A stretch of DNA of 54,002 nucleotides from a virus: positions 1 through 54,002 of IMG/VR virus record IMGVR_UViG_3300018481_000027; one strand, 5' to 3'. How positions within the stretch are numbered: the first letter of the stretch is position 1; every line of letters begins with the position of its first letter. Positions 1 through 54,002 of the stretch are shown in pieces. Position numbers and translations under genes: made by a program. A model generated the notes under the pieces. It saw only the letters and a list, made by a program, of their open reading frames with translations, did not search any database and was not told the origin of the DNA.

Positions 1-205
1 GGGTGTATAAATTTTACCCCCTCCCCCCTACCTTTTGTTTCCTCTTCTCTCCTTCTCTTTCCGTTCTCTGTGTTGCTGCATCAAAGAACGAACGAGATCG
101 ATTCGTTGTTTCATACGATGTCGAGCCCGCTGGTCTGGTGACCAAACAGATCTGTTGAGTTGAGGAAACCTTCTTCTGTGCTTCCTTGACTTACCGATTT
201 AGAAC
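1..205. other. Window-edge region, no confident gene
   Basis: This stretch lies downstream of the last confident minus-strand gene and is pyrimidine-rich on the + strand. A 28-codon minus-strand ORF (28-114, basic product starting MKQRIDLVRS) exists but has no convincing ribosome binding site, so I do not call it as a gene. No promoter of the recurring type and no clear terminator are visible. Confidence 0.4.
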
Positions 206-499
206 CTATCCTTCAGGTTGAGCTTGAGCAGAAAGCGCTTGTACTTCTCCTTGTTGAACCTTGCGATGAACACCACTAACGTTCTCTCGCACGATCTCGT
301 CTATGGCTTGCTGGATTGCGAAGCTTTGATCAGCTTCAGAGAGGTTGGTGGAGGTGCGTGCCACCCTTGCCAGGAGGCCGGGGGTGTTGTAACCAGCATT
401 CAGATCCCAGGCAAACCACTCATCCCACTGTGTCCATGGGTCGAATGGATTGTCCATCGTCGTCAGCATGTGCTCAGCACGTCCTTCGGTATCAGTCAC
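206..499 (-). CDS. Conserved phage hypothetical protein (97 aa)
   Basis: Acidic soluble protein of 97 residues. Its GTG start overlaps the TAG stop of the upstream RNA-polymerase-like gene (TAGTG), so the two are translationally coupled. The middle part, around NPFDPWTQWDEWFAWD, and the following helical stretch (SEADQSFAIQQAIDEIV) resemble a small protein I associate with many Gram-positive phages, but I know no function. No membrane segment or metal motif is visible. The coupling suggests it may work with the polymerase-like protein; that is inference only. Confidence 0.8.
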   Translation of the reverse strand: MTDTEGRAEHMLTTMDNPFDPWTQWDEWFAWDLNAGYNTPGLLARVARTSTNLSEADQSFAIQQAIDEIVRENVSGVHRKVQQGEVQALSAQAQPEG

Positions 500-3387
500 T
501 ATCCACCTCCATCTGCGATACCTGACATCAAGGTGGACACCGCAATGCCCAAGGCCCTTGACACCTCAGAGGGAGTAGCACCCGATGCCAACATCTGCTT
601 GGCACGTGCTGTTGCAACAGGAGTCATCACTGGATTGACTCGAGGCGTAGCCCGCTCACGGATCACGTCCAGATCAGAGTTCTTGAGAATCCTCTCCAAC
701 ATGTGATTGGAGATAGCCCCGTTCTGGATAGCGTCCCATTCCTTGTCGGTGATGGGGGAGTCCTTAGATCCAAGACGTACCTTGCCTGCACCTGTACGCA
801 GTCGAGCTTCGTTCAGTGCTTGACCCTTGATCTTCCTCTCTTCATCCTTCTCCATGCCAGGATTGGCACGCTTACGATCCGCCACTATGCGTCGGGCTAC
901 CGCCTGGGCCTGCCTCTCTAGGGGGGCATTCTTCTCAGCACGAAGCAACTTCGCTGACAGCGAATCAACCTCATGCTTGTACACCTTGTTGGCTGAAGGT
1001 GAGTAGGGCACGGGCTTGACGCTAATCAGTTCCCTACGTGTCTCGTTGGCCAAGGCCTTGAGTCGGTTGGAATGATCAGCATAGATCTGCTCCATACGTG
1101 TACCTCTACCAGGTGTAGAGACCAACGTATAGGCATCGTCCGTTTCAGCCAGCTTCTGAGAACGGAACGTAGCGTCCTTACCGTCTTTCCTCTTCTCACC
1201 CGTAGGGTCCCAGAGCTTCTTACCAGTACGGTTGTCTACCGTACCAGAAGAGATTCGAGTACGTCCAGGACCAGCGGCCTTAGCCTTCCTCTTCTTGGGA
1301 TGTGTCTGTGCCGTAGCACGGGTGATGAGAGTAGCCGCACCACGGGCTTGCCCAGTCTTCGGGTTCACCCCTTGATACGTCTTCTTCAGATCCAAGATTC
1401 CGTTAGCGCGTTCAGACGCCTTGAAATCAAGGTTGTGCTTCTCAGAATCAATGACCACCATAGAGTGCTTTACCGCACGAGCAAGCTCGTCGTTTGAGGC
1501 ACCCCTGATTGTCATGTCTGAGATGAGGTTTGTTACGTTCCCCATCTCATTCTGTTTTCTGACCTTGTTGGGGTTCTTCGGGTTTCCCTTGGAATCCACC
1601 CCGTAATCGACAGACCTGGACTTGGCGTTGTAGACGCCCCCATCGATCGTACGCATCCCGTCATAGGGACCGTAGTCAGCTTGCGGATCGAAGCCTTTCA
1701 GCTTTTCGAGTGCCGGGGTATGAGTGATCTGTCCCTTGTTGTTCGGAATGACCACCACATGGTCACCATCAAAGTCGGCGCCCGACAACCTCTCGGCTAC
1801 CTTGGGATGGATGGCCACGGCATCCGGGACTTCGCTATCCCGGAACATCTTCTTGGCCTCACGCGACCGGTTGTTGACGACCAGTTCCGGAATCTCGAAC
1901 TTTCCGGCATGCGGGAAGCGTACGAGAGCCACTCGTTCGCCGTTCTCGAACGTAGGCGCGTAGATTTCGTTTGGCTTGACGTGATTCGACGGAAGAATCA
2001 CCTTGGTTGCCTGATTCGGCATATTGACCGCTTTGAGATGCACGGCCGCCGCATCAGTTTCTTCCGCAAACGTTTCGAGAAGCTTCCTCTTGATCTGCGG
2101 GTTGGTGAGACTTCTGATCTGCTCGAGCTCTTCACGACGACGCTCATAAGTCAGATTCAGCTGTGTTTCAGCCAATTCTGGCTTCTGCTTGGAAAGCACT
2201 TGGCTGGACAGAGTTCGCGACCACTTGTCCCAGTCGCCTTCTTCGTTGATAAGATTCATCGCCGAAGAAACCTTGCCCTTGCTGTTCAGGATCTGACCGC
2301 CATCCTTGATCACAGCACCAAACGGATTACCCTTATCGACCTCTCCCGTTTCCGGATCCACTTTGAGCGGCTTCATCGCCTCGAGCTTGTTACCCGTACT
2401 CGACTTGTTGGTGTTGAACTGCAGGTCCACACCGTCAGGGAGATCGTCCTTATAGACGGCCATACCCTTGAGGTAGTGTGTCCCATTCACCGCGATTCGA
2501 ACCTGGGCGTAGCGAGACTTACCGAGAGAGACATCCGGAACGCCGGGACGCACATAGATCACGCCGTCAGCGTCAGCTCCACCGTCTTCCTTATAGCGAA
2601 TAGCCACTCGCTTAGCGGAAATGTTCAACGGCGGCTGGATGCCAAGGTCTCCTCTGAAAGTCCGGCCGTTGTCATCGGACTTCTCCGAGATCAGGCGGAT
2701 TTCGTTACGCTGAGCCCAAGCTTGTTTCTGGGTAACGCCGGGAGGGACGAGGACCTTGTACTTCGTCATCTCGCCCGTACCGACTTGCGGAGCGTTGAAG
2801 GTATGAACTCGATAGCCCTCTTCCTTGAGCATGGAGAGAGCGGTAGCGAACTTGTCGTCGCTGATCCCGATTCTCGTGGCCGGATTGTCACCAATCGGCA
2901 GATCGAGATTGACCTTGGAACCAACGTCAATGATGCCCTTCTCATCGACTTGACGCTTGAGCATGTCTGCCGTTTGCTGGAGAATATCCAACTTCTCCTG
3001 ACGACCCGGCTCCAGAAGCGAACGAACAGTGGACTCGTTGATGTCCATCTGCCTTGCAATCGCAGATGCACCCATGCCCTTATCCCGCAACTTCTGAGCA
3101 GTACGAATCTGTTCGATCTTCGTTTCCGTAACCGCACGAGACTTCAGAGCCCGAAGATCAGCGACGGTCATCTGCTGATCCTTGATGATGTTCCCGTCCT
3201 TGTCAACGGGAGAATATGCCTTGGCGATCTGGGAATCCGACATCTTGTCGATCTTCCTGTGCTGCTCGATGGTCTCCAGGAAAGTCTTCGATCGCTGCAG
3301 AGGATTCTTTCCCGATCCCCACGGATAACGTCCTGACTTACGGAGGATACCGTAATGAGCCAGGTATTCCTCTTCTTGCATGCGCAC
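499..3387 (-). CDS. Putative DPBB-type (YonO-like) RNA polymerase, DFDGD motif
   Basis: 962-residue protein. Residues 523-548 contain AIHPKVAERLSG followed by ADFDGDHVVVIP (D538, D540, D542). This matches the catalytic segment of RNA polymerase beta' (HP-V-x4-FNADFDGD-x5-P), whose three aspartates bind Mg. Upstream residues 485-503 (ERVALVRFPHAGKFEIPELV) fit the beta' strand before that loop. Residues 98-126 form a helix-turn-helix (RDKGMGASAIARQMDINEST), and a second HTH-like segment lies at the C-terminus (GATPSEVSRALGIAVSTLM). Residues 8-24 carry YLAHYGILRKSGRYPWG, a motif of phage structural proteins. Single-chain polymerases with this signature include SPbeta YonO and crAss-like phage enzymes. 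Function as a phage transcriptase is inferred; the DFDGD block is seen. The start codon lies in a strongly overlapping operon context. Confidence 0.75.
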   Translation of the reverse strand: MRMQEEEYLAHYGILRKSGRYPWGSGKNPLQRSKTFLETIEQHRKIDKMSDSQIAKAYSPVDKDGNIIKDQQMTVADLRALKSRAVTETKIEQIRTAQKLRDKGMGASAIARQMDINESTVRSLLEPGRQEKLDILQQTADMLKRQVDEKGIIDVGSKVNLDLPIGDNPATRIGISDDKFATALSMLKEEGYRVHTFNAPQVGTGEMTKYKVLVPPGVTQKQAWAQRNEIRLISEKSDDNGRTFRGDLGIQPPLNISAKRVAIRYKEDGGADADGVIYVRPGVPDVSLGKSRYAQVRIAVNGTHYLKGMAVYKDDLPDGVDLQFNTNKSSTGNKLEAMKPLKVDPETGEVDKGNPFGAVIKDGGQILNSKGKVSSAMNLINEEGDWDKWSRTLSSQVLSKQKPELAETQLNLTYERRREELEQIRSLTNPQIKRKLLETFAEETDAAAVHLKAVNMPNQATKVILPSNHVKPNEIYAPTFENGERVALVRFPHAGKFEIPELVVNNRSREAKKMFRDSEVPDAVAIHPKVAERLSGADFDGDHVVVIPNNKGQITHTPALEKLKGFDPQADYGPYDGMRTIDGGVYNAKSRSVDYGVDSKGNPKNPNKVRKQNEMGNVTNLISDMTIRGASNDELARAVKHSMVVIDSEKHNLDFKASERANGILDLKKTYQGVNPKTGQARGAATLITRATAQTHPKKRKAKAAGPGRTRISSGTVDNRTGKKLWDPTGEKRKDGKDATFRSQKLAETDDAYTLVSTPGRGTRMEQIYADHSNRLKALANETRRELISVKPVPYSPSANKVYKHEVDSLSAKLLRAEKNAPLERQAQAVARRIVADRKRANPGMEKDEERKIKGQALNEARLRTGAGKVRLGSKDSPITDKEWDAIQNGAISNHMLERILKNSDLDVIRERATPRVNPVMTPVATARAKQMLASGATPSEVSRALGIAVSTLMSGIADGGG

Positions 3388-3965
3388 TACGACACCTCCT
3401 CTCTCAGGGCATTGAGGACACCATCAAAATGTACGATCTTATCCATGATCCCCTTTATGTAGGCAGGATTGACAGTGTCCAAAGTAACACTACCATCCTT
3501 GTAGATTCGGAGCTCAATGGCTCTGAGGGAAAACGGGTCTATCCCATACTCGAGACAGAACAATGCCGCGTACACATACAGCTGGTACATCGAAACTCGA
3601 GTTACTCCTGTCTTGAGATCGCTGATACGAAGAATCCGATAGCGATAGGCGATGGCGTCTACCGTACCAAAAGCGTTCGGCGAATAGAACAGCACAACCT
3701 CAGGAGACATCTTGTACTGAATGCACTGGTTGATGTATAACCCAACCGTGGTTCGCTCATCGTCTTGGACGATGTTTTCTTCGATACAGATCGCAGCGTA
3801 GCGATGTTGCTCAACACCTTCCAGTGCCGCGCGCAGTGTCTTGTATCGAAACCTCAGTTTCTCTTCGTCGTAGTTGATCCAGTGGTACGAACTAGGACTG
3901 AGGAACGCATGCTGACCCTCGAGATGCGAATGCCTCTTGAAGCGCAGTGAGCACCTCCTCTTCAT
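3387..3965 (-). CDS. PD-(D/E)XK (Cas4/RecB-like) exonuclease
   Basis: 192-residue protein with the RecB/Cas4-type nuclease core: GTVDAIAYRYRILRISDLKTG supplies motif II/III (D...D-x-K), and YQLYVYAALF is the usual Q-x3-Y helix. Such enzymes degrade DNA ends in phage recombination or host DNA breakdown. The N-terminal segment HAFLSPSSYHWINYDEEKL is typical of phage members of the family. The assigned ATG overlaps the preceding nuclease gene by 74 nt, and an SD-like GAGGAGG sits inside the first codons. A CTG start near 3947 is therefore possible. Confidence 0.8.
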   Translation of the reverse strand: MKRRCSLRFKRHSHLEGQHAFLSPSSYHWINYDEEKLRFRYKTLRAALEGVEQHRYAAICIEENIVQDDERTTVGLYINQCIQYKMSPEVVLFYSPNAFGTVDAIAYRYRILRISDLKTGVTRVSMYQLYVYAALFCLEYGIDPFSLRAIELRIYKDGSVTLDTVNPAYIKGIMDKIVHFDGVLNALREEVS

Positions 3966-4224
3966 TCTCGGGGTAGATGAACGCCGCGAACGACATCTTG
4001 TTCATCAGATCCACGTAGTAGTCCTGGTTGGGACGCTTCTTGGCGGTAGCCGATGCCTTGACGTCCAGCATGGCCCAGAACGGACCCCAGAAGATCGTGA
4101 GGTCGAGAATTCCTTGTCGATAGTTCGGATCGTTCTTGAGGATCTCGCACCCAGGAAACAGCCGCTTCAGCCTACGAATCAACTTTGCCTGGTAAGTCGC
4201 TTCGGTCACGAAACCCCCTTTCAC
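3892..4224 (-). CDS. VRR-NUC / PD-(D/E)XK-like endonuclease
   Basis: 110-residue protein. QGILDLTIFWGPFWAMLDVKAS gives the PD-(D/E)XK signature (G-x-x-D then D-V-K), preceded by a helical segment TYQAKLIRRLKRLFPG as in VRR-NUC and resolvase-like phage nucleases. It is the first gene behind a recurring-type promoter (4270-4295), with a possible leader terminator between. Its 3' end overlaps the Cas4-like nuclease gene, so the two nucleases are likely co-expressed. Substrate not predictable. Confidence 0.75.
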   Translation of the reverse strand: MKGGFVTEATYQAKLIRRLKRLFPGCEILKNDPNYRQGILDLTIFWGPFWAMLDVKASATAKKRPNQDYYVDLMNKMSFAAFIYPENEEEVLTALQEAFASRGSACVPQS

Positions 4225-4230
4225 TGGTCG

Positions 4231-4266
4231 AAAAAAGAAAAGAGGAGATCGGAATATTACCCTCCT
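4231..4266 (-). terminator. Leader terminator/attenuator candidate before nuclease gene
   Basis: On the minus strand AGGAG ... CTCCT (14-nt loop) is followed by a T-rich run (TCTTTTCTTTTTT). It begins at about the expected transcription start of promoter 4270-4295 and ends before the nuclease gene's ribosome binding site, so it could act as an attenuator. The stem is short. Confidence 0.45.
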
Positions 4267-4269
4267 TCT

Positions 4270-4295
4270 ATTATATGGCGCGAATTACATGCGTC
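4270..4295 (-). promoter_or_regulatory. Recurring phage promoter (P1)
   Basis: Minus strand -10 TATAAT preceded at 3 nt by TTCGCG (proximal box). The distal box is degenerate. A CAGATACTG site lies immediately upstream (about 4290-4301). Confidence 0.65.
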
Positions 4296-4303
4296 CCAGT
4301 ATC

Positions 4304-4336
4304 TGAAAAAAAATAGGCCGTGTTTGGTCCGCTATT
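4304..4336 (-). terminator. Possible intrinsic terminator after the 54-aa gene
   Basis: Imperfect hairpin (AATAG ... CTATT with an internal GG/CC pair) followed on the minus strand by eight Ts. It lies between the stop of the 54-aa gene and promoter P1. Confidence 0.45.
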
Positions 4337-4351
4337 AGACGTTTTTTGGCT

Positions 4352-4516
4352 CTACGCCTCATCATCGTCAGGGTCATACGGCTGCAGAGAGACATGTACG
4401 GTGTCACCTCCTGCGGCTACCGCTTCCTTGAACACAGGAGCCAAGTGCTCTCCCAGAATTCGACGATCCGATTGGGGTAGGCGAAACGAAATATTCACCA
4501 AGATTTCGGGTTCCAT
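4352..4516 (-). CDS. Small hypothetical protein (54 aa)
   Basis: ATG just after the stop of the HNH-like gene, with TAGGAG as the binding site. Product starts MEPEILVNISFRLP and ends in an acidic tail (PYDPDDDEA). The beta-strand-like N-terminus and acidic C-terminus suggest a small soluble protein. Function unknown. It contains one copy of the polar ATATT word. Confidence 0.65.
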   Translation of the reverse strand: MEPEILVNISFRLPQSDRRILGEHLAPVFKEAVAAGGDTVHVSLQPYDPDDDEA

Positions 4517-4522
4517 AGGCTC

Positions 4523-5026
4523 CTACGCCATCTCGAAGTATTGATAGGTGGGCCAGGTAGGTGTCCGGTTGGCGATGGACAGAACCACCTCGCGCTCCAA
4601 CAACCCATAGCGGCACGCAGCCTCCAATGAGTTCCGGAATCGCTCTCCCTCGGTCACTTCACGCACCGGTTGCGTGATGGGATTCTCGTAACGATCCCCA
4701 TCGAACTGTCGGTTGTAGAGCACGGCGTACCAACGTGGACGCCACATGAGATTCTCGGCATGACAGTTCGACCGATCCCCATCAATCTGCACTGGAGTAT
4801 CGAAGATCTCTGACGGACGGGGTAGGAATGCTCGAGCCACCAACCTGGGTAGCGAGCGAATGCACTGTTGCCAGTCCCGCATGAGTCCCACGTAGGGAAC
4901 TCCGTACTGGTTGTATCGTTGAAGTAGCAACCGCCCGGTTGAGTCTCTCGCCACTTGTCCCAGGGGGTTTATGCTGTAACCGGGGAAGCCCTCGACCGGT
5001 ACCCAAGTATCAGACTCGCCTGACAC
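4523..5026 (-). CDS. NUMOD4/HNH homing-endonuclease relative, catalytic His apparently missing
   Basis: 167 residues. The N-terminal WVPVEGFPGYSINPLGQV is a NUMOD4 motif. The later TPVQIDGDRSNCHAENLMWRP aligns with the HNH core, normally N-H-I-D-G-x4-N-x3-N-L-x-W. In this copy the first His is Gln (VQIDGD). The family cuts DNA as free-standing homing enzymes or helps HNH-type nicking. Loss of the His suggests reduced or altered activity, or a DNA-binding role only. It sits in a run of small overlapping genes, as expected for a mobile insertion. Confidence 0.75.
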   Translation of the reverse strand: MSGESDTWVPVEGFPGYSINPLGQVARDSTGRLLLQRYNQYGVPYVGLMRDWQQCIRSLPRLVARAFLPRPSEIFDTPVQIDGDRSNCHAENLMWRPRWYAVLYNRQFDGDRYENPITQPVREVTEGERFRNSLEAACRYGLLEREVVLSIANRTPTWPTYQYFEMA

Positions 5027-5300
5027 GAATTCCTCCCTCGAATGGTTCTACTACTGATTCTGGAATATGCCCCATCTTCGCCATGGCAATCATCGCTGAC
5101 ATCAGATCGATAGCTGCCTCTCGCGTAGCACATCGACCCACAACATCGTGCGCGATCTTGATGGGTTTCACTCCCGCTTCGATGGCTGAGTTGATTTCCG
5201 TCTTCAGCCGTTCTTCGGCTTTCATGAAGGTTGCGTGAGCTCGAGAAGTGTCTCGACCAAAGTTTGCCAGACGTGAAGCGCTGTACTCAAAATCCGTCAC
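5010..5300 (-). CDS. Hypothetical protein (96 aa)
   Basis: GTG start chosen because AAAGGAGGCG lies just upstream and the GTGA overlaps the stop of the 55-aa gene. Product begins MTDFEYSASRLANFGRD and is mostly helical, with a possible coiled segment (HATFMKAEERLKTEINSAIEAG). No metal or catalytic motif. Downstream end overlaps the HNH-like gene. Function unknown. Confidence 0.75.
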   Translation of the reverse strand: MTDFEYSASRLANFGRDTSRAHATFMKAEERLKTEINSAIEAGVKPIKIAHDVVGRCATREAAIDLMSAMIAMAKMGHIPESVVEPFEGGIRVRRV

Positions 5301-5464
5301 ACCGCCTCCTTTGTGATTTTCCATCCCTTCTTGGTCAGCGTCTCCACCGCCTCGTCGACATCTAGCACCAACAGAGCTCCTCCGTACCCATCGAGATGAT
5401 TGAGGTTACCTATGTCAAACATCTCCTTGACTAGCTCTGCGACAAAGTCGCGACGGTTCTCCAT
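5297..5464 (-). CDS. Small hypothetical protein (55 aa)
   Basis: ATG preceded by AGAAGAGGAGACTG. Product MENRRDFVAELVKEMFDIGN..., ending TKKGWKITKEAV. The stop overlaps the GTG of the next gene. Alternating helix and strand character, soluble, unknown function. Confidence 0.7.
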   Translation of the reverse strand: MENRRDFVAELVKEMFDIGNLNHLDGYGGALLVLDVDEAVETLTKKGWKITKEAV

Positions 5465-5573
5465 CAGTCTCCTCTTCTTTGTCGTCTGCTTCGAGGTGTT
5501 TGTCGATGATCTCGTGAATCGGATCGAGTGGGTTCTGCAGAGCGAGATGTACTTCCCAATCCTTGTCGTACAT
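5415..5573 (-). CDS. Small acidic hypothetical protein (52 aa)
   Basis: ATG overlaps the upstream stop (TGATG), a strong coupling signal. Product MYDKDWEVHLALQNPLD... with an acidic centre (LEADDKEEETD). It overlaps the next gene by about 50 nt, which is unusual for this genome and lowers confidence in its C-terminal part. Confidence 0.55.
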   Translation of the reverse strand: MYDKDWEVHLALQNPLDPIHEIIDKHLEADDKEEETDGEPSRLCRRASQGDV

Positions 5574-5800
5574 CAGTCATCCGCCAGCAGAGCCTTGAGG
5601 TAGTGCCTTCCGTACTTCGTGAGCGCCCGGTTGTGTGTATCGACCACGATCTCGGCCAACTCCATGGATTCCATCACTCCCACCAGAGGGTCGAACTCGG
5701 ACCGCTTCTCGATGTCGTTGGACACCAGAGCATAAATACCTCGGCCTCGTCTGTCATCCGTACGCCACAAACGCATCTCCGGATCGTTCAAGGGGGCCAT
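5573..5800 (-). CDS. Hypothetical protein (75 aa)
   Basis: The ATG at 5800 is chosen because AGGAGAGACG precedes it; an upstream in-frame ATG lacks a binding site. Product MAPLNDPEMRLWRTDDR..., soluble, with no recognised domain. Coupled to both neighbours. Confidence 0.7.
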   Translation of the reverse strand: MAPLNDPEMRLWRTDDRRGRGIYALVSNDIEKRSEFDPLVGVMESMELAEIVVDTHNRALTKYGRHYLKALLADD

Positions 5801-5808
5801 CGTCTCTC

Positions 5809-5925
5809 CTATCGTTTGAAGAACAGCGCCCAGATCACTACGCCGAGGCAAACCAGAGACAAACCCAGGAATATGACTCCGTAGACGTCCTTCCCTTCAA
5901 AATCGAAAAGTATCTCTCCGATCAC
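5809..5925 (-). CDS. Single-pass membrane peptide (38 aa)
   Basis: GTG start with GGAGGTG upstream, overlapping the stop of the 65-aa gene (GTGA). Product has an acidic N-terminus (MIGEILFDFEGKD), one TM helix (VIFLGLSLVCLGVVIWALFF) and a KR end, predicting N-out or short-tail topology. Function unknown. Confidence 0.65.
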   Translation of the reverse strand: MIGEILFDFEGKDVYGVIFLGLSLVCLGVVIWALFFKR

Positions 5926-6119
5926 GCTGGTGCACCTCCTTTCGAATTTCCTTCTCGAGCCCGTCTCCATACTCGCAGAAGCCTCAAGTACTCAAACCGA
6001 GGACGATCCCCGATATGGGGTCCATCATGGCCTTCGGGACCGACTTCACAGTATCTGATTGTCTGTCGACCGAAGACCTTTCCTTTTGAGTTCCAGGGAC
6101 ACGGTTTTTCGGGTGGCAT
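5922..6119 (-). CDS. Small Cys/His-containing protein (65 aa)
   Basis: ATG preceded by ATCGGAGGTCC. Product MPPEKPCPWNSKGK...RYCEVGPEGHDGPH has two Cys and two His that could bind one metal, then a basic C-terminus. It is the first gene downstream of the repeat region 6120-6600, so its transcription probably starts there. Confidence 0.7.
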   Translation of the reverse strand: MPPEKPCPWNSKGKVFGRQTIRYCEVGPEGHDGPHIGDRPRFEYLRLLRVWRRAREGNSKGGAPA

Positions 6120-6600
6120 GGACCTCCGATCTTGGCAAATCTTGGCAAATGGGTCGAAAAGGGCCTAAATCGCGTCTCGCCCGAGAGCATAATATCTGAA
6201 AAAACCACGCAATTTGCGAGAAAACCGTTCACCCCGGACAATCCCAGTATCTGCCAAGATTTTTGAGGTAAAAAGTTTTTGTATATTACATTCCCAGTAT
6301 CTGTCCCAATATCTGTCGTTATTACGTATGTATCTATATACTTCTGCGCGCGCGTGCGTAGGTAGAATAGACATATCTAGGCAATATGATTTACCCAAGA
6401 AAACAGATACTGAGAACTTCGGATGAAAAAGTTTTTTGCCCTAAAATCTTGGCATGACATTTAGCCAAGAAAAACCGCGTATTTGCAGGGAGTTTACAAC
6501 TGAGATTTGCCAAAATAAAATCTTGGCAAAATGCTTGGCAAGCCCAAAATGAGCGTTTACGCGCCAACTTTAGGCTCAAAACAGTCCTCCCAGTATCTGA
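6120..6600. repeat. AT-rich iteron-like region; candidate replication origin or control region
   Basis: About 480 bp without a convincing gene, more AT-rich than its surroundings. It contains roughly eight copies in both orientations of a TTGCCAAGAT-type word (two tandem at 6130-6150, others near 6252, 6446, 6463, 6508, 6520 and 6533). It also has six or seven CAGATACTG-type sites, including an 11-bp tandem pair (ACAGATAYTGG) near 6296-6316. A pyrimidine/purine alternating (GC)n-like stretch occurs at 6344-6358. Clustered iterons in an AT-rich gap are typical of origins or operator arrays. The precise role is inferred. Confidence 0.6.
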
Positions 6601-6858
6601 TTATCCCCTTTTGACCCCCTTCAACCCCCTGGGCCGTCGCTGCGGACCTCTCATCCTCACCAGCTCCTCCCTATGAAGGGCCGTAACCGTCTCCTGCGAC
6701 CTGACCAGACGGGTCAGATACCCCACCCTGCGGTCCAGCTTCTTCTCGTGGGCGAAGAGGTTCACCGCCCCGATCAGGTGGGTCTCCGCCTCTCTCAGGT
6801 GTTCGGCCAGCTGGTCATCGACTGACAACGCCTTTTTACGCTTTTGTGTCATATCCAT
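6601..6858 (-). CDS. Coiled-coil hypothetical protein (85 aa)
   Basis: Highly charged helical protein (MDMTQKRKKALSVDDQLAEHLREAE...) with a basic C-terminus. The second Met (codon 3) has better spacing from AAAAGG. Possibly DNA-associated because of its charge, and it is the gene directly before the repeat region. Function unknown. Confidence 0.65.
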   Translation of the reverse strand: MDMTQKRKKALSVDDQLAEHLREAETHLIGAVNLFAHEKKLDRRVGYLTRLVRSQETVTALHREELVRMRGPQRRPRGLKGVKRG

Positions 6859-6928
6859 ACCTTTTCATCAGTTTTCTCTCGGATGGCCTCTAAGGGGCCT
6901 TTACGTGGCTCTCAGAGGGTGTCTAGAC

Positions 6929-7198
6929 CTAGTCTCCCCTTTTCTTCCGCTCTCGGTAGTGCAACATACCCCGAAACAGCTCGGCTTCGATGAATACCTC
7001 GTCGTCTGACTCGTTGGAGTTGGTCAACGCGCGACCCAGAGCGCGACCGAGATCGAAGGCCGTCATTCCCGGCGGAAAACTTCCATGACGGGTGTACTCA
7101 GCCACCGTATCCAATTGATCAGCCGCCCAGTCCCGCTGGGTCATGATCATCCCCTCACCCACAGCGGCTTCACCTTCAAGCAAGCCTTCGGATTCCAT
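6929..7198 (-). CDS. Hypothetical protein (89 aa)
   Basis: ATG directly follows the upstream stop (TAGATG) with AAGGGG at good spacing. Acidic N-terminus, then a helical body (MTAFDLGRALGRALTNSNESDD). A start at MTQRDW, behind GAGGGG, is an alternative. No domain recognised. Confidence 0.65.
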   Translation of the reverse strand: MESEGLLEGEAAVGEGMIMTQRDWAADQLDTVAEYTRHGSFPPGMTAFDLGRALGRALTNSNESDDEVFIEAELFRGMLHYRERKKRGD

Positions 7199-7423
7199 CT
7201 ATGTCCCCTTTGCTAGTAGGTGAGCAGACTGTGCCGTTCTGAACCCGGTTTGCCACATATAGGCCGTCTCCCCGTTGAAAAACGAGCAGAAGATCCGGTC
7301 CCAAGCGCCCCAGCGCTCGACCACCCGATAGGTTCCGCCACCCCCTAATGGAAACCGTACGCCGACGAGCTCCTTGGGTACGTTGGTGAACAGAGTGAGC
7401 TGCTCGAATTCATGATCAGGCAT
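7199..7423 (-). CDS. Hypothetical protein (74 aa)
   Basis: ATG one base after the helicase stop with AAGGGAG upstream. Product MPDHEFEQLTLFTNVPKEL... is beta-rich (GGGGTYRVVERWGAWDRIFC) and looks like a small barrel or SH3-like fold. Cotranscribed with the helicase. Function unknown. Confidence 0.7.
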   Translation of the reverse strand: MPDHEFEQLTLFTNVPKELVGVRFPLGGGGTYRVVERWGAWDRIFCSFFNGETAYMWQTGFRTAQSAHLLAKGT

Positions 7424-7424
7424 C

Positions 7425-8645
7425 TCACTCCCTTTCGTGTTGGTAGGCGAACTCGTAGAACTCGTCGCCGGTCATGTCGAAATGCTTGGTCTGGAAGCTC
7501 CGCTTCGACTTGAGCGAACGCCAGATGGCCCAGTCGATGGCTGCCTTGGACCGAAGGGCGTAGTAGAAGAGATCGGTGAACGGAGTGTTGATCCGGTCCG
7601 TACGTCCATGACTCTGTTCCCACAGCTTGTACGAATAGGTCAACGACCAGAACACCGTGGTATCCGTGGTGATGCAGTTCCAGCCTTCCGCCCCCGCCAC
7701 GTACTGAACGGCGTAGACCCACTCTTCCGTCTCGGGAATCTCCTCATGCTTGTGCCCATTCCACTCCGCGTAGTTGGTCACGTGCTTCAGCGATCGGAGA
7801 ATTTCCAGCTCGTAGTCGAAGTTGTAGAAGACGATCAACCGTGGATGCTTGGCCATCAGCTTCCGCAACTCTTTCATCCTCGATGGATGAGTGTTGGCCA
7901 CTCGCCGCATCTGCTGGAAGAGATCGGCCACATCGCGGATAGGTTTGTCATCGAACGGATTCCAGCGCCCATGCGATACTCGAGCCATGAGCAGCTCATC
8001 ATGCTCACACCACACGTTGATGGGATGCCGCACGGTTTCCTTGGCGTACGGCATGTGCACCAAAATGGCGTTACGGTGCTTGACCAAGCGGTTGACGTTG
8101 ACGTAGCGCTCGACCTTGAAGTACTTTACGAAGGGGGCCTGGATGACGTGCTCGCCCTTGAACTCAGTCCGGTTTCGGTAGAAGCCGTTGGCTACGAATA
8201 CGGGTATATAGTCTAACCACGTATCGCCGGGTGTCGCCGACAGCATTATCCAGCGGTTCGATTTCGCAATCTTCAGAAACGATTTCGACCACTTCCCAGA
8301 CCCAACCAGTCTCTGTTCGTCGAAGATAAAGAATGCGTTTTTCACCCCCACGTACTTCTCGATGTTGTTCCAGGAATCGACGGTGAGGACACCGTGCAGA
8401 GTAGCTTCTGGATCTCTGCCGATGCCGAACTTGGAGGCTTCCATCTCCCAGTCCAGAGAGTCTCGCTTCTTGGCGGTGGTGATCACGTAAATATCTTCAT
8501 GTTCTTCGGTCAGCGCGTAGAAAGCCAGCCCCACCCGGGTCTTACCTGAGCCCACGCCGCCCCAGAGGATGTTGCCGTCTTCCAGCTTGGCCAGTGCCTT
8601 CTTCTGGTGATCGGCCAGCTCCACCGCCGTGCGAATCTCTCCCAT
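7425..8645 (-). CDS. SF2 DNA helicase (SNF2/DEAD-type)
   Basis: 406 residues. Walker A GGVGSGKT (29-36), Walker B variant FIFDEQRLV (a DEQR box), motif [12 protein letters not shown], and a motif VI-like segment [13 protein letters not shown] with the arginine finger. These are ATP-driven translocases on duplex or single-stranded nucleic acid in phage replication and recombination. Start supported by AAAGGAGGTGACGGT. The length is compact, with no accessory domain, consistent with small phage helicases. It is not the replicative helicase domain, which is in the polymerase fusion. Confidence 0.85.
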
Positions 8646-8660
8646 ACCGTCACCTCCTTT

Positions 8661-8813
8661 CTAATTATTGATCTTGGGTTCCTCCGTGCGTACAAGGAGA
8701 ATCGAGTAACCGCATGCCTTGCAGCGAATATGTCCTTCGTGAGCCACGATCTGCTCGAAGATGGGAGCTTCCCAACCCCCGCATTCATCACAGAACACGG
8801 TATGGATGGTCAT
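8661..8813 (-). CDS. Zinc-ribbon protein (50 aa)
   Basis: Two CxxC knuckles (FCDECGG and RCKACGY) about 22 residues apart form a zinc ribbon. Product MTIHTVFCDECGGWEAP.... The gene lies directly upstream of the helicase. Likely a nucleic-acid or protein adaptor; role inferred from the fold class only. Confidence 0.75.
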   Translation of the reverse strand: MTIHTVFCDECGGWEAPIFEQIVAHEGHIRCKACGYSILLVRTEEPKINN

Positions 8814-8821
8814 TGACTCCA

Positions 8822-9022
8822 TTATCTATGTACCTCGGGGTCGTAGTAAGCCAGAGGAGTTATCCCCACTACAGCCAGACGATGAATTTCGGCGTTGTAG
8901 TACACACTGACTTCGCCTCGAGCATAAGCCCGCTTAGCCCCCTGGGCTTCTTCCTCGCTCTCCCAAGGTCCCCGTACCTCAACTTCTTCGGTCTCGGGGT
9001 TGAATATCACCAGGACCCACAT
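8822..9022 (-). CDS. Hypothetical protein (66 aa)
   Basis: ATG with CAAGGAGGCGAGGTA upstream. Product MWVLVIFNPETEEVEVRGPW... looks like a ferredoxin-like or SPOR-like small alpha/beta domain (strand, EEEAQGAKRAYARG helix, strand). Function unknown. Confidence 0.75.
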   Translation of the reverse strand: MWVLVIFNPETEEVEVRGPWESEEEAQGAKRAYARGEVSVYYNAEIHRLAVVGITPLAYYDPEVHR

Positions 9023-9037
9023 TACCTCGCCTCCTTG

Positions 9038-9262
9038 CTAGGTGTTGGACATCTCCAAAGTAGCTTCCCGGTCTTCTTCGTCCTTGATCCGTTTAGCTTC
9101 TTCTCGCTGCGCCTTCTGATACTGCTGGATGAGCTTCTCGACGCGCTGATGGTCTTCCTTCTGAGCCGCGGCGTAGAGCGCCTGGAGTCGACCCAACTTG
9201 TTCAGCGTCCTGTCGATCTCGGTACCGATCTCATCCAGAGTTGCGTTGCTCACGTCGAACAT
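9038..9262 (-). CDS. Coiled-coil protein (74 aa)
   Basis: Almost entirely helical and charged (RTLNKLGRLQALYAAAQKED...). Its start overlaps the end of the 101-aa gene. Probably oligomeric. Unknown function. Confidence 0.7.
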   Translation of the reverse strand: MFDVSNATLDEIGTEIDRTLNKLGRLQALYAAAQKEDHQRVEKLIQQYQKAQREEAKRIKDEEDREATLEMSNT

Positions 9263-9536
9263 TCTCGAGGACTTCCGGTTGATCGATGGGTGGCCATACC
9301 GTCCCTTCCGCTACGGGATGTTCTGCCGCGCTACCAGTGTCTAGCCCCGCCTTCTCCAGCGCTGCCTTCGGAGCCCGTACAATCCAGGCTCCGCCCACCT
9401 CGGGACCGAAGTGCATGGCACTGAATCCCTCAAGATCCGGCCACAGCAACTCCAAGCGAGCCCCGTGCATCGCTGCCCTATTCGGCAGCATGTCCGGAAA
9501 AATCCACACCGGACCGAAGGGAGTCTCTTGTCTCAC
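9231..9536 (-). CDS. Hypothetical protein (101 aa)
   Basis: GTG start preceded by GAAAGGTGGTGAC. Mixed alpha/beta protein (PFGPVWIFPDMLPNRA...EVGGAWIVRAPKAALEKAG). No catalytic or metal motif. Overlaps the coiled-coil gene by 32 nt. Confidence 0.7.
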   Translation of the reverse strand: MRQETPFGPVWIFPDMLPNRAAMHGARLELLWPDLEGFSAMHFGPEVGGAWIVRAPKAALEKAGLDTGSAAEHPVAEGTVWPPIDQPEVLENVRREQRNSG

Positions 9537-9548
9537 GTCACCACCTTT

Positions 9549-9869
9549 CTAACTTTGCAGTATGAGACCGCGTCTTCGTTCGATGATGTTGCAAATCGGA
9601 CAGCTGTCACCGTCGTAGAAACCATGCTCCAGACATGACGAGCGGAGAAGATTTCGATGTACCTTCACCGCTCGCTGCGACCACATCCGATACTTGTACT
9701 GGAAGCAGACGTGACAGAACTTCGGTCCATCATGCCCTTGCCTCTGCCTACGCACGAAGCGAATGCGAAAACGCGTACGCAGTCCGCACACCGTGGTTCC
9801 ATCGATGTACATCCGATGAGTGCGACGTGGGCGTTGGCCCGTGGTGAGAGCTACCCACGCTGTGTACAT
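9549..9869 (-). CDS. Cys/His-rich, probable zinc-binding protein (106 aa)
   Basis: Start overlaps the upstream stop (TGATG). Contains VCGLRTR, FCHVCFQYK and a C-terminal SCLEHGFYDGDSCPICN block, enough ligands for one or two zinc ions. Strongly basic middle (RFRIRFVRRQRQG) suggests nucleic-acid contact. No named family recognised. Confidence 0.7.
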   Translation of the reverse strand: MYTAWVALTTGQRPRRTHRMYIDGTTVCGLRTRFRIRFVRRQRQGHDGPKFCHVCFQYKYRMWSQRAVKVHRNLLRSSCLEHGFYDGDSCPICNIIERRRGLILQS

Positions 9870-10135
9870 CAGAAATTGACCTCCTGGTTGCTGGTCACCC
9901 GCCCATTGCGGTGGACGCTGATCGAGCAGTGAAAGAGACCGATGATCACCACTCCGTTGTCGGGGCGCTGCGAGTAGAACAGACCGTCGGGCAAATATCC
10001 GCTTCCCCCCGGCGCCCGTGGCAGCTCACTCATCATGTACCACACCCCGTCCAGGGTGGCTTTTTGCGTCTTGGTGACCGGGTAGTCGTAGGCCCCCCAG
10101 GTCAGATCTCCTTTCCGACCTGCAAACTTGGCCAT
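9869..10135 (-). CDS. Hypothetical protein (88 aa)
   Basis: ATG at 10135 chosen because AGAAAGGAGAAGT precedes it; the open frame extends upstream only over another gene. Product MAKFAGRKGDLTWGAYDYP..., beta-rich. Function unknown. Confidence 0.7.
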   Translation of the reverse strand: MAKFAGRKGDLTWGAYDYPVTKTQKATLDGVWYMMSELPRAPGGSGYLPDGLFYSQRPDNGVVIIGLFHCSISVHRNGRVTSNQEVNF

Positions 10136-10161
10136 ACTTCTCCTTTCTTGCATCGCGGGAT

Positions 10162-10197
10162 GTACTACTGGCCAATACAACTGAGTCAGTAGTACAA
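10162..10197. promoter_or_regulatory. Perfect 10-bp inverted repeat between small genes
   Basis: TGTACTACTG and its exact complement CAGTAGTACA flank a 16-nt loop in the leader of the 88-aa gene. There is no T run, so it is not an intrinsic terminator. It may be an RNA hairpin affecting stability or translation, or a dimer-binding site. Confidence 0.5.
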
Positions 10198-10206
10198 TGT
10201 TGCCTC

Positions 10207-10326
10207 CTACCGGCGGCAGGAAGCCCAGAACTTCAGATACCAGGCCTTCTCCTCCGGGGTCTTCGACTCCCACCACCCCGCGGCGAGCAAGGGAAGGCAC
10301 TTCCTCAGTTCCTCGTTGCTGATCAT
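10207..10326 (-). CDS. Small hypothetical protein (39 aa)
   Basis: Excellent ribosome binding site (ATAGGAGGTGAAAC) before ATG. Product MISNEELRKCLPLLAAGWW... ends KFWASCRR. Compact Trp-rich helix hairpin. Unknown function. Confidence 0.65.
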   Translation of the reverse strand: MISNEELRKCLPLLAAGWWESKTPEEKAWYLKFWASCRR

Positions 10327-10336
10327 GTTTCACCTC

Positions 10337-10570
10337 CTATCTACCGATCTCCTGTACTACCAAATATCCCTTGTGGGCTTCCAGGATGTTGTCGGTCTTG
10401 TCCTCATGCCCGATCAATACCTGAGCTGACCCGGGATGTCGAGACCGAATGGCCAGATACTCCTCTTCCTTGATCGGTAGGCACTCAAGGCAGTCGGAGT
10501 CGTTGCATTCGCAGAAGATGAGCGTCTCCGAGGTAGTGGCCCGCTTCAACAATCGATCAAGCCACCTCAT
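10337..10570 (-). CDS. Conserved actinobacterial small protein (77 aa)
   Basis: ATG overlaps the upstream stop (AATGA). The core LIFCECNDSDCLECLPI...SRHPGSAQVLIGHEDK...HKGYLVVQE resembles a small Cys-containing family widespread in actinobacteria. Cysteines FCEC/DCLEC may bind metal. Role unknown. Confidence 0.75.
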   Translation of the reverse strand: MRWLDRLLKRATTSETLIFCECNDSDCLECLPIKEEEYLAIRSRHPGSAQVLIGHEDKTDNILEAHKGYLVVQEIGR

Positions 10571-10851
10571 TTCATCATCCCCTCCACCTCGATGCGCAGA
10601 CGCTGAAGCGTCTGGTAGGTTCCCTTCTTGTCTGACATCATGGCGCGCCACGCCGCTTCGGTAGCGATGTTGAGCGGCTCTACCAGCTGTACTACCATCT
10701 GGTTGATGGCTTCTCTGTCGGTGTCGTCGACCCCCAGCTGCCGGGCCATACCCCGCGTGTAGGCCGTCAAATATGCCACGGCGCCGAGATACTGCGCCCG
10801 CTTGAGATCGTCGTCACTCAGCTCGGGCTGATCCCCGTTGGGTCCGATCAC
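10567..10851 (-). CDS. Hypothetical protein (94 aa)
   Basis: GTG start overlapping the phosphatase stop (GTGA) and preceded by AAGGAGAGC. Helical protein (QPELSDDDLKRAQYLGAVAY...). Coupled to both neighbours. Unknown function. Confidence 0.7.
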   Translation of the reverse strand: MIGPNGDQPELSDDDLKRAQYLGAVAYLTAYTRGMARQLGVDDTDREAINQMVVQLVEPLNIATEAAWRAMMSDKKGTYQTLQRLRIEVEGMMK

Positions 10852-11384
10852 TTCATGCTCTCCTTGAACATCTTGTCCAAGTGCTTCCCTCGGCGCCACT
10901 CAACGGCTTCGAGGAAATCGATGCCCGCGTTCTCGGCGCATTCCCGATCTTCGGACCGGTCGCCGACGAAGAGCGCCATCCCCATGGGATATGACTCTCC
11001 GTGGTTGGCGAACAACCACTGCCGAGCGTTGTAGATCATGCCCGGCGCGGGCTTACGGCAGTCGCACTGGGCATCAGGCTTGTGCGGGCAGTAGACGATC
11101 TTGTCGATCGTGTTGTTGCTCTGCCGGATGGTCTCGTTCATGGCATCGACGCAGGTCTGCTCGTCCATGAAGCCGAGTCCAATGCCGCCCTGGTTGGAGA
11201 TACCGACAATCCTCCACCCGAGATCCCGATACCCCTGGAGCAAATCGGGGACCCCGGGGAAGATCACCACGTCCTCCTTGGTATTGACGAACCGCCCCAG
11301 CTCGTCCTTGCCGTAGCGGACAGTTCCGTCGATGTCGCAGTACAGCACGGGTACCTTCTTCCCACCAATCGTGGGTGCGTTCAT
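10848..11384 (-). CDS. HAD-superfamily phosphatase (GmhB/PNKP-like)
   Basis: 178 residues. Motif I DIDGT (17-21), motif II SNQGG, a zinc loop CPH...C-D-C-RKPAPGM, and motif III/IV GDRSEDRECA. The C-x-H...C-x-C loop is the signature of the HisB-N/GmhB branch, which hydrolyses phosphate esters; related phage enzymes act as polynucleotide 3'-phosphatases. No kinase domain is present. In a phage, DNA or RNA end repair is a reasonable but unproven role. Confidence 0.85.
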   Translation of the reverse strand: MNAPTIGGKKVPVLYCDIDGTVRYGKDELGRFVNTKEDVVIFPGVPDLLQGYRDLGWRIVGISNQGGIGLGFMDEQTCVDAMNETIRQSNNTIDKIVYCPHKPDAQCDCRKPAPGMIYNARQWLFANHGESYPMGMALFVGDRSEDRECAENAGIDFLEAVEWRRGKHLDKMFKESMK

Positions 11385-11659
11385 CTTCGTATTGCCTCCT
11401 CATCGATTGCGTCCTGTTTTGTACCGATGGCGTCACCGGTCCACATCTCCGACACGATATGCATGAGCATCGTGTCGTTCAGGCGGTCGAACGTACTGGT
11501 GATCTGGGTTCCCGGACTGAGAGCCCAGAGTTCACCCTCGGCCACCCGAAGATGAAATTCCTGCGGGTGATCCACGCTGCGGTAGAGCACGACCTTCTCA
11601 TCGTCCTTGGACTTTCCGGCGAACACCGGGACGTATCGGAAGGGCGAAAGATCGTTCAC
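11381..11659 (-). CDS. Hypothetical protein (92 aa)
   Basis: Stop overlaps the phosphatase ATG (ATGA). Beta-rich N-terminus (FRYVPVFAGKSKDDEKVVLY) and acidic C-terminus. Function unknown. Confidence 0.7.
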   Translation of the reverse strand: MNDLSPFRYVPVFAGKSKDDEKVVLYRSVDHPQEFHLRVAEGELWALSPGTQITSTFDRLNDTMLMHIVSEMWTGDAIGTKQDAIDEEAIRR

Positions 11660-11877
11660 GAGCGTCTTCTCCTGTTCGTTCGCGTGACCCCCCGCAGGAT
11701 GCGACGGGCCTCGGCTTCGTTCTCCTCCGGGGTACCGGAGAAGTCACCCGAGATGAGGAACGCGCTTCCGTTCTTCTGGGTGATCAGTGCTGCATGCCTC
11801 GAGATGCTCGCGATGAACATCTCTTCGTGCTGCCCCTCCAGTTCATCAAGGATATCGTCAAGATCTCCGTGGAACAT
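11656..11877 (-). CDS. Hypothetical protein (73 aa)
   Basis: ATG behind AAGGAGGTGGGGCCCC. Acidic N-terminal helix (DLDDILDELEGQHEEMF), a beta hairpin, and a C-terminal NRRRRS. An intrinsic terminator lies only a few bases upstream of its binding site, so expression may depend on read-through. Confidence 0.7.
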   Translation of the reverse strand: MFHGDLDDILDELEGQHEEMFIASISRHAALITQKNGSAFLISGDFSGTPEENEAEARRILRGVTRTNRRRRS

Positions 11878-11894
11878 GGGGCCCCACCTCCTTG

Positions 11895-11924
11895 AAAAAA
11901 GAGAAGCCGTGTATGGGCTTCTCT
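11895..11924 (-). terminator. Intrinsic terminator abutting the next gene's ribosome binding site
   Basis: Minus-strand AGAGAAGCC/GGCTTCTCT stem with the recurrent ACACGG loop, followed by six Ts, then CAAGGAGG of the 73-aa gene. No promoter is seen between. Confidence 0.8.
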
Positions 11925-11930
11925 AATGGA

Positions 11931-12173
11931 TTACTGCTGTCGTTCGATGTTGGTTAGCACCATCAGGTCGAATTCGTCGAGCTCCACCTTGTTCTCGTTG
12001 AGTACGTGACACAGGTAGGCGATCTGCTCGTTGAGAGAGTGCACCGTCTGCGCCTGCATGACATTGCAGCAGGCGATATGGCGAATTCTCTTTCGGAGCT
12101 TGCGGCCAACCAGTAGTTCGTACGCGGCGAGGGCACCAAGGGTGGCGCCGACGATTTGAATATGATCGGGCAT
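11931..12173 (-). CDS. Membrane-anchored small protein (80 aa), paralogue of 34024-34311
   Basis: ATG behind AGAAAGGAAGTT. N-terminal TM helix (IQIVGATLGALAAYELLV), a basic stretch, then a cytoplasmic helical tail with NENKVELDEFDLMVLTNI. The tail matches ENDVEPSEFDKVILEGI in the gene at 34024, so the two are paralogues. Monocistronic unit: promoter P3 upstream, terminator downstream. Confidence 0.75.
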   Translation of the reverse strand: MPDHIQIVGATLGALAAYELLVGRKLRKRIRHIACCNVMQAQTVHSLNEQIAYLCHVLNENKVELDEFDLMVLTNIERQQ

Positions 12174-12204
12174 AACTTCCTTTCTAGGGATAGCGAGTGG
12201 TCTC

Positions 12205-12230
12205 ACTATATGCCCAGTTTTTGCCGCGAA
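12205..12230 (-). promoter_or_regulatory. Recurring phage promoter (P3)
   Basis: Distal TTCGCG, degenerate proximal box, -10 TATAGT, at the standard 14-nt distance. The distal box shares bases with the T run of the preceding terminator. Confidence 0.7.
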
Positions 12231-12259
12231 AAAAGAGAAGCCGTGATGGCTCCTCTCCT
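12229..12259 (-). terminator. Intrinsic terminator after the 84-aa gene
   Basis: GAGAGGAGCC/GGCTTCTC stem with ATCACGG loop and T6, directly followed by promoter P3. Confidence 0.8.
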
Positions 12260-12266
12260 TGAACTA

Positions 12267-12521
12267 CTAGAGCTGGGGGTGCTCCGTGTTGACGAGGTAC
12301 AGATCTCCTCCGCGTGCGAGGGGAAATACGATACCGCCGCCCGGCTTGTCGATCAGATGCTGAAGCTGCTCGGGGGTAGCGAAGGCCCAGATGTTTCCAC
12401 CGCGCATGTTTAGCGCGATGGCGACGAGGGCGCCTGCTCCCACGAGGGCTCCAGAAGTGAATGCGATGGCCGTGCGATGGTTCTGTACGAACGCTCGGGT
12501 GCGGGTAATCTGGTTCTTCAT
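12267..12521 (-). CDS. Single-pass membrane protein (84 aa)
   Basis: ATG behind CAAGGAGTATCC. Basic N-terminus, TM helix (TAIAFTSGALVGAGALVAIAL), then a soluble tail (FATPEQLQHLIDKPGGG...). Driven by promoter P2. Function unknown. Confidence 0.75.
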   Translation of the reverse strand: MKNQITRTRAFVQNHRTAIAFTSGALVGAGALVAIALNMRGGNIWAFATPEQLQHLIDKPGGGIVFPLARGGDLYLVNTEHPQL

Positions 12522-12549
12522 GGATACTCCTTGGGGTAGTAGTTGTTCT

Positions 12550-12575
12550 ATTACACCCCGTGATTTTCCCGCGAT
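12550..12575 (-). promoter_or_regulatory. Recurring phage promoter (P2)
   Basis: Distal ATCGCG, proximal ATCACG, -10 TGTAAT. It overlaps the end of the 57-aa gene and drives the 84-aa membrane gene. Confidence 0.7.
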
Positions 12576-12748
12576 TACGGCTTGAGCATCTCCTTCACGG
12601 GAGGATATACATCCATCCCGATCTGCGAGAACTCGCGTATGGCCAAGGCCCCAAATCCCGCAGCCAGGATTCCGAAGCCCAGAGATATAGCCCCAGCCAC
12701 TAGTCCCTTGGCCAGGTGACTGGGGTAGAACTCCATCGATTCGTTCAC
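12575..12748 (-). CDS. Small membrane protein (57 aa)
   Basis: GTG overlaps the upstream stop (GTGA). One Gly/Ala-rich hydrophobic segment (GLVAGAISLGFGILAAGFGALA) followed by a soluble tail. Too small to classify. Confidence 0.65.
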   Translation of the reverse strand: MNESMEFYPSHLAKGLVAGAISLGFGILAAGFGALAIREFSQIGMDVYPPVKEMLKP

Positions 12749-12999
12749 TGCTTTCGCTTCTCCTCTTCCTTGAGTAGCAACTCCATGTCTTCGCGGAACG
12801 GCTCGATCGCCTTTACCAGCGACTTGAGCGTGGCCTGCATGGCTGCCGCCAGCTGTCGTCCGAAATCCCCCATAACTGCGAGGAAGTTGACAAGGAAGGC
12901 CTCTACTTCTTCATCCGTAGCCTCGAGTGCCGTACGCCCGTCCTTGAACCTGAAACCCGCTTCGTGCATGATCTGACGAACTTCGTCGTGCTTGGTCAC
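12745..12999 (-). CDS. Helical hypothetical protein (84 aa)
   Basis: GTG start overlapping the regulator's stop. Charged, coiled-coil-like C-terminus (PFREDMELLLKEEEKRKQ). Translationally coupled to the ArsR-type regulator, so it may modulate it; inference. Confidence 0.7.
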   Translation of the reverse strand: MTKHDEVRQIMHEAGFRFKDGRTALEATDEEVEAFLVNFLAVMGDFGRQLAAAMQATLKSLVKAIEPFREDMELLLKEEEKRKQ

Positions 13000-13589
13000 G
13001 ACAGGTTCCCGTTGGACAGTCGGGTCGCCTCGAACATCAGCACGCTGAGGGCGGCCTCCTTGGTCTCCGTCTCGGGCTTCTTGGCCACGCGTAAGGCCGA
13101 GGCAGCCTCGATCTTCTCAGCCTGCTCGAGAAGCTTGTCGCAGGCCTTGGATAGCTGCTCGAAGCCCTTCTCATCGAGTCGAACCAGCGATCGACGCAGC
13201 TGCGAATCGGGGTTGTCGAAACCTCCGGCCCCTGCTGCGATCTGTGCGTAGGTGCTGATCACCTGTAGCGACGAACCAACCGCTGACTGCTTGGCGATCG
13301 GTGCCGCAGCCGCCCACTGTTCAGCGGTGATGGTCGGGCGTGCCTTCGCCCGATAGTGGTGTTCCACCGCTCCGCGGACCCGAGTCTCGTCCACCAGAGT
13401 GATCATCCCGAGCTCTTCGAGCGTTCTGACGTGGTAGGCGACGGTACCCAGACTCGCACTGAGCCACCCTGCCAGCTGATTCGGTGAGGCCTTACGCTCG
13501 TCGAGCATCGCGAGAATGCGCACGCGCAACGGGTGACCCATCGCCTTCACGTAGCGCGGATCATCGATCGAGGTGATAGCCTTGCTCAT
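12996..13589 (-). CDS. ArsR-type winged-helix transcriptional regulator (197 aa)
   Basis: ATG at 13589 with AAGGAAGGACAGT upstream. Residues 10-75 form a winged helix: PRYVKAMGHPLRVRILAMLDE, recognition region SPNQLAGWLSASLGTVAYHV, wing ITLVDETRVRGAVEHHYRA. No metal-binding cysteine is present. The C-terminal ~110 residues are helical (dimer or ligand domain). A CAGATACTG site sits immediately before its own ribosome binding site, and the same site recurs at 4.3, 6.0-6.6 and 38.8 kb. Autoregulation through that site is a reasonable inference. Confidence 0.85.
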   Translation of the reverse strand: MSKAITSIDDPRYVKAMGHPLRVRILAMLDERKASPNQLAGWLSASLGTVAYHVRTLEELGMITLVDETRVRGAVEHHYRAKARPTITAEQWAAAAPIAKQSAVGSSLQVISTYAQIAAGAGGFDNPDSQLRRSLVRLDEKGFEQLSKACDKLLEQAEKIEAASALRVAKKPETETKEAALSVLMFEATRLSNGNLS

Positions 13590-13603
13590 ACTGTCCTTCC
13601 TTT

Positions 13604-13614
13604 CAGTATCTGTC
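13604..13614. promoter_or_regulatory. CAGATACTG operator-like site in the regulator leader
   Basis: CAG-ATA-CTG half-palindrome placed about 13 nt before the regulator start. It is identical in core to the sites clustered at 6.0-6.6 kb. Confidence 0.5.
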
Positions 13615-13642
13615 GAAAAAGGGGGACCCGGAGGCCCCCCTT
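13614..13642 (-). terminator. Intrinsic terminator after the Rpf-like gene
   Basis: AGGGGG-CCTCC-loop-CCCCCT stem followed by TTTTTT on the minus strand. Confidence 0.85.
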
Positions 13643-13653
13643 CTCGACTTAGC

Positions 13654-14115
13654 TTACCCGCAGGCGGCCCAGGGGGCCGTACCGTTTGCCCAGAACTCAC
13701 GACGGGCCGCGATCTCTTGATCTAGCGGAGACCAATCGTGATACGTAGCACGGTTATGATACGTACCAGGCATGAACTGAAATTTGCCGTAGGCGCCGGA
13801 TCCTCCCGCATTCGGCGTCGTATAGCGAATCGGGTCATACTCCGGACTCGTGCCGCTTTCCCCGTACCAGGTACAGTCGGGAATATAGAGATTCGTCCAG
13901 TGCTTCCACTGTCGGAGGCGCCTATTGTTATGGCGCTCGATCCGTCGGTGGTGACGGCGCTTCTCCTTCAAATATGCCTTCTTGAGCTCCTTGAAGTTTG
14001 TGTACTTGATCTTGACCTTGTGTTCCTTGGTTGGTGGTGCCCACCGCCAGTCCGCCGCTGCGGACGAGGTACACGTAAAGGTGAACAACAACAGCAGTAA
14101 TGCGAAGCGCTTCAC
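13654..14115 (-). CDS. Secreted Rpf/lysozyme-like transglycosylase
   Basis: 153 residues. GTG start with AGAAGGGGGATATTT upstream. N-terminal signal peptide (MKRFALLLLLFTFTCTSSAAA), a basic coiled linker (~45-85), then a lysozyme-like domain: CTWYGESGTSPEYDPIRY holds the catalytic Glu, GAYGKFQFMPGTYHN is the typical G-x-x-Q-F core, and the chain ends near WAAC. This matches resuscitation-promoting-factor and SLT-type peptidoglycan hydrolases. It may weaken host peptidoglycan at entry or release. It is transcribed between an ncRNA region and the ArsR regulator, far from the tail and lysis genes. Confidence 0.8.
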   Translation of the reverse strand: MKRFALLLLLFTFTCTSSAAADWRWAPPTKEHKVKIKYTNFKELKKAYLKEKRRHHRRIERHNNRRLRQWKHWTNLYIPDCTWYGESGTSPEYDPIRYTTPNAGGSGAYGKFQFMPGTYHNRATYHDWSPLDQEIAARREFWANGTAPWAACG

Positions 14116-14139
14116 AAATATCCCCCTTCTGGTTTAGCA

Positions 14140-14174
14140 GGGGTGTCCAACTTATGGGCAGAGTCAGACACCCC
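14140..14174 (-). promoter_or_regulatory. 8-bp leader hairpin upstream of the Rpf-like gene
   Basis: GGGGTGTC pairs perfectly with GACACCCC across a 19-nt loop in the 5' leader. It could protect the leader or control translation. Confidence 0.5.
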
Positions 14175-14197
14175 CGTTCCTTCTTTTCTTCGCCCAA

Positions 14198-14232
14198 AAA
14201 ATCAACCATCGACTAGGTTCGTAATGGCTAGA
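14198..14232 (-). terminator. Intrinsic terminator ending the ncRNA region
   Basis: TAGCCAT pairs with ATGGTTG (with G-U pairs) and is followed by a TTTTTT run on the minus strand. Confidence 0.65.
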
Positions 14233-14960
14233 ACGTAGGCCCTTTACTAACGGCCCATAGGTCCTCCTTTGTCCTATTGGCAGAAATCTGTGGAACCGCC
14301 ATGAAACATGCTGGAGTCTCCCGTGTAGGTCGCTGCCCCACATCCCCTATCCAGCTTCACCCTCTTACGCATCTCCTAGTGACCTGGACAAGCCGGTAGA
14401 GACGAAAGGGTTCCCTCCTACAAATATGCCTATCCTGAGGGGCGACTCGTAGCCTACCTCGTACGAGAGCCCGCAGTCGCAGACCCTCAGGAGTCGGACT
14501 TCCTGAAATAGTAGAGCAGGCCTACTTTCCTTGCCGAGGATGACCCGGGGCTGGGGTTACAACCCTCCAGGTTTTACGCCGATCGTCAAAACAACCTCTG
14601 GCAAAGCTTATATGCGGGCGTCCCACGCTTCCCCCATGGGCGGGAGAAAGCTCCGTCATCCCGCGCCAGCCCGTCATCCACCCCCGATCAATAGGGGCCG
14701 AGCCTCCCGATCTTTCTATGATAATATGCTGGAGTCACCCTATCCGGACCGCGGCTTCTCTCCCCGCGCGGACAATCCCCTATCCAGCTTCGTCCTCTTA
14801 CTATGCGTATTAGCCCGGAAGGCATGATCACACCTAGGACTCCCTACCCTCACCCCAACTAAGCTTTCCTCTGCGCTGGCACAACCGGGGTGATCGGTTG
14901 AATCCCGCCTGCCAGCGCGTGCTTCGGCTCCTACGAAGCCGGGCACCCACACAAATATGA
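14198..14960 (-). ncRNA. Large structured non-coding RNA candidate (~760 nt)
   Basis: Gene-free region on the minus strand between the mIHF-like and Rpf-like genes. Strong complementary pairs include GCGCTGGCA/TGCCAGCGC (14874-14919), GCTTCG/CGAAGC, GCGGGA/TCCCGC, CCTGAGGG/CCCTCAGG nested with GCGACT/AGTCGC (14433-14492), and GCTGGA/TCCAGC twice. The last pair belongs to a duplicated module (14309-14372 and 14725-14797) sharing GTAAGAGG, GAAGCTGGATAGGGGAT and GACTCCAGCAT around unrelated inner hairpins. The region ends in an intrinsic terminator. Canonical tRNA arms are absent. Large ornate phage RNAs such as GOLLD and ROOL are the nearest known concept; homology is not claimed. Confidence 0.6.
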
Positions 14961-14964
14961 ACGG

Positions 14965-15294
14965 TTACCGAAGCATCGAGACGAGTTCAGTCCGTTGCCG
15001 CACACTCAATCCCCCGACGGTCTTCGCGGGAGAGATGCGACACTGCTGGAGTACTTTGTTTGTCTTGACCCGCCCGTACTTAGGGCAGCTAATGAGCAGG
15101 TCAAATATCTTCATGGTCTCTAGCCACGTTGGTGGTGGTTCCAGTAGCAGATTTTTGATCTGCACTTTCCTGGCCTTCAAGTCGCGCTTCAGTTGCGCAC
15201 GCTTGCCTCGGACTTCGTTGGCGCGGGCCAACGCTTCCATTCTCTGAACCAGGGATCGGTCTGGAACTCCAGTCTTCTTCGTTTTGACGGCCAT
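14965..15294 (-). CDS. mIHF-like nucleoid-associated DNA-binding protein
   Basis: 109 residues with the actinobacterial integration host factor pattern: a basic helix (MEALARANEVRGKRAQLKRDLKARK), the linker VQIKNLLLEP, then an H2TH-like region (KIFDLLISCPKYGRVKTNKVL) and the basic tip ISPAKTVGGLSVRQRTEL. Host mIHF bends DNA, aids phage integration and organises the nucleoid. The phage copy could shape phage chromatin or redirect host transcription. Its ATG overlaps the upstream TAA. The structured ncRNA region starts directly after its stop. Confidence 0.85.
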   Translation of the reverse strand: MAVKTKKTGVPDRSLVQRMEALARANEVRGKRAQLKRDLKARKVQIKNLLLEPPPTWLETMKIFDLLISCPKYGRVKTNKVLQQCRISPAKTVGGLSVRQRTELVSMLR

Positions 15295-15900
15295 TTAGGC
15301 CGCCTTCTCGACGCCTGCCTGTTCTCCCGCCTCAGCCTCCTCCGGCGCGGGCCCCTGCAGACCCTCTCCTCGCTGCTCTTCCACGGCTTCGGCTTCCCGC
15401 GCCGCTTCGGTCACCTCGCTGTGGGTACCGTTCCCCTGCAGAGACGCGACCACCTCGTCGTAATCCTGCGGCTCCTGGGGCACGTAGTTCATGCCCTTCC
15501 AGGAGAGCACCGACCCGTCTGCTTGCGCGAAGCATTCCGGGCCGATGACCACGATGTTGGGATCGTCTTGGATCTCGGAGAGCTTCTCTCCGGGGTCTGC
15601 CTCCTGCTCGAGCTGGACCACCTCGTCGAACGAGAGATGGAACGCCTTGTTGGTGTAGATCTTGTAGCCCCGCTCCGTGTAGAGGATCCAGTCGCCGACC
15701 ATGGCCTTGGTCTGACGAGGATTCTTGGGGTGATGGACCCGCACCTTGATGTACTTCTTCCCGGTTCCCTTTCCGGGAATCTCGTCCTGGCAGATCTCGC
15801 CTTGACACCAGGCGGCGACCTCATCGAAGTTGTCCCGCGCGACACGGATCGCTTCGACATAAAGCGGCTTCCGGATGAACTTCGTTGTTGTGACACTCAT
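15295..15900 (-). CDS. 'PGD-I' family protein with long acidic tail (201 aa)
   Basis: Start Met is the first in frame; its AAAGGA is unusually far (about 16 nt), so the start is uncertain. The core FIRKPLYVEAIRV...AMVGDWILYTERGYKIYTNKAFHLSFDEV matches the layout of the two smaller paralogues at 16940 and 17313 (MKYRKKP... PGDYIVT...). The C-terminal ~60 residues are Glu/Ala-rich. Such proteins are common in phages and have no known function. Confidence 0.75.
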   Translation of the reverse strand: MSVTTTKFIRKPLYVEAIRVARDNFDEVAAWCQGEICQDEIPGKGTGKKYIKVRVHHPKNPRQTKAMVGDWILYTERGYKIYTNKAFHLSFDEVVQLEQEADPGEKLSEIQDDPNIVVIGPECFAQADGSVLSWKGMNYVPQEPQDYDEVVASLQGNGTHSEVTEAAREAEAVEEQRGEGLQGPAPEEAEAGEQAGVEKAA

Positions 15901-15949
15901 GAAACTGACTAGAATGTCCTTTCGTATGGTTGGCTTGCCTGCGGATGTA

Positions 15950-16033
15950 CTACTCGTCTGAGCTGCTGGAGATCCGTGCGAGCACGAAGCCCACAAGGAT
16001 CCCCACGAGCATGATGGCGGCGCCGGTGATCAC
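15950..16033 (-). CDS. Single-pass membrane peptide (27 aa)
   Basis: GTG overlaps the SSB gene's stop (TAGTG). Product is one TM helix (ITGAAIMLVGILVGFVLARI) plus SSSSDE. Typical of very small phage membrane proteins. Confidence 0.6.
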   Translation of the reverse strand: MITGAAIMLVGILVGFVLARISSSSDE

Positions 16034-16512
16034 TACGAACTGCTCTCCTCCATCTCCGAGTACTTCCGTTCGAGCTGGTCTTCCTCGATCGTGATGTACA
16101 TGGTCTGGACATAGGCCGAGATGCCGGTTCGGCCGTGCACTTCGTAGTTGTAGGGACGGACGATGAGATCGACATTGGTGATGTCGGCCCAGTCGAGGGT
16201 TTCCGCCGTCTCCTCAGTGATCGGGACCTTCTTCCCCAGATCGTTGATCGTCATGATCTTCGGGGGTCGGCCCTTTCCGTAACCCACCTTGACCGGGAGC
16301 CACGGGGTCGGCTCCTCTTCCTCCTCGACGTCATCGCGCGGCTGGAGGTACTTGACGTTCCAGCCGTCGGCCAGCATGGCCTCGGCGACGTCGTTCGGAA
16401 GGATTACTCCGAAGTTGCGGTCGCCCTCCCGGTTGTACTGCCCCTCCTTGCCCGTGAAATTGCGGAAGACGAGTCTCACGCCCTCCATGACTACAGTTTG
16501 ATCCGCTGGCAT
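16033..16512 (-). CDS. Phage single-stranded DNA-binding protein
   Basis: 159 residues. The pattern LVFRNFTGKEGQYNREGDRNF...MLADGWNVKYLQPRDD...LPVKVGYGKGRPPKI...TNVDLIVRPYNYEV...AYVQTMYITIEED is characteristic of an actinophage SSB-like family with an OB fold, and the acidic C-terminus (SEMEESSS) fits an SSB partner-binding tail. It should coat ssDNA during replication by the fusion polymerase. Confidence 0.8.
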   Translation of the reverse strand: MPADQTVVMEGVRLVFRNFTGKEGQYNREGDRNFGVILPNDVAEAMLADGWNVKYLQPRDDVEEEEEPTPWLPVKVGYGKGRPPKIMTINDLGKKVPITEETAETLDWADITNVDLIVRPYNYEVHGRTGISAYVQTMYITIEEDQLERKYSEMEESSS

Positions 16513-16537
16513 AGCTCTCCTTCTTCTTGAACTTGGC

Positions 16538-16750
16538 TTACTTCTTTGCCTGCAGGAGTATCAACGAAGCATACGCCTGCGTCTTGGCCAACAGCAACGG
16601 AACCATCACCCAGTTGCCGCTGGAGTCACGCATCTTCTCCGGAGGAAAGCCCAGTCTCTCGGCTTCCCTTGTCACCTCGTCGATCTGTAGGTCGATCTGG
16701 TTGATCAACTTGATCGTGTCCCGGCGCAGAGTATCGGGGCTGATGATCAC
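16538..16750 (-). CDS. Helical hypothetical protein (70 aa)
   Basis: GTG start with AAGGGAG upstream. Two-helix protein (LRRDTIKLINQIDLQIDEVTR...). Overlaps the 3' part of the next upstream gene. Unknown function. Confidence 0.7.
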   Translation of the reverse strand: MIISPDTLRRDTIKLINQIDLQIDEVTREAERLGFPPEKMRDSSGNWVMVPLLLAKTQAYASLILLQAKK

Positions 16751-16943
16751 TGAGACTCCCTTTGAGGTACGCGTCTACCTCTTTGTCGGTAACGGAGAAA
16801 TCGGCGAATAACCCTCGAGAATCTACGCACATCGTAGCCTCCCCGACGACGCGACGTTCGCCTCCGTAGTTTACCACCAGAGGGACGGTCTTGCCGTCTA
16901 ACTCTGCCAGAGCTTCCTTGGTGAATATGACGTGCTCCATCAT
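16626..16943 (-). CDS. Hypothetical protein (up to 105 aa), large 3' overlap
   Basis: The first ~70 residues (MEHVIFTKEALAELDGKTVP...VVGEATMCVDSRG...KEVDAYLKGSLSD) look like a genuine compact domain. The last ~40 residues are read through the start of the 70-aa gene in another frame and look low-complexity, so the frame may be shifted or the overlap real. Confidence 0.6.
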   Translation of the reverse strand: MMEHVIFTKEALAELDGKTVPLVVNYGGERRVVGEATMCVDSRGLFADFSVTDKEVDAYLKGSLSDHQPRYSAPGHDQVDQPDRPTDRRGDKGSRETGLSSGEDA

Positions 16944-17305
16944 CCCTCGGTTCGTGACGATGGGTGGGCGGGTGGCTCGTACACCTCGTACTGAGCTTCG
17001 AAGTCTGCCGCTTTCATCCTGTACAGCTCGCCCCGCCGATTGGTGACGATATAATCACCTGGGCAGACGGTCTCCTCGCCGTTCACTCCGTCGAGAATGC
17101 CGTGCTTCTGCATGACATTGCCGCACTCGGGGCAAAATCTCTCCCCGGGAATTTTGAGGGATCGGAAATATCGAACGACCTCCCCCTCTGACAAGGCGTC
17201 GGAACCCTCAGACAACTTGATCGGCTTCGACTTGTCTTGCGGATGATCTCCGTTGGTAAACCACTGCGAGGCCTCGGTGAGGACCGGCTTCTTTCGATAC
17301 TTCAT
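16940..17305 (-). CDS. 'PGD-I' family protein (121 aa)
   Basis: Begins MKYRKKPVLTEASQW and contains a CPECGNVMQKHG zinc knuckle followed by CPGDYIVTNRRGELYRMKAADFEAQYEVYEPP. Clear tandem paralogue of the next gene and more distantly of 15295. Known only as a phage family of unknown role. Confidence 0.8.
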   Translation of the reverse strand: MKYRKKPVLTEASQWFTNGDHPQDKSKPIKLSEGSDALSEGEVVRYFRSLKIPGERFCPECGNVMQKHGILDGVNGEETVCPGDYIVTNRRGELYRMKAADFEAQYEVYEPPAHPSSRTEG

Positions 17306-17312
17306 TGTCTCC

Positions 17313-17732
17313 TTATCTTAGAGGGGTCTCGTGACGGTCGCGTTGTTGCCTGCGCTGTTCGCGATCGGAAGGGGGTATCTTCTTTCCGTCACGCGGCGGC
17401 GGCGCCCAACGCTCGTACTGCGACTCGAATTCACCCCTACTGAGTCGGTAGTAGAACCCGTTTCGATCGGTGACAATATAGTCACCAGGGCAGATGGTCT
17501 GCTCGCCGTCTCGTCCATCCGGAAGAAACCCATGCCTCTGCATCAGGTTACCACACTCAGAGCAGAACGGGATGTTTTCGACAAGAGCTTCCGGGGGAAA
17601 GAATCGCACTATCTTTCCCTCGGTCAGTTTTGAAGTCTCACCCTCGATCAGCTCTGACCCATCTTCGGGATGATCGCCGTTGGTAAGCCACTGGGTAGCT
17701 TCCAGTAGGAGGGACTTTTTACGGTACTTCAC
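17313..17732 (-). CDS. 'PGD-I' family protein (139 aa), tandem paralogue
   Basis: MKYRKKSLLLEATQWLTNGDHP matches the neighbour; FCSECGNLMQRHG and CPGDYIVTDRNGFYYRLS are conserved. It adds a basic, Arg/Gln-rich tail. Tandem duplication is evident. Confidence 0.8.
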   Translation of the reverse strand: MKYRKKSLLLEATQWLTNGDHPEDGSELIEGETSKLTEGKIVRFFPPEALVENIPFCSECGNLMQRHGFLPDGRDGEQTICPGDYIVTDRNGFYYRLSRGEFESQYERWAPPPRDGKKIPPSDREQRRQQRDRHETPLR

Positions 17733-17742
17733 TCGGCTCCTT

Positions 17743-17922
17743 TCATCTTATACCCCAGATGACCTCGCCGATGTCGTCCCGGGAATTAGCTGCCTCGATC
17801 GTAGCGTCTCTCGAGGATTCGGACGCGTGTTTTGTTTCGATAGCCAGTTCACCCGGAACTTTGGGGTATTTGGCCTCAGAGCCGTAGTAAGCCCGAACCC
17901 AATATGGAAACTCCCTATCCAC
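17743..17922 (-). CDS. Small hypothetical protein (59 aa)
   Basis: GTG start overlapping the upstream stop, with AAAGGAAAC. Product MDREFPYWVRAYYGSEAKYPK... ends GEVIWGIR. Unknown. Confidence 0.65.
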   Translation of the reverse strand: MDREFPYWVRAYYGSEAKYPKVPGELAIETKHASESSRDATIEAANSRDDIGEVIWGIR

Positions 17923-18214
17923 CTTCTGGTTTCCTTTTCATCCCGGCGAAGCCAAGCGCTTTCAGCTCGAAAACCTCGTCGAGCTTCTTGAGCTGTTCGC
18001 TGGCCTCGGGGTCGAGGGTTATGATGATGGTGGTAGTACCGTCATCCTTGGTCCGGTAAGCGAATGCATTACCGATGATTGTGGTGTCGCTTCCAGGCCC
18101 ACCCAGCATCTGAGGAAACCCGACGTTGAGGGTGACGGGGAGATTGGAGAAGACTCGCTCGATATCGAGCATACCCTCCGTATCCACCCCCTCCAGCCCT
18201 TCGAAGTCCTCCAT
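17915..18214 (-). CDS. Hypothetical protein (99 aa)
   Basis: Acidic N-terminus, then a beta-rich core (GTTTIIITLDPEASEQLKKLDEVFELK) resembling small alpha/beta domains. Neighbours overlap on both sides. Function unknown. Confidence 0.7.
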   Translation of the reverse strand: MEDFEGLEGVDTEGMLDIERVFSNLPVTLNVGFPQMLGGPGSDTTIIGNAFAYRTKDDGTTTIIITLDPEASEQLKKLDEVFELKALGFAGMKRKPEGG

Positions 18215-18498
18215 CAGGCGCCTTCGTCCTTCTCGCGATAGAGCTCGACCTGCAGCTCGTGCGAAATATCGAGGCCGTGCTTCCTGGCTGCAGCGACCAG
18301 CTCCTCGACTTCGTACATCTTGCTCTCCGCGCCTGCGCCGAGCCAGAGGATGATGCGATCATCCTCGTCCGGGCGATTGCCGTCATGCTTCTGCAGGTAG
18401 AAGGTCATCAGCATCTGATCCCAACCAAAGACCCACTTGATGTCCTCCCAGTTCTCTCCGACCTTCGTCGGTCCCTGGATGATGACGTGCTGCGACAT
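18214..18498 (-). CDS. Hypothetical protein (94 aa)
   Basis: Starts MSQHVIIQGPTKVGENWED; beta-sheet core (FGWDQMLMTFYLQKHD...DRIILWLGAG) and a C-terminal helix. The ATG overlaps the stop of the TTG-started gene upstream. Unknown. Confidence 0.7.
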   Translation of the reverse strand: MSQHVIIQGPTKVGENWEDIKWVFGWDQMLMTFYLQKHDGNRPDEDDRIILWLGAGAESKMYEVEELVAAARKHGLDISHELQVELYREKDEGA

Positions 18499-18665
18499 CA
18501 GATCGTCTTCTCAGAGGAAATGGAGATCTCCTTCACGTTCGGGTTGTCAGCGATCCCGTAGGAATCGAATTCCTCCTGAGCCTTCTGGACGGACTCGACG
18601 AGATTTTCCGCGGTGACTTCCACCTGACGAGTCTGAGTCACCATATAGCGATAGATCGCTGGCAA
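18498..18665 (-). CDS. Small protein with TTG start (55 aa)
   Basis: TTG start chosen from AGAAAGGAAAGCTG at good spacing; product MPAIYRYMVTQTRQVEVTA.... An internal ATG (codon 8) has no binding site. Stop overlaps the next ATG (TGATG). Unknown function. Confidence 0.65.
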   Translation of the reverse strand: MPAIYRYMVTQTRQVEVTAENLVESVQKAQEEFDSYGIADNPNVKEISISSEKTI

Positions 18666-18677
18666 CAGCTTTCCTTT

Positions 18678-18836
18678 CTACTTATCCAGCTGACACAACG
18701 GGCACTCTCGTCGCATGCTCCCCCACGGGTGTTCCCCACGGCGATGAGCAGCGATCAGAGTTGCCTGAAGTGCCTCTAGAGCTAGGACTTCCCGATTGGG
18801 TTCGGGGTTGATGAGAATATGGAGGTTGTGAATCAT
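18678..18836 (-). CDS. Small CxxC protein (52 aa)
   Basis: ATG overlaps the upstream stop (ATGA) behind AAGGTGGAGGAGTC. Product ends RRECPLCQLDK, a single CxxC near the C-terminus; with the upstream HRRGEH it may bind zinc. Confidence 0.65.
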   Translation of the reverse strand: MIHNLHILINPEPNREVLALEALQATLIAAHRRGEHPWGSMRRECPLCQLDK

Positions 18837-19093
18837 GACTCCTCCACCTTGGTCAGCTTGGCCTCTCCACCCCACGAGGAGATGTAGAGATTCCTGAACT
18901 TCGAGAACTGAGCCCCAATCCATGTCCAGTAGTACTGGGTCCAGGATTGAGACCCACCTCCGTCGTAGGCGAGGTTTATGAACTCCACTCGCCAACGACA
19001 GGTGTGTTCGTTCTTCCTCATCGTCGCACCGCCCATGGTCCTAAGACCACCGTCGTGGACTGTGAGATCGAAGCTGCGAGTTCCGTTAGCCAT
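18833..19093 (-). CDS. Hypothetical protein (86 aa)
   Basis: Aromatic-rich beta protein (CRWRVEFINLAYDGGGSQSW...YYWTWIGAQFSKFRNLY). Ribosome binding site weak. Unknown function. Confidence 0.65.
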   Translation of the reverse strand: MANGTRSFDLTVHDGGLRTMGGATMRKNEHTCRWRVEFINLAYDGGGSQSWTQYYWTWIGAQFSKFRNLYISSWGGEAKLTKVEES

Positions 19094-19100
19094 ATCGGAA

Positions 19101-19286
19101 TCATGAGACGAGCTCCTCGAAGGCCTCGAACGTTAGTAGTACTCCCACCATCTTGCCGTGCCTCATGAGCACGAACTTCTCTTGTTCGCCGAGTTCGAGT
19201 CGCCGAATAAGACTGGGCAGTGTCCGTGAAACATCGCGAACACCGACCAATTCTTCGTTCTGCACTCGGATAGACGGGGGCGTCAT
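19101..19286 (-). CDS. Phd/YefM-type antitoxin, apparently without toxin
   Basis: 61 residues with the Phd/YefM fold signature: VRDVSRTLPSLIRRLELGEQEKFVLMRHGKMVGVLLTFEAFEEL (read as S-R-x-L-P-S-L then R-H-G-K-M-V-G-V-L). These antitoxins bind their operator and neutralise RelE/YoeB/Doc-type toxins. No toxin-like gene lies beside it; neighbours are the polymerase fusion and an 86-aa protein. It may neutralise a host toxin, i.e. act against host defence. ATG overlaps the polymerase stop. Confidence 0.8.
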   Translation of the reverse strand: MTPPSIRVQNEELVGVRDVSRTLPSLIRRLELGEQEKFVLMRHGKMVGVLLTFEAFEELVS

Positions 19287-22200
19287 GTCACGAAGTCCTC
19301 AAAGCTACCGAACTGCTCAATCGCCTTGACGGCGTCTTCTCGTAGCTTCTCGAAATATGACGTATCGATTTGTAGGTCATCCTTCTCACCGAGCTCAATC
19401 GCAGCATCGGCTTCCATCCACAGATGACCCTTGGTACCGGCCACCGCGTAGTACTTGTCTTCGAAGACACGATATAGAGTGCCTCCGTCCTTCTCCACCG
19501 GCACGAAAAGGCCCGTTCGACCCACGTGGCGCATGTGCGCCGCATCGCCGTCGAGAACCCCCTTTACGGGCTTCTCAGGGCCTGTGTAGATGTACATGGT
19601 TCCCTTGATCACGCTGCGAGCTTCGCAGTAGTCGTCGAACCCGGGTTCCTCACCCGCGAACAACGTCTTGAACACGTAGGGATGCTGGAATTGCGCACCC
19701 ACCGTCGTCCACTGGATCTTGGGATAGGGCTCCTCCCACGGAACGGGATGGATCCCGGCCACGTAAACAGCGTCGTTGACCAGGCAGAACCGGTCGTACG
19801 TCGCCTCATGCTCGAAGTCATAGCCATACTTGGCTCCGAAATCGATGACGAACTGGATGATCTCCGACGTAGCATCGGGAATCTTCACGGAATCCGTCTT
19901 GATGTGAACGACCTTGACACCCTTCTCCCACAAGGCGTGCTTCAAGTCGATCATGAAGAGCGCGCCGCGCTTGGCGACGATGTTGTCCCGGTTGCGAATA
20001 TCCCGGAACGGGTTGTCGAACTTGGCAGAAGTGAGACCATAGACGATGTTGATCACGATCTTCAAGGCGTAGGCAAGCTGATCCGCACCTTCCAGGTCGT
20101 AACCTGTATGGGGGTCGCTCAAAAATGGTGTAAGACGTCCGTCCAGCATGGCTGCTGCGGCGTCGAAATCTTTACGCTTGATCGCAATACGAGCTTTGAT
20201 GAGGTCTTCAAACTTCTCCGTGTACGGACCGAAGGCGTTCAACTGGATGATCGACGTCGGATGCATCGACGCGACGTCCAGGACCGCAACGTTCTGGTAC
20301 ATACCAGGTTCGGCATAGACGTAGCCGCCCTCTCCCGGGTTCTCTCCCTTGTACTGACTCTTGCCCATCTCGAAGGTATACCCGGGAAACTCCTCCGAGA
20401 GATCGGTGTAGACGAACTGCTTGTGCGCCGTCTTGACCTTGTCGCCGAAGAGGATCTTGGCGGTGTGGTTCTGCGTGGTGTCGTTCACCGTGAGTCCTGA
20501 CAACTCAGCCAGGATCTGCCGTGCCACGTAGTCACCCTTGCGATCCTCAAACACGGCTTCGGTAGCGTTCACGTCGTTGGCGCAGTACTCCACGACACGC
20601 TCCCAGTCCTCTTCGGGCACATCCTGGTCCCACGGAATATCCAACTCCATGTGTAGGATGCCGAGATCTATCTCGAACTTCTTCAGCGATTGCTTCACCG
20701 AAGAGAGATCCCAAATATCGGCGTAGGACAGGTTGTAAGCCTGAGCGAAAGTAGCCGAGCGATTGCCCTCCACGATCTTGGCGCTCAGCTTGAACAGCTC
20801 GAGGGGTGTGGCGCCCATAGCTGCGGCGTAGAGAATATGGTTGTCGTAGCGGCGGTTGTAGAACCCCACCAGCTTCATCTTGAACAACTCCGCAACCTCG
20901 TGAGGCTTCGGGTTGATCATTCTCACCACGGTGTCTGACCCCTGGAACTTCCAGCAGATCACCAACAGATTGGGGTAGACCTCTACGTCGAAAAAGACAA
21001 GCCGTTCATCGGACACGTCCACCGAATGTTCTCCGGTAAACGCCTCCTCCTTGGTTTCCATCGCTTCCTTCGACGCCCACTTCATCTCCGTGACTACCTT
21101 CAGAGATATCGCTGCCTGGTTGGACGAGTTGTTGGCGAAGGCGACGATCTTGCTACGCAAGTCGGTCACGTCGTACTTGACGTCCGACTCATAGGCGTCG
21201 TCGAGGATCTTCTTGATGAAGTCGATCGACGGCTTGGTTCCTGGATGAATCTCCTTGCGGAGATTGCGTTGGATCAGTGCCCGCAGTCCTTGTTCGCTCT
21301 GAATCGTCTTGTCCTTGAGCATCTTGTCCTTTCGCTCTCGGAGCGGCAACCCCGAGCTGATCTTTGCCACGGGCACCCGGTTACAGCGCGACAACTTTCG
21401 TCGTAGCGCAGCATCACCAGAATATACCTTGACCTCGATGCCCTCGGCGAACACGGGCGCGAGTTCAGAGACGTCACCTTGGTACGTGTAGTGCAGATGA
21501 ATCCCTGAACCAGACTTGCTGATCTCAGCGTAAGTCGCGGGCCACTGAGAAGCAACTTCCAGGTTTCGTTCCAAAGCTTTGTGACCATTCTGGTCCTTCA
21601 GGTCGAAGTCGATCACCACGTGATTTTCTGGGACTTTTACGAAGTGAATTTTTCGCGAGTCAATATCTGACAGCGTCGTTTCGACTTTGGCCCACCTCTG
21701 CGTGGGCATACCTTCTGCGCTTGCCAGTTGTGCTGGCTGTCCCGCCAGGGCCTCATCCAGGATAGAGACCTTCTCTTCCATGACGAGAGAGAACACGGTC
21801 TTGTCATCCGTGGGCATCTTGAACTTCTCGGCCGTAAACCCCTTGTACACGCTGCGCACCGTTTCCCCGTCGACTTCGCCCCGGTCCCGGAACTCGTCGA
21901 AGTAGTTGCGCAGCTCTTCACGCATCTTGTATTGGGGCAGGGGACGTTCGATTCCGCTCTCGGCGCAGTACTCCCGATAGAGCAAATATGCCTGCTTCAA
22001 CGTGGTGTAGTCTTGAGACCGGAACACGTCGTAGTTGGCCTCGATGAAATTGAAGAAGACGTCGGTCTGCAACATCATCTCCAACGGGCGGTACGAGTTG
22101 TAGTAGTTCTTGCCCATCGACAAATATACCTCGAGGCAGTGGTGCGCTATGGCCCCGAGCTCGAAGCTGATCTGCGTCAGGAGGGTGTGGTAGTGCTTGG

Positions 22201-23119
22201 CCCCGAACTTGATTCCCGTGGGGTGAATATCGATCAAGCGACGAATGATGCCTGACTTGGCGTCAGAGATCCTTACTGGCTGGTTCGAGCCAATAAACAG
22301 CATCGCATCGATCCGAGAAGAATAGCTCGACTTGTACTTCTCGTTCATGACCATCTCTTCGTGGGCGATGATCGAATTCAGTCGAGCATTGTCCTCGATC
22401 CGGCTGAGGTCTCCGTCGTGCTGGATGGCCACCAAGGGATTGAATCTGAACACCTCCGTGGCGAAGGATGCGTTCGAACTCCCGAGCGCTTTCCCGTCGA
22501 AGGTTGTAGTATACCCCTCGAACAATGCTTGGATGATGTTCAAGATCGTACTCTTGCCCGTACCAGGCGGACCATAGAGCACGAAGAACTTCTGAATCTT
22601 CTTCGAGTCCCCGGAGACGATAGAGCCGATGGCCCATTCGATTTTGGCTCGTTCGGCCGGAGAGTACAACGTAGAGGTCAACTCGTCCCACGCCGAAATA
22701 TCCCCTTGACCGATAGCGTACGGAAGCTTCCGACTGGCGTAGTCTTTCTTCTTCACGTCCGTGTTGGCGAACACCAGCTTGTTGTCCAGCGGCTTGCTGT
22801 TGTCCGAGATTTGGTACATGAACTTCCGGAACTGTGACCACGAGAAGGAGCCGAACGACCGCATGGACTTTACGGTGTACTTCTGCCCAGTCTCCCGCTG
22901 TAGGCGATCTTTCTCCCGGTGTAGATCTTCGTCGACGAGTCGCTGTACGTCGTACTCATCTCGAGACCACAGTTCCTTCTCAGGATCCCAGATGGCGTAG
23001 AACTTTCCGCCCTGAACCATCAGATCCTCGGACCGCCCGACAACGAAATCAGGATATAGCTCTAGATGAGGATCCTCCTTGTTCTTCGATTCTTTCGCAA
23101 GGATCTGATAGAAATCCAT
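19283..23119 (-). CDS. SF3 helicase - AEP-like primase - family B DNA polymerase fusion
   Basis: 1278 residues. Part 1 (about 130-430): SF3/D5-type helicase, Walker A YGPPGTGKST at 182-191, followed by a sensor-like MLFIGSNQP. Part 2 (about 480-600): AEP-primase-like, DxD in VVIDFDL (504-506) and SGSGIHLHY (S/H box, 536-544); the third acidic residue is less clear. Part 3 (about 705-1278): family B polymerase with exonuclease motifs FFDVEVYP (711-713), YNRRYDN and YCANDV, motif A LDVASMHPTSI (948), motif B KIVINIVYG (1020-1028) and motif C KTDSVK (1075-1077). A single chain thus carries unwinding, priming and proofreading synthesis. Start supported by AAAGGAGGGG upstream. Confidence 0.85.
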   Translation of the reverse strand: MDFYQILAKESKNKEDPHLELYPDFVVGRSEDLMVQGGKFYAIWDPEKELWSRDEYDVQRLVDEDLHREKDRLQRETGQKYTVKSMRSFGSFSWSQFRKFMYQISDNSKPLDNKLVFANTDVKKKDYASRKLPYAIGQGDISAWDELTSTLYSPAERAKIEWAIGSIVSGDSKKIQKFFVLYGPPGTGKSTILNIIQALFEGYTTTFDGKALGSSNASFATEVFRFNPLVAIQHDGDLSRIEDNARLNSIIAHEEMVMNEKYKSSYSSRIDAMLFIGSNQPVRISDAKSGIIRRLIDIHPTGIKFGAKHYHTLLTQISFELGAIAHHCLEVYLSMGKNYYNSYRPLEMMLQTDVFFNFIEANYDVFRSQDYTTLKQAYLLYREYCAESGIERPLPQYKMREELRNYFDEFRDRGEVDGETVRSVYKGFTAEKFKMPTDDKTVFSLVMEEKVSILDEALAGQPAQLASAEGMPTQRWAKVETTLSDIDSRKIHFVKVPENHVVIDFDLKDQNGHKALERNLEVASQWPATYAEISKSGSGIHLHYTYQGDVSELAPVFAEGIEVKVYSGDAALRRKLSRCNRVPVAKISSGLPLRERKDKMLKDKTIQSEQGLRALIQRNLRKEIHPGTKPSIDFIKKILDDAYESDVKYDVTDLRSKIVAFANNSSNQAAISLKVVTEMKWASKEAMETKEEAFTGEHSVDVSDERLVFFDVEVYPNLLVICWKFQGSDTVVRMINPKPHEVAELFKMKLVGFYNRRYDNHILYAAAMGATPLELFKLSAKIVEGNRSATFAQAYNLSYADIWDLSSVKQSLKKFEIDLGILHMELDIPWDQDVPEEDWERVVEYCANDVNATEAVFEDRKGDYVARQILAELSGLTVNDTTQNHTAKILFGDKVKTAHKQFVYTDLSEEFPGYTFEMGKSQYKGENPGEGGYVYAEPGMYQNVAVLDVASMHPTSIIQLNAFGPYTEKFEDLIKARIAIKRKDFDAAAAMLDGRLTPFLSDPHTGYDLEGADQLAYALKIVINIVYGLTSAKFDNPFRDIRNRDNIVAKRGALFMIDLKHALWEKGVKVVHIKTDSVKIPDATSEIIQFVIDFGAKYGYDFEHEATYDRFCLVNDAVYVAGIHPVPWEEPYPKIQWTTVGAQFQHPYVFKTLFAGEEPGFDDYCEARSVIKGTMYIYTGPEKPVKGVLDGDAAHMRHVGRTGLFVPVEKDGGTLYRVFEDKYYAVAGTKGHLWMEADAAIELGEKDDLQIDTSYFEKLREDAVKAIEQFGSFEDFVT

Positions 23120-23130
23120 TCCCCTCCTTT

Positions 23131-23364
23131 CTATTCGTGTGAAAGATCGACGTAGTCGAACACGTTGCGAGCCCGATGCGGCCTTTTACTCGGCTGTTCT
23201 CGAGCCCGCAACGTTCCCCACTTCTCGCGACGCTCTTCTTCCCGCTGGAGTCGGATCGGATCCGGCTTGGCTTCTGGCTGTTCCGCCTCTCTCGCCGCCT
23301 GAGCAGCAAGACGGCGGTTCTGAGCCTCGAGTAACTCGATAAATCGCTCAGTGCTGTTGTCCAT
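23131..23364 (-). CDS. Charged helical protein (77 aa)
   Basis: MDNSTERFIELLEAQNRRLAAQ...: N-terminal helix, then a basic, Pro-rich region ending VFDYVDLSHE. Immediately upstream of the polymerase fusion. Possibly an adaptor; unknown. Confidence 0.65.
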   Translation of the reverse strand: MDNSTERFIELLEAQNRRLAAQAAREAEQPEAKPDPIRLQREEERREKWGTLRAREQPSKRPHRARNVFDYVDLSHE

Positions 23365-23370
23365 TCTCCG

Positions 23371-23580
23371 TCACTCTTCATCGTCCGGGTTGTCGTCGCT
23401 GTAGTACCGGATCGGATCCCTTCCGGGATCGCGGTGAGCCGCCCGAGCCAAAGGGCAGTGCTTGCACAATGTCCACCACTCGCCTCGCGGTTCGAACGCG
23501 TGGTCAGTGATCTGGGACGGGGTGGTGTCGTGCAGGACTTCCTTCGGCCGAGCCGCCTTGGTTTCGTCTAGGCTCATCAT
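23371..23580 (-). CDS. Small CxxC/H protein (69 aa)
   Basis: Contains TLCKHCPLARAAH and an acidic tail (YYSDDNPDDEE). The CxxC...H could bind metal. ATGATG just after the upstream stop. Confidence 0.65.
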   Translation of the reverse strand: MMSLDETKAARPKEVLHDTTPSQITDHAFEPRGEWWTLCKHCPLARAAHRDPGRDPIRYYSDDNPDDEE

Positions 23581-23581
23581 C

Positions 23582-24127
23582 TCAGTGCCCCGGGTGGAGT
23601 TCTTCGATGTATGCGCTCATCTGATACCAGATTTCGATCCTTGTCTGATCTTCATCCGGCCAGGCCAGCGGGAAGAATCCGCCCGTACCGTCGGGCAAAT
23701 ATGTTCTGGCGATCACGTGATCCATGACCTCCTGAACCTTCCTTTGTTTCTGCCGCGTGAGTGGATCTGACATGCGATGAAACTCAAGATTTCTCAAGAG
23801 TTGCCAGGCCCATCCGGGCGCCTCTCCTCCTGCGTCGAACGCAAGACGCCGGGAGAGGGCGATGAGTACCTCAAGAAACGAACATGGTCCCAGATCGGAA
23901 AGAAGATCCGGTCGTCGACGGTGTTCTCGAGCAAACTCCACTCGTAGATCCAACCCGTCACCGATACGATTTCGATCCATCTCCAGAACCCACCCGAATT
24001 CTCTCTCGAACATGAGACCAATCAGGTCCCAGTACGATTTACCTTGGGTGGAATGCTCATCTCGGAGCTGAGGCTCTAGCCACCGAAGGTAATCCTCCGG
24101 GAGGTTTAGGCTAGGCCTCCGGGTCAT
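23582..24127 (-). CDS. Conserved phage hypothetical protein (181 aa)
   Basis: Start MTRRPSLNLPEDYL behind GAGGGAGCGGG. The arrangement YWDLIGLMFEREFGWVLEMDRNR.DGLDLR...LGPCSFLEVLIALSRR...GGFFPLAWPDEDQTRIEIWYQM is a family seen in many phages and mobile elements of diverse hosts, with no established function. Mostly helical, soluble. Confidence 0.75.
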   Translation of the reverse strand: MTRRPSLNLPEDYLRWLEPQLRDEHSTQGKSYWDLIGLMFEREFGWVLEMDRNRIGDGLDLRVEFAREHRRRPDLLSDLGPCSFLEVLIALSRRLAFDAGGEAPGWAWQLLRNLEFHRMSDPLTRQKQRKVQEVMDHVIARTYLPDGTGGFFPLAWPDEDQTRIEIWYQMSAYIEELHPGH

Positions 24128-24965
24128 CCCGCTCCCTCGCTCGCATACGTTCGAGGTTCCCACGGTCGTAGGACTCGTGGGAGAACCCGTGCACCTCTTC
24201 CGCGAAATGGTTCGGAGACTTCACCACTTCGTAGACGAGCTCGAGCTGGTCGTTGCGCACGTAGACGACGGAGGCGTCTCCGGAACCGTGACCAAACCGA
24301 TTCAGGTTGGCTTCGCCGATCAGTCGTTCGCGATCCGCCTCGTCGAGGGGCTCGTCACGATCGGTGCACAGTACGTCGTCACCCTCGTAGTAGGTGAGAG
24401 TGGCCTCCGTGTACTCCATCTCGTGTAGCTCATCCTGGTGGATGACGTACGGAATATCCGGCGACCTCTTGCGCCGTTCCTCATGCCAGTCCCACTCGTG
24501 GGTGACTTGGGCTTCCTCGAAGATGTTCTTCGTCTTCGGTTCGTCCTTCTCGACCTTCTCATCCTCCGCCACGTCGGCCGGAGGCTGAACCGCCATCGGC
24601 GGCCTGATGTGGGTTCGAGCGTCAGGTGAGGAATATCCCCGGTCCTTGACGATCTCCTCGACCGGCTTCTTCGCGTACTCGGCTTCGAGTGCCACGCCTT
24701 TGGCTCGGTAGTGCTCACGCATCTCAGCGACTTCGGCGTCGGCGATCTGAGAGTACTTCGTCTCCGCCTTGCGGTAGGCGATGACGAAGCCAGCCAGAGC
24801 TCCGGCCGTCGCTCCGATCGCAACGCCGAGAAGACCGTACTGGATCTTCACCTTGCTCATTTGCCGAGCGAACTCAGCAAAATCGATGGCCTGTTCGGCA
24901 ACCTCTTCGGCAATATCAGCCACGACTTCCTGTGCGGTTTCGACCGCCTTCTCCGAGGCGCTCAC
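24111..24965 (-). CDS. Membrane-anchored conserved phage protein (284 aa)
   Basis: N-terminal amphipathic helix, TM segment (GLLGVAIGATAGALAGFVIAY, about 43-63), a coiled region, then a soluble C-terminal domain (PYVIHQDEL...LTYYEGDDVLCTDRDEPL...RFGHGSGDASVVYVRND...EVHGFSH). The C-terminal domain recurs in phages of several phyla. It overlaps and precedes the DUF6353-like gene, suggesting joint action at the membrane; inference. Confidence 0.75.
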   Translation of the reverse strand: MSASEKAVETAQEVVADIAEEVAEQAIDFAEFARQMSKVKIQYGLLGVAIGATAGALAGFVIAYRKAETKYSQIADAEVAEMREHYRAKGVALEAEYAKKPVEEIVKDRGYSSPDARTHIRPPMAVQPPADVAEDEKVEKDEPKTKNIFEEAQVTHEWDWHEERRKRSPDIPYVIHQDELHEMEYTEATLTYYEGDDVLCTDRDEPLDEADRERLIGEANLNRFGHGSGDASVVYVRNDQLELVYEVVKSPNHFAEEVHGFSHESYDRGNLERMRARERDDPEA

Positions 24966-25909
24966 GAGTTCCGCTCCACCGACTCGTCGATGAGATCCCA
25001 GATGGGGCCGTCGACGTTGAAGTCGAGCATGATGCCGCCCTCGCGCCCTCCGTAGAACTCAAGCGGTACGCCTTCGTACTGCTCCCAGCACCCGAAGTCG
25101 ACGTAGTTGTCGCCTTCGCCGTCGCGCTTGTAGACCCAGCCGACGATGGCCCCCGCCGAGGTGTGCGACAGACCGAGCATGCCGTAGACCTCGTTGAGGA
25201 AAATATGCCCACGATAGTGAAGCATGTCGTTGGCATTGTTCTGCTGCTGGCGCAGGAACCGCCAGTTGTTCGCCGCGAAGGCCGGAGAATTCCAGTTGCG
25301 GTTCTCCTCGTCGAACCAACGGGCGTAGCCCGACGGCGCACCCGGCGCCACAATCGTCGTGTCGTAGGCCTTGCCCGTCTCCTCGTCGATGACCGTGACG
25401 TCCTCGGTCTCGAAGCGGAGTTCGCGATCCGTCTGCTCGCCGTATCGATCGACGACCCGGGCTCGGTACTCCCGGAATGCCGTGTCAATGGCGATATACG
25501 CCGCGGTCAGCGCCGCGTTTCGTTGCATGAGGATCTTGTGCGACTTGGTCAGGCAGAGGATGCCGACGCCACCGGTGATGATCGCCGGAGCGTAGAGCTT
25601 GACGACCTTCCAAGCCCCGCGGATGAGGATGACCGTGGTGTCCTGCCGGGCCTCGTCATCGGAATATGTGATGCCCTCAGGCACCTCTCCGGAGTCGACC
25701 TGCTCCTTGATGCGAGCCTGCTCGCGCTTGTCGTGCTCGATCGCGTCGACCACGCCTTCCAGCTTGAGGGTGGCGCGGCAAGCCAGGACGGTGGACCCCA
25801 CCATGCTCACCACACCCACGCCGAACAGAATCGACGGTGAGTTCTTACGGGCAAGCAGAGCTTGCTGCGCGATCGTTCGACTGACCGCGCTTGGAACGAA
25901 TCTCATCAA
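24962..25909 (-). CDS. DUF6353-like membrane protein A (315 aa)
   Basis: Two N-terminal TM regions (ILFGVGVVSMVGSTVLACRA and APAIITGGVGILCLTKS), an amphipathic helix with AALTAAYIAIDTAFREYRARV, then a large soluble domain (RGHIFLNEVYGMLGLSHTSAGAIVGWV... VDFGCWEQY). Architecture matches the paralogue at 30382. The family occurs in many phages without known role. Stop overlaps the next gene's start. Confidence 0.75.
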   Translation of the reverse strand: MMRFVPSAVSRTIAQQALLARKNSPSILFGVGVVSMVGSTVLACRATLKLEGVVDAIEHDKREQARIKEQVDSGEVPEGITYSDDEARQDTTVILIRGAWKVVKLYAPAIITGGVGILCLTKSHKILMQRNAALTAAYIAIDTAFREYRARVVDRYGEQTDRELRFETEDVTVIDEETGKAYDTTIVAPGAPSGYARWFDEENRNWNSPAFAANNWRFLRQQQNNANDMLHYRGHIFLNEVYGMLGLSHTSAGAIVGWVYKRDGEGDNYVDFGCWEQYEGVPLEFYGGREGGIMLDFNVDGPIWDLIDESVERNS

Positions 25910-25915
25910 CTCTCC

Positions 25916-26095
25916 TTACTGAGGTTCAAGGTTTTCGCGCCCGATCTCTTCATTCGTGAGGAGCGCGTTGCAGTTGGTGCACTGCGAGCGGAACTTACCC
26001 ACTCGAGAATATCCCTTGGTGCTGGCACACTCGGGACATGGGATCGGCCGTGCTTGCCGTTCCTCTTCAGGACTCGGGTCAGAAGGGGATGTCAT
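25916..26095 (-). CDS. Zinc-ribbon protein (59 aa)
   Basis: Start MTSPSDPSPEEERQA behind AGAGGAGAAGTCTGACG. CPECASTKGYSRV...FRSQCTNC is a CxxC-x15-CxxC ribbon resembling the finger of transposases and transcription factors. Role unknown. Confidence 0.75.
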   Translation of the reverse strand: MTSPSDPSPEEERQARPIPCPECASTKGYSRVGKFRSQCTNCNALLTNEEIGRENLEPQ

Positions 26096-26267
26096 CGTCA
26101 GACTTCTCCTCTTTCTTCTTGTCCTTGGCTTCTTCTTCGGCCTTCTTTCGTTCCCGAAAGAATATGGCCATGACTTGATCATCAGCCATTCTTCGGACTC
26201 TCCTTCTCCACCTAGCGCCCTTGTAGAGGTCGCTCACTTCTTGACGCATGACTTCCATGTTGGCCAT
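26079..26267 (-). CDS. Charged helical protein (62 aa)
   Basis: Start MANMEVMRQEVSDLYKGARWRRR, Lys/Glu-rich tail KAEEEAKDKKKEEKSDDDIPF. The DDDIPF end recalls SSB-type C-terminal partner tails; that is only a resemblance. Confidence 0.65.
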   Translation of the reverse strand: MANMEVMRQEVSDLYKGARWRRRVRRMADDQVMAIFFRERKKAEEEAKDKKKEEKSDDDIPF

Positions 26268-26455
26268 CACGTCCTCTCCCTTAGATGGGAATGACGGCTG
26301 CAATAGACTGGCCCAGAATATGGGTAAGCCCATCGCGCGACGATGTTTGAGCATCCTTCCGGAGCTTCGCAGTTACGAAACGGATCCGGCTTAGGTACCA
26401 ACCGAGGATTACGGCGCTCCATAAGGCTGGGGCGCTCTCTCGGCTTCTTGGTCAT
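26267..26455 (-). CDS. Small zinc-binding protein (62 aa)
   Basis: FRNCEAPEGCSNIVARWAYP...VYCSRHSHL contains Cys/Cys/Cys/His likely to bind zinc. ATG overlaps the upstream stop (ATGA); stop overlaps the next ATG (TGATG). Confidence 0.7.
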   Translation of the reverse strand: MTKKPRERPSLMERRNPRLVPKPDPFRNCEAPEGCSNIVARWAYPYSGPVYCSRHSHLRERT

Positions 26456-27096
26456 CGTTGATCGATTGGTTCTGGGGCTGGGAGATCCAGCAAATATCCC
26501 CGACCTCGCATTGTGACGATTCTCGCCCCCCGCAAGGAAGTCCAACCCCACTTGTGATCGACATGACTGCTCTGAATGCCGGTGAGCTCATAGAGCACTG
26601 CGACCGACACCCGCCCATAGCGAGAAAGCTCGTCGTAGAGAATCTCGAGAACCTCTTCGGCCTCTTGGCGATTTACGATCACGATTTCGCCGAAATCATG
26701 ACGTGCTCGAGAACGCTGGGACAGCGAACGAGACGTGGTCGGCTTGCCCGTGCTGATCGCAGAGTAATTCACCTGAGGGCCCTGATTTTGACCAGGATAT
26801 CCCGGAGGACGTCCACCTCGTTGAATGCGCGAATCGCCGAAGATCAGCTTCTGCATGCCCTCGTGGAACGCTTCGAAGAGCATTTCCCGAATCGTCGGAA
26901 CGAAGACGTCGGTCACCACGTACTCGGCTGCCCCACGAGCCGTGCCACCGATGAACGTCTCCTTGACCTTCTGACCAAGTCCGCGCTTTCGCACCTTGGC
27001 TTCGGTGGAAGTGATCTGCTCCCGCCGCTTGGGTTCACCCGGCGGTTCGTCAGATCCTTGCTGCGTCCTTCGACTGTTGCCGGGGAAATCGTGCAT
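26452..27096 (-). CDS. Conserved phage protein (214 aa)
   Basis: Start MHDFPGNSRRTQQG behind CGAGGATTTAT. Basic N-terminus, a helical middle (VKETFIGGTARGAAEYVVTDVFVPTI), then DFGEIVIVNRQEAEEVLEILYDELSRYG...KWGWTSLRGARIV...GYLLDLPAPEPID. The C-terminal domain is conserved in phages of Firmicutes and Actinobacteria; function unestablished. An earlier ATG (27156) is possible. First gene behind promoter P4. Confidence 0.75.
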   Translation of the reverse strand: MHDFPGNSRRTQQGSDEPPGEPKRREQITSTEAKVRKRGLGQKVKETFIGGTARGAAEYVVTDVFVPTIREMLFEAFHEGMQKLIFGDSRIQRGGRPPGYPGQNQGPQVNYSAISTGKPTTSRSLSQRSRARHDFGEIVIVNRQEAEEVLEILYDELSRYGRVSVAVLYELTGIQSSHVDHKWGWTSLRGARIVTMRGRGYLLDLPAPEPIDQR

Positions 27097-27198
27097 ATAA
27101 ATCCTCGAATTTTGGGTTGGGCAAAAATGAAAGGAGATGATCTTTTCCGAGTTCATCAGTCGGCGACCCCTGGCGGGGTCCTTATCTGGTATCCTTTC

Positions 27199-27223
27199 AC
27201 TATAAGGCGTGGATTCCGCGCGA
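27199..27223 (-). promoter_or_regulatory. Recurring phage promoter (P4)
   Basis: Distal TTCGCG, proximal TCCACG, -10 TATAGT. The distal box is fused to the T run of the preceding terminator. The leader holds a GACCCC/GGGGTC hairpin near 27170. Confidence 0.75.
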
Positions 27224-27256
27224 AAAAAGAGAAGCCGTGTTAGGGCTTCCCTTTCG
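27223..27256 (-). terminator. Intrinsic terminator after the 51-aa gene
   Basis: GGGAAGCC...GGCTTCTC stem with AACACGG loop and T6 on the minus strand. Confidence 0.8.
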
Positions 27257-27264
27257 AGGCGGAA

Positions 27265-27420
27265 CTACTTGGATTGCGCGATACGACGGGCAACTTCCTG
27301 CTTCCAGGCCAGCGAGTTCATGAACTTGCTCCCGGCGGTCAGCAGTCCAGCTGCGACGGCGAGGGCAAGAACAGGATTCTCTTCGGCCTGCTTCTTCAGG
27401 TTGTTGAGGAACTCGTTCAT
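27265..27420 (-). CDS. Small membrane-associated protein (51 aa)
   Basis: ATG behind TAAGGAGACCC. MNEFLNNLKKQAEENPVLAL... has one hydrophobic helix (VLALAVAAGLLTAGSKF) and a basic tail. Monocistronic between P5 and a terminator. Confidence 0.7.
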   Translation of the reverse strand: MNEFLNNLKKQAEENPVLALAVAAGLLTAGSKFMNSLAWKQEVARRIAQSK

Positions 27421-27446
27421 GGGTCTCCTTAGATTGGTTCTTTCTC

Positions 27447-27472
27447 ATTACATGACGTGTTTTACGCGCGAA
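27447..27472 (-). promoter_or_regulatory. Recurring phage promoter (P5)
   Basis: Distal TTCGCG, proximal AACACG, -10 TGTAAT, standard spacing. Confidence 0.75.
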
Positions 27473-27501
27473 AAAGAGAAGCCGTGTTATGGGCTTCTCT
27501 T
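27471..27501 (-). terminator. Intrinsic terminator after the 108-aa gene
   Basis: GAGAAGCCC...GGCTTCTC stem, loop ATAACACGG, T5 merging into promoter P5. Confidence 0.8.
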
Positions 27502-27507
27502 CCGAGA

Positions 27508-27834
27508 TTAGTCCTTCTTCTCGTCAGTCTCTTCAGCGGCCTTCTTGGCTGCGCGATTGGTCTTGTAGTTCTCGTAGCGCTTGGCGGCGTAGTCGAAACT
27601 TGCATCGACGAGCTTGTCCGTATAGGGCTGGGCATTCGCCGCAACTCCCCAGCCAACCATCGGGGATCCGACCTTGACGATCATGTCGTCCTTGTCGAAA
27701 CCGGTGTAGTTGGTGGCGAGGTTTGCGGTAATTACCGTAACCTTGTACGAAACAAGTCCGAAGACAAGCTTCTTCACGGCGTTGCGCGCGGTGAACTGCG
27801 ACTCGTTGTCGTCAGTCTTTTCGGGCTGGGTCAT
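27508..27834 (-). CDS. Hypothetical protein (108 aa), possible membrane association
   Basis: Helical with moderately hydrophobic stretches (KKLVFGLVSYKVTVITANLA; VKVGSPMVGWGVAANA) and a charged coiled tail (AAKKAAEETDEKKD). Behind promoter P6, with AAAGGAAG before ATG. Unknown function. Confidence 0.7.
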   Translation of the reverse strand: MTQPEKTDDNESQFTARNAVKKLVFGLVSYKVTVITANLATNYTGFDKDDMIVKVGSPMVGWGVAANAQPYTDKLVDASFDYAAKRYENYKTNRAAKKAAEETDEKKD

Positions 27835-27869
27835 GAAAATACTTCCTTTCAGAGGGGTTTGTAGGTCTC

Positions 27870-27895
27870 ATTATACAGCGTGAAATATGCGCGAA
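27870..27895 (-). promoter_or_regulatory. Recurring phage promoter (P6)
   Basis: Distal TTCGCG, proximal TTCACG, -10 TATAAT: a full-consensus copy. It directly follows the structured region 27896-28391. Confidence 0.8.
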
Positions 27896-28391
27896 CCGCG
27901 TGTCAAACCATCCCACCGTTCGCACTCTACTGGCGCCGTCGCAGGAGACTAAAGCCGGTCTTTCGTAGAGCAAATCATCAAGAGGGCGCAATGCGGGGAA
28001 CCTTGAGCCAGGCTCCCCAATTTAGCTGTCATTTGAGATCGAGCGTGTTCGCTGGCGGGGAGGTTTCATGACCCCACGAAGACGCAGATCCCCTCTTGGT
28101 GCGTGTAAATATGGTCCCGATGATCGCTCTGAGTTATGCATACGCGATTGAACACTCAGATAAAGTCAAGGACTCCGTCGTTACGAACCTTGACCCACGA
28201 CCATCGGGCTGAGACCCACCCCATCCTTTACCAGGAAGGCTTTGGGTCCTAAAGAAGATAGACTTGAGTGGACGCGTACGGACGATTCCTCCCAGGCGCC
28301 TGACGGCTGCACCCAGATCGTGCCATTTGCTGTCGTTGACTACTACCGAGCGCATTAGCCGCTGGTATCCACTCAGGTTGACCCTATCTCT
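27896..28391 (-). ncRNA. Structured non-coding RNA candidate (~490 nt)
   Basis: Gene-free minus-strand region downstream of the 201-aa gene. Complementary pairs include TGAGTGGA/TCCACTCA enclosing the first ~115 nt, CCCGATG/CATCGGG (28116-28208), GTCAAGG/CCTTGAC, TCTGAGT/ACTCAGA, GGGGA/TCCCC with an inner GAGCC/GGCTC, and CTCTAC/GTAGAG. The density of perfect stems argues for a folded RNA. No open frame with a ribosome binding site is present. Confidence 0.6.
28112..28208 (-). ncRNA. tRNA-like element with acceptor-type stem and encoded ACCA
   Basis: On the minus strand a 7-bp stem CCCGATG ... CATCGGG is followed at once by A-CCA, exactly as in a tRNA with encoded CCA. The 79-nt interior folds into other stems (GTCAAGG/CCTTGAC, TCTGAGT/ACTCAGA) but has no standard T-arm or 7-nt anticodon loop, so it is not called as a tRNA. 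Confidence 0.45.
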
Positions 28392-28997
28392 CTAGGAGAG
28401 CTTGTAGCGGCCGTCTGCCAGACCGGCCTTCAAATCTTCGGCGTCCATGTCGCCCATCTCGGCGACCGTGATGACGCGTGGTTCGGTGACGGCGGGCGTA
28501 ACCGTGTCACCGTTGGCGAAGGCTGCCTCGACCGCCGCTTCTTCCGACGAGGGCCCGTCCTTGGCCTGCTTCTCCGCGATCGCGCGCACCTCCGCAGCGA
28601 TCTTGTCGAGGTTGTGCGGGATGATGCCGTTCATGAACTCGGCGGCTGCTTCGGCGCTCGTGCAGAGATCGAAGATGAGCTGGGAATACGCCTCCGTGGA
28701 GGAGAAATCATCCCAGATCGCCTGGTTCTTGATGAACCGGTCACCTTCCTTCTTGCCGTAGGAGCGCCGGATGATGTCCCGCATCTCCTCCATGATCGCC
28801 TTGCCGTCCTGGGCGTCGACGATACGTTGAAGCTTGGCCTGCATGCCGGTGAGCGTCTTGCCCTCGCTCTCGTACTTGGTGCCGTGCTCTTCCATCTCCA
28901 TCTGGACCAGATCGGCCTTGGAGATATGGAAGTAGTGTTCCTCCGTCACCTCCTGCTGGGTGAACGGGTTCTCGTAGACGATCGTCTTCTTCAGCAA
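28392..28997 (-). CDS. Tail-assembly-chaperone-like / conserved phage protein (201 aa)
   Basis: TTG start behind AGGGGGATATTTCGC. The pattern ENPFTQQEVTEEHYFHISKADLVQMEMEE...YGKKEGDRFIKNQAIWDDFSSTEAYSQLIFDLCTSAEAAAEFMNGIIP resembles a phage family often annotated near tail chaperones. Here it lies some 22 kb from the tail genes, so the role is uncertain. The long leader 28998-29096 may fold (CTCGG/CCGAG). Confidence 0.65.
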   Translation of the reverse strand: MLKKTIVYENPFTQQEVTEEHYFHISKADLVQMEMEEHGTKYESEGKTLTGMQAKLQRIVDAQDGKAIMEEMRDIIRRSYGKKEGDRFIKNQAIWDDFSSTEAYSQLIFDLCTSAEAAAEFMNGIIPHNLDKIAAEVRAIAEKQAKDGPSSEEAAVEAAFANGDTVTPAVTEPRVITVAEMGDMDAEDLKAGLADGRYKLS

Positions 28998-29096
28998 AGC
29001 GAAATATCCCCCTGGTTGGATTCGCGAAGCCTTTGCTCGGTATTGTGCGCTTCACGCATTAGCCGCCATAGACTCCGAGGCGACACCCTGCTAGTA

Positions 29097-29183
29097 CTAC
29101 TTCTCGGCGAGCAGCTTGTCGGCGAGAAACGCCAGCCCGGCGAGGGCGGCGATCACGGAGATGATGATGAGCACGAGCTTCAT
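29097..29183 (-). CDS. Membrane peptide (28 aa)
   Basis: ATG behind GAGGAGGAGGTGACTGCTAC. Product MKLVLIIISVIAALAGLAFLADKLLAEK is a single TM helix with a short charged tail. Confidence 0.65.
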   Translation of the reverse strand: MKLVLIIISVIAALAGLAFLADKLLAEK

Positions 29184-29344
29184 GTAGCAGTCACCTCCTC
29201 CTCGGACGTAGGCTCGTCGGGCTCTTCGGAAGCGGTCTTGGCACAGAGTGCCGTGATGGCTCCGGCGATGAAGCCACCGACCGTGCCGATGGCGAGAAGT
29301 GCTCCCAGCACGATGCCGACGAGAGCGCCGATGGTGAACCTCAC
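29180..29344 (-). CDS. Membrane protein (54 aa)
   Basis: GTG overlaps the next upstream stop (GTGA); stop overlaps the downstream ATG (ATGA). One or two TM helices (FTIGALVGIVLGALLAIG, VGGFIAGAITALC) and an acidic tail. Confidence 0.65.
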   Translation of the reverse strand: MRFTIGALVGIVLGALLAIGTVGGFIAGAITALCAKTASEEPDEPTSEEEVTAT

Positions 29345-29466
29345 GGCGTCGTCACCGTCTCGTCTCCGGGGGCCTTCGGGTCGTCGCCGAGGAAGACCCG
29401 GATATAGCCGGTGTGGTAGCCCATGGCGATGGCTCCGACGGCCACGCCGAACAGGAAGTGCTTCAT
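29341..29466 (-). CDS. Membrane-associated peptide (41 aa)
   Basis: ATG after GGAGACGCC. Short hydrophobic N-terminus (KHFLFGVAVGAIAMGYHTGY) and an acidic tail. Coupled to both neighbours. Confidence 0.6.
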   Translation of the reverse strand: MKHFLFGVAVGAIAMGYHTGYIRVFLGDDPKAPGDETVTTP

Positions 29467-29744
29467 GGCGTCTCCTTCGCGAGCTTCTTGAGCTCCCGCT
29501 TCGCCTTCAGATCCTTGACGATCGTGCGACCGCCGTGGATGGCCAGCAGGGTGACGCCGGTGGCGACGATGCCGCTGGCGATGGCGATGGGGGTGCTGTG
29601 GGTGCGGAAGTTGAAACCGATGAGCTCCACGGCGTGGTCCTTCGCGTGCTCCGCGGCCTCCGCAATATTGCTGGCAGCGTAACCTGCCTGTCGAGCAGCC
29701 AGCTCAGCGTGCTCCTGAGCCAGCTCCTTGGTTGCTTCGGACAT
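29463..29744 (-). CDS. Membrane protein with helical N-domain (93 aa)
   Basis: Ala/Glu-rich helix (1-45), one TM segment (PIAIASGIVATGVTLLAIHGG), then a basic tail (KRELKKLAKETP). Unknown function; part of the small membrane gene group. Confidence 0.7.
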   Translation of the reverse strand: MSEATKELAQEHAELAARQAGYAASNIAEAAEHAKDHAVELIGFNFRTHSTPIAIASGIVATGVTLLAIHGGRTIVKDLKAKRELKKLAKETP

Positions 29745-29777
29745 TTACTCTCCTGTGTTGGTGAAATATGACGGTGT

Positions 29778-30086
29778 TCAGGACCCAGTGCGACCGGCCA
29801 TGTAGCGGAAGGCGCCGACGACGAACATGCTCGCGCCCAGCCCCATGAGGGTGCCGCCCCACACCCGGTTGTCCTGCGCGGCCATTTCGGCCGTCTTGTT
29901 GACGACAGTCCGGTTGATCACCGGAGGCTCGTTTCGGAGCCGGGTGATCTGCTGGTTGAGACCGCTGATCGAGACCTTCTGGTCGGCGATCGTCTCGGTC
30001 ATCTCGTTGTACTTCTCGATCGCGATCTTCACGAACCCGTCACTTGCCGTCTTGAGGGTCTCGACGGTTTCGTTGGTCTCAGCCAT
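29778..30086 (-). CDS. C-terminal membrane-anchored coiled-coil protein (102 aa)
   Basis: N-terminal coiled coil (VKIAIEKYNEMTETIADQKV...), Asn-rich middle, C-terminal TM helix (WGGTLMGLGASMFVVGAFRYM). Tail-anchored topology likely. Confidence 0.7.
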   Translation of the reverse strand: MAETNETVETLKTASDGFVKIAIEKYNEMTETIADQKVSISGLNQQITRLRNEPPVINRTVVNKTAEMAAQDNRVWGGTLMGLGASMFVVGAFRYMAGRTGS

Positions 30087-30115
30087 TGTACTCTCCTTGT
30101 GCTGTGACTCGTGTT

Positions 30116-30352
30116 CTAGTCGTGGAAGAACTTTTTGGACATGGATATGCCGGGCAAGTGGTAGTACTCCTCCTTGAGCGGAGTGGGTAGACTTACCCGA
30201 AGCGGTAGCTCCGCGATACCTTTAGGGGCACCTTGCGGAGGCTCCCAGCGCCGAGCGTCGTCACGCTTTTGATCACGCATGGCGGCTAGAAGTTTGGACC
30301 GAGGATCTTTAGACCGACCCCTCCGACTGTGCCATGATCTGTGCCATGACAT
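30116..30352 (-). CDS. Basic hypothetical protein (78 aa)
   Basis: Arg/Trp/His-rich N-terminus (MSWHRSWHSRRGRSKDPRSK). No clear ribosome binding site, so the start is uncertain; a shorter form from MRDQKRDD is possible. Confidence 0.5.
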   Translation of the reverse strand: MSWHRSWHSRRGRSKDPRSKLLAAMRDQKRDDARRWEPPQGAPKGIAELPLRVSLPTPLKEEYYHLPGISMSKKFFHD

Positions 30353-30381
30353 CAGCCGGAGCTCGGGTTCTGCGAGACGGT

Positions 30382-31188
30382 CTAGTTGTGGTTTGGGCGG
30401 ATGAAATCCTGTCGCGGGAAGGCCGCGAAGTCGATCGCGAGACAGGGACGACCGTCAGGAGCTTCCGCCGTGGTGATCTTCAGCTCCAGAAGGTGATCAC
30501 GATTCCAGCCGACCTCCTCCGACCAGACGGTCTTCTCGAGGCCGAGTTCGTTGTAGAAGAACGTCGCATCGGCGTAGTCGTGATTGTGGATCTCCGCGTT
30601 GGTCGCGTTCTGCGCCCGCTTGATCCCCTCCATCGTGCCGCGGAAATATCGGTTCGTGGCCTCGTCGTAGCAGAGGATCTCGCCCTCGATGATGACCAGG
30701 TTCTGGAAACCGTCGGACTTGTTCACCCGATCCTGGGCGAGCTCGTCGTCGATGGCGATCTTCTTCGGGCCGGTGAGCTTCTCGGCGACCTTCTCCTTGT
30801 ACTCGGAGAGGTTACGCTCGGCCAGCCCGTAGGCAGCAGCGAGGGCAGCGGCCTTCTGAGCCGACACCCGGTTGGACATGATGATCGCCGCGATCGTGGT
30901 GCCGCCGACGAGGACCGGCGGGAGGAAATACGGAATGGCGATCCGAGCCTTCGCCCAGTTGTCGAGCTGCGGACGAGGCTGATCGACATCGATGACGGTG
31001 TCACCGGTCTCCTCAGTCATCATCTTGTACTGCGTTGCGCGGACGATCTCGGCGTACTTGTATCCGCCTCGTCCAGCGAGCACGGCGGTGGCGACGGTTC
31101 CGACGACACCTCCCGCGGTGAGGAGAGCGGCGGCATTGTCCTCAGCGAACTGAGACACCGTCTCCTTGATTCCACTTAGAAACTGCAC
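30382..31188 (-). CDS. DUF6353-like membrane protein B (268 aa), paralogue of 24962
   Basis: GTG at 31188 chosen behind AAGGAG; upstream codons lie in the leader terminator. Two TM regions (AALLTAGGVVGTVATAVLAG and IAIPYFLPPVLVGGTTIAAII), then AALAAAYGLAERNLSEYKEKV and a soluble domain (YFRGTMEGIKRAQNATNAEI...ATFFYNELGLEKT). Same architecture as the 315-aa protein. Transcribed from promoter P7 through a leader terminator. Confidence 0.75.
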   Translation of the reverse strand: MQFLSGIKETVSQFAEDNAAALLTAGGVVGTVATAVLAGRGGYKYAEIVRATQYKMMTEETGDTVIDVDQPRPQLDNWAKARIAIPYFLPPVLVGGTTIAAIIMSNRVSAQKAAALAAAYGLAERNLSEYKEKVAEKLTGPKKIAIDDELAQDRVNKSDGFQNLVIIEGEILCYDEATNRYFRGTMEGIKRAQNATNAEIHNHDYADATFFYNELGLEKTVWSEEVGWNRDHLLELKITTAEAPDGRPCLAIDFAAFPRQDFIRPNHN

Positions 31189-31227
31189 TCTCCTGAACTC
31201 CTTGAGATTGGGGTTGGGTCTCACGAC

Positions 31228-31283
31228 AAAAAAAGAGAAACCTCGCATTGGCATGCGATTGCGTTTTTACGCTGGTCTCTCCT
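31228..31283 (-). terminator. Leader terminator directly after promoter P7
   Basis: GAGAGACC...GGTTTCTC outer stem with inner GCGTAAAAACGC and GCATGCCAATGC hairpins, then seven Ts. It begins at the expected start of the P7 transcript and precedes the 268-aa gene. Confidence 0.75.
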
Positions 31284-31309
31284 ATTAGATGACGTGAATT
31301 TCCCGCGAA
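31284..31309 (-). promoter_or_regulatory. Recurring phage promoter (P7)
   Basis: Distal TTCGCG, proximal TTCACG, -10 TCTAAT. Overlaps the end of the 116-aa gene. Confidence 0.75.
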
Positions 31310-31635
31310 TTCGGGTCAACCCAGAAAACGCAGAAACGACGGGTGGTTCGAGGCGGCCGATTCATCCATCGAACCTCCGCCATGTCCCACCCTCTCTCGC
31401 CTGTTGCTCGCTGTTTACGGAGTTCTTCGAACGCTTCGTCAGGATCATCCGTAGTAAGCAAAATATGGTGTACAAGCTGTTTAGGCGGTGGGCCAAGACG
31501 ACCTTCTCGTCTCAAGCGATCGAGTCTTTTACGAGTCGCTTGCTCCTCGATGTCCCGGCTCCTCCGGCGCTTGTCCTGAAGATATAGGCTTTCAGGAGTC
31601 ACCGGAGGAGCAATGAGCCTTGTCGGGTACTGCAC
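31285..31635 (-). CDS. Basic hypothetical protein (116 aa)
   Basis: GTG start with weak binding site. Basic coiled N-half (KRRRSRDIEEQATRKRLDRLRREG), then a beta-rich part (RRFCVFWVDPNSREIHVI). Unknown function. Its 3' end carries promoter P7. Confidence 0.6.
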   Translation of the reverse strand: MQYPTRLIAPPVTPESLYLQDKRRRSRDIEEQATRKRLDRLRREGRLGPPPKQLVHHILLTTDDPDEAFEELRKQRATGERGWDMAEVRWMNRPPRTTRRFCVFWVDPNSREIHVI

Positions 31636-31638
31636 TCG

Positions 31639-32022
31639 TTAGGCGACGACGGGCTGCGGCTTCTTGCTCACCCAGGTCGAAGCGATGAGGAATAGCGCCG
31701 CGAGCATCGAGACGTAGAGCCCCCAGCTCGGCGAGATGAACTCCGCCGCAGCCTCCTCAGCGCCACCGAGGTTGATCAGGCAGCGAACGCCTTCGCCGAT
31801 GACCGCCAAGCCGACGATGATCGAGACGGGCCGCATGAACTTGCCGGTGAGAGCGGAGGCGATGATGAGCGCGGTGCCGCCGAAAACGACGAGACCGAGC
31901 TCGATGCTGTTGGTGGGGCCGACGCCGAGGATGCCGAAGACGCTGAACCAGGGGCCGATGCCACCGAAGATCAGTACAACGGCGCCGATGGCCAGCGCAG
32001 TGTTACGGTTGAAATTGAACAT
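31639..32022 (-). CDS. Four-TM membrane protein (127 aa)
   Basis: Four hydrophobic segments: TALAIGAVVLIFGGIGPWF, IELGLVVFGGTALIIASAL, PVSIIVGLAVIGEGVRCL, WGLYVSMLAALFLIASTWV. Topology in-in with a short tail. No recognised family. Confidence 0.75.
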   Translation of the reverse strand: MFNFNRNTALAIGAVVLIFGGIGPWFSVFGILGVGPTNSIELGLVVFGGTALIIASALTGKFMRPVSIIVGLAVIGEGVRCLINLGGAEEAAAEFISPSWGLYVSMLAALFLIASTWVSKKPQPVVA

Positions 32023-32032
32023 GTTGGTCTCC

Positions 32033-32326
32033 TTAGTGCTGTCGATGCCCGGGATCGGGCGTGATTGGATGGGGCTTGTCGGACTCGGGTAGATCGTATG
32101 CCTCCCGATACTGCTCTTCGATCCGCTTCATCGCCCGACGATCAGACGAGTCTACGGATATGAAGGTGACGCGGTCCCTTTGACCCTTGAACGTGATGTC
32201 CACGAGTCTAAGGAACTTCCTCTGGCGCCGTTCGATCACGATTTGGTTGATCGCGACCAGTAGAAGCTTGGCGATCTGCCAAGCAACGACGCCGAGAATG
32301 AAATATGCGATGTCTCCGTCGTTCAT
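32033..32326 (-). CDS. Single-pass membrane protein (97 aa)
   Basis: TM helix (IAYFILGVVAWQIAKLLLVAI), basic stretch RRQRKFLR, then a soluble cytoplasmic domain. Unknown. Confidence 0.7.
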   Translation of the reverse strand: MNDGDIAYFILGVVAWQIAKLLLVAINQIVIERRQRKFLRLVDITFKGQRDRVTFISVDSSDRRAMKRIEEQYREAYDLPESDKPHPITPDPGHRQH

Positions 32327-32541
32327 CCCTGCGGTCTCCCTCGTCGATCGACGTAAAGCCCCTCGGGGAGCGCTGCTTGTGCTACTTTCAGCGCTTCGTC
32401 GAGGAGCAAAAGCACGTTCTCCGGTTCTCCCCGGAAGACTATGTAGAAGCCACTGCCTTCTTTCATGTCTCCCAGGGAGATACGGGTCTTCATCAGTTTG
32501 TCATCCGACTCGCGGATGATGGACACCGGAGTGGGAGTCAT
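32323..32541 (-). CDS. Hypothetical protein (72 aa)
   Basis: Soluble alpha/beta protein (VSIIRESDDKLMKTRISLGDM...FYIVFRGEPENVLLLLDEAL). Start overlaps the zinc protein's stop (ATGA). Confidence 0.7.
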   Translation of the reverse strand: MTPTPVSIIRESDDKLMKTRISLGDMKEGSGFYIVFRGEPENVLLLLDEALKVAQAALPEGLYVDRRGRPQG

Positions 32542-32687
32542 TGGTGCTCGCGATCGACCTTAGTCGTATTGGAAAACTGCTTCTTCTCCCGGTACTCACG
32601 GCACGGACAAACTCGGCACGGCCAAGCGAAGGGCTTCTCAAGATCTGGAGGATGTGCTCCCAAATCGTGACCGCATTCGCAGGCCAT
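32538..32687 (-). CDS. Small zinc-binding protein (49 aa)
   Basis: MACECGHDLGAH...WPCRVCPCREYR gives CxC-x-H and CxxCxC ligands. Stop overlaps the next ATG; start overlaps the upstream stop (TGATG). Confidence 0.7.
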   Translation of the reverse strand: MACECGHDLGAHPPDLEKPFAWPCRVCPCREYREKKQFSNTTKVDREHQ

Positions 32688-32797
32688 CAGTAGAACCTCC
32701 GAAATCGTCTCGGGAGGCCCTGGATCTTGCGTCGGGTGCTGCGGCGACCGGCCAGAAATCCAGCCCAGTACGCCACCTTGATGAGCGAGAGCTTCAT
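32687..32797 (-). CDS. Basic membrane-active peptide (36 aa)
   Basis: MKLSLIKVAYWAGFLAGRRSTRRKIQG...: short amphipathic/hydrophobic N-terminus and a very basic tail. Coupled on both sides (ATGA, TGATG). Confidence 0.6.
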   Translation of the reverse strand: MKLSLIKVAYWAGFLAGRRSTRRKIQGLPRRFRRFY

Positions 32798-33060
32798 GAT
32801 TCTATCACCGGTCCTCCTCCGCGCTCGAGATCGGGGCGAACTATCAACGTGGGCGGAGATGTGGTCATGTCATAGGCACGCATGGCGTAATAAGCGCGCA
32901 CCTCGACATCGCTTTCCCGAAGCCAATTCTCGATGGCTTCGGGCCCACTGCAGGCCATCTCCAAGGCCTCGCGTGCGGTACTACCGACTCCTGCGAACGT
33001 CGGAGGAGGACCTGACCAATCGATGCTGTTTCGGAGAACGATATAGACGACGTTGGTCAT
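32794..33060 (-). CDS. Hypothetical protein (88 aa)
   Basis: Soluble protein (VYIVLRNSIDWSGPPPTFAGVG...EALEMACSGPEAIENWL). Small alpha/beta domain. Unknown. Confidence 0.7.
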   Translation of the reverse strand: MTNVVYIVLRNSIDWSGPPPTFAGVGSTAREALEMACSGPEAIENWLRESDVEVRAYYAMRAYDMTTSPPTLIVRPDLERGGGPVIES

Positions 33061-33353
33061 CGCGGTACCACCAGACGGACCGCTCTGACATCGAGACGCA
33101 GATGGTCGGCGATTGCGAAATCTGTGTAACCAGCCTCTCGCATTTCCCGAATCACACCGGGTATCGCCGCTTCTTCGATCTGAGCTCCGTCGAGAAGATA
33201 CTTCATGATCTCTACGGCGCTCATCGACTTAGTCACCTTCTCATTCTCATTCGTGAGTAACGTACCCGCTCGAGCGAAGAGCCCGTCCGAGTAGGCACCC
33301 AGAAAATTAGAAGCGACGAAACCGACGAAGAATCCTGCAACGAGCTTCTTCAC
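33057..33353 (-). CDS. Membrane-anchored protein with HTH-like tail (98 aa)
   Basis: N-terminal hydrophobic helix (KLVAGFFVGFVASNFLGAY), then a helical domain with REAGYTDFAIADHLRLDVRAVRLVV, which resembles a helix-turn-helix. Membrane-tethered DNA binding is possible; weak. Confidence 0.65.
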   Translation of the reverse strand: MKKLVAGFFVGFVASNFLGAYSDGLFARAGTLLTNENEKVTKSMSAVEIMKYLLDGAQIEEAAIPGVIREMREAGYTDFAIADHLRLDVRAVRLVVPR

Positions 33354-33628
33354 GGCTTATCCCCCCTGAGGAGAGCGGCGAAGTTCAGGAGCTTCTTGCC
33401 CCGCTCCTCCAGATCGGCGGCAATCTGGTCAGCCGTCTTCGTCGTGGCCAGAACGGGCATGCCGTTCTTGAGCAGTTGGTACACCCAGCTCTCGCTGATG
33501 CCCATCTCCTGAGCGATGGCACGGTTGGTCATACCTTTGTCCTTGAGCTCTCGCACCTTGGTCAGGCGCTCCTGCATGCGCTGCTTCTGCTCGGCGGCCC
33601 TCTGGGCTCGTTCTTCGGTGATCTTCAT
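33350..33628 (-). CDS. Helix-turn-helix DNA-binding protein (92 aa)
   Basis: VRELKDKGMTNRAIAQEMGISESWVYQLLK is a clear HTH (about 25-55), preceded by a charged coiled coil. It is very similar in pattern to the HTH in the DFDGD protein at 499 (RDKGMGASAIARQMDINEST). A candidate regulator of the recurring promoters. Stop overlaps the next start. Confidence 0.8.
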   Translation of the reverse strand: MKITEERAQRAAEQKQRMQERLTKVRELKDKGMTNRAIAQEMGISESWVYQLLKNGMPVLATTKTADQIAADLEERGKKLLNFAALLRGDKP

Positions 33629-33861
33629 TGACCTCTCACTTTCTGGATAAGTTTGCGAGTGACGATGGCGAACGGGCCGAAGAACACGATGCAGGTTATC
33701 GTGAAGGCTGAGTAATCCCTGAACAGCTCTTCGACGGTATACCTTTCATCTTTCTTTCCTGCAGCGATCCGTTCCTCGACGATCTTGTCCGTCAGTTTGT
33801 AGACGTAGATCGTACCCACAATCACAACCGTGATCATGAATATCCACAGGTTTGCGCTCAT
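33625..33861 (-). CDS. Two-TM membrane protein (78 aa)
   Basis: Start MSANLWIFMI overlaps the 57-aa gene's stop. TM1 LWIFMITVVIVGTIYVY, TM2 FTITCIVFFGPFAIVT, with a charged loop between. Unknown. Confidence 0.7.
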   Translation of the reverse strand: MSANLWIFMITVVIVGTIYVYKLTDKIVEERIAAGKKDERYTVEELFRDYSAFTITCIVFFGPFAIVTRKLIQKVRGQ

Positions 33862-34031
33862 CGGTTTCTCATCTCGCGGACGAAGATCCAGAGCAACCAC
33901 AGGCCACCAGAGAGCATGACCATGAAGCAGTCGAACAGGAAGCGCATGACGCCATAGCGTCGCGGCGGACGAGACGTGATATAGACACGGTCGCGCGGCG
34001 CCTTGCCGTCGTAGTAGAAGACCTTAGGCAT
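33858..34031 (-). CDS. Conserved small membrane protein (57 aa)
   Basis: Basic N-half with aromatic motif (MPKVFYYDGKAPRDRVYITSRP), one TM helix and the end LWLLWIFVREMRNR. This end motif is familiar from other actinophage small proteins. Confidence 0.75.
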   Translation of the reverse strand: MPKVFYYDGKAPRDRVYITSRPPRRYGVMRFLFDCFMVMLSGGLWLLWIFVREMRNR

Positions 34032-34311
34032 CGGGATTCTCCTCGGGATACTTGTCGGCGATCTCCTTCAAACTGGCTTGAATGCCCTCCAGGATGACCT
34101 TGTCGAACTCGCTGGGCTCGACGTCGTTCTCGTGGATAATCCGCCACAGCTGGTTGGCCTCCTGGATCAATTCCTTGATCACCAACGTTAGATCGTCTCG
34201 TTCGTCTATGACCATCTTGAGCGACTTGAGAAGCCGCTTGATCTGGAATATCGCGATGATGTTGAGGCCATACGATCCGCCGACGAGCACCCACGGATAT
34301 GTATCCGACAT
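34024..34311 (-). CDS. Membrane-anchored protein (95 aa), paralogue of 11931
   Basis: Start MSDTYPWVLVGG is preferred; a GTG six codons upstream is possible. TM helix (WVLVGGSYGLNIIAIFQI), then a helical tail with NDVEPSEFDKVILEGI shared with the gene at 11931. Confidence 0.7.
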   Translation of the reverse strand: MSDTYPWVLVGGSYGLNIIAIFQIKRLLKSLKMVIDERDDLTLVIKELIQEANQLWRIIHENDVEPSEFDKVILEGIQASLKEIADKYPEENPDA

Positions 34312-34321
34312 GATGAAACGC

Positions 34322-34480
34322 CTAAGCACCGTACTTCACTCCCTTGGCGGAGGGGTTGCGCTTGAGAGCGCGCCGTTCGGCAACCTCTCGCGACGCGGCC
34401 CGGACCTTGACAGTACGGGTCATGTTGTTCTCGTAGACGAGTACGATCGAGAACACCTGCTTGGACTTCTTGGTCCGCAT
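34322..34480 (-). CDS. Basic small protein (52 aa)
   Basis: MRTKKSKQVFSIVLVYENN... then ASREVAERRALKRNPSAKG. Beta hairpin plus basic helix; possibly nucleic-acid-binding. Behind promoter P8 and its leader terminator, with AGAAAGGATCCGCC before ATG. Confidence 0.65.
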   Translation of the reverse strand: MRTKKSKQVFSIVLVYENNMTRTVKVRAASREVAERRALKRNPSAKGVKYGA

Positions 34481-34502
34481 GGCGGATCCTTTCTGTTGGG
34501 TG

Positions 34503-34586
34503 AAAAAAAGAGAGACCCATGTTGTCTCAGTGCCTCATAAAGGCTCTTCAACTCTGGTGCCTCATAAAGGCTCCAGCATGGGTCTC
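34503..34586 (-). terminator. Branched leader terminator after promoter P8
   Basis: Outer stem GAGACCCATG/CATGGGTCTC encloses two near-identical hairpins (each GAGCCTTTATGAGGCAC) in tandem, then seven Ts. It starts at about the P8 transcription start. The tandem repeat is seen on the + strand near 34531 and 34558. Confidence 0.8.
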
Positions 34587-34612
34587 ATTATGTGGCGTGA
34601 ATTTCCCGCGAA
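34587..34612 (-). promoter_or_regulatory. Recurring phage promoter (P8)
   Basis: Distal TTCGCG, proximal TTCACG, -10 CATAAT. Confidence 0.8.
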
Positions 34613-35035
34613 CTAACCCGCGGCCAATCCTTCGATGACGTAGTGCATCTCCTGGAGATTGTCCAGATGACCGTTACAATGCCGGGACATAGCATGCAAC
34701 GTGTTTCCTGTTGCTTCCGCAGCCGCCTTCATAGACGGCCACATCTGATCAGTCTCGAGACACCGGATGATCTTCCGCGAATAACCACCGTTGTTCACGA
34801 TGTTGTTGATTATCGGAGCCACCGTGTTGTTGAACACCGGGGCAATAGCCGGAGCCTCGATGACGTTGGTGATCATCGTCGGCCGAGCGAACTGCCTGGT
34901 CACGATGACGCTGACTATCGCGGTGGCTCCGCAGGCGTAGACCACCTGATACTTCACGACATGAGCCTTGACACTGCGGAAGGTCTCGTTAGTCTCCTCG
35001 AGCTTCTCGATCCGTGCCTTGAACTTATCGAACAT
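34613..35035 (-). CDS. Membrane protein with NUMOD1-like DNA-binding tail (140 aa)
   Basis: ATG at 35035 behind TAGGAGCAAGG. N-terminal coiled helix, a TM segment (VVYACGATAIVSVIVTRQF), an Asn-rich linker (APVFNNTVAPIINNIVNN), then SRKIIRCLETDQMWPSMKAAAEATGNT...SRHCNGHLDNL. The last part matches the NUMOD1/IENR1 module that recognises DNA in homing endonucleases. No nuclease domain is present. Behind promoter P9 and its leader terminator. Confidence 0.75.
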   Translation of the reverse strand: MFDKFKARIEKLEETNETFRSVKAHVVKYQVVYACGATAIVSVIVTRQFARPTMITNVIEAPAIAPVFNNTVAPIINNIVNNGGYSRKIIRCLETDQMWPSMKAAAEATGNTLHAMSRHCNGHLDNLQEMHYVIEGLAAG

Positions 35036-35065
35036 CCTTGCTCCTAGTTTGGGGTATGGTCTCAG

Positions 35066-35128
35066 AAAAAAGAGAAGAGGATCGGGAGGATTAGGTTTCC
35101 GATCATGCCGACTGGGTCGGTCTCTTCT
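35066..35128 (-). terminator. Leader terminator directly after promoter P9
   Basis: GAGAAGAG ... CTCTTCTC outer stem with an inner CCGACCCAGTCGG hairpin, then TTTTTT, starting at the predicted P9 transcript start. Confidence 0.75.
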
Positions 35129-35129
35129 C

Positions 35130-35155
35130 ATTAGGTGACGTGAATTTCCCGCGAA
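35130..35155 (-). promoter_or_regulatory. Recurring phage promoter (P9)
   Basis: Distal TTCGCG, proximal TTCACG, -10 CCTAAT. Immediately follows the 146-aa gene's stop. Confidence 0.75.
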
Positions 35156-35596
35156 CTACTGGCTCGCCTTGATCGAAGCCTTGGTGCCGAGCATCCGGCA
35201 GAGCAGATTGATCGAGTCGTGCCCGTGAAGTGGCTTGTAGCCTGGGTTGAGATTGTCCTGCTGGTTGCGATGAATCACCTGATCGAAATCGCGCTTGAAC
35301 TCTGGTGAGCGGTAGTAGTTGACCACCTCTCCGAGAGTGTGCTGGTAACGAGTGAGAAACATCGAATCCGCATGTTCCTTGACCTTCTCGGCCCACTCGC
35401 GAGAGGGACGCGGCTCCTCGCCGTGCTCGACGAACTGCATGGCGTCGTTATAGATGCGATCGACCACGAGCTGCTTGAGCTGCTCGACGGTATACATGTG
35501 CGTGGCCTGCAGCAGCGGCAGGTTCCAGATGGGCTCCGGGCGTCCGTGATGAATGCCAACGGTGAGGCAGTTGTAGCCCCAGTTGATTTCAGTCAT
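35156..35596 (-). CDS. Hypothetical protein (146 aa)
   Basis: ATG behind AAGGAGAGTAACC. Soluble, helical, His-rich (MTEINWGYNCLTVGIHHGRPEP...; LLQATHMYTVEQLKQLVVDRI). No recognised family. Confidence 0.7.
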   Translation of the reverse strand: MTEINWGYNCLTVGIHHGRPEPIWNLPLLQATHMYTVEQLKQLVVDRIYNDAMQFVEHGEEPRPSREWAEKVKEHADSMFLTRYQHTLGEVVNYYRSPEFKRDFDQVIHRNQQDNLNPGYKPLHGHDSINLLCRMLGTKASIKASQ

Positions 35597-35598
35597 GG

Positions 35599-35907
35599 TT
35601 ACTCTCCTTGCGTTATGTTGTAAAAATAGTACTTGATTCCCCGTCGATCCGAAAAACTCCAAGGATGGGGGAGGAAGGTTACGTCAACGACATCGTCTGA
35701 AATATCGTTGAATTGCTCAACGGCAGTGTTCCAGTAATGGTGTCCGACGGTGATCTTACGAACTTCGCCGTTTAGCTCGACCGAAAACTCGCCTCTACCT
35801 ACACGTTGCGGGGTTTTTATACCCTTGATCTCCCGAACTTCTAGATCGGGACGCGAGAGAAGTTTTGCTCCTTTCCACGTCACCAACTCTTCCGGATTCC
35901 AGTCCAT
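35599..35907 (-). CDS. Beta-rich hypothetical protein (102 aa)
   Basis: MDWNPEELVTWKGAKLLSRPD... with strand-rich core (FSVELNGEVRKITVGHHYW). Starts at the stop of the HD gene. Unknown. Confidence 0.7.
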   Translation of the reverse strand: MDWNPEELVTWKGAKLLSRPDLEVREIKGIKTPQRVGRGEFSVELNGEVRKITVGHHYWNTAVEQFNDISDDVVDVTFLPHPWSFSDRRGIKYYFYNITQGE

Positions 35908-36413
35908 TACTGTCGTTGTTCTCCTGGTCGACGTTTACGCGGAATTCGATTTATCGCCAAATCACGCGCGTCACTGGTACTCAAATATGGTGTATCCGGC
36001 CAGATTCCCTTGCGATAAAGATCTAGCCGATCGGCGTCCCAGCACACAGCGATGGTGGGATCGGTGCTGATCAGTCCATCACTGTGCTCTACACAGGCCT
36101 CGAAAAACAGCTCTTGCCGTCGCTCAGTGAGCAGCTGTCCGAGGATGAGTTCGTGACGCTGGTTGATGCGCTCCCACAGCGTGAAGCCACGCATGCCGTG
36201 ACCCGGGTCGTCTCCGTCGTTCACGCGCATGGAGTCGTGAAACAGCGCATATAGAGCCACGACCTCGAGGTCTGCGGTGATCTCCGTCCCGGTCAGTAGT
36301 TCAGCATTCTTCCAAACGCGGAACCAGTGATCGAGTCCGTGCATTCGACTCTGCAGAATATTCAACGTGCTTGACTCCATCAGCACGTAAGGCAGACACC
36401 GAGCAGCGATCAC
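35907..36413 (-). CDS. HD-domain phosphohydrolase
   Basis: 168 residues. HGLDHWFRVWKNAELL, ALFHDSMRVNDGDDPGHG (HD pair), ACVEHSDG and CWDADRLDLYRKG supply the metal-binding set of the HD superfamily. Such enzymes hydrolyse nucleotides or other phosphate esters; a role in nucleotide signalling or pools is possible. GTG overlaps the stop of the 53-aa gene. Confidence 0.85.
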   Translation of the reverse strand: MIAARCLPYVLMESSTLNILQSRMHGLDHWFRVWKNAELLTGTEITADLEVVALYALFHDSMRVNDGDDPGHGMRGFTLWERINQRHELILGQLLTERRQELFFEACVEHSDGLISTDPTIAVCWDADRLDLYRKGIWPDTPYLSTSDARDLAINRIPRKRRPGEQRQ

Positions 36414-36571
36414 GGCTTAGCCGGGCTTTGCCAGGTGTGTGGCGTGGCTTCAGCCCCCTTGTCGTGCCCCTTGGGTAGGTAGCAAGGGATGTTCGTTCCT
36501 GGATGACAGGTTGGATCGCTATGATCCGGAGGGACGAGGCACTGCTCCTCCCGGGAAATAAGATCGGTCAT
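36410..36571 (-). CDS. Small Cys/His protein (53 aa)
   Basis: ATG behind TTAGGAGCAGC. C-x10-C/H...PCYLPKGHDKG pattern of a small zinc-type protein seen in actinophages. Preceded by a terminator without a visible promoter. Confidence 0.65.
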   Translation of the reverse strand: MTDLISREEQCLVPPDHSDPTCHPGTNIPCYLPKGHDKGAEATPHTWQSPAKP

Positions 36572-36602
36572 GCTGCTCCTAAGATTGGTCAGGGGGTCTC
36601 AG

Positions 36603-36634
36603 AAAAAATGAGAGCCCGTGTGAGGGGCTCTCAT
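36603..36634 (-). terminator. Intrinsic terminator after the 72-aa gene
   Basis: AATGAGAGCCCC...GGGCTCTCATT stem with CACACGG loop and T6. Confidence 0.85.
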
Positions 36635-36640
36635 TGGGCA

Positions 36641-36859
36641 CTACGCGGGGTGGTTGATGCGTGCGGTCTCGAGGTTGAGGCGAGCGGTCTCGAGGTTCAT
36701 CCGACCGGTCTTGATGGACACGATCACGGGAACCGCCGTCAGGGCCAGCGGAATCGTGGTGACTCCGACGGTGACAGCGATGCTCTTGATGCGGTCCAGC
36801 TTGGACGGCTTGATGGCCTCGACGTTGCGCTCGGCCTGCGACTCGTTGTGCGGGGGCAT
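36641..36859 (-). CDS. Membrane protein with tandem heptad repeat (72 aa)
   Basis: ATG behind TAGGAGAGTTGCT. TM helix (IAVTVGVTTIPLALTAVPVIV) then the repeat MNLETARLNLETARIN. Monocistronic behind P10. Confidence 0.7.
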   Translation of the reverse strand: MPPHNESQAERNVEAIKPSKLDRIKSIAVTVGVTTIPLALTAVPVIVSIKTGRMNLETARLNLETARINHPA

Positions 36860-36890
36860 AGCAACTCTCCTAGAGTTAGTAGTGGCTTTC

Positions 36891-36916
36891 ATTATGTGGC
36901 GTGAAATTTTCGCGAA
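36891..36916 (-). promoter_or_regulatory. Recurring phage promoter (P10)
   Basis: Distal TTCGCG, proximal TTCACG, -10 CATAAT. Confidence 0.8.
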
Positions 36917-36920
36917 AACG

Positions 36921-36950
36921 AAAAAGGAAAGCCCCTGTGTGGGGCCTACC
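36921..36950 (-). terminator. Intrinsic terminator after the 53-aa gene
   Basis: AGGCCCC-ACACA-GGGGCTTT stem-loop with T5 just before promoter P10. Confidence 0.8.
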
Positions 36951-36951
36951 T

Positions 36952-37113
36952 TTAGGCGTAGATCTGAACAATGCCGGGGACGAGCGTGGTCTCCTCCAGC
37001 TTGGCCTGTGACGTAGCGATCATCTTCTCGTAACGGTACGCGGCGACGAAGTCGCGGATACGGCTACGGTTCTCGGTGATCTCGGTCTTGATGGCCGTGA
37101 TGGGGTTGAACAT
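36952..37113 (-). CDS. Small helical protein (53 aa)
   Basis: ATG behind TTAGGAGACTATT. MFNPITAIKTEITENRSRIRDF... amphipathic helices; unknown. Monocistronic behind P11. Confidence 0.65.
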   Translation of the reverse strand: MFNPITAIKTEITENRSRIRDFVAAYRYEKMIATSQAKLEETTLVPGIVQIYA

Positions 37114-37144
37114 AATAGTCTCCTAAGTTTGTGTTTAGTCTTCT

Positions 37145-37170
37145 ATTATACCCCGTGAAAAACACGCGAA
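37145..37170 (-). promoter_or_regulatory. Recurring phage promoter (P11)
   Basis: Distal TTCGCG, proximal TTCACG, -10 TATAAT; full consensus. Confidence 0.8.
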
Positions 37171-37177
37171 TTGCAGG

Positions 37178-37211
37178 GAAAAACCTAGAGACCGTGTTAG
37201 GGTCTCTTGGT
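37178..37211 (-). terminator. Intrinsic terminator after the 63-aa gene
   Basis: AAGAGACC-CTAACAC-GGTCTCT stem-loop followed by a short T run. Confidence 0.75.
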
Positions 37212-37216
37212 TTGAA

Positions 37217-37408
37217 CTAGAACTTGCGGGCGAGGATGACGGTGGCGTTCGGCTCAAGTGTGGCCAGAGCATCGACATGTTCCTGGATCTTGCGCTGACG
37301 CTCCTGCTCCTCCCCAGCTGCAGCGAATGCAGTGAGGACGAAGAGGGCGGCGCAACCCAGGCCAGTGCCGGTGTTACGGGCGTACTTCTTGGCGGTTTCC
37401 TTGGTCAT
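37217..37408 (-). CDS. Single-pass membrane protein (63 aa)
   Basis: Basic N-terminus, TM helix (TGLGCAALFVLTAFAAAG), charged helical tail (EEQERQRKIQEHVDAL). Behind P12. Confidence 0.7.
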   Translation of the reverse strand: MTKETAKKYARNTGTGLGCAALFVLTAFAAAGEEQERQRKIQEHVDALATLEPNATVILARKF

Positions 37409-37440
37409 GGTTTTCTCCTTTTGAGTTTGATTTAGTTCTC

Positions 37441-37466
37441 ATTAGAGGCCATGAAATTCCCGCGAA
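37441..37466 (-). promoter_or_regulatory. Recurring phage promoter (P12)
   Basis: Distal TTCGCG, proximal TTCATG, -10 TCTAAT. Confidence 0.75.
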
Positions 37467-37495
37467 ACTGAAAGCCCGTGTTAGGGGCTTTCGAG
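37467..37495 (-). terminator. Hairpin terminator after the 39-aa gene
   Basis: GAAAGCCCC-TAACAC-GGGCTTTC stem-loop; T run is weak. Confidence 0.65.
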
Positions 37496-37500
37496 TTTGA

Positions 37501-37620
37501 TTAGCTCTTCTTCGCGAGGCGAAGGTCGTTCAGAGCGATCAGGGACATGAGGGCCATGCCGACCCACGGGCCGGTCTTACGGGCGATGGGGGCGGCAACA
37601 GCGATCTGGTCCTTGAGCAT
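37501..37620 (-). CDS. Membrane peptide (39 aa)
   Basis: ATG behind AAGGAGATTCAA. MLKDQIAVAAPIARKTG..., hydrophobic helix (WVGMALMSLIALNDL) and basic end. Behind P13. Confidence 0.6.
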   Translation of the reverse strand: MLKDQIAVAAPIARKTGPWVGMALMSLIALNDLRLAKKS

Positions 37621-37654
37621 TTGAATCTCCTTGCGTTTGAGGTTGATACTTCTC

Positions 37655-37680
37655 ACTATAGGGGGTGAAAAATACGCGAA
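37655..37680 (-). promoter_or_regulatory. Recurring phage promoter (P13)
   Basis: Distal TTCGCG, proximal TTCACC, -10 TATAGT. Confidence 0.75.
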
Positions 37681-37681
37681 G

Positions 37682-37712
37682 CCCAAAAACCAAAGGCCCG
37701 GATTAGGGGCCT
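37682..37712 (-). terminator. Intrinsic terminator after the 27-aa gene
   Basis: GAGGCCCC-TAATC-CGGGCCTTT stem-loop and TTTTT. Confidence 0.75.
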
Positions 37713-37717
37713 CAGGT

Positions 37718-37801
37718 TTAGAGGAAAATCTTCCACTGGATGAAGATTCCATTACCGAAGTCTTCGATCATGATGATCGGCTTGGGCTTCTTGGTATGCA
37801 T
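37718..37801 (-). CDS. Small peptide gene (27 aa)
   Basis: ATG behind AGAAAGACCCCC. MHTKKPKPIIMIEDFGNG...: basic N-terminus, hydrophobic end. Supported mainly by its own promoter-terminator unit. Confidence 0.55.
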   Translation of the reverse strand: MHTKKPKPIIMIEDFGNGIFIQWKIFL

Positions 37802-37832
37802 GGGGGTCTTTCTGGTAGAGGGGATTGGTCTC

Positions 37833-37858
37833 ATTAGATCCCGTGAATTCTACGCGAA
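37833..37858 (-). promoter_or_regulatory. Recurring phage promoter (P14)
   Basis: Distal TTCGCG, proximal TTCACG, -10 TCTAAT. Confidence 0.8.
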
Positions 37859-37860
37859 TG

Positions 37861-37893
37861 CAAAAAAAGAGAAGCCGTGTTTTGGCTCCTCTC
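37861..37893 (-). terminator. Intrinsic terminator after the 78-aa gene
   Basis: AGAGAGGAGCC-AAAACAC-GGCTTCTCT stem-loop and seven Ts. Confidence 0.85.
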
Positions 37894-37899
37894 TTGAGG

Positions 37900-38136
37900 T
37901 CAGTCGAGGGGGTTGTTAGCTTGTGCGTTGTGTAGCTCTATCTGAAGTCTCAGCTTCTCCACTTCGAGTTCAAGTACGTACACTTGCGCATTGGCTTCAA
38001 ACTTCGCCGTCTTCATCTTCGCGTATTGCTTGTGAAGTTCGGTGAGGGTGAAATATGCGGCAGTGCCGTACACGATCTCTTTGGGGACCTTGTTGAGGCT
38101 TTCGAGAAAGCTACCCAGAAACAATAGGTCGAACAT
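37900..38136 (-). CDS. Membrane-associated coiled-coil protein (78 aa)
   Basis: Hydrophobic N-terminus (MFDLLFLGSFLESL), then a helix and a C-terminal coiled coil (NAQVYVLELEVEKLRLQIEL). Behind P15. Confidence 0.7.
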   Translation of the reverse strand: MFDLLFLGSFLESLNKVPKEIVYGTAAYFTLTELHKQYAKMKTAKFEANAQVYVLELEVEKLRLQIELHNAQANNPLD

Positions 38137-38157
38137 AATCTCCTTTCGTTTGATCTC

Positions 38158-38182
38158 ATTAGAGGCCGTGAAATAGACGCGA
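38158..38182 (-). promoter_or_regulatory. Recurring phage promoter (P15)
   Basis: Distal TTCGCG, proximal TTCACG, -10 TCTAAT. Confidence 0.8.
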
Positions 38183-38212
38183 AAAAGGAAAGACCGTGTA
38201 TGGTCTCTCCTC
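38183..38212 (-). terminator. Intrinsic terminator after the 71-aa gene
   Basis: GAGAGACC-ATACAC-GGTCTTTC stem-loop and TTTTT merging into promoter P15. Confidence 0.75.
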
Positions 38213-38218
38213 TTGAAT

Positions 38219-38434
38219 CTAGAACTGCAGAATATGCAGATCGCTGTCGTTCTTGAATGCTTCGAACATCGACTCCTGGTCCATGATCTGCAGGTTGAAC
38301 TCGGTATTGCTGAGGGGCGTTAGGACCATGTAAACATCGTCTCCAAACACCTCGCTAACAGCATCGTTACCGGTCAACTGACTGATCACACCACGGATGT
38401 CGTCTCCGAGCATAATAGCAAAGCGGGTAGGCAT
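38219..38434 (-). CDS. Hypothetical protein (71 aa)
   Basis: ATG behind CAAGGAGACTTT. Soluble acidic protein (MPTRFAIMLGDDIRG...VYMVLTPLSNTEFNLQIMDQE). Behind P16. Unknown. Confidence 0.7.
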   Translation of the reverse strand: MPTRFAIMLGDDIRGVISQLTGNDAVSEVFGDDVYMVLTPLSNTEFNLQIMDQESMFEAFKNDSDLHILQF

Positions 38435-38458
38435 AAAGTCTCCTTGGGTTATAGGTTC

Positions 38459-38484
38459 ATTATATGCCCTGAAAAACCCGCGAA
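38459..38484 (-). promoter_or_regulatory. Recurring phage promoter (P16)
   Basis: Distal TTCGCG, proximal TTCAGG, -10 TATAAT. Confidence 0.75.
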
Positions 38485-38512
38485 AAAGGAAAGCCCGTGT
38501 GGACTCTCCTAT
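38483..38512 (-). terminator. Intrinsic terminator after the 74-aa gene
   Basis: GGAGAGTCC-ACAC-GGGCTTTCC stem-loop (with G-U pairs) and TTTTT. Confidence 0.65.
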
Positions 38513-38516
38513 GGAA

Positions 38517-38741
38517 CTACTCGATGATCTTGAAGATGATGTAGGTAATGTTGTGGCCAGCGATGGGTACATCGATGACGATTCCATACTTACCAGGCTC
38601 GATGATTACTCCTTCCTGGATGGCATCGACAAGAGCCATTGCGTATGGCTTCTCGTCGGGCGTGTTCCAGGTAATGGGTAACGTAGGCATGGTGTCGAAA
38701 TCGACGACGAACACTTCGCGACCGTCAACGGTCTGCAACAT
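38517..38741 (-). CDS. Hypothetical protein (74 aa)
   Basis: ATG behind ACAAGGAGATAAC. Acidic N-half, hydrophobic beta-rich C-half (YGIVIDVPIAGHNITYIIFKIIE). Behind P17. Unknown. Confidence 0.7.
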   Translation of the reverse strand: MLQTVDGREVFVVDFDTMPTLPITWNTPDEKPYAMALVDAIQEGVIIEPGKYGIVIDVPIAGHNITYIIFKIIE

Positions 38742-38766
38742 GTTATCTCCTTGTTTGAGTGGGTTC

Positions 38767-38792
38767 ATTATAAACCGTGAAATATACGCGAC
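38767..38792 (-). promoter_or_regulatory. Recurring phage promoter (P17) with upstream CAGATACTG-type sites
   Basis: Distal GTCGCG, proximal TTCACG, -10 TATAAT. Two CAGATACTG-like sites lie just upstream (about 38800 and 38822), so this promoter combines both motif classes. Confidence 0.8.
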
Positions 38793-38874
38793 CGCGGGTC
38801 AGTATCTATTCGAATTACGAGTCAATATCTGAGCCTTTCACGGAAATTTCCCCCCGGGAATTTTTCAATTTTCG

Positions 38875-38912
38875 AAAAAAGAGAGGACGTGTTTTTCACA
38901 CGATCCTCTCCT
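38875..38912 (-). terminator. Intrinsic terminator after the 96-aa gene
   Basis: GGAGAGGATCGTGTG-AAAA-CACACGTCCTCTC-like long stem and TTTTTT. Confidence 0.85.
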
Positions 38913-38935
38913 TCGTAGCCTTTCGTGAGGCTAGC

Positions 38936-39226
38936 TTACCGTGGTCTCGCGATGAAACCAAAGGCTTTCGGCGCTTTGATCACATTCTCCTTCTCGTAGC
39001 GAGCGAGCCAGAGGATGCCGAAGATGTTGGCGGCGACGAGCAACACGGTGTCCGGGCTGACACGCAGCTTGGGCCGTTCTTCGGCCTTGAGCTTGTGCAG
39101 CTTGGACACCCTGTCGATCATTGCCGAATATTCATTCGACGACTTGTCCTCCATCTCGCGCAGCTTGGCGAGCAGAGTGTTGATCTCAGCATCGAGCTTT
39201 GATTCGGTTTGAGTTTTGGTAAACAT
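38936..39226 (-). CDS. Coiled-coil protein with C-terminal TM helix (96 aa)
   Basis: N-terminal coiled coil (KLDAEINTLLAKLREMEDKSS...), then TM (SPDTVLLVAANIFGILWLA) and a basic end. Behind P18, first of the monocistronic array after the lysis cassette. Confidence 0.7.
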   Translation of the reverse strand: MFTKTQTESKLDAEINTLLAKLREMEDKSSNEYSAMIDRVSKLHKLKAEERPKLRVSPDTVLLVAANIFGILWLARYEKENVIKAPKAFGFIARPR

Positions 39227-39246
39227 TACTCTCCTTGATAGGGTCT

Positions 39247-39272
39247 ATTATACGGCGTGTTTACGCCGCGAA
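39247..39272 (-). promoter_or_regulatory. Recurring phage promoter (P18)
   Basis: Distal TTCGCG, proximal AACACG, -10 TATAAT. Confidence 0.75.
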
Positions 39273-39312
39273 CCCCTTCCCCATCCTGTTTACCCCTACC
39301 TCACGACATTGA

Positions 39313-39402
39313 CTACAACCCGGGGAGGTTGACCACCGCTGCTATAAGCGCAATCAGGAAAAGTGCGCAAAGGCAGACGAAGAATATACCGAACCCACTC
39401 AA
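39313..39402 (-). CDS. Possible membrane peptide (29 aa, TTG start)
   Basis: Open frame of one strong hydrophobic helix (GFGIFFVCLCALFLIALIAA) ending NLPGL. AAGGGGGG lies ~17 nt before the TTG, so the start is doubtful. Confidence 0.45.
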   Translation of the reverse strand: MSGFGIFFVCLCALFLIALIAAVVNLPGL

Positions 39403-39425
39403 TTCGCCTAGATCGTAGCCCCCCT

Positions 39426-39812
39426 TCAGCGAGCTCTGGAACGCTTCGCTCGAGGCTTCTTGGGCGTCTCGTCGACGTCCAAGATCCCCTTCGTCTTGTT
39501 GACCTTGAACACGACTCGATCCTTGCCCTCCAGGTCGTACTCAGGATCACCGTCCAGCTGCAGGTCGAAGGTCTTGCCCTCGTGGGTCTCGTGAACGTTC
39601 AGAGTCCCCTGCGCTGTGGTGCTGTTGTAGTTCGTGGACGAGATCTGCAGGATCACGCCCAAGAACGTGTCCACCGCCACGATCGAGCCGACCACCTGTT
39701 CGGCCGCGGGAAGACCCCAGATCGCAGCCAAGGTGAAATACAGGGTGCCCGCCGCCGGGAAGGCGACGAGCGCGAGGAATTTCAGAACGTTGTACATCTT
39801 GCCGGTGATCAT
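39426..39812 (-). CDS. Holin (Phage_r1t holin-like)
   Basis: 128 residues. The segment YNVLKFLALVAFPAAGTLYF then LAAIWGLPAAEQVVGSIVAVDTFLGVILQIS matches the r1t-type holin pattern (LP-A-x-L-Y-x3-A-x-I-W-x-L-P). Two TM helices plus a longer beta-rich, basic C-terminal tail than usual. It would form the membrane lesion that times lysis. Grouped with three other membrane genes as the lysis cassette; no endolysin is seen here. Confidence 0.85.
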   Translation of the reverse strand: MITGKMYNVLKFLALVAFPAAGTLYFTLAAIWGLPAAEQVVGSIVAVDTFLGVILQISSTNYNSTTAQGTLNVHETHEGKTFDLQLDGDPEYDLEGKDRVVFKVNKTKGILDVDETPKKPRAKRSRAR

Positions 39813-40027
39813 GGACTCTCCTTGGTCTTGCTTTGCTGTTCTCGCTCTTTCCGCGCGTCGTCGAGCCGTTGTTTCGAATATACGGCTCCCGCAGTGATCA
39901 GCCCGACGACGATCCCCCCGAGAAACTGAACCCGGTCACCCGGATCCAGAATATCGATCGCCCCGATGGCCAGGACGGTGCTGAAGAACGCAGCTATCCC
40001 CGCCCATAAAGCGACCTGATGATTCAT
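39809..40027 (-). CDS. Two-TM small membrane protein, possible second holin (72 aa)
   Basis: TM1 ALWAGIAAFFSTVLAIGAIDI, TM2 FLGGIVVGLITAGAVY, charged tail (KQRLDDARKEREQQSK). Immediately beside the holin, with overlapping ends. Antiholin or second holin is a context-based guess. Confidence 0.7.
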   Translation of the reverse strand: MNHQVALWAGIAAFFSTVLAIGAIDILDPGDRVQFLGGIVVGLITAGAVYSKQRLDDARKEREQQSKTKESP

Positions 40028-40470
40028 CAGGGCTCAGGTGGTGGTTCCATCGGAGGCGGTGTGATCTGTGGTTCGATCAACTTGACCTCACCCGGGTCTT
40101 CGCAGTTCGTCTTAGGCGAAATCCCATGGATGATGCCGATGGTGACATCCCGCCGACGACGAATTTCCGCCTTGGCTGCTTCGGTTGGTGCATTCTCCTG
40201 ATCGAGATTCGACCCCGCCATCAGTTGCGTAATGGCGTTGTCATGACGGATGTTTCGGTTCTCACAGGCTTGTTTGGCATCTGCTGCTTCGTCACGCAGC
40301 AAATATCCGAACCCAGCCAGAGACACGGTGCACATGAGGCCAATGAAGCCGAAGCCGATGAGGCCACGTACGATCCATGTACGGATCACGCCCTTGATGT
40401 CGAGAAGGTGGTTGTCCAACTTCTCCTCAAGGGCTTTGTACGTGTTCTTCCTGCGATCAGGTAGTTCCAT
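40027..40470 (-). CDS. Membrane protein with soluble C-domain (147 aa)
   Basis: Start MELPDRRKNTYKAL behind GGGAGGCGA. One TM (GLIGFGFIGLMCTVSLAGFGYLL), then an extracytoplasmic domain with two Cys (KQACENRNIRHDN; PKTNCEDPGEVK) that could form a disulfide, and a Pro-rich tail. Possible spanin- or lysis-related role by position only. Confidence 0.7.
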   Translation of the reverse strand: MELPDRRKNTYKALEEKLDNHLLDIKGVIRTWIVRGLIGFGFIGLMCTVSLAGFGYLLRDEAADAKQACENRNIRHDNAITQLMAGSNLDQENAPTEAAKAEIRRRRDVTIGIIHGISPKTNCEDPGEVKLIEPQITPPPMEPPPEP

Positions 40471-40702
40471 TCGCCTCCCGCCTTGCTCCATTTATTCCAC
40501 CTCCCTTGCTCATCGCGATCTCCTTGAGTACGTTGAGCCCTTGTCCCACCCCCGCCATCGTTCCGAAGAAGGGGAGGAAGGAAAACTCAACTCTGCCGGT
40601 GATCGCCCAGAACACTGGTACAAAAACAATCCCCAGAATTCCGATGACGATCAACGTGAAACTGGCCGTCCTCGACCAGCTCTCGTACTTCGCTTGCTCC
40701 AT
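40457..40702 (-). CDS. Two-TM membrane protein (81 aa)
   Basis: TM1 SFTLIVIGILGIVFVPVFWAI, TM2 FSFLPFFGTMAGVGQGLNVL; basic C-terminus. First gene of the lysis/membrane cassette after the tail genes. Confidence 0.7.
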   Translation of the reverse strand: MEQAKYESWSRTASFTLIVIGILGIVFVPVFWAITGRVEFSFLPFFGTMAGVGQGLNVLKEIAMSKGGGINGARREANGTT

Positions 40703-40724
40703 CCCGCCCCCTTTCCCTACCTCC

Positions 40725-41924
40725 TCAGATGACGGATATGGTTGGGTATTCCCTTTCCCCGGTCACGTCCTCGGACCGAATGTACTCCGTTATACGCGCT
40801 TTGGTGATCCCTCCAGTGATCCCCTCAAGCTCGATCAGATCACCGAGCCCGTAGTCCACGCCGTACTTGTAGTCGTTGTTCGGCGAGGTCTCGCCATCAA
40901 TGGCGAGAATATAGTTGTTGTTCGCCAACGCATCCTTGGCGTTCTGCGCACGGAAAGCGGCGATCTCGGAAGCTCCGACAACGTACTTGGTGTACCCGCC
41001 GAAATATCCACCAGGATACTGCACCTTGCGTCCCACCGGCTCGCCCTCGGCGTCGATGACCATGACGCGACGCTCGAAACCTTCCGGCTTGGGTGCGGTG
41101 GGGTCGAGGTAGTGAATCGACCGTTCGCCCTTGTACCAGACGTAGACCACGTTCTTGAAGTTGGCCCTGCTCCTTACCTCTTTGAGGTTGGAGAGCGAGT
41201 CCATGTCCGGTGTAAGGCGCACAAGCGAGTGCGTACCTCCGGTGGTTCTGTCCACACCCCGGTAAGTCTTGAACTTCAGGACATACCCCGAGGATATGTC
41301 GGCATGATCGAGATAGAGCGTAAAGCCCATTCCTTCTTGTTGGGCAATGGTCTCGATCCCTTTGTACAGCGGACCAATGGGGAAGGTGAAACGCTCAGGG
41401 TCTCCCGAAATATCGACCTCACCGATCTCGAGATTCGGAATGATCTCGAACTCCCAGTCGAGATTGGACTCGTCACCGGTTCCGTTGAAGTCGGCTCCCG
41501 GGATGGGTACCGGGTTGATGACCATCTTGTCCACCACATACGCGACGAACTCTCCGGCTCGCAACGTCGGCTCCTCATCCTCAGGAGGTAAGGTGAAGTC
41601 CACGATCTTATCCGGTTGATCCGTAGAGTCGTAATCCGGATTCTTGAACCAGGCGATGCGATTGTCGAGAAACCCGGGCAAGGTCTGCCCCACGACGGTG
41701 ATCAGATTGTCCTTGATGTCCTGAGTTTCCAGGATCATGACTTCATCGGTCCCGCGAAGCGCCAGGAACGTCCCGTCGGCCAGCTTGGTCAGGTTCTCAT
41801 GCGAGAACGGCACGACGAGTTGTACCTCGCCCTTGGAGGAATATCGCTCGGTCCAGATAGCTGACACGTACTCGTCGACCGGCTGGTCGCTGAGAAACTG
41901 GTCGGTGAGCGTGTAGAGATCCAT
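40725..41924 (-). CDS. ReqiPepy6 gp37-like tail protein (399 aa)
   Basis: Start MDLYTLTDQFLSDQPVDEYVSAIWTERYS follows the Dit stop by one base. The opening domain (SAIWTERYSSKGEVQLVVP...FLALRGTDEVMILET) and the overall position match the Siphovirus ReqiPepy6 gp37-like family, a baseplate or tail-tip component in the place of Tal. Ends with a domain containing DYGLGDLIELEG, typical of tail-hub proteins. Confidence 0.85.
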   Translation of the reverse strand: MDLYTLTDQFLSDQPVDEYVSAIWTERYSSKGEVQLVVPFSHENLTKLADGTFLALRGTDEVMILETQDIKDNLITVVGQTLPGFLDNRIAWFKNPDYDSTDQPDKIVDFTLPPEDEEPTLRAGEFVAYVVDKMVINPVPIPGADFNGTGDESNLDWEFEIIPNLEIGEVDISGDPERFTFPIGPLYKGIETIAQQEGMGFTLYLDHADISSGYVLKFKTYRGVDRTTGGTHSLVRLTPDMDSLSNLKEVRSRANFKNVVYVWYKGERSIHYLDPTAPKPEGFERRVMVIDAEGEPVGRKVQYPGGYFGGYTKYVVGASEIAAFRAQNAKDALANNNYILAIDGETSPNNDYKYGVDYGLGDLIELEGITGGITKARITEYIRSEDVTGEREYPTISVI

Positions 41925-41925
41925 C

Positions 41926-42774
41926 CTACAAGCCCCCGAACCGGTTGAAATATGCCATGGTCCAGGCTTGACCAAACTCGGCTGCAGCCACCGAGAGAAC
42001 GTTCAGTCCTGGCTTGATCACCGGCCACACCGAAGTGTCGGTCATCTTGGACAGGATGTTGGTCGGAACGCCGTCGATCACGGATATGACCTGAACTCGT
42101 TTGGCTCTCGGGACAGAGCTGATCTTGAGGTATTGTGTATGATCGATGACCACACCTTCCACCTCGAGGATTTGCGGGGTTTCCGGGGACAACAAGGTGA
42201 AGGTGACATCCCCAGAATATGCGACATTGTCGACCGTACGATCGACACGGATCTCGAGTCCAGTGTCGGCAGTACCGATGTAGTCGAACTCGAGCTCGAG
42301 GGTACCGTCGTCGACGACACCCTCGTAGATCGTGGCGTCGGGTTCGATGAAGTCTGGTTTATGGCACAGGATGGAGATCTGAATCTCCGGATCCTGCGAG
42401 AACATGTTGGGTTCGAAGCTCTCGACGGTGCCCTCGATGTCCACCACGGGAAGCTCATCGCTGAAGAAGCGGAGCTTGGTCCACTGCTCGGGCATGAAAT
42501 ATCGGTAGAGCATGTGCCGGAGCGTGGTCATCGTCTGTTCGTTCCAATCTGGGTTTAGTCCCAGAGTCATGACGATGTTGCGCTTACCGGTCGAAGTGCC
42601 CTGCAAAGTTTCCCCTCGACCCGTGGCGAGAGCGGTGGAGGTGATGTCAGCCTTGACCGGCTCCAGTCCGGTGATGTTTCGAACCTGCACCGGATCGTCG
42701 CTCGGCATGAAGCCGCCCAGAGGGAGCTCTGGCGCAGACGGATTTGCACTGAACACTTCCATCCTTCTTAGCAC
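41926..42774 (-). CDS. Distal tail protein (Dit-like)
   Basis: 282 residues, GTG start behind GGAGGTCTGA. RNITGLEPVKADITST...STGKRNIVMTLGLNPDW, then a beta-sandwich with SFEPNMFSQDPEIQISILCHKPDFIEP, is the Dit layout (N-terminal ring-forming domain plus galectin-like C-domain). Located right after the tape measure as expected. Confidence 0.8.
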   Translation of the reverse strand: MLRRMEVFSANPSAPELPLGGFMPSDDPVQVRNITGLEPVKADITSTALATGRGETLQGTSTGKRNIVMTLGLNPDWNEQTMTTLRHMLYRYFMPEQWTKLRFFSDELPVVDIEGTVESFEPNMFSQDPEIQISILCHKPDFIEPDATIYEGVVDDGTLELEFDYIGTADTGLEIRVDRTVDNVAYSGDVTFTLLSPETPQILEVEGVVIDHTQYLKISSVPRAKRVQVISVIDGVPTNILSKMTDTSVWPVIKPGLNVLSVAAAEFGQAWTMAYFNRFGGL

Positions 42775-42810
42775 TCAGACCTCCTTCTGAAATATAGAGA
42801 CTCAAGCAGG

Positions 42811-42858
42811 GCCCTGCGGAGGCGCGGAACGTGTAGAACCATTCCCCACAGGGCCCAT
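42811..42858 (-). terminator. Hairpin between tape measure and Dit genes
   Basis: GGGCCCTG/CAGGGCCC perfect 8-bp stem around a 32-nt loop, without a T run. More likely an RNA stability or processing element than a strong terminator. Confidence 0.45.
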
Positions 42859-42871
42859 GCTGAGCCTAGGT

Positions 42872-45800
42872 TTACGACACCAGGCCCAGTCCCTCCTTGA
42901 CTTGTGAGAGCTGGTTCCTGGTCTGGCGGTAGATCTCAACATCCGACAACGCCTCAGGCGAGTAGTTGTTCTGCTCGTAGTTGAACGACACTCCGGCAGC
43001 GGCAGCTTCCTCTGCGGCTACTCGTTGGGCGGCGGAGACCTCCTGGGACACGGTGGAAGCCTGTCCGAAGGAAGCCGCGGCAGATATCGGCACCACGTTG
43101 GTCAGGTCGCTCAGCTTCTGGGCGTCCTTCTCGACGGTGGACAGATCCAGGACCGGTGTGATCGTAGGATCCATGTCGATGATTCCGCTCAACGCACTGG
43201 GCACCTTCGCCAGCGCGCTCTTGGTGGCGTCCACCAGGTTGTTCGCGGTGTTCGCCATCGTGGTCTTGACCGAAGCGCTTCCTTCGCTGAGACCCTGTGC
43301 CAGACCCTCCATCGTGAGACGGCCGATCTCCACAAATATCTGCGAAGGCGACTTCATCTTGAGACGCTTCCGGATGGCCTGGACCATCATCTTGGCCATG
43401 AAATCCATCTCGGCAGCCAGGTTCTGTCGCTCGCTCTTCAAGCCCTCAACGAGGCTCTTGGCTGCCTGGATACCTGCGTCGTAGAGCTCCTTGGAGGCAT
43501 TCTCGGCCAGCGTCTTGGACGCAGCCAGAAGCTCCTTGTCCAGAGTTCCGAGTTCCGCGATCGCGGTCTCTCCTCCGGCCAGAAGCCGTTCAGCGAACTC
43601 CTTACCAGCCAACCCCTCGTCGAGAAGCTTCCGGTAGGTGGTGTCATCCAACCCGGCCTCGCGCAACGCCGCCAGCGTCTCGGTGTACGACTTGGTCGCA
43701 TCGATCTGCGCTTGCAACGCATCGACGTAGTCCCAGACCATGGTCTCGGACTCCTTATCGATGGTCGGCGTCGCTGAATACTTGTCGGTATAGGACGAAA
43801 GTGCTTGGTCCTTATCCGACCTGAGTTTGTCGAGTGCCGACTTGGCCGCCTCGAGCTTCTTGGTGAGACTGTCATACTCACCCTTGAGCCCCATGAGCTT
43901 GCCCTTCTGGACAACCAGGCTTCCGATCAGCGTCCTCTGCGCGGATTCGGTTCGACGCAGAACCTCCTCGTTCCGGGCGATGGCCGCTTCCGCAGCTCGG
44001 ATCGCCTCGTAGTCGGGCTGAGCTTGGCTCCGCTCTTCGTCGAGGATTCTCTGGTTTTCCTGAATGGCCTTACGAGCGCCTCTTTGCGCTTCGTTGAGCT
44101 TGGTGTTCATCTCCTTGAACGCTCGGTTGACATCAGCCTGTCCACCGCGGAGGCCCTGTGCGAACCCCTTCATGGTGTCCTGGCCGATCTCCTCCATCAC
44201 CGTCGACGGAGAATGTACGCCGAGAACGGACTTGACCAACCCGACGAAACCCTTACCACTGGCTCCGAATGAGTTGTCGACGGCCTTCTTCGTTGCCGGG
44301 GCTTGCTTCTCGAGTCCCTTCTGGAAGCCGACCATCGTCATGACACCAATATCCATGAACACCTTGGACGGCGACTTGATACCGAGGAAGTTCTTGGCCT
44401 TGTCCACCGCGCCACCCATGACGTCGACGATTGCGTCCTTGATGGCGCCTCCGCCTTCGCTGATGGCCTTGGCAATAGCGTCGACGATGGCATCTCCGAC
44501 ACCCTTACCAGCCTTGATGAGCACATCGTCGTTCTCTCGAATCGAGCGCTCGAGCCCGTTGAGAAGGCGAATGACGGCCTTGAAGCCAATATCCGCCAAC
44601 CCCACCATGCCGTCGGCAATACCGTTCATAAACGCTCTAGCGACCGCAAGACCCTTGGTGACAAGCCTCGGAATCGCCTTCTGGATGCCGTCCAAGAAGC
44701 CCAGGATGATGTTGGTACCCGCGCGAATAAACCGCGGCACAGCCTGAGCGATAGCGTTCAAGAACCCGACGATCAGACGGACACCTGCCGCCGTGACCTT
44801 CGGAATTTGACGAGTCACCGCGTTGAGGAACGTGGTGATGATCTTGCCCACGGATTCGACGATGCGCCCAACGTTCTGGGCGACGCCTTGGAGGAACGTG
44901 ACCAGAAGGTCCGCACCAGCCTTGATCACCGCAGGTGCTTGCGCGGTGAGAGCTTGGAGGAACTTGGTGATGATCTCGGCCACCTTGGTGGTGATGGCGC
45001 CGATATTTTGCGAGAGCCCGTTGAGGAAACCCATCAACAACGTGACACCCGTTGCTATGAGCTTCGGCACGTTTTCGATCAGCACCTGGACGATGGAGTC
45101 CACCAATATGCCGATGGCGATGGCCAGCTTGGGAGCATTCTCGATGAGGAACAGAATGATCGTGTCGATGATGACGCCCAGAGCGACAACGACCTTGGGG
45201 AGCAGCTCCGTCAGCTGATCGACGATGCTCAGCAACCCCTTGACGAACTCGATGACGAGGGTTGGAATAAGCGCGACAAAGGCTGTCAACGCCGTGACCA
45301 TGACGGCCACACCCTTCCCACCGTCGGCACCCAGAAGCGACAGCGCCTTGGCGAACAGGAATACCGCTCCTGCTGTCACCACGAACGCCCCAGCCAAGGG
45401 CAACAACGCCACACCGAGAGCACTGAGCGGAGCGGCGGCCAGTGCACCCACTAGAGCGAGGGTGCCCAAAACCAGCGCAATCGCCATCAAGCCCTTGAAT
45501 ATGGTCGAGAACTTCAACTGCCCCATGAACGCCAATGTTGGCGCCAGGATGGCCAAGGCAGCTGCAGCTGCCAACAACGCAACCGAGCCGCCCAGCGTAC
45601 CTTGCATGAATATGAGGCCGACCGCCAGGATCCCCAGCGTCAGACCCAGAGCGGTGAGGCCCTTGATCAGGCCCCAGATGCTGATCCCGCCCATGATCTC
45701 GATGGCCTTGCCGATGGCGCTGAGTCCTATCCCGACAAGAATAAGCCCCGCTCCGATGGCGACCATGTTCGGCGGCATGAGCCACATAGCGATTCCGATG

Positions 45801-48730
45801 CCCGTGAGGGCAATCATCATCGAGCCGAGGCCCTTGATGATCGTCATGAAGTCCAGCTCGCCCATCTTCTTGATCGCTCCAGCGATGAACGACAGAGCGA
45901 TCCCCATGAGAATAAGACCGGCGGCGATGAGCGGAAGCGTCGAAGGCATCATGCTGACACCCAGAGCAATCCCACCCAGTGCGTCGACCAGGACGAAGAG
46001 TCCCTTGCCAATCTCGTCCCACGAGAGGCTGCCAAAAGCCATGATCGCGGCAGCGATGAGATTGAGTGCCACGCCAACCAGGATCAGACCAGCCGCGGTA
46101 ACAGGGAGCGTCGGGGGCATCAACAACATGCCCGCGGCAATCGCTGCAAGACCGCCAGCCACTCCGGTCAGACCCTTCCCGATGTCCTCCCAGCTCATGG
46201 TGGCGAATATCTTCATCGCCGCCGAGAGGATGAGTACCGCGGTAGCCACACCGATCAGACCGGCCGCAATGACCGGGAGCTGCAAGACTCCCATCTTGCC
46301 CATGCCGGTGGTCATCAACTTCAGGGCGCCCATGAGCTCGGCGAGACCAATGGCCACAGCGGTCATCGCCTTGGCCATCTTATCCCCATCGATGGTGGAG
46401 AGAACGTAGATACCGGCCGCCAGAATCGCGATAGCTCCAGCGATGGCCAGCAGAGCTTCGGCGTGAAGCTTGCTCTGCATAGCTTCCATCTTTCCGGTGA
46501 AGCTGCCGATCAACTCGTTGACTCCCCCGAGGGATTCGCTGAGTGAACCGAGAACACCTCCGCCGCCCAATGCCTTCTTGAGCATGATGAATATACCACC
46601 AATGAACCCCGTCTGCAGAGCTTGCAAGGCAGTATTGAAGTCGAAGTTCTCGAACGCCTGAGCGAGAATATCGCCGAGACCCTTGAGCTTCTCGACCACG
46701 CCGGAGAACCACGGTTCGAGGACATTCTTAGCCGCCTCAAACGCGCCGACCAATTTCTGCCAAGCGTTCTTGACGTTCATGACCAGCCGCTCAACCGGCG
46801 TGAGCACCTTGCCAAACTTCAGAAGCTCTTCCCGCCTGTCCATCAACGGACGAGTATCTTCACCGCCGCCACCGAACAGGCTGGCAAAGGCTGAGGCGAG
46901 ATTCTGAATAACCCGCAGCGGAGCTTGGAGAATTGCCGAGAGACCGTTGAAGAATCCCTCGAGCAACCTGCCTTCGACCAGAGCATCCCGGATCGATACC
47001 ACGAAGTCCGCGATGTTGGCGACGAATTCCAGGAATCCGCCGGAGCCTTTTCCGACTACGCCAAGGAGGTCACCGATAACTCCAGCCAACTGCTTGATGA
47101 TCTCCCAGCCGATGTCGACGACTGCGAAGAGCCCCGCAAATATCCGCTGAAGCCGGTCCAACAACTCTGGAGACGGCGTCAGCTTTGACATCAACTCACC
47201 AAACGCCAAGGTGAGATCGAACAGTTGAGCGCTGGTCGTCGGCGGGAAGATCTGCCGGAAGCCGTCCTTGACGGCACTGAGAACCTTCGACAGATTGTCC
47301 CAGGCGATGGTAATGCCGTCGATGAGGGCCTGTCGACCCCCCATGTCGCTCCAACCCTTCAGGAGCTCGTTACGGGCATCCGACGTCTTGTTGACGAACC
47401 CGTTGATGAAGTTCGACATCGCCGTGAAGGTCTTCTTGGCCTGCTCGAAGTCACCGAAGACCAGCTCGAACGTCTTCGCCCACCCGGAACCGATCGTTTC
47501 CCGAGCAATATCGAAGACCTGCGAGATGTTCTTGACCTCGGTGGCCGCAGCCTTGGCCGTCTTGGCCTGCTGCATGATCGCCTTGGCCTGATTCGCGCTG
47601 AAGCCCTGAGCGATGAGATCGGCTTCCTTCATGTCGCCCGTGAAGTTCTTCAGCGTGGTCGTGAGAACCTCGGACGTCAGCCAGGACTCTTCGCCCGGCT
47701 TGGCCATGATGGAGTTGCGGAAATTCTCGCCGTTGATCGTGGCCTTACCGGTGGCCTTGTCGATCTTGACGGCGCCCTTCTCGATTGAGCCCATGGTCTC
47801 GGCCGTACGCATGAGCGCCTTCTGGAAGACGGCACCACCCATACCAGCGTTGACCACTGAGTTCCAGTCCTGAAGACCCACCCGACCCGCGGCGATGGCC
47901 TGAGACAGCTGATACATGGCTGTGGAGGCCTGCTGTGAGTTCGAGCCCGAGAGCGCCGCAAGGTTCGCAATACCCTTGATCGACTGGGTTGAAGTCTCGA
48001 GATCCACACCGGCGGCCGTGAAGGTACCGATGTTCTTCGCCATCTCGGAGAAGTTGTAGATCGTCTGGTCCGAGTACTCGTTCAACTCGCCCAGATGCTG
48101 TTTGACCGCTTCCAGACCCGAGACCTGCTGACCCTCGGTGTTAGCGAGAATCGTCTGGATCGAGCTGAGATTGGTCTTGTACTCCTCGAAACCCTGCTGT
48201 GCCGGACCGAGAGCGAACGATTTGGCGAAAGCGGCGCCCTTCATCGCTGCCTGAGAAGCGATGTTACCCAGCGCCACTGTGGCGACACCCTGGAGCATGG
48301 TGAACTTGTTAGCGACGATGTCCAGCGCCGAAGTCAGACCCCTCAGCTCGACCTGTTGAGAAGCCTTCTCGATATCGCTGAAGGTCGAACCAGCACCGAG
48401 CTGATCAAGCTTGGCCTGAGTTTTATCAATCGCCTTGCCCGTACCTTCGAGCGTGACCTTGTTGCTGGCCCTCTCGATCTCGCTGAACCCGTCAGACGAG
48501 CCCTTGCCGAATATGCTGAGCTTGGCCTTGAGCTTGTCCAGCGCCGACATGGGGCCTTGAAGGGTGACCTTGTTGGCCGCCGCTTCGATGTTCGCCAGTC
48601 CTTGGGTCGAACCGATGTTCTTGATCGCCACATCCAGCTTGCCCAACGTCGTCATGGTCTGCGCCACGCGCTGTTCGAAAACCTGATTCTCGAACGCCAT
48701 TGAGACGACACGCTCATCGATGGTCGGCAC
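42872..48730 (-). CDS. Tape measure protein (1952 aa)
   Basis: GTG at 48730 chosen because GGAAGGAGGTGACCAGGTA precedes it and it overlaps the upstream stop (TAGTG). N-terminal ~38-residue repeats (ANKVTLQGPMSALDKLKAKL and variants). A tape-measure domain (~160-400) follows with GTFTAAGVDLETSTQSIKGIA. A long hydrophobic middle carries ~58-residue repeats (SWEDIGKGLTGVAGGLAAI...). Amphipathic repeats of the type PKVIKAGxxLLxxFLNGI come next. Three copies of an SPS-x-V-F-x-x-I-G-x2-T-M-x-G motif and a coiled coil (~1550-1650) complete it. It fixes tail length (about 290 nm at 0.15 nm per residue; inference) and may assist DNA entry. Confidence 0.95.
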   Translation of the reverse strand: MPTIDERVVSMAFENQVFEQRVAQTMTTLGKLDVAIKNIGSTQGLANIEAAANKVTLQGPMSALDKLKAKLSIFGKGSSDGFSEIERASNKVTLEGTGKAIDKTQAKLDQLGAGSTFSDIEKASQQVELRGLTSALDIVANKFTMLQGVATVALGNIASQAAMKGAAFAKSFALGPAQQGFEEYKTNLSSIQTILANTEGQQVSGLEAVKQHLGELNEYSDQTIYNFSEMAKNIGTFTAAGVDLETSTQSIKGIANLAALSGSNSQQASTAMYQLSQAIAAGRVGLQDWNSVVNAGMGGAVFQKALMRTAETMGSIEKGAVKIDKATGKATINGENFRNSIMAKPGEESWLTSEVLTTTLKNFTGDMKEADLIAQGFSANQAKAIMQQAKTAKAAATEVKNISQVFDIARETIGSGWAKTFELVFGDFEQAKKTFTAMSNFINGFVNKTSDARNELLKGWSDMGGRQALIDGITIAWDNLSKVLSAVKDGFRQIFPPTTSAQLFDLTLAFGELMSKLTPSPELLDRLQRIFAGLFAVVDIGWEIIKQLAGVIGDLLGVVGKGSGGFLEFVANIADFVVSIRDALVEGRLLEGFFNGLSAILQAPLRVIQNLASAFASLFGGGGEDTRPLMDRREELLKFGKVLTPVERLVMNVKNAWQKLVGAFEAAKNVLEPWFSGVVEKLKGLGDILAQAFENFDFNTALQALQTGFIGGIFIMLKKALGGGGVLGSLSESLGGVNELIGSFTGKMEAMQSKLHAEALLAIAGAIAILAAGIYVLSTIDGDKMAKAMTAVAIGLAELMGALKLMTTGMGKMGVLQLPVIAAGLIGVATAVLILSAAMKIFATMSWEDIGKGLTGVAGGLAAIAAGMLLMPPTLPVTAAGLILVGVALNLIAAAIMAFGSLSWDEIGKGLFVLVDALGGIALGVSMMPSTLPLIAAGLILMGIALSFIAGAIKKMGELDFMTIIKGLGSMMIALTGIGIAMWLMPPNMVAIGAGLILVGIGLSAIGKAIEIMGGISIWGLIKGLTALGLTLGILAVGLIFMQGTLGGSVALLAAAAALAILAPTLAFMGQLKFSTIFKGLMAIALVLGTLALVGALAAAPLSALGVALLPLAGAFVVTAGAVFLFAKALSLLGADGGKGVAVMVTALTAFVALIPTLVIEFVKGLLSIVDQLTELLPKVVVALGVIIDTIILFLIENAPKLAIAIGILVDSIVQVLIENVPKLIATGVTLLMGFLNGLSQNIGAITTKVAEIITKFLQALTAQAPAVIKAGADLLVTFLQGVAQNVGRIVESVGKIITTFLNAVTRQIPKVTAAGVRLIVGFLNAIAQAVPRFIRAGTNIILGFLDGIQKAIPRLVTKGLAVARAFMNGIADGMVGLADIGFKAVIRLLNGLERSIRENDDVLIKAGKGVGDAIVDAIAKAISEGGGAIKDAIVDVMGGAVDKAKNFLGIKSPSKVFMDIGVMTMVGFQKGLEKQAPATKKAVDNSFGASGKGFVGLVKSVLGVHSPSTVMEEIGQDTMKGFAQGLRGGQADVNRAFKEMNTKLNEAQRGARKAIQENQRILDEERSQAQPDYEAIRAAEAAIARNEEVLRRTESAQRTLIGSLVVQKGKLMGLKGEYDSLTKKLEAAKSALDKLRSDKDQALSSYTDKYSATPTIDKESETMVWDYVDALQAQIDATKSYTETLAALREAGLDDTTYRKLLDEGLAGKEFAERLLAGGETAIAELGTLDKELLAASKTLAENASKELYDAGIQAAKSLVEGLKSERQNLAAEMDFMAKMMVQAIRKRLKMKSPSQIFVEIGRLTMEGLAQGLSEGSASVKTTMANTANNLVDATKSALAKVPSALSGIIDMDPTITPVLDLSTVEKDAQKLSDLTNVVPISAAASFGQASTVSQEVSAAQRVAAEEAAAAGVSFNYEQNNYSPEALSDVEIYRQTRNQLSQVKEGLGLVS

Positions 48731-49116
48731 TACCTGGTCACCTCCTTCCACATGTCGTTCACCATTTGGTCAAATATCGGCCGCATGGCGGGGTTGATGT
48801 AGTCACGCCCTTCGACCCAACCACCGGTGCGGGTGGCGTGGCCGTACTGGAGAATCGCGGCGATCGAGACCCGTCCCGGATCTTCCACATGTCCGTTGTA
48901 CCAGTGGATAGCGAAATATCCCGGTCGGTTGACAATCTCGTAGTACCACGATTCGGAAGTCACAGCTGAATCCACCGGCGTAGCGCTCTTGAGCGCAGTC
49001 ACCCCGATAGGTCCATACTTCTCAAGCACTCGGAACTGCTCCCGGTTCCCCATACGCGTCAAAAATGACAGCGTCTTGTCGAAGGAGCCGCGAGACGTCA
49101 CCTTGATCATTCCCAC
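48730..49116 (-). CDS. HK97 gp10-like tail protein (128 aa)
   Basis: FLTRMGNREQFRVLEKYGPIGVTALKSATPVDSAVTSESWYYEIV...AAILQYGHATRTGGWVEGRDYINPAM matches the gp10-like tail completion pattern (P-V-D-S/T-G then HHATR-type loop). Located just before the tape measure, overlapping it. Confidence 0.75.
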   Translation of the reverse strand: MGMIKVTSRGSFDKTLSFLTRMGNREQFRVLEKYGPIGVTALKSATPVDSAVTSESWYYEIVNRPGYFAIHWYNGHVEDPGRVSIAAILQYGHATRTGGWVEGRDYINPAMRPIFDQMVNDMWKEVTR

Positions 49117-49129
49117 GGCTCCTCCTTTC

Positions 49130-50431
49130 TCAGTCGAGCTTCATCAGGCGAAGCAGTACGACTCCTTTGTCCGAATATGTCAGAGCATCAGAGCCGTAGG
49201 GGAGCTTGCGTTTGGCCCTCGCTCCTCCCCCTCCTCCGGGAACCACGATGATCTGGGAAGGAACAACCACTTCCTCGATCAGTTCACCGGTGTTGTAGTC
49301 GTACGTACGACGAATATCGACCCAGGCTGACGTCTCCTGGCCTTTCCCGTAGACCGTGGTGTCTATGTAGGAGAACGATCCCTTACCGCCTCGGGTAGGC
49401 GGAGTCGTAGAACCCGGGGTTATCGGCGCTCCAGAATGACCAGTACTGGGAACGTTCTTACCACCACGCCCGCCACCGCCGCCCTGACCGATGACTCCGT
49501 TCCAGGTACCGTCAAGACCATTGGCTGTGTTGTTGCTACCGGCAGCTCCTCCTCCAGCCTCGAGTCGATCGCCGACACCGCCAGCGCCACCAGCTCGGTC
49601 TTCTACGAGAACGCCCCCCACCCACTTCACAGCGGGGTTACCACCCTTGCCGCCTGACGCTCGACAAATATCACCGAACGCCGACGCACCGCCATCTCCT
49701 CCTAGCGCTGGCGGGTAGAAGCTGGGATGTGGTTCAGGGTAGCGCTCCTGCGTATCGGGTATATACGATTGATATGGAGAAGGCGTCAACGGGCCGTCGA
49801 CTTGTGTCTGACCGTAACCGGCATCAACCCCCGCTTGACCCACGAGCACCGGACACTCCTCAGGCAGCTCTTCCAGCTCACCAGCCGCTACATGCATTCC
49901 ACCGCCACCGCCTCCGCCGCCGATAGCGCTGGCGCTCGGCGACATATACGGCGTCTTGTAGGTATAGACCGGAAGTAGGTGTGTGGGGTTGTAGTACTCG
50001 ACGTACTGCGCGTGAGTGAACGGCCACCCGTAGTCCACTCCCGGAACTCCACCAACCGGATAGTTGGGGTTTCCCGGAATATAGACCGTGGTGTAGTAGT
50101 CGGTGTAGAAGTTCTTGGGTGGATTCAACTGAGAATCCCAGTAGGCCAACTGTGCAAGGTGCGCGTTCCAGTCCGCCGGAGATGCCACCTCGTAGGTATG
50201 CGCGGTAGGGAATACGATCCCCCCACCTACGCTGCCACCGAGACCCCCTGCGCCACCGATGCACCAGACTTCGTAGTGGGTATACCCGAGGCTGGTATAC
50301 GCCTCCTTCACGAACGGTACTCCATCCTCGAGTAACAGCTCCACAGTAGGTCGCTCGCCGGAAGCGTTGGGATCCGGCAAGGATATGGTCGGGATCGGAT
50401 CTCCGTAACCAGCGAGAAGAAGACGACTCAT
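49130..50431 (-). CDS. Glycine-rich minor tail protein (433 aa)
   Basis: Gly-rich low-complexity segments (SAIGGGGGGGGMHVAAGE; GQGGGGGRGGKNVP; VPGGGGGARAKR) interrupted by Tyr/Pro-rich stretches. Glycine-rich loops are common in tail adhesins that form polyglycine-II bundles. Receptor recognition is therefore likely but unproven. It overlaps the second tail-tube gene. Confidence 0.7.
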   Translation of the reverse strand: MSRLLLAGYGDPIPTISLPDPNASGERPTVELLLEDGVPFVKEAYTSLGYTHYEVWCIGGAGGLGGSVGGGIVFPTAHTYEVASPADWNAHLAQLAYWDSQLNPPKNFYTDYYTTVYIPGNPNYPVGGVPGVDYGWPFTHAQYVEYYNPTHLLPVYTYKTPYMSPSASAIGGGGGGGGMHVAAGELEELPEECPVLVGQAGVDAGYGQTQVDGPLTPSPYQSYIPDTQERYPEPHPSFYPPALGGDGGASAFGDICRASGGKGGNPAVKWVGGVLVEDRAGGAGGVGDRLEAGGGAAGSNNTANGLDGTWNGVIGQGGGGGRGGKNVPSTGHSGAPITPGSTTPPTRGGKGSFSYIDTTVYGKGQETSAWVDIRRTYDYNTGELIEEVVVPSQIIVVPGGGGGARAKRKLPYGSDALTYSDKGVVLLRLMKLD

Positions 50432-51063
50432 GCCGGAACCATCGCCAAAAGATCGACAATATCGGGGAGCACGGGATCAGCGTCTTCAGTCCCGTAGATG
50501 AGCTCCTCGATGCTAGTGAGGAGATACTCATCGATGAGACGAGAGTCAAGCGAAATATGACTCGTCGGCCGGATGCCGAACATCGTCGCCGGAGTTCCCG
50601 TCAAGTTGAAGTCGAATGGCTTGAAATTGACGGAATCGCTAATCGTCTCGAACGCCGCGTCGGCCTGGACAGCCAATACGTTGTAGACGATGTGAAGTTT
50701 GTAACCGTGCTCCTGGCCTTCGGTGTCGTTACCGACCAGTGTCCGATAGGCCAGATGGAAGCTTTTTGCGGATTGGTCATGCAGAAATACCCCAGGGGCG
50801 TACTGCGGGTTCCCGAGGAGCCCATCAAGTTCGTCCGGATATGTAAACGCCGAAAGCGTCGCCGCGTATGAACCCGGAATGTGATGGTCAAGATACTTCA
50901 CCCCGTCGAGGTAGTACGACTTGACTTCGCGAGACTTGACCTCGTTGACCGAAGTCAACCCATTCCAAGGAACGGCACCTCCCTCTCGTAGATAGAGGAC
51001 GCCGCGATCGATGCCAGTCTGATACCGGCGGTCACCCACCTTGTCCCACTCAAGTGCGGTCAT
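50428..51063 (-). CDS. Second tail-tube protein, paralogue of major tail protein (211 aa)
   Basis: MTALEWDKVGDRRYQTGIDRG mirrors MTVLQWDQVGERLYETGVDHG of the gene at 51773. Further shared blocks are VPWNGLT, AFTYPDE, YRTLVGNDTEGQEHGYKLH and ISLDSR/LTIDST. It lacks the C-terminal ~70-residue domain of the major protein. Position after the chaperone gene suggests a tail-tip or alternative tube subunit; inference. Confidence 0.85.
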   Translation of the reverse strand: MTALEWDKVGDRRYQTGIDRGVLYLREGGAVPWNGLTSVNEVKSREVKSYYLDGVKYLDHHIPGSYAATLSAFTYPDELDGLLGNPQYAPGVFLHDQSAKSFHLAYRTLVGNDTEGQEHGYKLHIVYNVLAVQADAAFETISDSVNFKPFDFNLTGTPATMFGIRPTSHISLDSRLIDEYLLTSIEELIYGTEDADPVLPDIVDLLAMVPA

Positions 51064-51075
51064 GCGGCCTCCTTT

Positions 51076-51618
51076 CTATCCCTTTGTACCCAACTGCGAC
51101 TTACGTCGGGCGTTGAGTTCTCGGTTGTGAGCGGCGATTTCTCTACGACCCATCTTCTTCGGCTTGGACTGCTTGATGTTGCAGATCCGGATAAGGGTGA
51201 ACAGCCGATTCAAATGCCATTCTTCACACTCGAACGGAATGTGAAACACCGTCATCCAGTAGTAGATGAGCTCTGCCGTGATGACCTCGCGGGAAGCTGG
51301 AGCCCCAGGCTGCTCCGAGAACCAGGTAGCCGTCATCTTGGCTTCGATGTAGGCGTTTACGGCTTCCAGATTCTCTTTAGAAAGCTTGTCCAGAAAATCC
51401 CCCGGGGGGTTTTTGGCCAAAACCATGCACTGAACGTAGTCCAGAACCTCTTCCGGCGTCTTAGTTTCTTTGCCCAAAAAGGGCTTTTCGTGTTTTGACT
51501 CCCATTTTGAAAGGGAAACCAGGGAATGCTCCAGTTGGAGCTCGAAGCCGCCCTCGTCAACGAATTCCTGCTTTTCGTCATCGAATGACTGCGTTCCTCC
51601 AACTGTTATGGTGAGCAT
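51076..51618 (-). CDS. Tail assembly chaperone
   Basis: 180 residues: FELQLEHSLVSLSKWESKHEKPFLGK...VLDYVQCMVL...YIEAKMTATWF...ELIYYWMTVFHIPFECEEWHLNRLFTLIRICN. This matches the actinophage chaperone pattern between major tail protein and tape measure. No clear -1 frameshift product is seen, although a CCCCCC-GGGGG slippery-looking stretch lies near 51400. Basic tail (KPKKMGRREIAAHNREL). Confidence 0.8.
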   Translation of the reverse strand: MLTITVGGTQSFDDEKQEFVDEGGFELQLEHSLVSLSKWESKHEKPFLGKETKTPEEVLDYVQCMVLAKNPPGDFLDKLSKENLEAVNAYIEAKMTATWFSEQPGAPASREVITAELIYYWMTVFHIPFECEEWHLNRLFTLIRICNIKQSKPKKMGRREIAAHNRELNARRKSQLGTKG

Positions 51619-51639
51619 TCCCTGGTCCTCCTTTCATCT

Positions 51640-51757
51640 TTAGTTGTGCACGCGGTAGTCCGGTTACGACTTCTCCCGCCGCTTCAACAACCCCGGAGAG
51701 TAGTAGGATCGTTTCGACGACACCCCGCGACCTTTACCTGGGAGTCACGACTGCGTG
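51640..51757 (-). promoter_or_regulatory. Long-range inverted repeat between major tail protein and chaperone genes
   Basis: TGTGCACGC at one end pairs perfectly with GCGTGCACA at the other, enclosing ~100 nt of gene-free sequence that can fold further. It may adjust the large expression difference between tube protein and chaperone. Confidence 0.55.
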
Positions 51758-51772
51758 CACATTTGGCGCCGA

Positions 51773-52660
51773 CTAGACCGGGTTCTGGAACGTCCAGCGA
51801 TCGTCGCCGGACAGGTCGAAACCCGCCAGAGCCGTGGCCCGGACCGTTGCCTGCGCTCCCTCGGCGAGAGCGGGCTGGGCACCCGGGGCCCGGTTGGCGT
51901 TGCCGACCTTCCACTGAACGCCGACGACGTTCGGGAGGGTGATGACGCCGGTGGCCTCGACGAACGTCGGCTGGTTGGCCGCGAGAGTCAGGTCGACCTC
52001 GACCACGCCACCCTCGAAGATGGCGATGACCTCGTCGGGGCTGGGCAGACGGGCGTCGTCGACGTCGGTACCGAACAGGATGTCCTCGAGCTGCTCGAGG
52101 GCGTCCGGATCCGACTTGGTGGAGTCGATCGTGAGGACGGAGGTCGGCTTCCGGTCGGTGACCGGGACCGGCGTGGTCGAGAACTCCCACGAAAGCGCTG
52201 CCGCTTCGGGCGAATCGTTGACCGTCGCGTACGCACGCTCCGACGGCGAGGCCTGCGCGCCGTAGATGAGGTGCAGCTTGTAGCCGTGCTCCGTGCCCTC
52301 GGTGTCGTTGCCCACGAGCGAGCGGTAGACCAGGCCGAAGGGACGTCGTCCCTGCTGCCCGACCAGCACGCCCGCGGCGGGCTCGTCCGAGCCGTCGTTC
52401 TGGCCGAACTCGTCCGGGTACGTGAAGGCCTCGATCGTGCCGCCGAACTCCTCGGCCGAGATGAGGTTCACGTAGACGATGTTGTCCGCGTACTGCTTGT
52501 TCGACTCGGCTCCCGAAGGCGACTCCGTGACGGTCGTGAGACCGTTCCACGGAACGCCGTCGACGAACTGGCCGTTCTCGTCGATCTGGTAGAGGACACC
52601 GTGGTCGACGCCGGTCTCGTAGAGACGCTCGCCCACCTGGTCCCACTGCAGGACTGTCAT
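51773..52660 (-). CDS. Major tail (tube) protein with C-terminal Ig-like domain (295 aa)
   Basis: Tube domain about 1-215 (see paralogue 50428). The C-terminal ~70 residues (PTFVEATGVITLPNVVGVQWKV...ATALAGFDLSGDDRWTFQNPV) look like an exposed beta-sandwich similar to the end of the capsid protein. High GC and absence of the ATATT word suggest a strongly expressed, codon-optimised gene. Confidence 0.85.
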   Translation of the reverse strand: MTVLQWDQVGERLYETGVDHGVLYQIDENGQFVDGVPWNGLTTVTESPSGAESNKQYADNIVYVNLISAEEFGGTIEAFTYPDEFGQNDGSDEPAAGVLVGQQGRRPFGLVYRSLVGNDTEGTEHGYKLHLIYGAQASPSERAYATVNDSPEAAALSWEFSTTPVPVTDRKPTSVLTIDSTKSDPDALEQLEDILFGTDVDDARLPSPDEVIAIFEGGVVEVDLTLAANQPTFVEATGVITLPNVVGVQWKVGNANRAPGAQPALAEGAQATVRATALAGFDLSGDDRWTFQNPV

Positions 52661-52676
52661 GCTCAGGGGCTCCTTT

Positions 52677-52979
52677 TCAGAAGTAGACGCTGAAGACGTA
52701 GTGATTGAGATCGTCAGACGGGAAGAAACGCTCGAAACTGCTGTACTTCAACGCTTCCACCACGTCTGCGAGCTCGGTATCGGGATCTCGATCGATCACC
52801 GTGACCTGGTACCGCTTGGCGTGACGATACAGCTCGTTGTCCGCGTGGTCGTTCAAACTTCCGTTCCGTTCATACCTGATGCACGGATACTCCATTCGGA
52901 AGTTCTCCGGAGGCTGGAAATAGACGTGCTCCGTAATCCCTTCGAGAAGGGTTTGGAGCTCAACCCGGGGTCGGGCCAT
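52677..52979 (-). CDS. Tail terminator / head-tail connector-like protein (100 aa)
   Basis: LLEGITEHVYFQPPENFRMEYPCIRYERNG...YQVTVIDRDPDTELADVVEAL...DDLNHYVFSVYF follows the pattern of a small minor-capsid or tail-terminator family just before the tail tube gene. Overlaps its upstream neighbour. Confidence 0.75.
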   Translation of the reverse strand: MARPRVELQTLLEGITEHVYFQPPENFRMEYPCIRYERNGSLNDHADNELYRHAKRYQVTVIDRDPDTELADVVEALKYSSFERFFPSDDLNHYVFSVYF

Positions 52980-53286
52980 TGTACACCTCCCCCAGGTGAA
53001 GAATAAGGCGGGGAGCCTGGATCTCGACGTCAGTCACAGACCAAAGCTGCCCCGCCCATTCCACGTATCTGATGGCGAAGAAATGCTCACGTGCGTAAGC
53101 ATCGCCCACGATGCTGATCGAATTACTGACAGAGAGATCCCTGTTCAGGTTCTCTCCTTGTCGCAGAACTCTCCTATTTTGAATGACATCTCCATAGAAG
53201 ATGTGTTCCACGACAACGTCAGTATGAACGCCCGGCTTGGACTCGGTAGTCTCGCCGAACCCGACCCGTCCGTGGAACCTCGCCAT
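52960..53286 (-). CDS. Head-tail connector/closure protein (108 aa)
   Basis: RVGFGETTESKPGVHTDVVVE...RQGENLNRDLSVSNSISIVGDAYAREHFFAIRYVEWAGQLW...PRLILHLGEVYNG matches a conserved phage head-tail joining family located after the capsid gene. Confidence 0.8.
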   Translation of the reverse strand: MARFHGRVGFGETTESKPGVHTDVVVEHIFYGDVIQNRRVLRQGENLNRDLSVSNSISIVGDAYAREHFFAIRYVEWAGQLWSVTDVEIQAPRLILHLGEVYNGPTPG

Positions 53287-53301
53287 GGTCAGCTCAGCGA
53301 A

Positions 53302-54002
53302 CTACGCGCCAGCCGTGCCGCGGAAGGTCCACTCGTCCTCGACGTTGTTGTCGAAGAAGTAGCCCGCGTTGGAGACGGCGTAGATCGTGAGGTCCACGCC
53401 CTCCTCGACCGTGTACGGCGAGCCCGCGGCGGTCACGGCCGCGTTGGTGTCGCCGCGCCGGTAGGTGACGCCGGTGGTGTCGGTGATCGTGATCGTCGAC
53501 GCGTCCGGGTCGAACTCCGGTTCCGCCGGGGTGGCCTTGCTGGCGCCCGCCGCGGCCTGCTTGATGACCAGTGCCGACCGGATCTTGGTGAGGGCACCGC
53601 TTGCGCGGGACTCGATCAGGTACTTGTACTGGTTGTAGTCGATGTCGAAGTCATCGAAGAACGAGACCTCGCCACCGCGGTCGGCGCCGACCGTGTAGTC
53701 CTGCAGGTTGACGACGATGCCGACCAGGTCGGGCTCGTCCTCCATGACCTCGACGGTCACGACCTTGGACACGCCGAGCTCGGCGGCCAGGTCGGTTGCC
53801 GTGCGGTAGAAGCGGCGGCCCTGCGTGTCGCGGGCGAGCAGCATCTGGGTCATGACCGGCAACGTCGTGTAGAACGTCGGCAGGCTCGAGCCCTTGTAGA
53901 ACCGCATCGACTCGAGGATCTTGTCGACGAGGTCCGTCTTGCGCAGATCGCCGTCGACGTCGATGGTGATGACCGCGGCGTAGAGGTCGTCGTCGTTGAG
54001 GA
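53302..54002 (-). CDS. Major capsid protein, HK97-like (3' part; runs off the window)
   Basis: The frame continues unbroken to position 54002, so the start lies outside. Visible part: LVDKILESMRFYKGSSLPTFYTTLP...EVMEDEPDLVGIVVNLQDYTVGADRGGEVSFFDDFDIDYNQYKYLIESR, typical of an HK97-type capsid protein. A C-terminal beta-sandwich (STITITDTTGVTYRRGD...YFFDNNVEDEWTFRGT) resembles the end of the tail tube protein, suggesting a shared surface decoration. Confidence 0.8.
   Translation of the reverse strand, partial: LNDDDLYAAVITIDVDGDLRKTDLVDKILESMRFYKGSSLPTFYTTLPVMTQMLLARDTQGRRFYRTATDLAAELGVSKVVTVEVMEDEPDLVGIVVNLQDYTVGADRGGEVSFFDDFDIDYNQYKYLIESRASGALTKIRSALVIKQAAAGASKATPAEPEFDPDASTITITDTTGVTYRRGDTNAAVTAAGSPYTVEEGVDLTIYAVSNAGYFFDNNVEDEWTFRGTAGA

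What the first reader, a model, noticed from the sequence alone, without database searches (positions are those of the whole stretch)
499..3387. Phage-encoded single-chain RNA polymerase candidate with beta'-type DFDGD core
Seen: ADFDGD at residues 537-542 embedded in HP-V...L-S-G-ADFDGDHVVVIP, plus two HTH segments. Known: this aspartate triad is the catalytic signature of DPBB RNA polymerases, including phage YonO and crAss-like enzymes. Inference: the phage transcribes part of its genome itself. The fusion with an N-terminal YLAHYGIL...YPWG motif (known from virion proteins) and HTHs is unusual and could mean a virion-packaged or self-targeting polymerase.
Basis: partly seen in the sequence, partly recalled or inferred. 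Interest (0 to 1): 0.9.

Follow-up and report, generated by a model that had tools for sequence, protein, structure and literature searches.

The report
Injected phage RNA polymerase and promoters
A phage of Gram-positive soil bacteria carries its own one-piece RNA polymerase that is probably packed into the virus particle by a short protein tag and, once injected, switches on the phage's early genes at a DNA signal that ordinary bacteria essentially lack.

Summary
The ORF is real (minus strand, 3387..499, 962 aa). It belongs to PHROG 4291, a family in about 250 sequenced phages of Streptomyces, Arthrobacter, Gordonia, Rhodococcus, Lactococcus and others, usually annotated 'HTH protein', 'RNA-dependent RNA polymerase' or hypothetical. 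DFDGD is invariant in 33 relatives. The predicted catalytic core (pLDDT 87) matches QDE-1, plant RDR2 and the active Thermus-phage RNA polymerase (P74-26 gp62/P23-45 gp64), so a two-barrel RNA polymerase is well supported; activity is untested. Two new findings bear on function. (1) A 29-bp motif, TCGCR-N4-TTNCA-N5-TATARTRRGA, precedes early genes in the window (16 sites, one strand, about 0.1 expected). It recurs in family phages of hosts from two phyla; 31 of 37 motif-bearing IMG/VR records encode this polymerase; 84,980 bacterial and archaeal genomes hold 5 hits. I propose it is the polymerase's promoter. (2) The N-terminal LAHYG...GRYPWGSG tag is more conserved than the catalytic barrels and resembles HYGVKGMKWG tags on head-region proteins. 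In phage 1706 the only two tagged proteins, one being this polymerase, were deposited as 'structural protein'. Best reading: a virion-packaged, early-gene polymerase.

The parts
499..3387 (-). Two-barrel RNA polymerase gene, 962 aa (PHROG 4291)
3307..3363 (-). N-terminal tag, residues 9-27 (LAHYGILRKSGRYPWGSGK); near-invariant, predicted disordered; proposed virion-packaging signal
3163..3255 (-). HTH-like region 1, residues about 45-75
   Evidence: sequence and model; no Pfam hit of its own
3016..3099 (-). HTH 2, residues 97-124 (HTH_23)
2248..2625 (-). First barrel (DPBB-A) region, residues about 255-380, with invariant K307; boundaries approximate
1714..2013 (-). Second barrel (DPBB-B), residues 459-558
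   Evidence: also matches the p97 N-domain barrel and RNAP largest subunits
1762..1779 (-). Catalytic motif ADFDGD, residues 537-542
1372..1566 (-). Conserved helical region after DPBB-B, residues 608-672 (probable bridge-helix region; inferred)
511..621 (-). C-terminal HTH-like region, residues about 923-959
206..499 (-). Small conserved gene directly downstream of the polymerase (PHROG 4303, 97 aa); candidate partner protein
3387..3965 (-). Exonuclease-like gene (PHROG 3953), same operon
3892..4224 (-). VRR-Nuc-type endonuclease gene, same operon
4266..4294 (-). Promoter-like site (divergent) before the nuclease-exonuclease-polymerase operon
12201..12229 (-). Promoter-like site
27195..27223 (-). 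Promoter-like site
27443..27471 (-). Promoter-like site
27866..27894 (-). Promoter-like site
31280..31308 (-). Promoter-like site
34583..34611 (-). Promoter-like site
35126..35154 (-). Promoter-like site
36887..36915 (-). Promoter-like site
37141..37169 (-). Promoter-like site
37437..37465 (-). Promoter-like site
37651..37679 (-). Promoter-like site
37829..37857 (-). Promoter-like site
38154..38182 (-). Promoter-like site
38455..38483 (-). Promoter-like site
38763..38791 (-). Promoter-like site

Best explanation
The gene encodes a single-chain, two-barrel DNA-dependent RNA polymerase. During head assembly it is probably taken into the virion through its disordered N-terminal tag, as other tagged proteins of these phages seem to be, and it is injected with the genome. 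In the cell it recognises a 29-bp promoter, TCGCR-N4-TTNCA-N5-TATARTRRGA, probably with its own HTH domains on the upstream elements (a near-direct repeat about one helical turn apart) while the core opens the TATA box. It then transcribes the array of small early genes between the tail and replication modules, a replication operon, and the operon that encodes the polymerase itself. Shown here: the gene, the fold (by prediction), the conserved catalytic triad and tag, and the motif with its strand bias, genome location and association with the polymerase gene. Inferred: enzymatic activity, DNA as template, promoter reading by this protein rather than another phage factor, and packaging and injection.
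For: Fold: core model pLDDT 86.6, pTM 0.77; Foldseek E 3e-9 to QDE-1 and 5e-8 to phage gp64/gp62 RNAP; Z 15.1 RDR2, 15.0 QDE-1, 12.3 P74-26 gp62, over 357-378 residues. P23-45 gp64 is an established transcribing RNAP (PMC10770324). Catalytic DFDGD and K307 invariant in 33 relatives. Motif: 14 sites at up to 3 mismatches vs 0 in 100 shuffles; with a matrix trained only on other phages, 16 sites on the coding strand, 0 opposite. Same motif found de novo in most family phages of other hosts examined and by sequence in Streptomyces phages; leave-one-genome-out matrices find 72 coding-strand and 0 opposite-strand sites in seven genomes, including 5 in Lactococcus phage 1706. IMG/VR: at least 120 stretches with the exact motif; 31 of 37 records of 35 kb or more encode the polymerase; the other six look like truncated fragments; background is 250 of 50,697 phage records. 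Bacterial and archaeal genomes: 5 single hits in 84,980. No sigma70-type -35/-10 excess at these sites; no Sigma70 region 2 in seven family genomes. Packaging: in 1706 exactly two proteins carry the tag, orf7 and orf75 (this polymerase), and both are labelled 'structural protein' in the original record EU081845. Tag residues 9-27 are more conserved (0.82) than either barrel (0.78, 0.73) yet modelled as disordered. The tag recurs on unrelated head-region proteins, one PHROG of which is named 'virion structural protein'.
Against: The TATAAT box is also the host sigma-A -10 element, so host transcription of these sites is not excluded. Motif and polymerase could co-occur by common descent of one phage lineage, without one reading the other. 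The 'structural protein' label in 1706 is a database label whose experimental basis (Garneau 2008, Virology 373:298) I could not read. The tag is not found on a second protein in this window, but the contig lacks the terminase-portal region where tagged genes sit in relatives. At least one relative (Faecalibacterium phage Oengus) is a prophage, which would start transcription after induction without virion protein. No start-site, proteomic or enzymatic data exist for this phage.
Confidence: 0.68

Rival explanations
1. Two-barrel RNA polymerase that is made after infection, not packaged. Host RNAP transcribes the early genes from the TATAAT boxes, and the phage polymerase acts later, as YonO does for SPbeta late genes.
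For: TATAAT followed by GAGA fits a host -10 plus discriminator (general knowledge). YonO transcribes late genes (PMC5467207). Temperate relatives exist.
Against: The upstream elements TCGCR and TTNCA at fixed spacing are conserved across phages of actinobacteria and Lactococcus but are essentially absent from bacterial genomes, and no -35 element is found. No motif of another type was found at structural genes, although I did not search for one systematically. Homologue labelled structural in 1706.
Confidence: 0.17
2. The motif is the site of another conserved phage factor (activator, repressor or specificity subunit), and the polymerase has a different role.
For: Uncharacterised genes are also conserved across the lineage: PHROG 4303 directly downstream of the polymerase, PHROG 4079, and DUF6353/PHROG 2152.
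Against: Among the conserved proteins checked, only the polymerase has recognisable HTH domains; no sigma factor was found. The motif contains a TATA box followed by a conserved purine-rich start-like region, not only an operator.
Confidence: 0.12
3. A catalytically inactive or RNA-templated relative: the PHROG name 'RNA-dependent RNA polymerase' would be literally right, or the protein is a structural internal protein without activity.
For: Best fold matches include QDE-1 and RDR2, which copy RNA; weak Pfam RdRP hit, E 0.003.
Against: Catalytic DFDGD invariant; QDE-1 also uses DNA templates (structures 7y7r-7y7t listed); the fold equally matches phage DNA-dependent RNAPs; dsDNA phage with DNA-binding HTHs; the Pfam score is below the curated cut-off.
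Confidence: 0.03

Closest known systems
PHROG 4291 family, including Lactococcus phage 1706 gp75, Rhodococcus phage ReqiPoco6 gp106 and Faecalibacterium phage Oengus 'putative RNA polymerase'
   Same: Full-length homology, same tag, HTHs, DFDGD; at the genome end next to the exonuclease in the actinophages
   Different: Nothing essential; this is a new member. Function of the family is not established in the literature I could search.
Thermus phage P23-45 gp64/P74-26 gp62 non-virion RNAP and gp96 tail-tape-fused virion RNAP
   Same: Single-chain two-barrel fold; phage-specific promoter motif that tracks the polymerase gene
   Different: No detectable sequence similarity reported here; gp64 is smaller (about 595 aa in the crystal) and is not in virions; gp96 is fused to the tape measure instead of carrying a short tag
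crAss-like phage phi14:2 gp66 virion RNAP
   Same: Virion, single-chain two-barrel RNAP (per PMC10770324 and its citation of Drobysheva 2021)
   Different: Much larger fusion protein; different packaging; no direct comparison listed in my fold searches
YonO of SPbeta
   Same: About 100-kDa single-chain two-barrel phage RNAP
   Different: YonO transcribes late genes and its promoter was undetermined (PMC5467207); no YonO match was obtained here, so relatedness is untested
QDE-1 and RDR2 (RNA interference polymerases)
   Same: Closest solved folds by Z-score
   Different: Eukaryotic, no tag, no HTH, no promoter
N4 virion RNAP
   Same: Works alike: packaged, injected, transcribes early genes
   Different: N4 vRNAP is T7-like, about 3,500 residues; unrelated fold

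Membership tests
Two-barrel (double-psi beta-barrel) RNA polymerases | DxDGD metal-binding triad in the second barrel | tested here: met
   DFDGD invariant in 33 sequences
Two-barrel (double-psi beta-barrel) RNA polymerases | Two barrels in one core with the RNAP arrangement | tested here: met
   Core model 245-800 aligns with QDE-1 681-1195 (Z about 15) and P74-26 gp62 (Z 12.3) end to end; by prediction only
Two-barrel (double-psi beta-barrel) RNA polymerases | Catalytic lysine(s) in the first barrel | tested here: inconclusive
   K307 is invariant and K328 nearly so, but no residue-level superposition was available
Two-barrel (double-psi beta-barrel) RNA polymerases | Template-dependent RNA synthesis | not testable with these tools
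   Needs purified protein
PHROG 4291 | Full-length profile match | tested here: met
   E 0, 1157 bits, residues 2-958
Pfam RdRP (PF05183) | Score over curated cut-off | tested here: not met
   16.7 bits against 23.8
YonO-like RNA polymerases | Homology to YonO | tested here: inconclusive
   YonO did not appear among fold matches; no direct comparison made
Virion RNA polymerases | Present in the virion | not testable with these tools
   Indirect: 1706 homologue labelled structural protein, shared tag
Virion RNA polymerases | Phage-specific promoters at early genes | tested here: inconclusive
   Motif found at small genes presumed early and at the polymerase's own operon, essentially none in structural modules; timing and recognition not tested
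T7-like single-subunit RNA polymerases | Right-hand polymerase fold | tested here: not met
   Core is double-psi-barrel type; no T7-type RNA polymerase hit in Pfam
Sigma70-dependent promoters (for the motif) | -35 hexamer 16-18 nt before the -10 | tested here: not met
   4 sigma70-like pairs in 26.5-41 kb against 5.4 expected by shuffling

The most novel reading that the evidence does not exclude
A widespread class of Gram-positive siphophages carries a two-barrel RNA polymerase into the cell inside the capsid by a short modular peptide tag shared with other injected proteins, and this polymerase starts without sigma factor at its own 29-bp promoter using built-in HTH domains, including at its own gene.
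Probability: 0.5. Interest if true: 0.87.

Novelty: new variant of a known kind. Interest (0 to 1): 0.76.

Why it matters
If right, hundreds of sequenced phages of Streptomyces, Gordonia, Arthrobacter, Rhodococcus and Lactococcus bring their own transcription machine, which their annotations miss. It would supply a defined promoter for a sigma-independent two-barrel polymerase, the kind thought closest to the ancestor of all cellular RNA polymerases and for which YonO's promoter was left undetermined. It would also identify a short head-packaging tag usable to list all injected proteins of these phages, and the polymerase-promoter pair could become an orthogonal expression tool in actinobacteria.

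Tried and rejected
Sequence search against PDB chains with the protein and with the alignment gave only HTH and helical chance hits. RNA_pol_Rpb1_2 family search of the window was empty. NCBIfam: nothing. Two IMG/VR scans with the spacing wrong by one or more bases returned zero; kept as spacing controls, though their letters differ slightly from the productive pattern. First motif search on whole coding regions collapsed onto codon periodicity and was redone on intergenic gaps. In one search the de novo motif for GirlPower was the terminator and for HotFries only part of the promoter; the promoter in those two was recognised. Idea of a repressor made from a copy of the polymerase's HTH (window 33350-33628): 32% identity, but the HTH resembles many families and no clear equivalent was seen in relatives, so not claimed. 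Rfam: no hit. Literature search for the motif and the tag found no description, but most subscription papers are not held.

Full report
Observation. The ORF is on the minus strand, 3387 to 499, 962 aa. The window is one IMG/VR record of 54,002 bases, apparently incomplete: its right end cuts into the capsid/protease gene and no terminase or portal was seen. Its gene content is that of a siphovirus related to Lactococcus phage 1706 and to many actinophages.

Family. The protein is a full-length PHROG 4291 member. tblastn finds it in 250 of 50,697 phage records, mostly Arthrobacter, Gordonia and Streptomyces phages, and 49 further loci came from IMG/VR. Annotations vary: HTH DNA-binding protein, RNA-dependent RNA polymerase, putative RNA polymerase, structural protein, hypothetical. 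So the gene is known, but its function is largely unrecognised.

Fold. A full-length AlphaFold2 model (pLDDT 76.6) already matched QDE-1 and RNAP largest subunits. The core alone (residues 245-800) gave pLDDT 86.6 and pTM 0.77. It matches QDE-1 (Foldseek 3e-9), the phage RNAPs gp64/gp62 (5e-8), RDR2 and, more weakly, multisubunit RNAP largest subunits. VIA-align gives Z 15 for RDR2 and QDE-1 and 12.3 for P74-26 gp62, covering the model end to end. The second barrel also matches the p97 N-domain barrel, as a double-psi barrel should. Sequence around the triad reads LVRFPH...IHPKVAERLSGADFDGDHVVVIP, which from general knowledge resembles the beta-prime NRAPTLHR...NADFDGDQMAVH stretch; that resemblance was not scored.

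Promoter-like motif. Repeat search revealed a recurrent intergenic sequence at 27-39 kb. With the right spacing, 14 sites match within 3 mismatches and none in 100 shuffles. De novo searches of intergenic gaps found related motifs in phages of Gordonia, Rhodococcus, Arthrobacter and Lactococcus, and direct inspection showed it in two Streptomyces phages. Consensus from relatives: TCGCA..aaTTACAcGcccTATAATGAGA. Leave-one-genome-out matrices give 72 coding-strand sites and none on the opposite strand in seven genomes. Apart from one weak hit inside the Gordon portal gene, sites avoid the structural modules and cluster in the small-gene array after the tail genes, which in Arthrobacter clusters AM and AU was noted for its membrane proteins (PMC5513430). 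In the window and in GirlPower, HotFries, ReqiPoco6 and Gordon a divergent site also precedes the nuclease-exonuclease-polymerase operon; in Rickmore none was seen, and in 1706 the nearest such site lies before gp66, about 5.6 kb upstream of the polymerase gene.

Specificity. Of 37 such records of 35 kb or more, 31 encode the polymerase at E below 1e-250; two more have only marginal partial hits. The six without it show no exonuclease gene either, and where the DNA polymerase is present the contig ends before the polymerase's usual place, so they are probably truncated. Sites are on one strand in every record. In 84,980 bacterial and archaeal genomes there are five single hits, about what chance gives by my own estimate, and one of those five genomes carries the polymerase. 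Thus the whole motif is not a host promoter class, and its upstream elements are read by something the phages bring. The family's only recognisable conserved DNA-binding protein among those checked is the polymerase itself. Co-inheritance in one lineage remains the main caveat. The Thermus-phage study used the same kind of motif-gene association as support (PMC10770324).

Packaging tag. Residues 9-27 are 0.82 conserved, above DPBB-A (0.78) and DPBB-B (0.73), though modelled as disordered. Related HYGVKGMKWG tags occur in up to seven proteins per relative, concentrated around terminase and portal. The tag is modular: it is joined to different domains, including an acetyltransferase, and the polymerase-type form GRYPWGSG or GRYKWGSG appears on non-polymerase proteins in L049 and MT835616. 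In phage 1706 only orf7 and orf75 carry it, and both are 'structural protein' in the original record, in which orf75 lies far from the structural genes. ReqiPoco6's original record likewise calls the homologue a structural protein, by similarity to 1706. I take this as indirect evidence for packaging.

Mechanism and verdict. A packaged, injected two-barrel RNAP that reads its own promoters explains the tag, the HTHs, the motif at early genes and at the polymerase's own operon, and the structural label. The steps not shown are catalysis, promoter recognition and packaging in this phage. As a kind it is a new variant of virion RNA polymerase: fold known, packaging mode and promoter apparently undescribed.

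Noticed in passing
window 33350-33628 (-): Stand-alone 92-aa protein whose HTH resembles residues 73-151 of the polymerase (32% identity); could compete for the same promoters, but the HTH is generic and no clear equivalent was seen in relatives.
   Followed up: partly
window 206-499 (-): PHROG 4303, a small gene directly downstream of the polymerase in the window and all five relatives whose tables show it, including 1706 gp76; candidate cofactor of the polymerase.
   Followed up: partly
window 36607-36635, 37865-37895 (-) and similar: Intrinsic-terminator-like hairpins lie just upstream of several promoter-like sites, so the small genes look like separate terminator-promoter-gene units.
   Followed up: partly
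window 19283-23119 (-): 1278-aa DNA polymerase of PHROG 4210; phage 1706 GP55, its likely counterpart, was reported as a replicase combining helicase, primase and polymerase (PMC12205980).
   Followed up: no
window 50428-51063 and 51773-52660 (-): Two major-tail-protein paralogues of the same PHROG 2645 separated by one gene, an arrangement also seen in relatives.
   Followed up: no
L054, ReqiPoco6 14111-21957; L051, GirlPower 5473-8878: Arrays of different proteins carrying HYGVKGMKWG tags near terminase and portal, including an acetyltransferase fusion and one with RNA-ligase-like similarity; possibly a set of injected proteins.
   Followed up: partly
L062/L064, phage 1706 orf62 and orf71: Two small proteins labelled structural although encoded among replication genes, without the tag.
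   Followed up: no

Follow-up and report, generated by a model that had tools for sequence, protein, structure and literature searches.

The window analyzed here is a 54,002-nt stretch of viral DNA (IMG/VR record IMGVR_UViG_3300018481_000027). At positions 27896-28391 it contains a gap between a gene of 201 aa (28392-28997) and a gene of 108 aa (27508-27834), both on the minus strand. No convincing ORF was found in this gap, the ORFs inside it reaching at most 73 aa. The upstream gene encodes a phage tail assembly chaperone, and an array of RNA elements starts at its stop codon. The downstream gene is unnamed: it had no PHROG match and a protein search found no relatives of it, while by eye a related-looking gene lies 3' of the RNA in L002, L003, L004, L117, and L118. 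These belong to the relatives that we collected by searches with the chaperone gene (IMG/VR contigs L002-L004 and L117-L125). The features of the locus are as follows.

28392-28997, minus: upstream gene, 201 aa, Phage_TAC_17 (PF23803; Pfam E 3.5e-40; phrog_4282, E 8.6e-42)
28388-28400, minus: CUCUCCUAGAGAG hairpin over the stop codon, before copy A
28263-28388, minus: copy A, probable family member (blastn homology to L118 and L003; P1 8/8 paired)
28375-28368 / 28272-28265, minus: P1 of copy A
28388-28380, minus: seed-like GAUAGGGUC of copy A
within copy A: P2 hairpin, ACCAGCG-GCUAAUG-CGCUCGGU
28340-28323, minus: motif GUCAACGACAGCAAAUGG of copy A
28107-28222, minus: copy B, the element reported earlier, likely a degenerate member (fold z -2.9)
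28217-28210, minus: seed-like GGGUCUCA of copy B
28208-28198 / 28126-28116, minus: P1 of copy B, which holds CCCGATG/CATCGGG
28194-28188 / 28171-28165, minus: P2 of copy B
28160-28154 / 28134-28128, minus: P4 of copy B
28115-28107, minus: tail ACCAUAUUU of copy B
27975-28102, minus: copy D, probable family member (model R1 10.4 bits, E 0.03; fold z -3.1)
28098-28091 / 27986-27979, minus: P1 of copy D
28077-28070, minus: seed-like GUGGGGUC in the P2 loop of copy D
28036-28025, minus: UCAAAUGACAGC of copy D
27989-27984, minus: GCGCCC of copy D
27888-27971, minus: element C, GCUCUACGAAAGACCGGC...GGCGCCAGUAGAG (conserved form GCUCUACgAAAgaCCGGC...GGCGCCaGUAGAG), then a GCGAAC...GUUCGC stem
27864-27897, minus: early-type promoter of the next gene, TTCGCG..TTTCACG..TATAAT, with leader GAGACC
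27508-27834, minus: downstream gene, 108 aa, unnamed (synteny by eye)

The CUCUCCUAGAGAG hairpin is also present in L003, L117, L118, and L004, where it occurs twice, the second time before copy B of that contig. As a side observation, about 14 kb separate the chaperone homologue from the tape measure gene (42872-48751); the two are usually close, e.g., in Faecalibacterium phage FP_oengus, and the window differs in this respect.

Structure of the intergenic region

The first-pass annotation had pointed out a 7-bp stem followed by ACCA, embedded in a larger foldable region. We found the stem on the minus strand (CCCGATG 28208-28202 / CATCGGG 28122-28116, then ACCA 28115-28112), which is the strand of the neighboring genes, and with one G-U pair the helix grows to 11 bp (28208-28198 / 28126-28116). 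The region is indeed structured: the minus strand of the gap folds at -202 kcal/mol with a z-score of -3.0, and none of 100 shuffles was as good (the plus strand gave z -2.5). The count of "at least five other perfect stems" was not confirmed: five stems of at least 7 bp exist in total when the reported one is included, which is not an unusual number. It is only mildly above the average of 2.3 in shuffles, 15 of 200 of which have at least five. Copy B contributes three of the five stems (P1, P2, and P4), and copies A and D contribute their P1 helices; it is this identity, and not the number, that makes them meaningful. The reported stem is P1, the closing helix, of copy B, the middle one of about three tandem copies (A, B, and D).

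The stem and its 3' end had been read as a tRNA mimic or decoy, and this part of the annotation did not hold. Its remark that the interior lacks a T-arm and an anticodon arm was accurate, as copy B folds into P1, P2, and P4 only: the interior is a P2 hairpin and a second hairpin, as in the family plan described below and unlike a tRNA. ARAGORN reported zero tRNA and zero tmRNA in the window, and Rfam gave nothing at gathering scores in the window and nothing at E<=10 in the region. The resemblance to tRNA and tmRNA is limited to one copy, where ACCA comes after an acceptor-like stem; the copies have no detector match, conserved CCA, T-arm, or anticodon arm. The ACCA itself corresponds to the first letters of CCAUAUUU and is not conserved: the tail after P1 is GGG-UCCCAUAUUU in L004, CACUACG-CCCUAUAUUU in L003, UUGGG-CCCAUAUUU in L118, and UUUUAUG-CUCUAUAUUU in L117, and the box that recurs after P1 in relatives is AUAUUU, not CCA. 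The same gap does contain T-arm-like hairpins in L003 and L118, which would favor the mimic; the Rfam tRNA score is at noise level in L003 and absent in L118. Taken together, we consider a tRNA mimic or decoy very improbable.

These hairpins (CCAGGTTCGAATCCTGG and CGGAGTTCGAATCTCCG, at about 5734-5843 of L003 and about 5975-6050 of L118) show a possible acceptor pairing and were accepted by no tRNA detector; they may be decayed or mimic tRNAs. The sole tRNA detected is a separate tRNA-Met in L117. Among other known RNAs, GOLLD and ROOL are also long structured non-coding regions of phages, but the window has no Rfam match at E<=10 and its units measure about 100-150 nt instead of forming one giant fold. 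No covariance-model match to GOLLD, ROOL, or any other Rfam family was found.

An RNA family downstream of the chaperone gene

Searching phages with blastn using the window stretch gave no real match even at E<=10; the family surfaced only via the neighboring gene. Close relatives have a non-coding gap in the corresponding position, with sequence shared with the window. In Streptomyces, Gordonia, Curtobacterium, and Arthrobacter phages the same gap contains UUAAACGACAGCC or a sequence close to it. Scanning viral contigs with a pattern returned 24 matches, Rhodococcus phages among them, and all loci that were read have one layout. Starting from three different single copies, blastn matched 83, 69, and 46 phage records, which are overlapping sets; many of the matched loci carry no annotated feature. 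The family is widespread in phages of soil bacteria (Streptomyces, Gordonia, Rhodococcus, Arthrobacter, and Curtobacterium), mostly unannotated. Its site is fixed, directly 3' of the Phage_TAC_17 chaperone gene in all loci read, and the array of the window occupies the same position.

Another pattern, CTCTACNAAANNCCGNCT, was too loose and gave mostly chance matches, and it was dropped. We found no chaperone homologue in bacterial genomes; the RNA-pattern matches there, judged en bloc, look like chance, as they are scattered over unrelated phyla. Nothing was found in plasmids. In Rainydai (L136, 2325-2570), the stretch after the chaperone gene has GUAGGGGUCUCACC without the UUAAACGAC core, and is perhaps a decaying copy. 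No description of the RNA was found in the literature searched, most subscription journals lying outside that search, and the family is not in Rfam 15. Base-pairing phage sRNAs are already known; the RNA family itself is undescribed. Highly expressed non-coding regions have been reported in the transcriptome of Rhodococcus phage WC1, a temperate phage of cluster CA (PMC10986025); no link between them and the RNA family is shown.

To describe the family we aligned 21 copies, leaving out the window (alignment A2). In each compact unit P1 encloses the P2 hairpin, a conserved unpaired stretch UUAAACGACAGC, and in many cases another hairpin, before P1' closes the structure. In this alignment 97.9% of the cells are paired, compared with 84.6% in shuffled and 36-54% in slid controls; as the sequences are related, the shuffle control is generous and the slid control is the better one. 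Double changes occur in 10 of the 16 pairs, chiefly in P2, whose compensatory variants include GAUCAGC/GCUGAUC, GCUUGGC/GCCAAGC, and GUUUGGC/GCCAAAC, among others. Most of the copies in A2 were found by a pattern containing UAGGGGUC, and this selection accounts in part for the seed being invariant in the alignment. That the fold reflects nothing more than a GC-rich spacer pairing by chance would fit the unexceptional number of perfect stems, equalled by the shuffles mentioned above; it is contradicted by the covariation, conservation, and synteny of the family, and of all readings considered here it is the one to which we give the least credence.

A covariance model built from the 21 copies without the window (R1) matched each of six known phages exactly once, with 24-110 bits. 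Among the window-related contigs it matched L004 1571-1667 (E 0.001), L119 6581-6695 (E 0.006), L004 1761-1886 (E 0.03), and L003 5617-5712 (E 0.07). A default search of the window returned nothing. In an unfiltered search of 1.4 kb of the window, copy D was the best match (10.4 bits, E 0.03), copy B scored 3.7 bits, and copy A was not significant. Aligning the derived copies with MAFFT (A3) misregistered P1 and P2, and the result was set aside; no second model was built for this reason, and P1 was counted on hand-placed helices. Counted in this way, every one of the 11 derived copies examined, A, B, and D included, has a P1 without unpaired positions, with differing sequences, so the conservation of the reported stem in relatives, on which the first-pass annotation had made its reading depend, was borne out. 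P2 is clean in some derived copies and bulged in others, A and D pairing only with bulges. After P2, UUAAACGACAGC has a near-match in copy A (GUCAACGACAGC) and in copy D (UCAAAUGACAGC), and is absent from copy B.

Copy A is linked to the family by blastn via L118, L003, and L119: the alignment with L118 shows 76% identity across 192 nt (E 1e-31), and that with L003 shows 75% across 124 nt, both taking in the end of the gene. Copy B is tied to the family by its position, by the P1-P2-P4 plan, and by 14 identical nt (GGGTCTCAGCCCGA) that it shares with copy B of L004, which is in the same place and is itself matched by R1 (23 bits, E 1e-3). Taken together, copies A and D are probably members of the family, and copy B is a likely, though degenerate, one. 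Element C is a different hairpin element, outside the R1 family. It is 81% identical over 122 nt to L002 6840-6956 (E 6e-22; the alignment takes in the downstream promoter) and was recognized by eye at about 5825-5905 of L002 and 1677-1760 of L004, being conserved in three genomes and present twice in L002. Upstream of the chaperone gene, hairpin-like stretches ending in AUAUUU were seen in the window (29005-29095, minus strand) and in L002 (4866-4950). The one in the window contains GGCGGCTAATGCG, as does copy A, and these stretches are possibly more degenerate copies.

Seed loops and leaders of early genes

In most members an apical loop, GUAGGGGUCUC, exactly mirrors as reverse complement a leader, GAGACCCCUAC, that about 5-10 early genes of that phage have between the -10 box and the Shine-Dalgarno sequence; the Gordonia form of the loop is GUAGGGGUCC. 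We counted the antisense matches of every 8-mer of the RNA in the sense strand of the rest of the genome. Words of the loop ranked at the top of all 8-mers in SheRa (11 matches), Rickmore (8), Kardashian (12), Pepy6 (12), and L003 (7). They also came first in L117, L118, and L123, on 2-4 matches only, were tied with another word in L124, and were not first in L004, L119, Eevee, Argan, or, with words of 8 nt, the window. The antisense matches are leaders, GAGACCCCTAC, located behind the -10 box and 20-28 nt ahead of start codons. The sites lie upstream of starts in 7/7 cases in SheRa (p 2e-10) and 10/11 in Kardashian (p 3e-12), and upstream of annotated starts in only 6/12 in Pepy6 and 4/8 in Rickmore. 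The set of 7-mers over-represented ahead of genes largely coincides with these words.

The leader word accompanies the seed. ACCCCTA occurs in 5/6, 10/12, 4/5, and 10/16 of the candidate promoters of four phages with a seed-bearing RNA, and in 0, 0, 0, 1/9, 0, and 0 of those of six phages that have the same promoter type without RNA or without seed; this is a non-phylogenetic comparison of ten hand-picked, related genomes, so that the p-values given above overstate independence. The six comparison phages are Niktson, Daddyjeff (which has the lone ACCCCTA), Shiba, and Count, all without the RNA, and Eevee and Argan, which keep the RNA core and have neither the seed nor such a leader. It follows from these last two that pairing cannot be the whole function. 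The seed-leader duplex amounts to about -21 to -26 kcal/mol, compared with 6-8 for opening the loop; when single sequences are folded, some of the seed is often taken up in pairing within the RNA itself.

The lineage of the window departs from this pattern, as both leaders and seeds have diverged in it. In copies A and B the seed is located 5' of P1. The promoter at 27864-27897 is one of 16 candidates of its type in a 16-kb stretch, and their leaders are diverse, with GAGACC in 5/16 and GACCCC in none. Copy A's GAUAGGGUC exactly complements one leader, a 9-mer at 39246 (minus strand), where shuffles average 0.2, and GGUCUC of copy B complements 6/18 leaders, the most of any 6-mer listed. The pairing between seeds and leaders in the window is weak and not significant, and we take it as suggestive at the level of sequence. 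The copies may each act on a separate subset of genes, or may have decayed in part. At 27198-39246 (minus strand), the window has an array of uniform promoters with at least 13 sites, TTCGCG-N4-TTTCACG-N3-TATAATGAGA, ahead of very small genes, which often have a terminator-like hairpin behind them.

Possible functions of the RNA

The reading that we prefer, with a probability of roughly 55%, is that the element is a phage-encoded antisense sRNA controlling early mRNAs, which would have expanded in the window into an array with diverged seeds. It draws on what the sequences establish, namely the family, its covariation, its fixed gene neighborhood, and the loop-leader complementarity in single-copy relatives. 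The RNA would be transcribed and then excised, probably at the flanking AUAUUU boxes, which are RNase E-like RN|WUU sites; this flank is missing where a promoter abuts P1. The released RNA would act in trans by pairing with the 5' ends of early mRNAs, and the pairing would alter their translation or stability, e.g., in an early-gene shut-off. Complementarity of the seed to mRNA 5' regions, as expected of a trans-acting antisense RNA, is found in the single-copy relatives and is weak in the window.

Part of the evidence can be read in other ways. The transcript of the chaperone gene could act in cis, as a 3'-UTR or leader element that base-pairs with the next gene's GAGACCCC leader, or as an attenuator or processing signal. 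In SheRa, L143, L146, L157, and others, the leader GAGACCCCTAC of the next gene is indeed found about 100 nt downstream, and many copies are flanked by AUAUUU boxes. However, L142, L151, L153, L155, L163, and others keep the seed without a closely following GAGACCCC leader, and the other matches are scattered over about 5-10 genes several kb away, which makes an element acting in cis unlikely, if worth keeping in mind. We are a little more doubtful that the structured core (P2 and UUAAACGACAGCCG) is what functions, by binding a ligand or a protein of phage or host origin, with the loop complementarity being secondary. The retention of the core without the seed in Eevee and Argan argues for it, and so does the lineage of the window, where the seed moved outside P1 and the core stayed; against it, the 21 classical copies (most of them found by a pattern with part of the seed) show almost no variation in the seed, which tracks the leaders across the compared genomes.

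Because GAGACCCC overlaps the promoter discriminator, part of it may lie outside the mRNA, and the RNA could instead regulate transcription, its seed pairing with the non-template strand of the open promoter, or the whole acting as a 6S-like promoter mimic that binds RNA polymerase. GAGACCCC lies in the bubble, directly after the -10 hexamer, and in Kardashian it is better conserved than that hexamer. Yet the copy of GAGACCCCTAC before the Shine-Dalgarno sequence of SheRa gp34 has no clear -10 box, which suggests action on RNA, and the family has no Rfam 6S match and a compact closed fold, not a long 6S-like bubble. We regard regulation at this level as somewhat less probable again than a function of the core.

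An antisense sRNA of this kind would resemble those of enterobacterial phages and prophages, which are also structured and have a seed against mRNA 5' regions near the ribosome-binding site. It would differ from them in that many targets of its own phage share one promoter-adjacent leader, and in belonging to a family without Rfam relative. Like sRNAs released from 3'-UTRs by RNase E, it is encoded directly behind a coding gene, with AU-rich boxes flanking many copies; unlike them, its processing is inferred and two or three tandem copies can occur. More than 100 sequenced actinophage records, mostly blank in annotation at this place, carry this undescribed RNA family supported by covariation. 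If the antisense reading is correct, there would be a target rule that is specific and easy to test (seed GUAGGGGUCUC versus leader GAGACCCCUAC), an RNA-based account of how dispersed small early genes are coordinated or switched off, and a reason why promoters share sequence beyond the needs of the -10 box. A bolder version, which we put forward tentatively, is a widespread RNA regulon, in which one phage-encoded RNA pairs with the shared leader of nearly all early promoters, as mRNA or in the open promoter, and serves as a single early switch; the array of the window would be a co-evolving multi-guide system whose seeds diverge along with the leaders.

Elsewhere in the window (499-3387, minus strand), a 962-aa protein matches phrog_4291, annotated as RNA-dependent RNA polymerase, and a gene of similar length is located near the end of other phages with the RNA.
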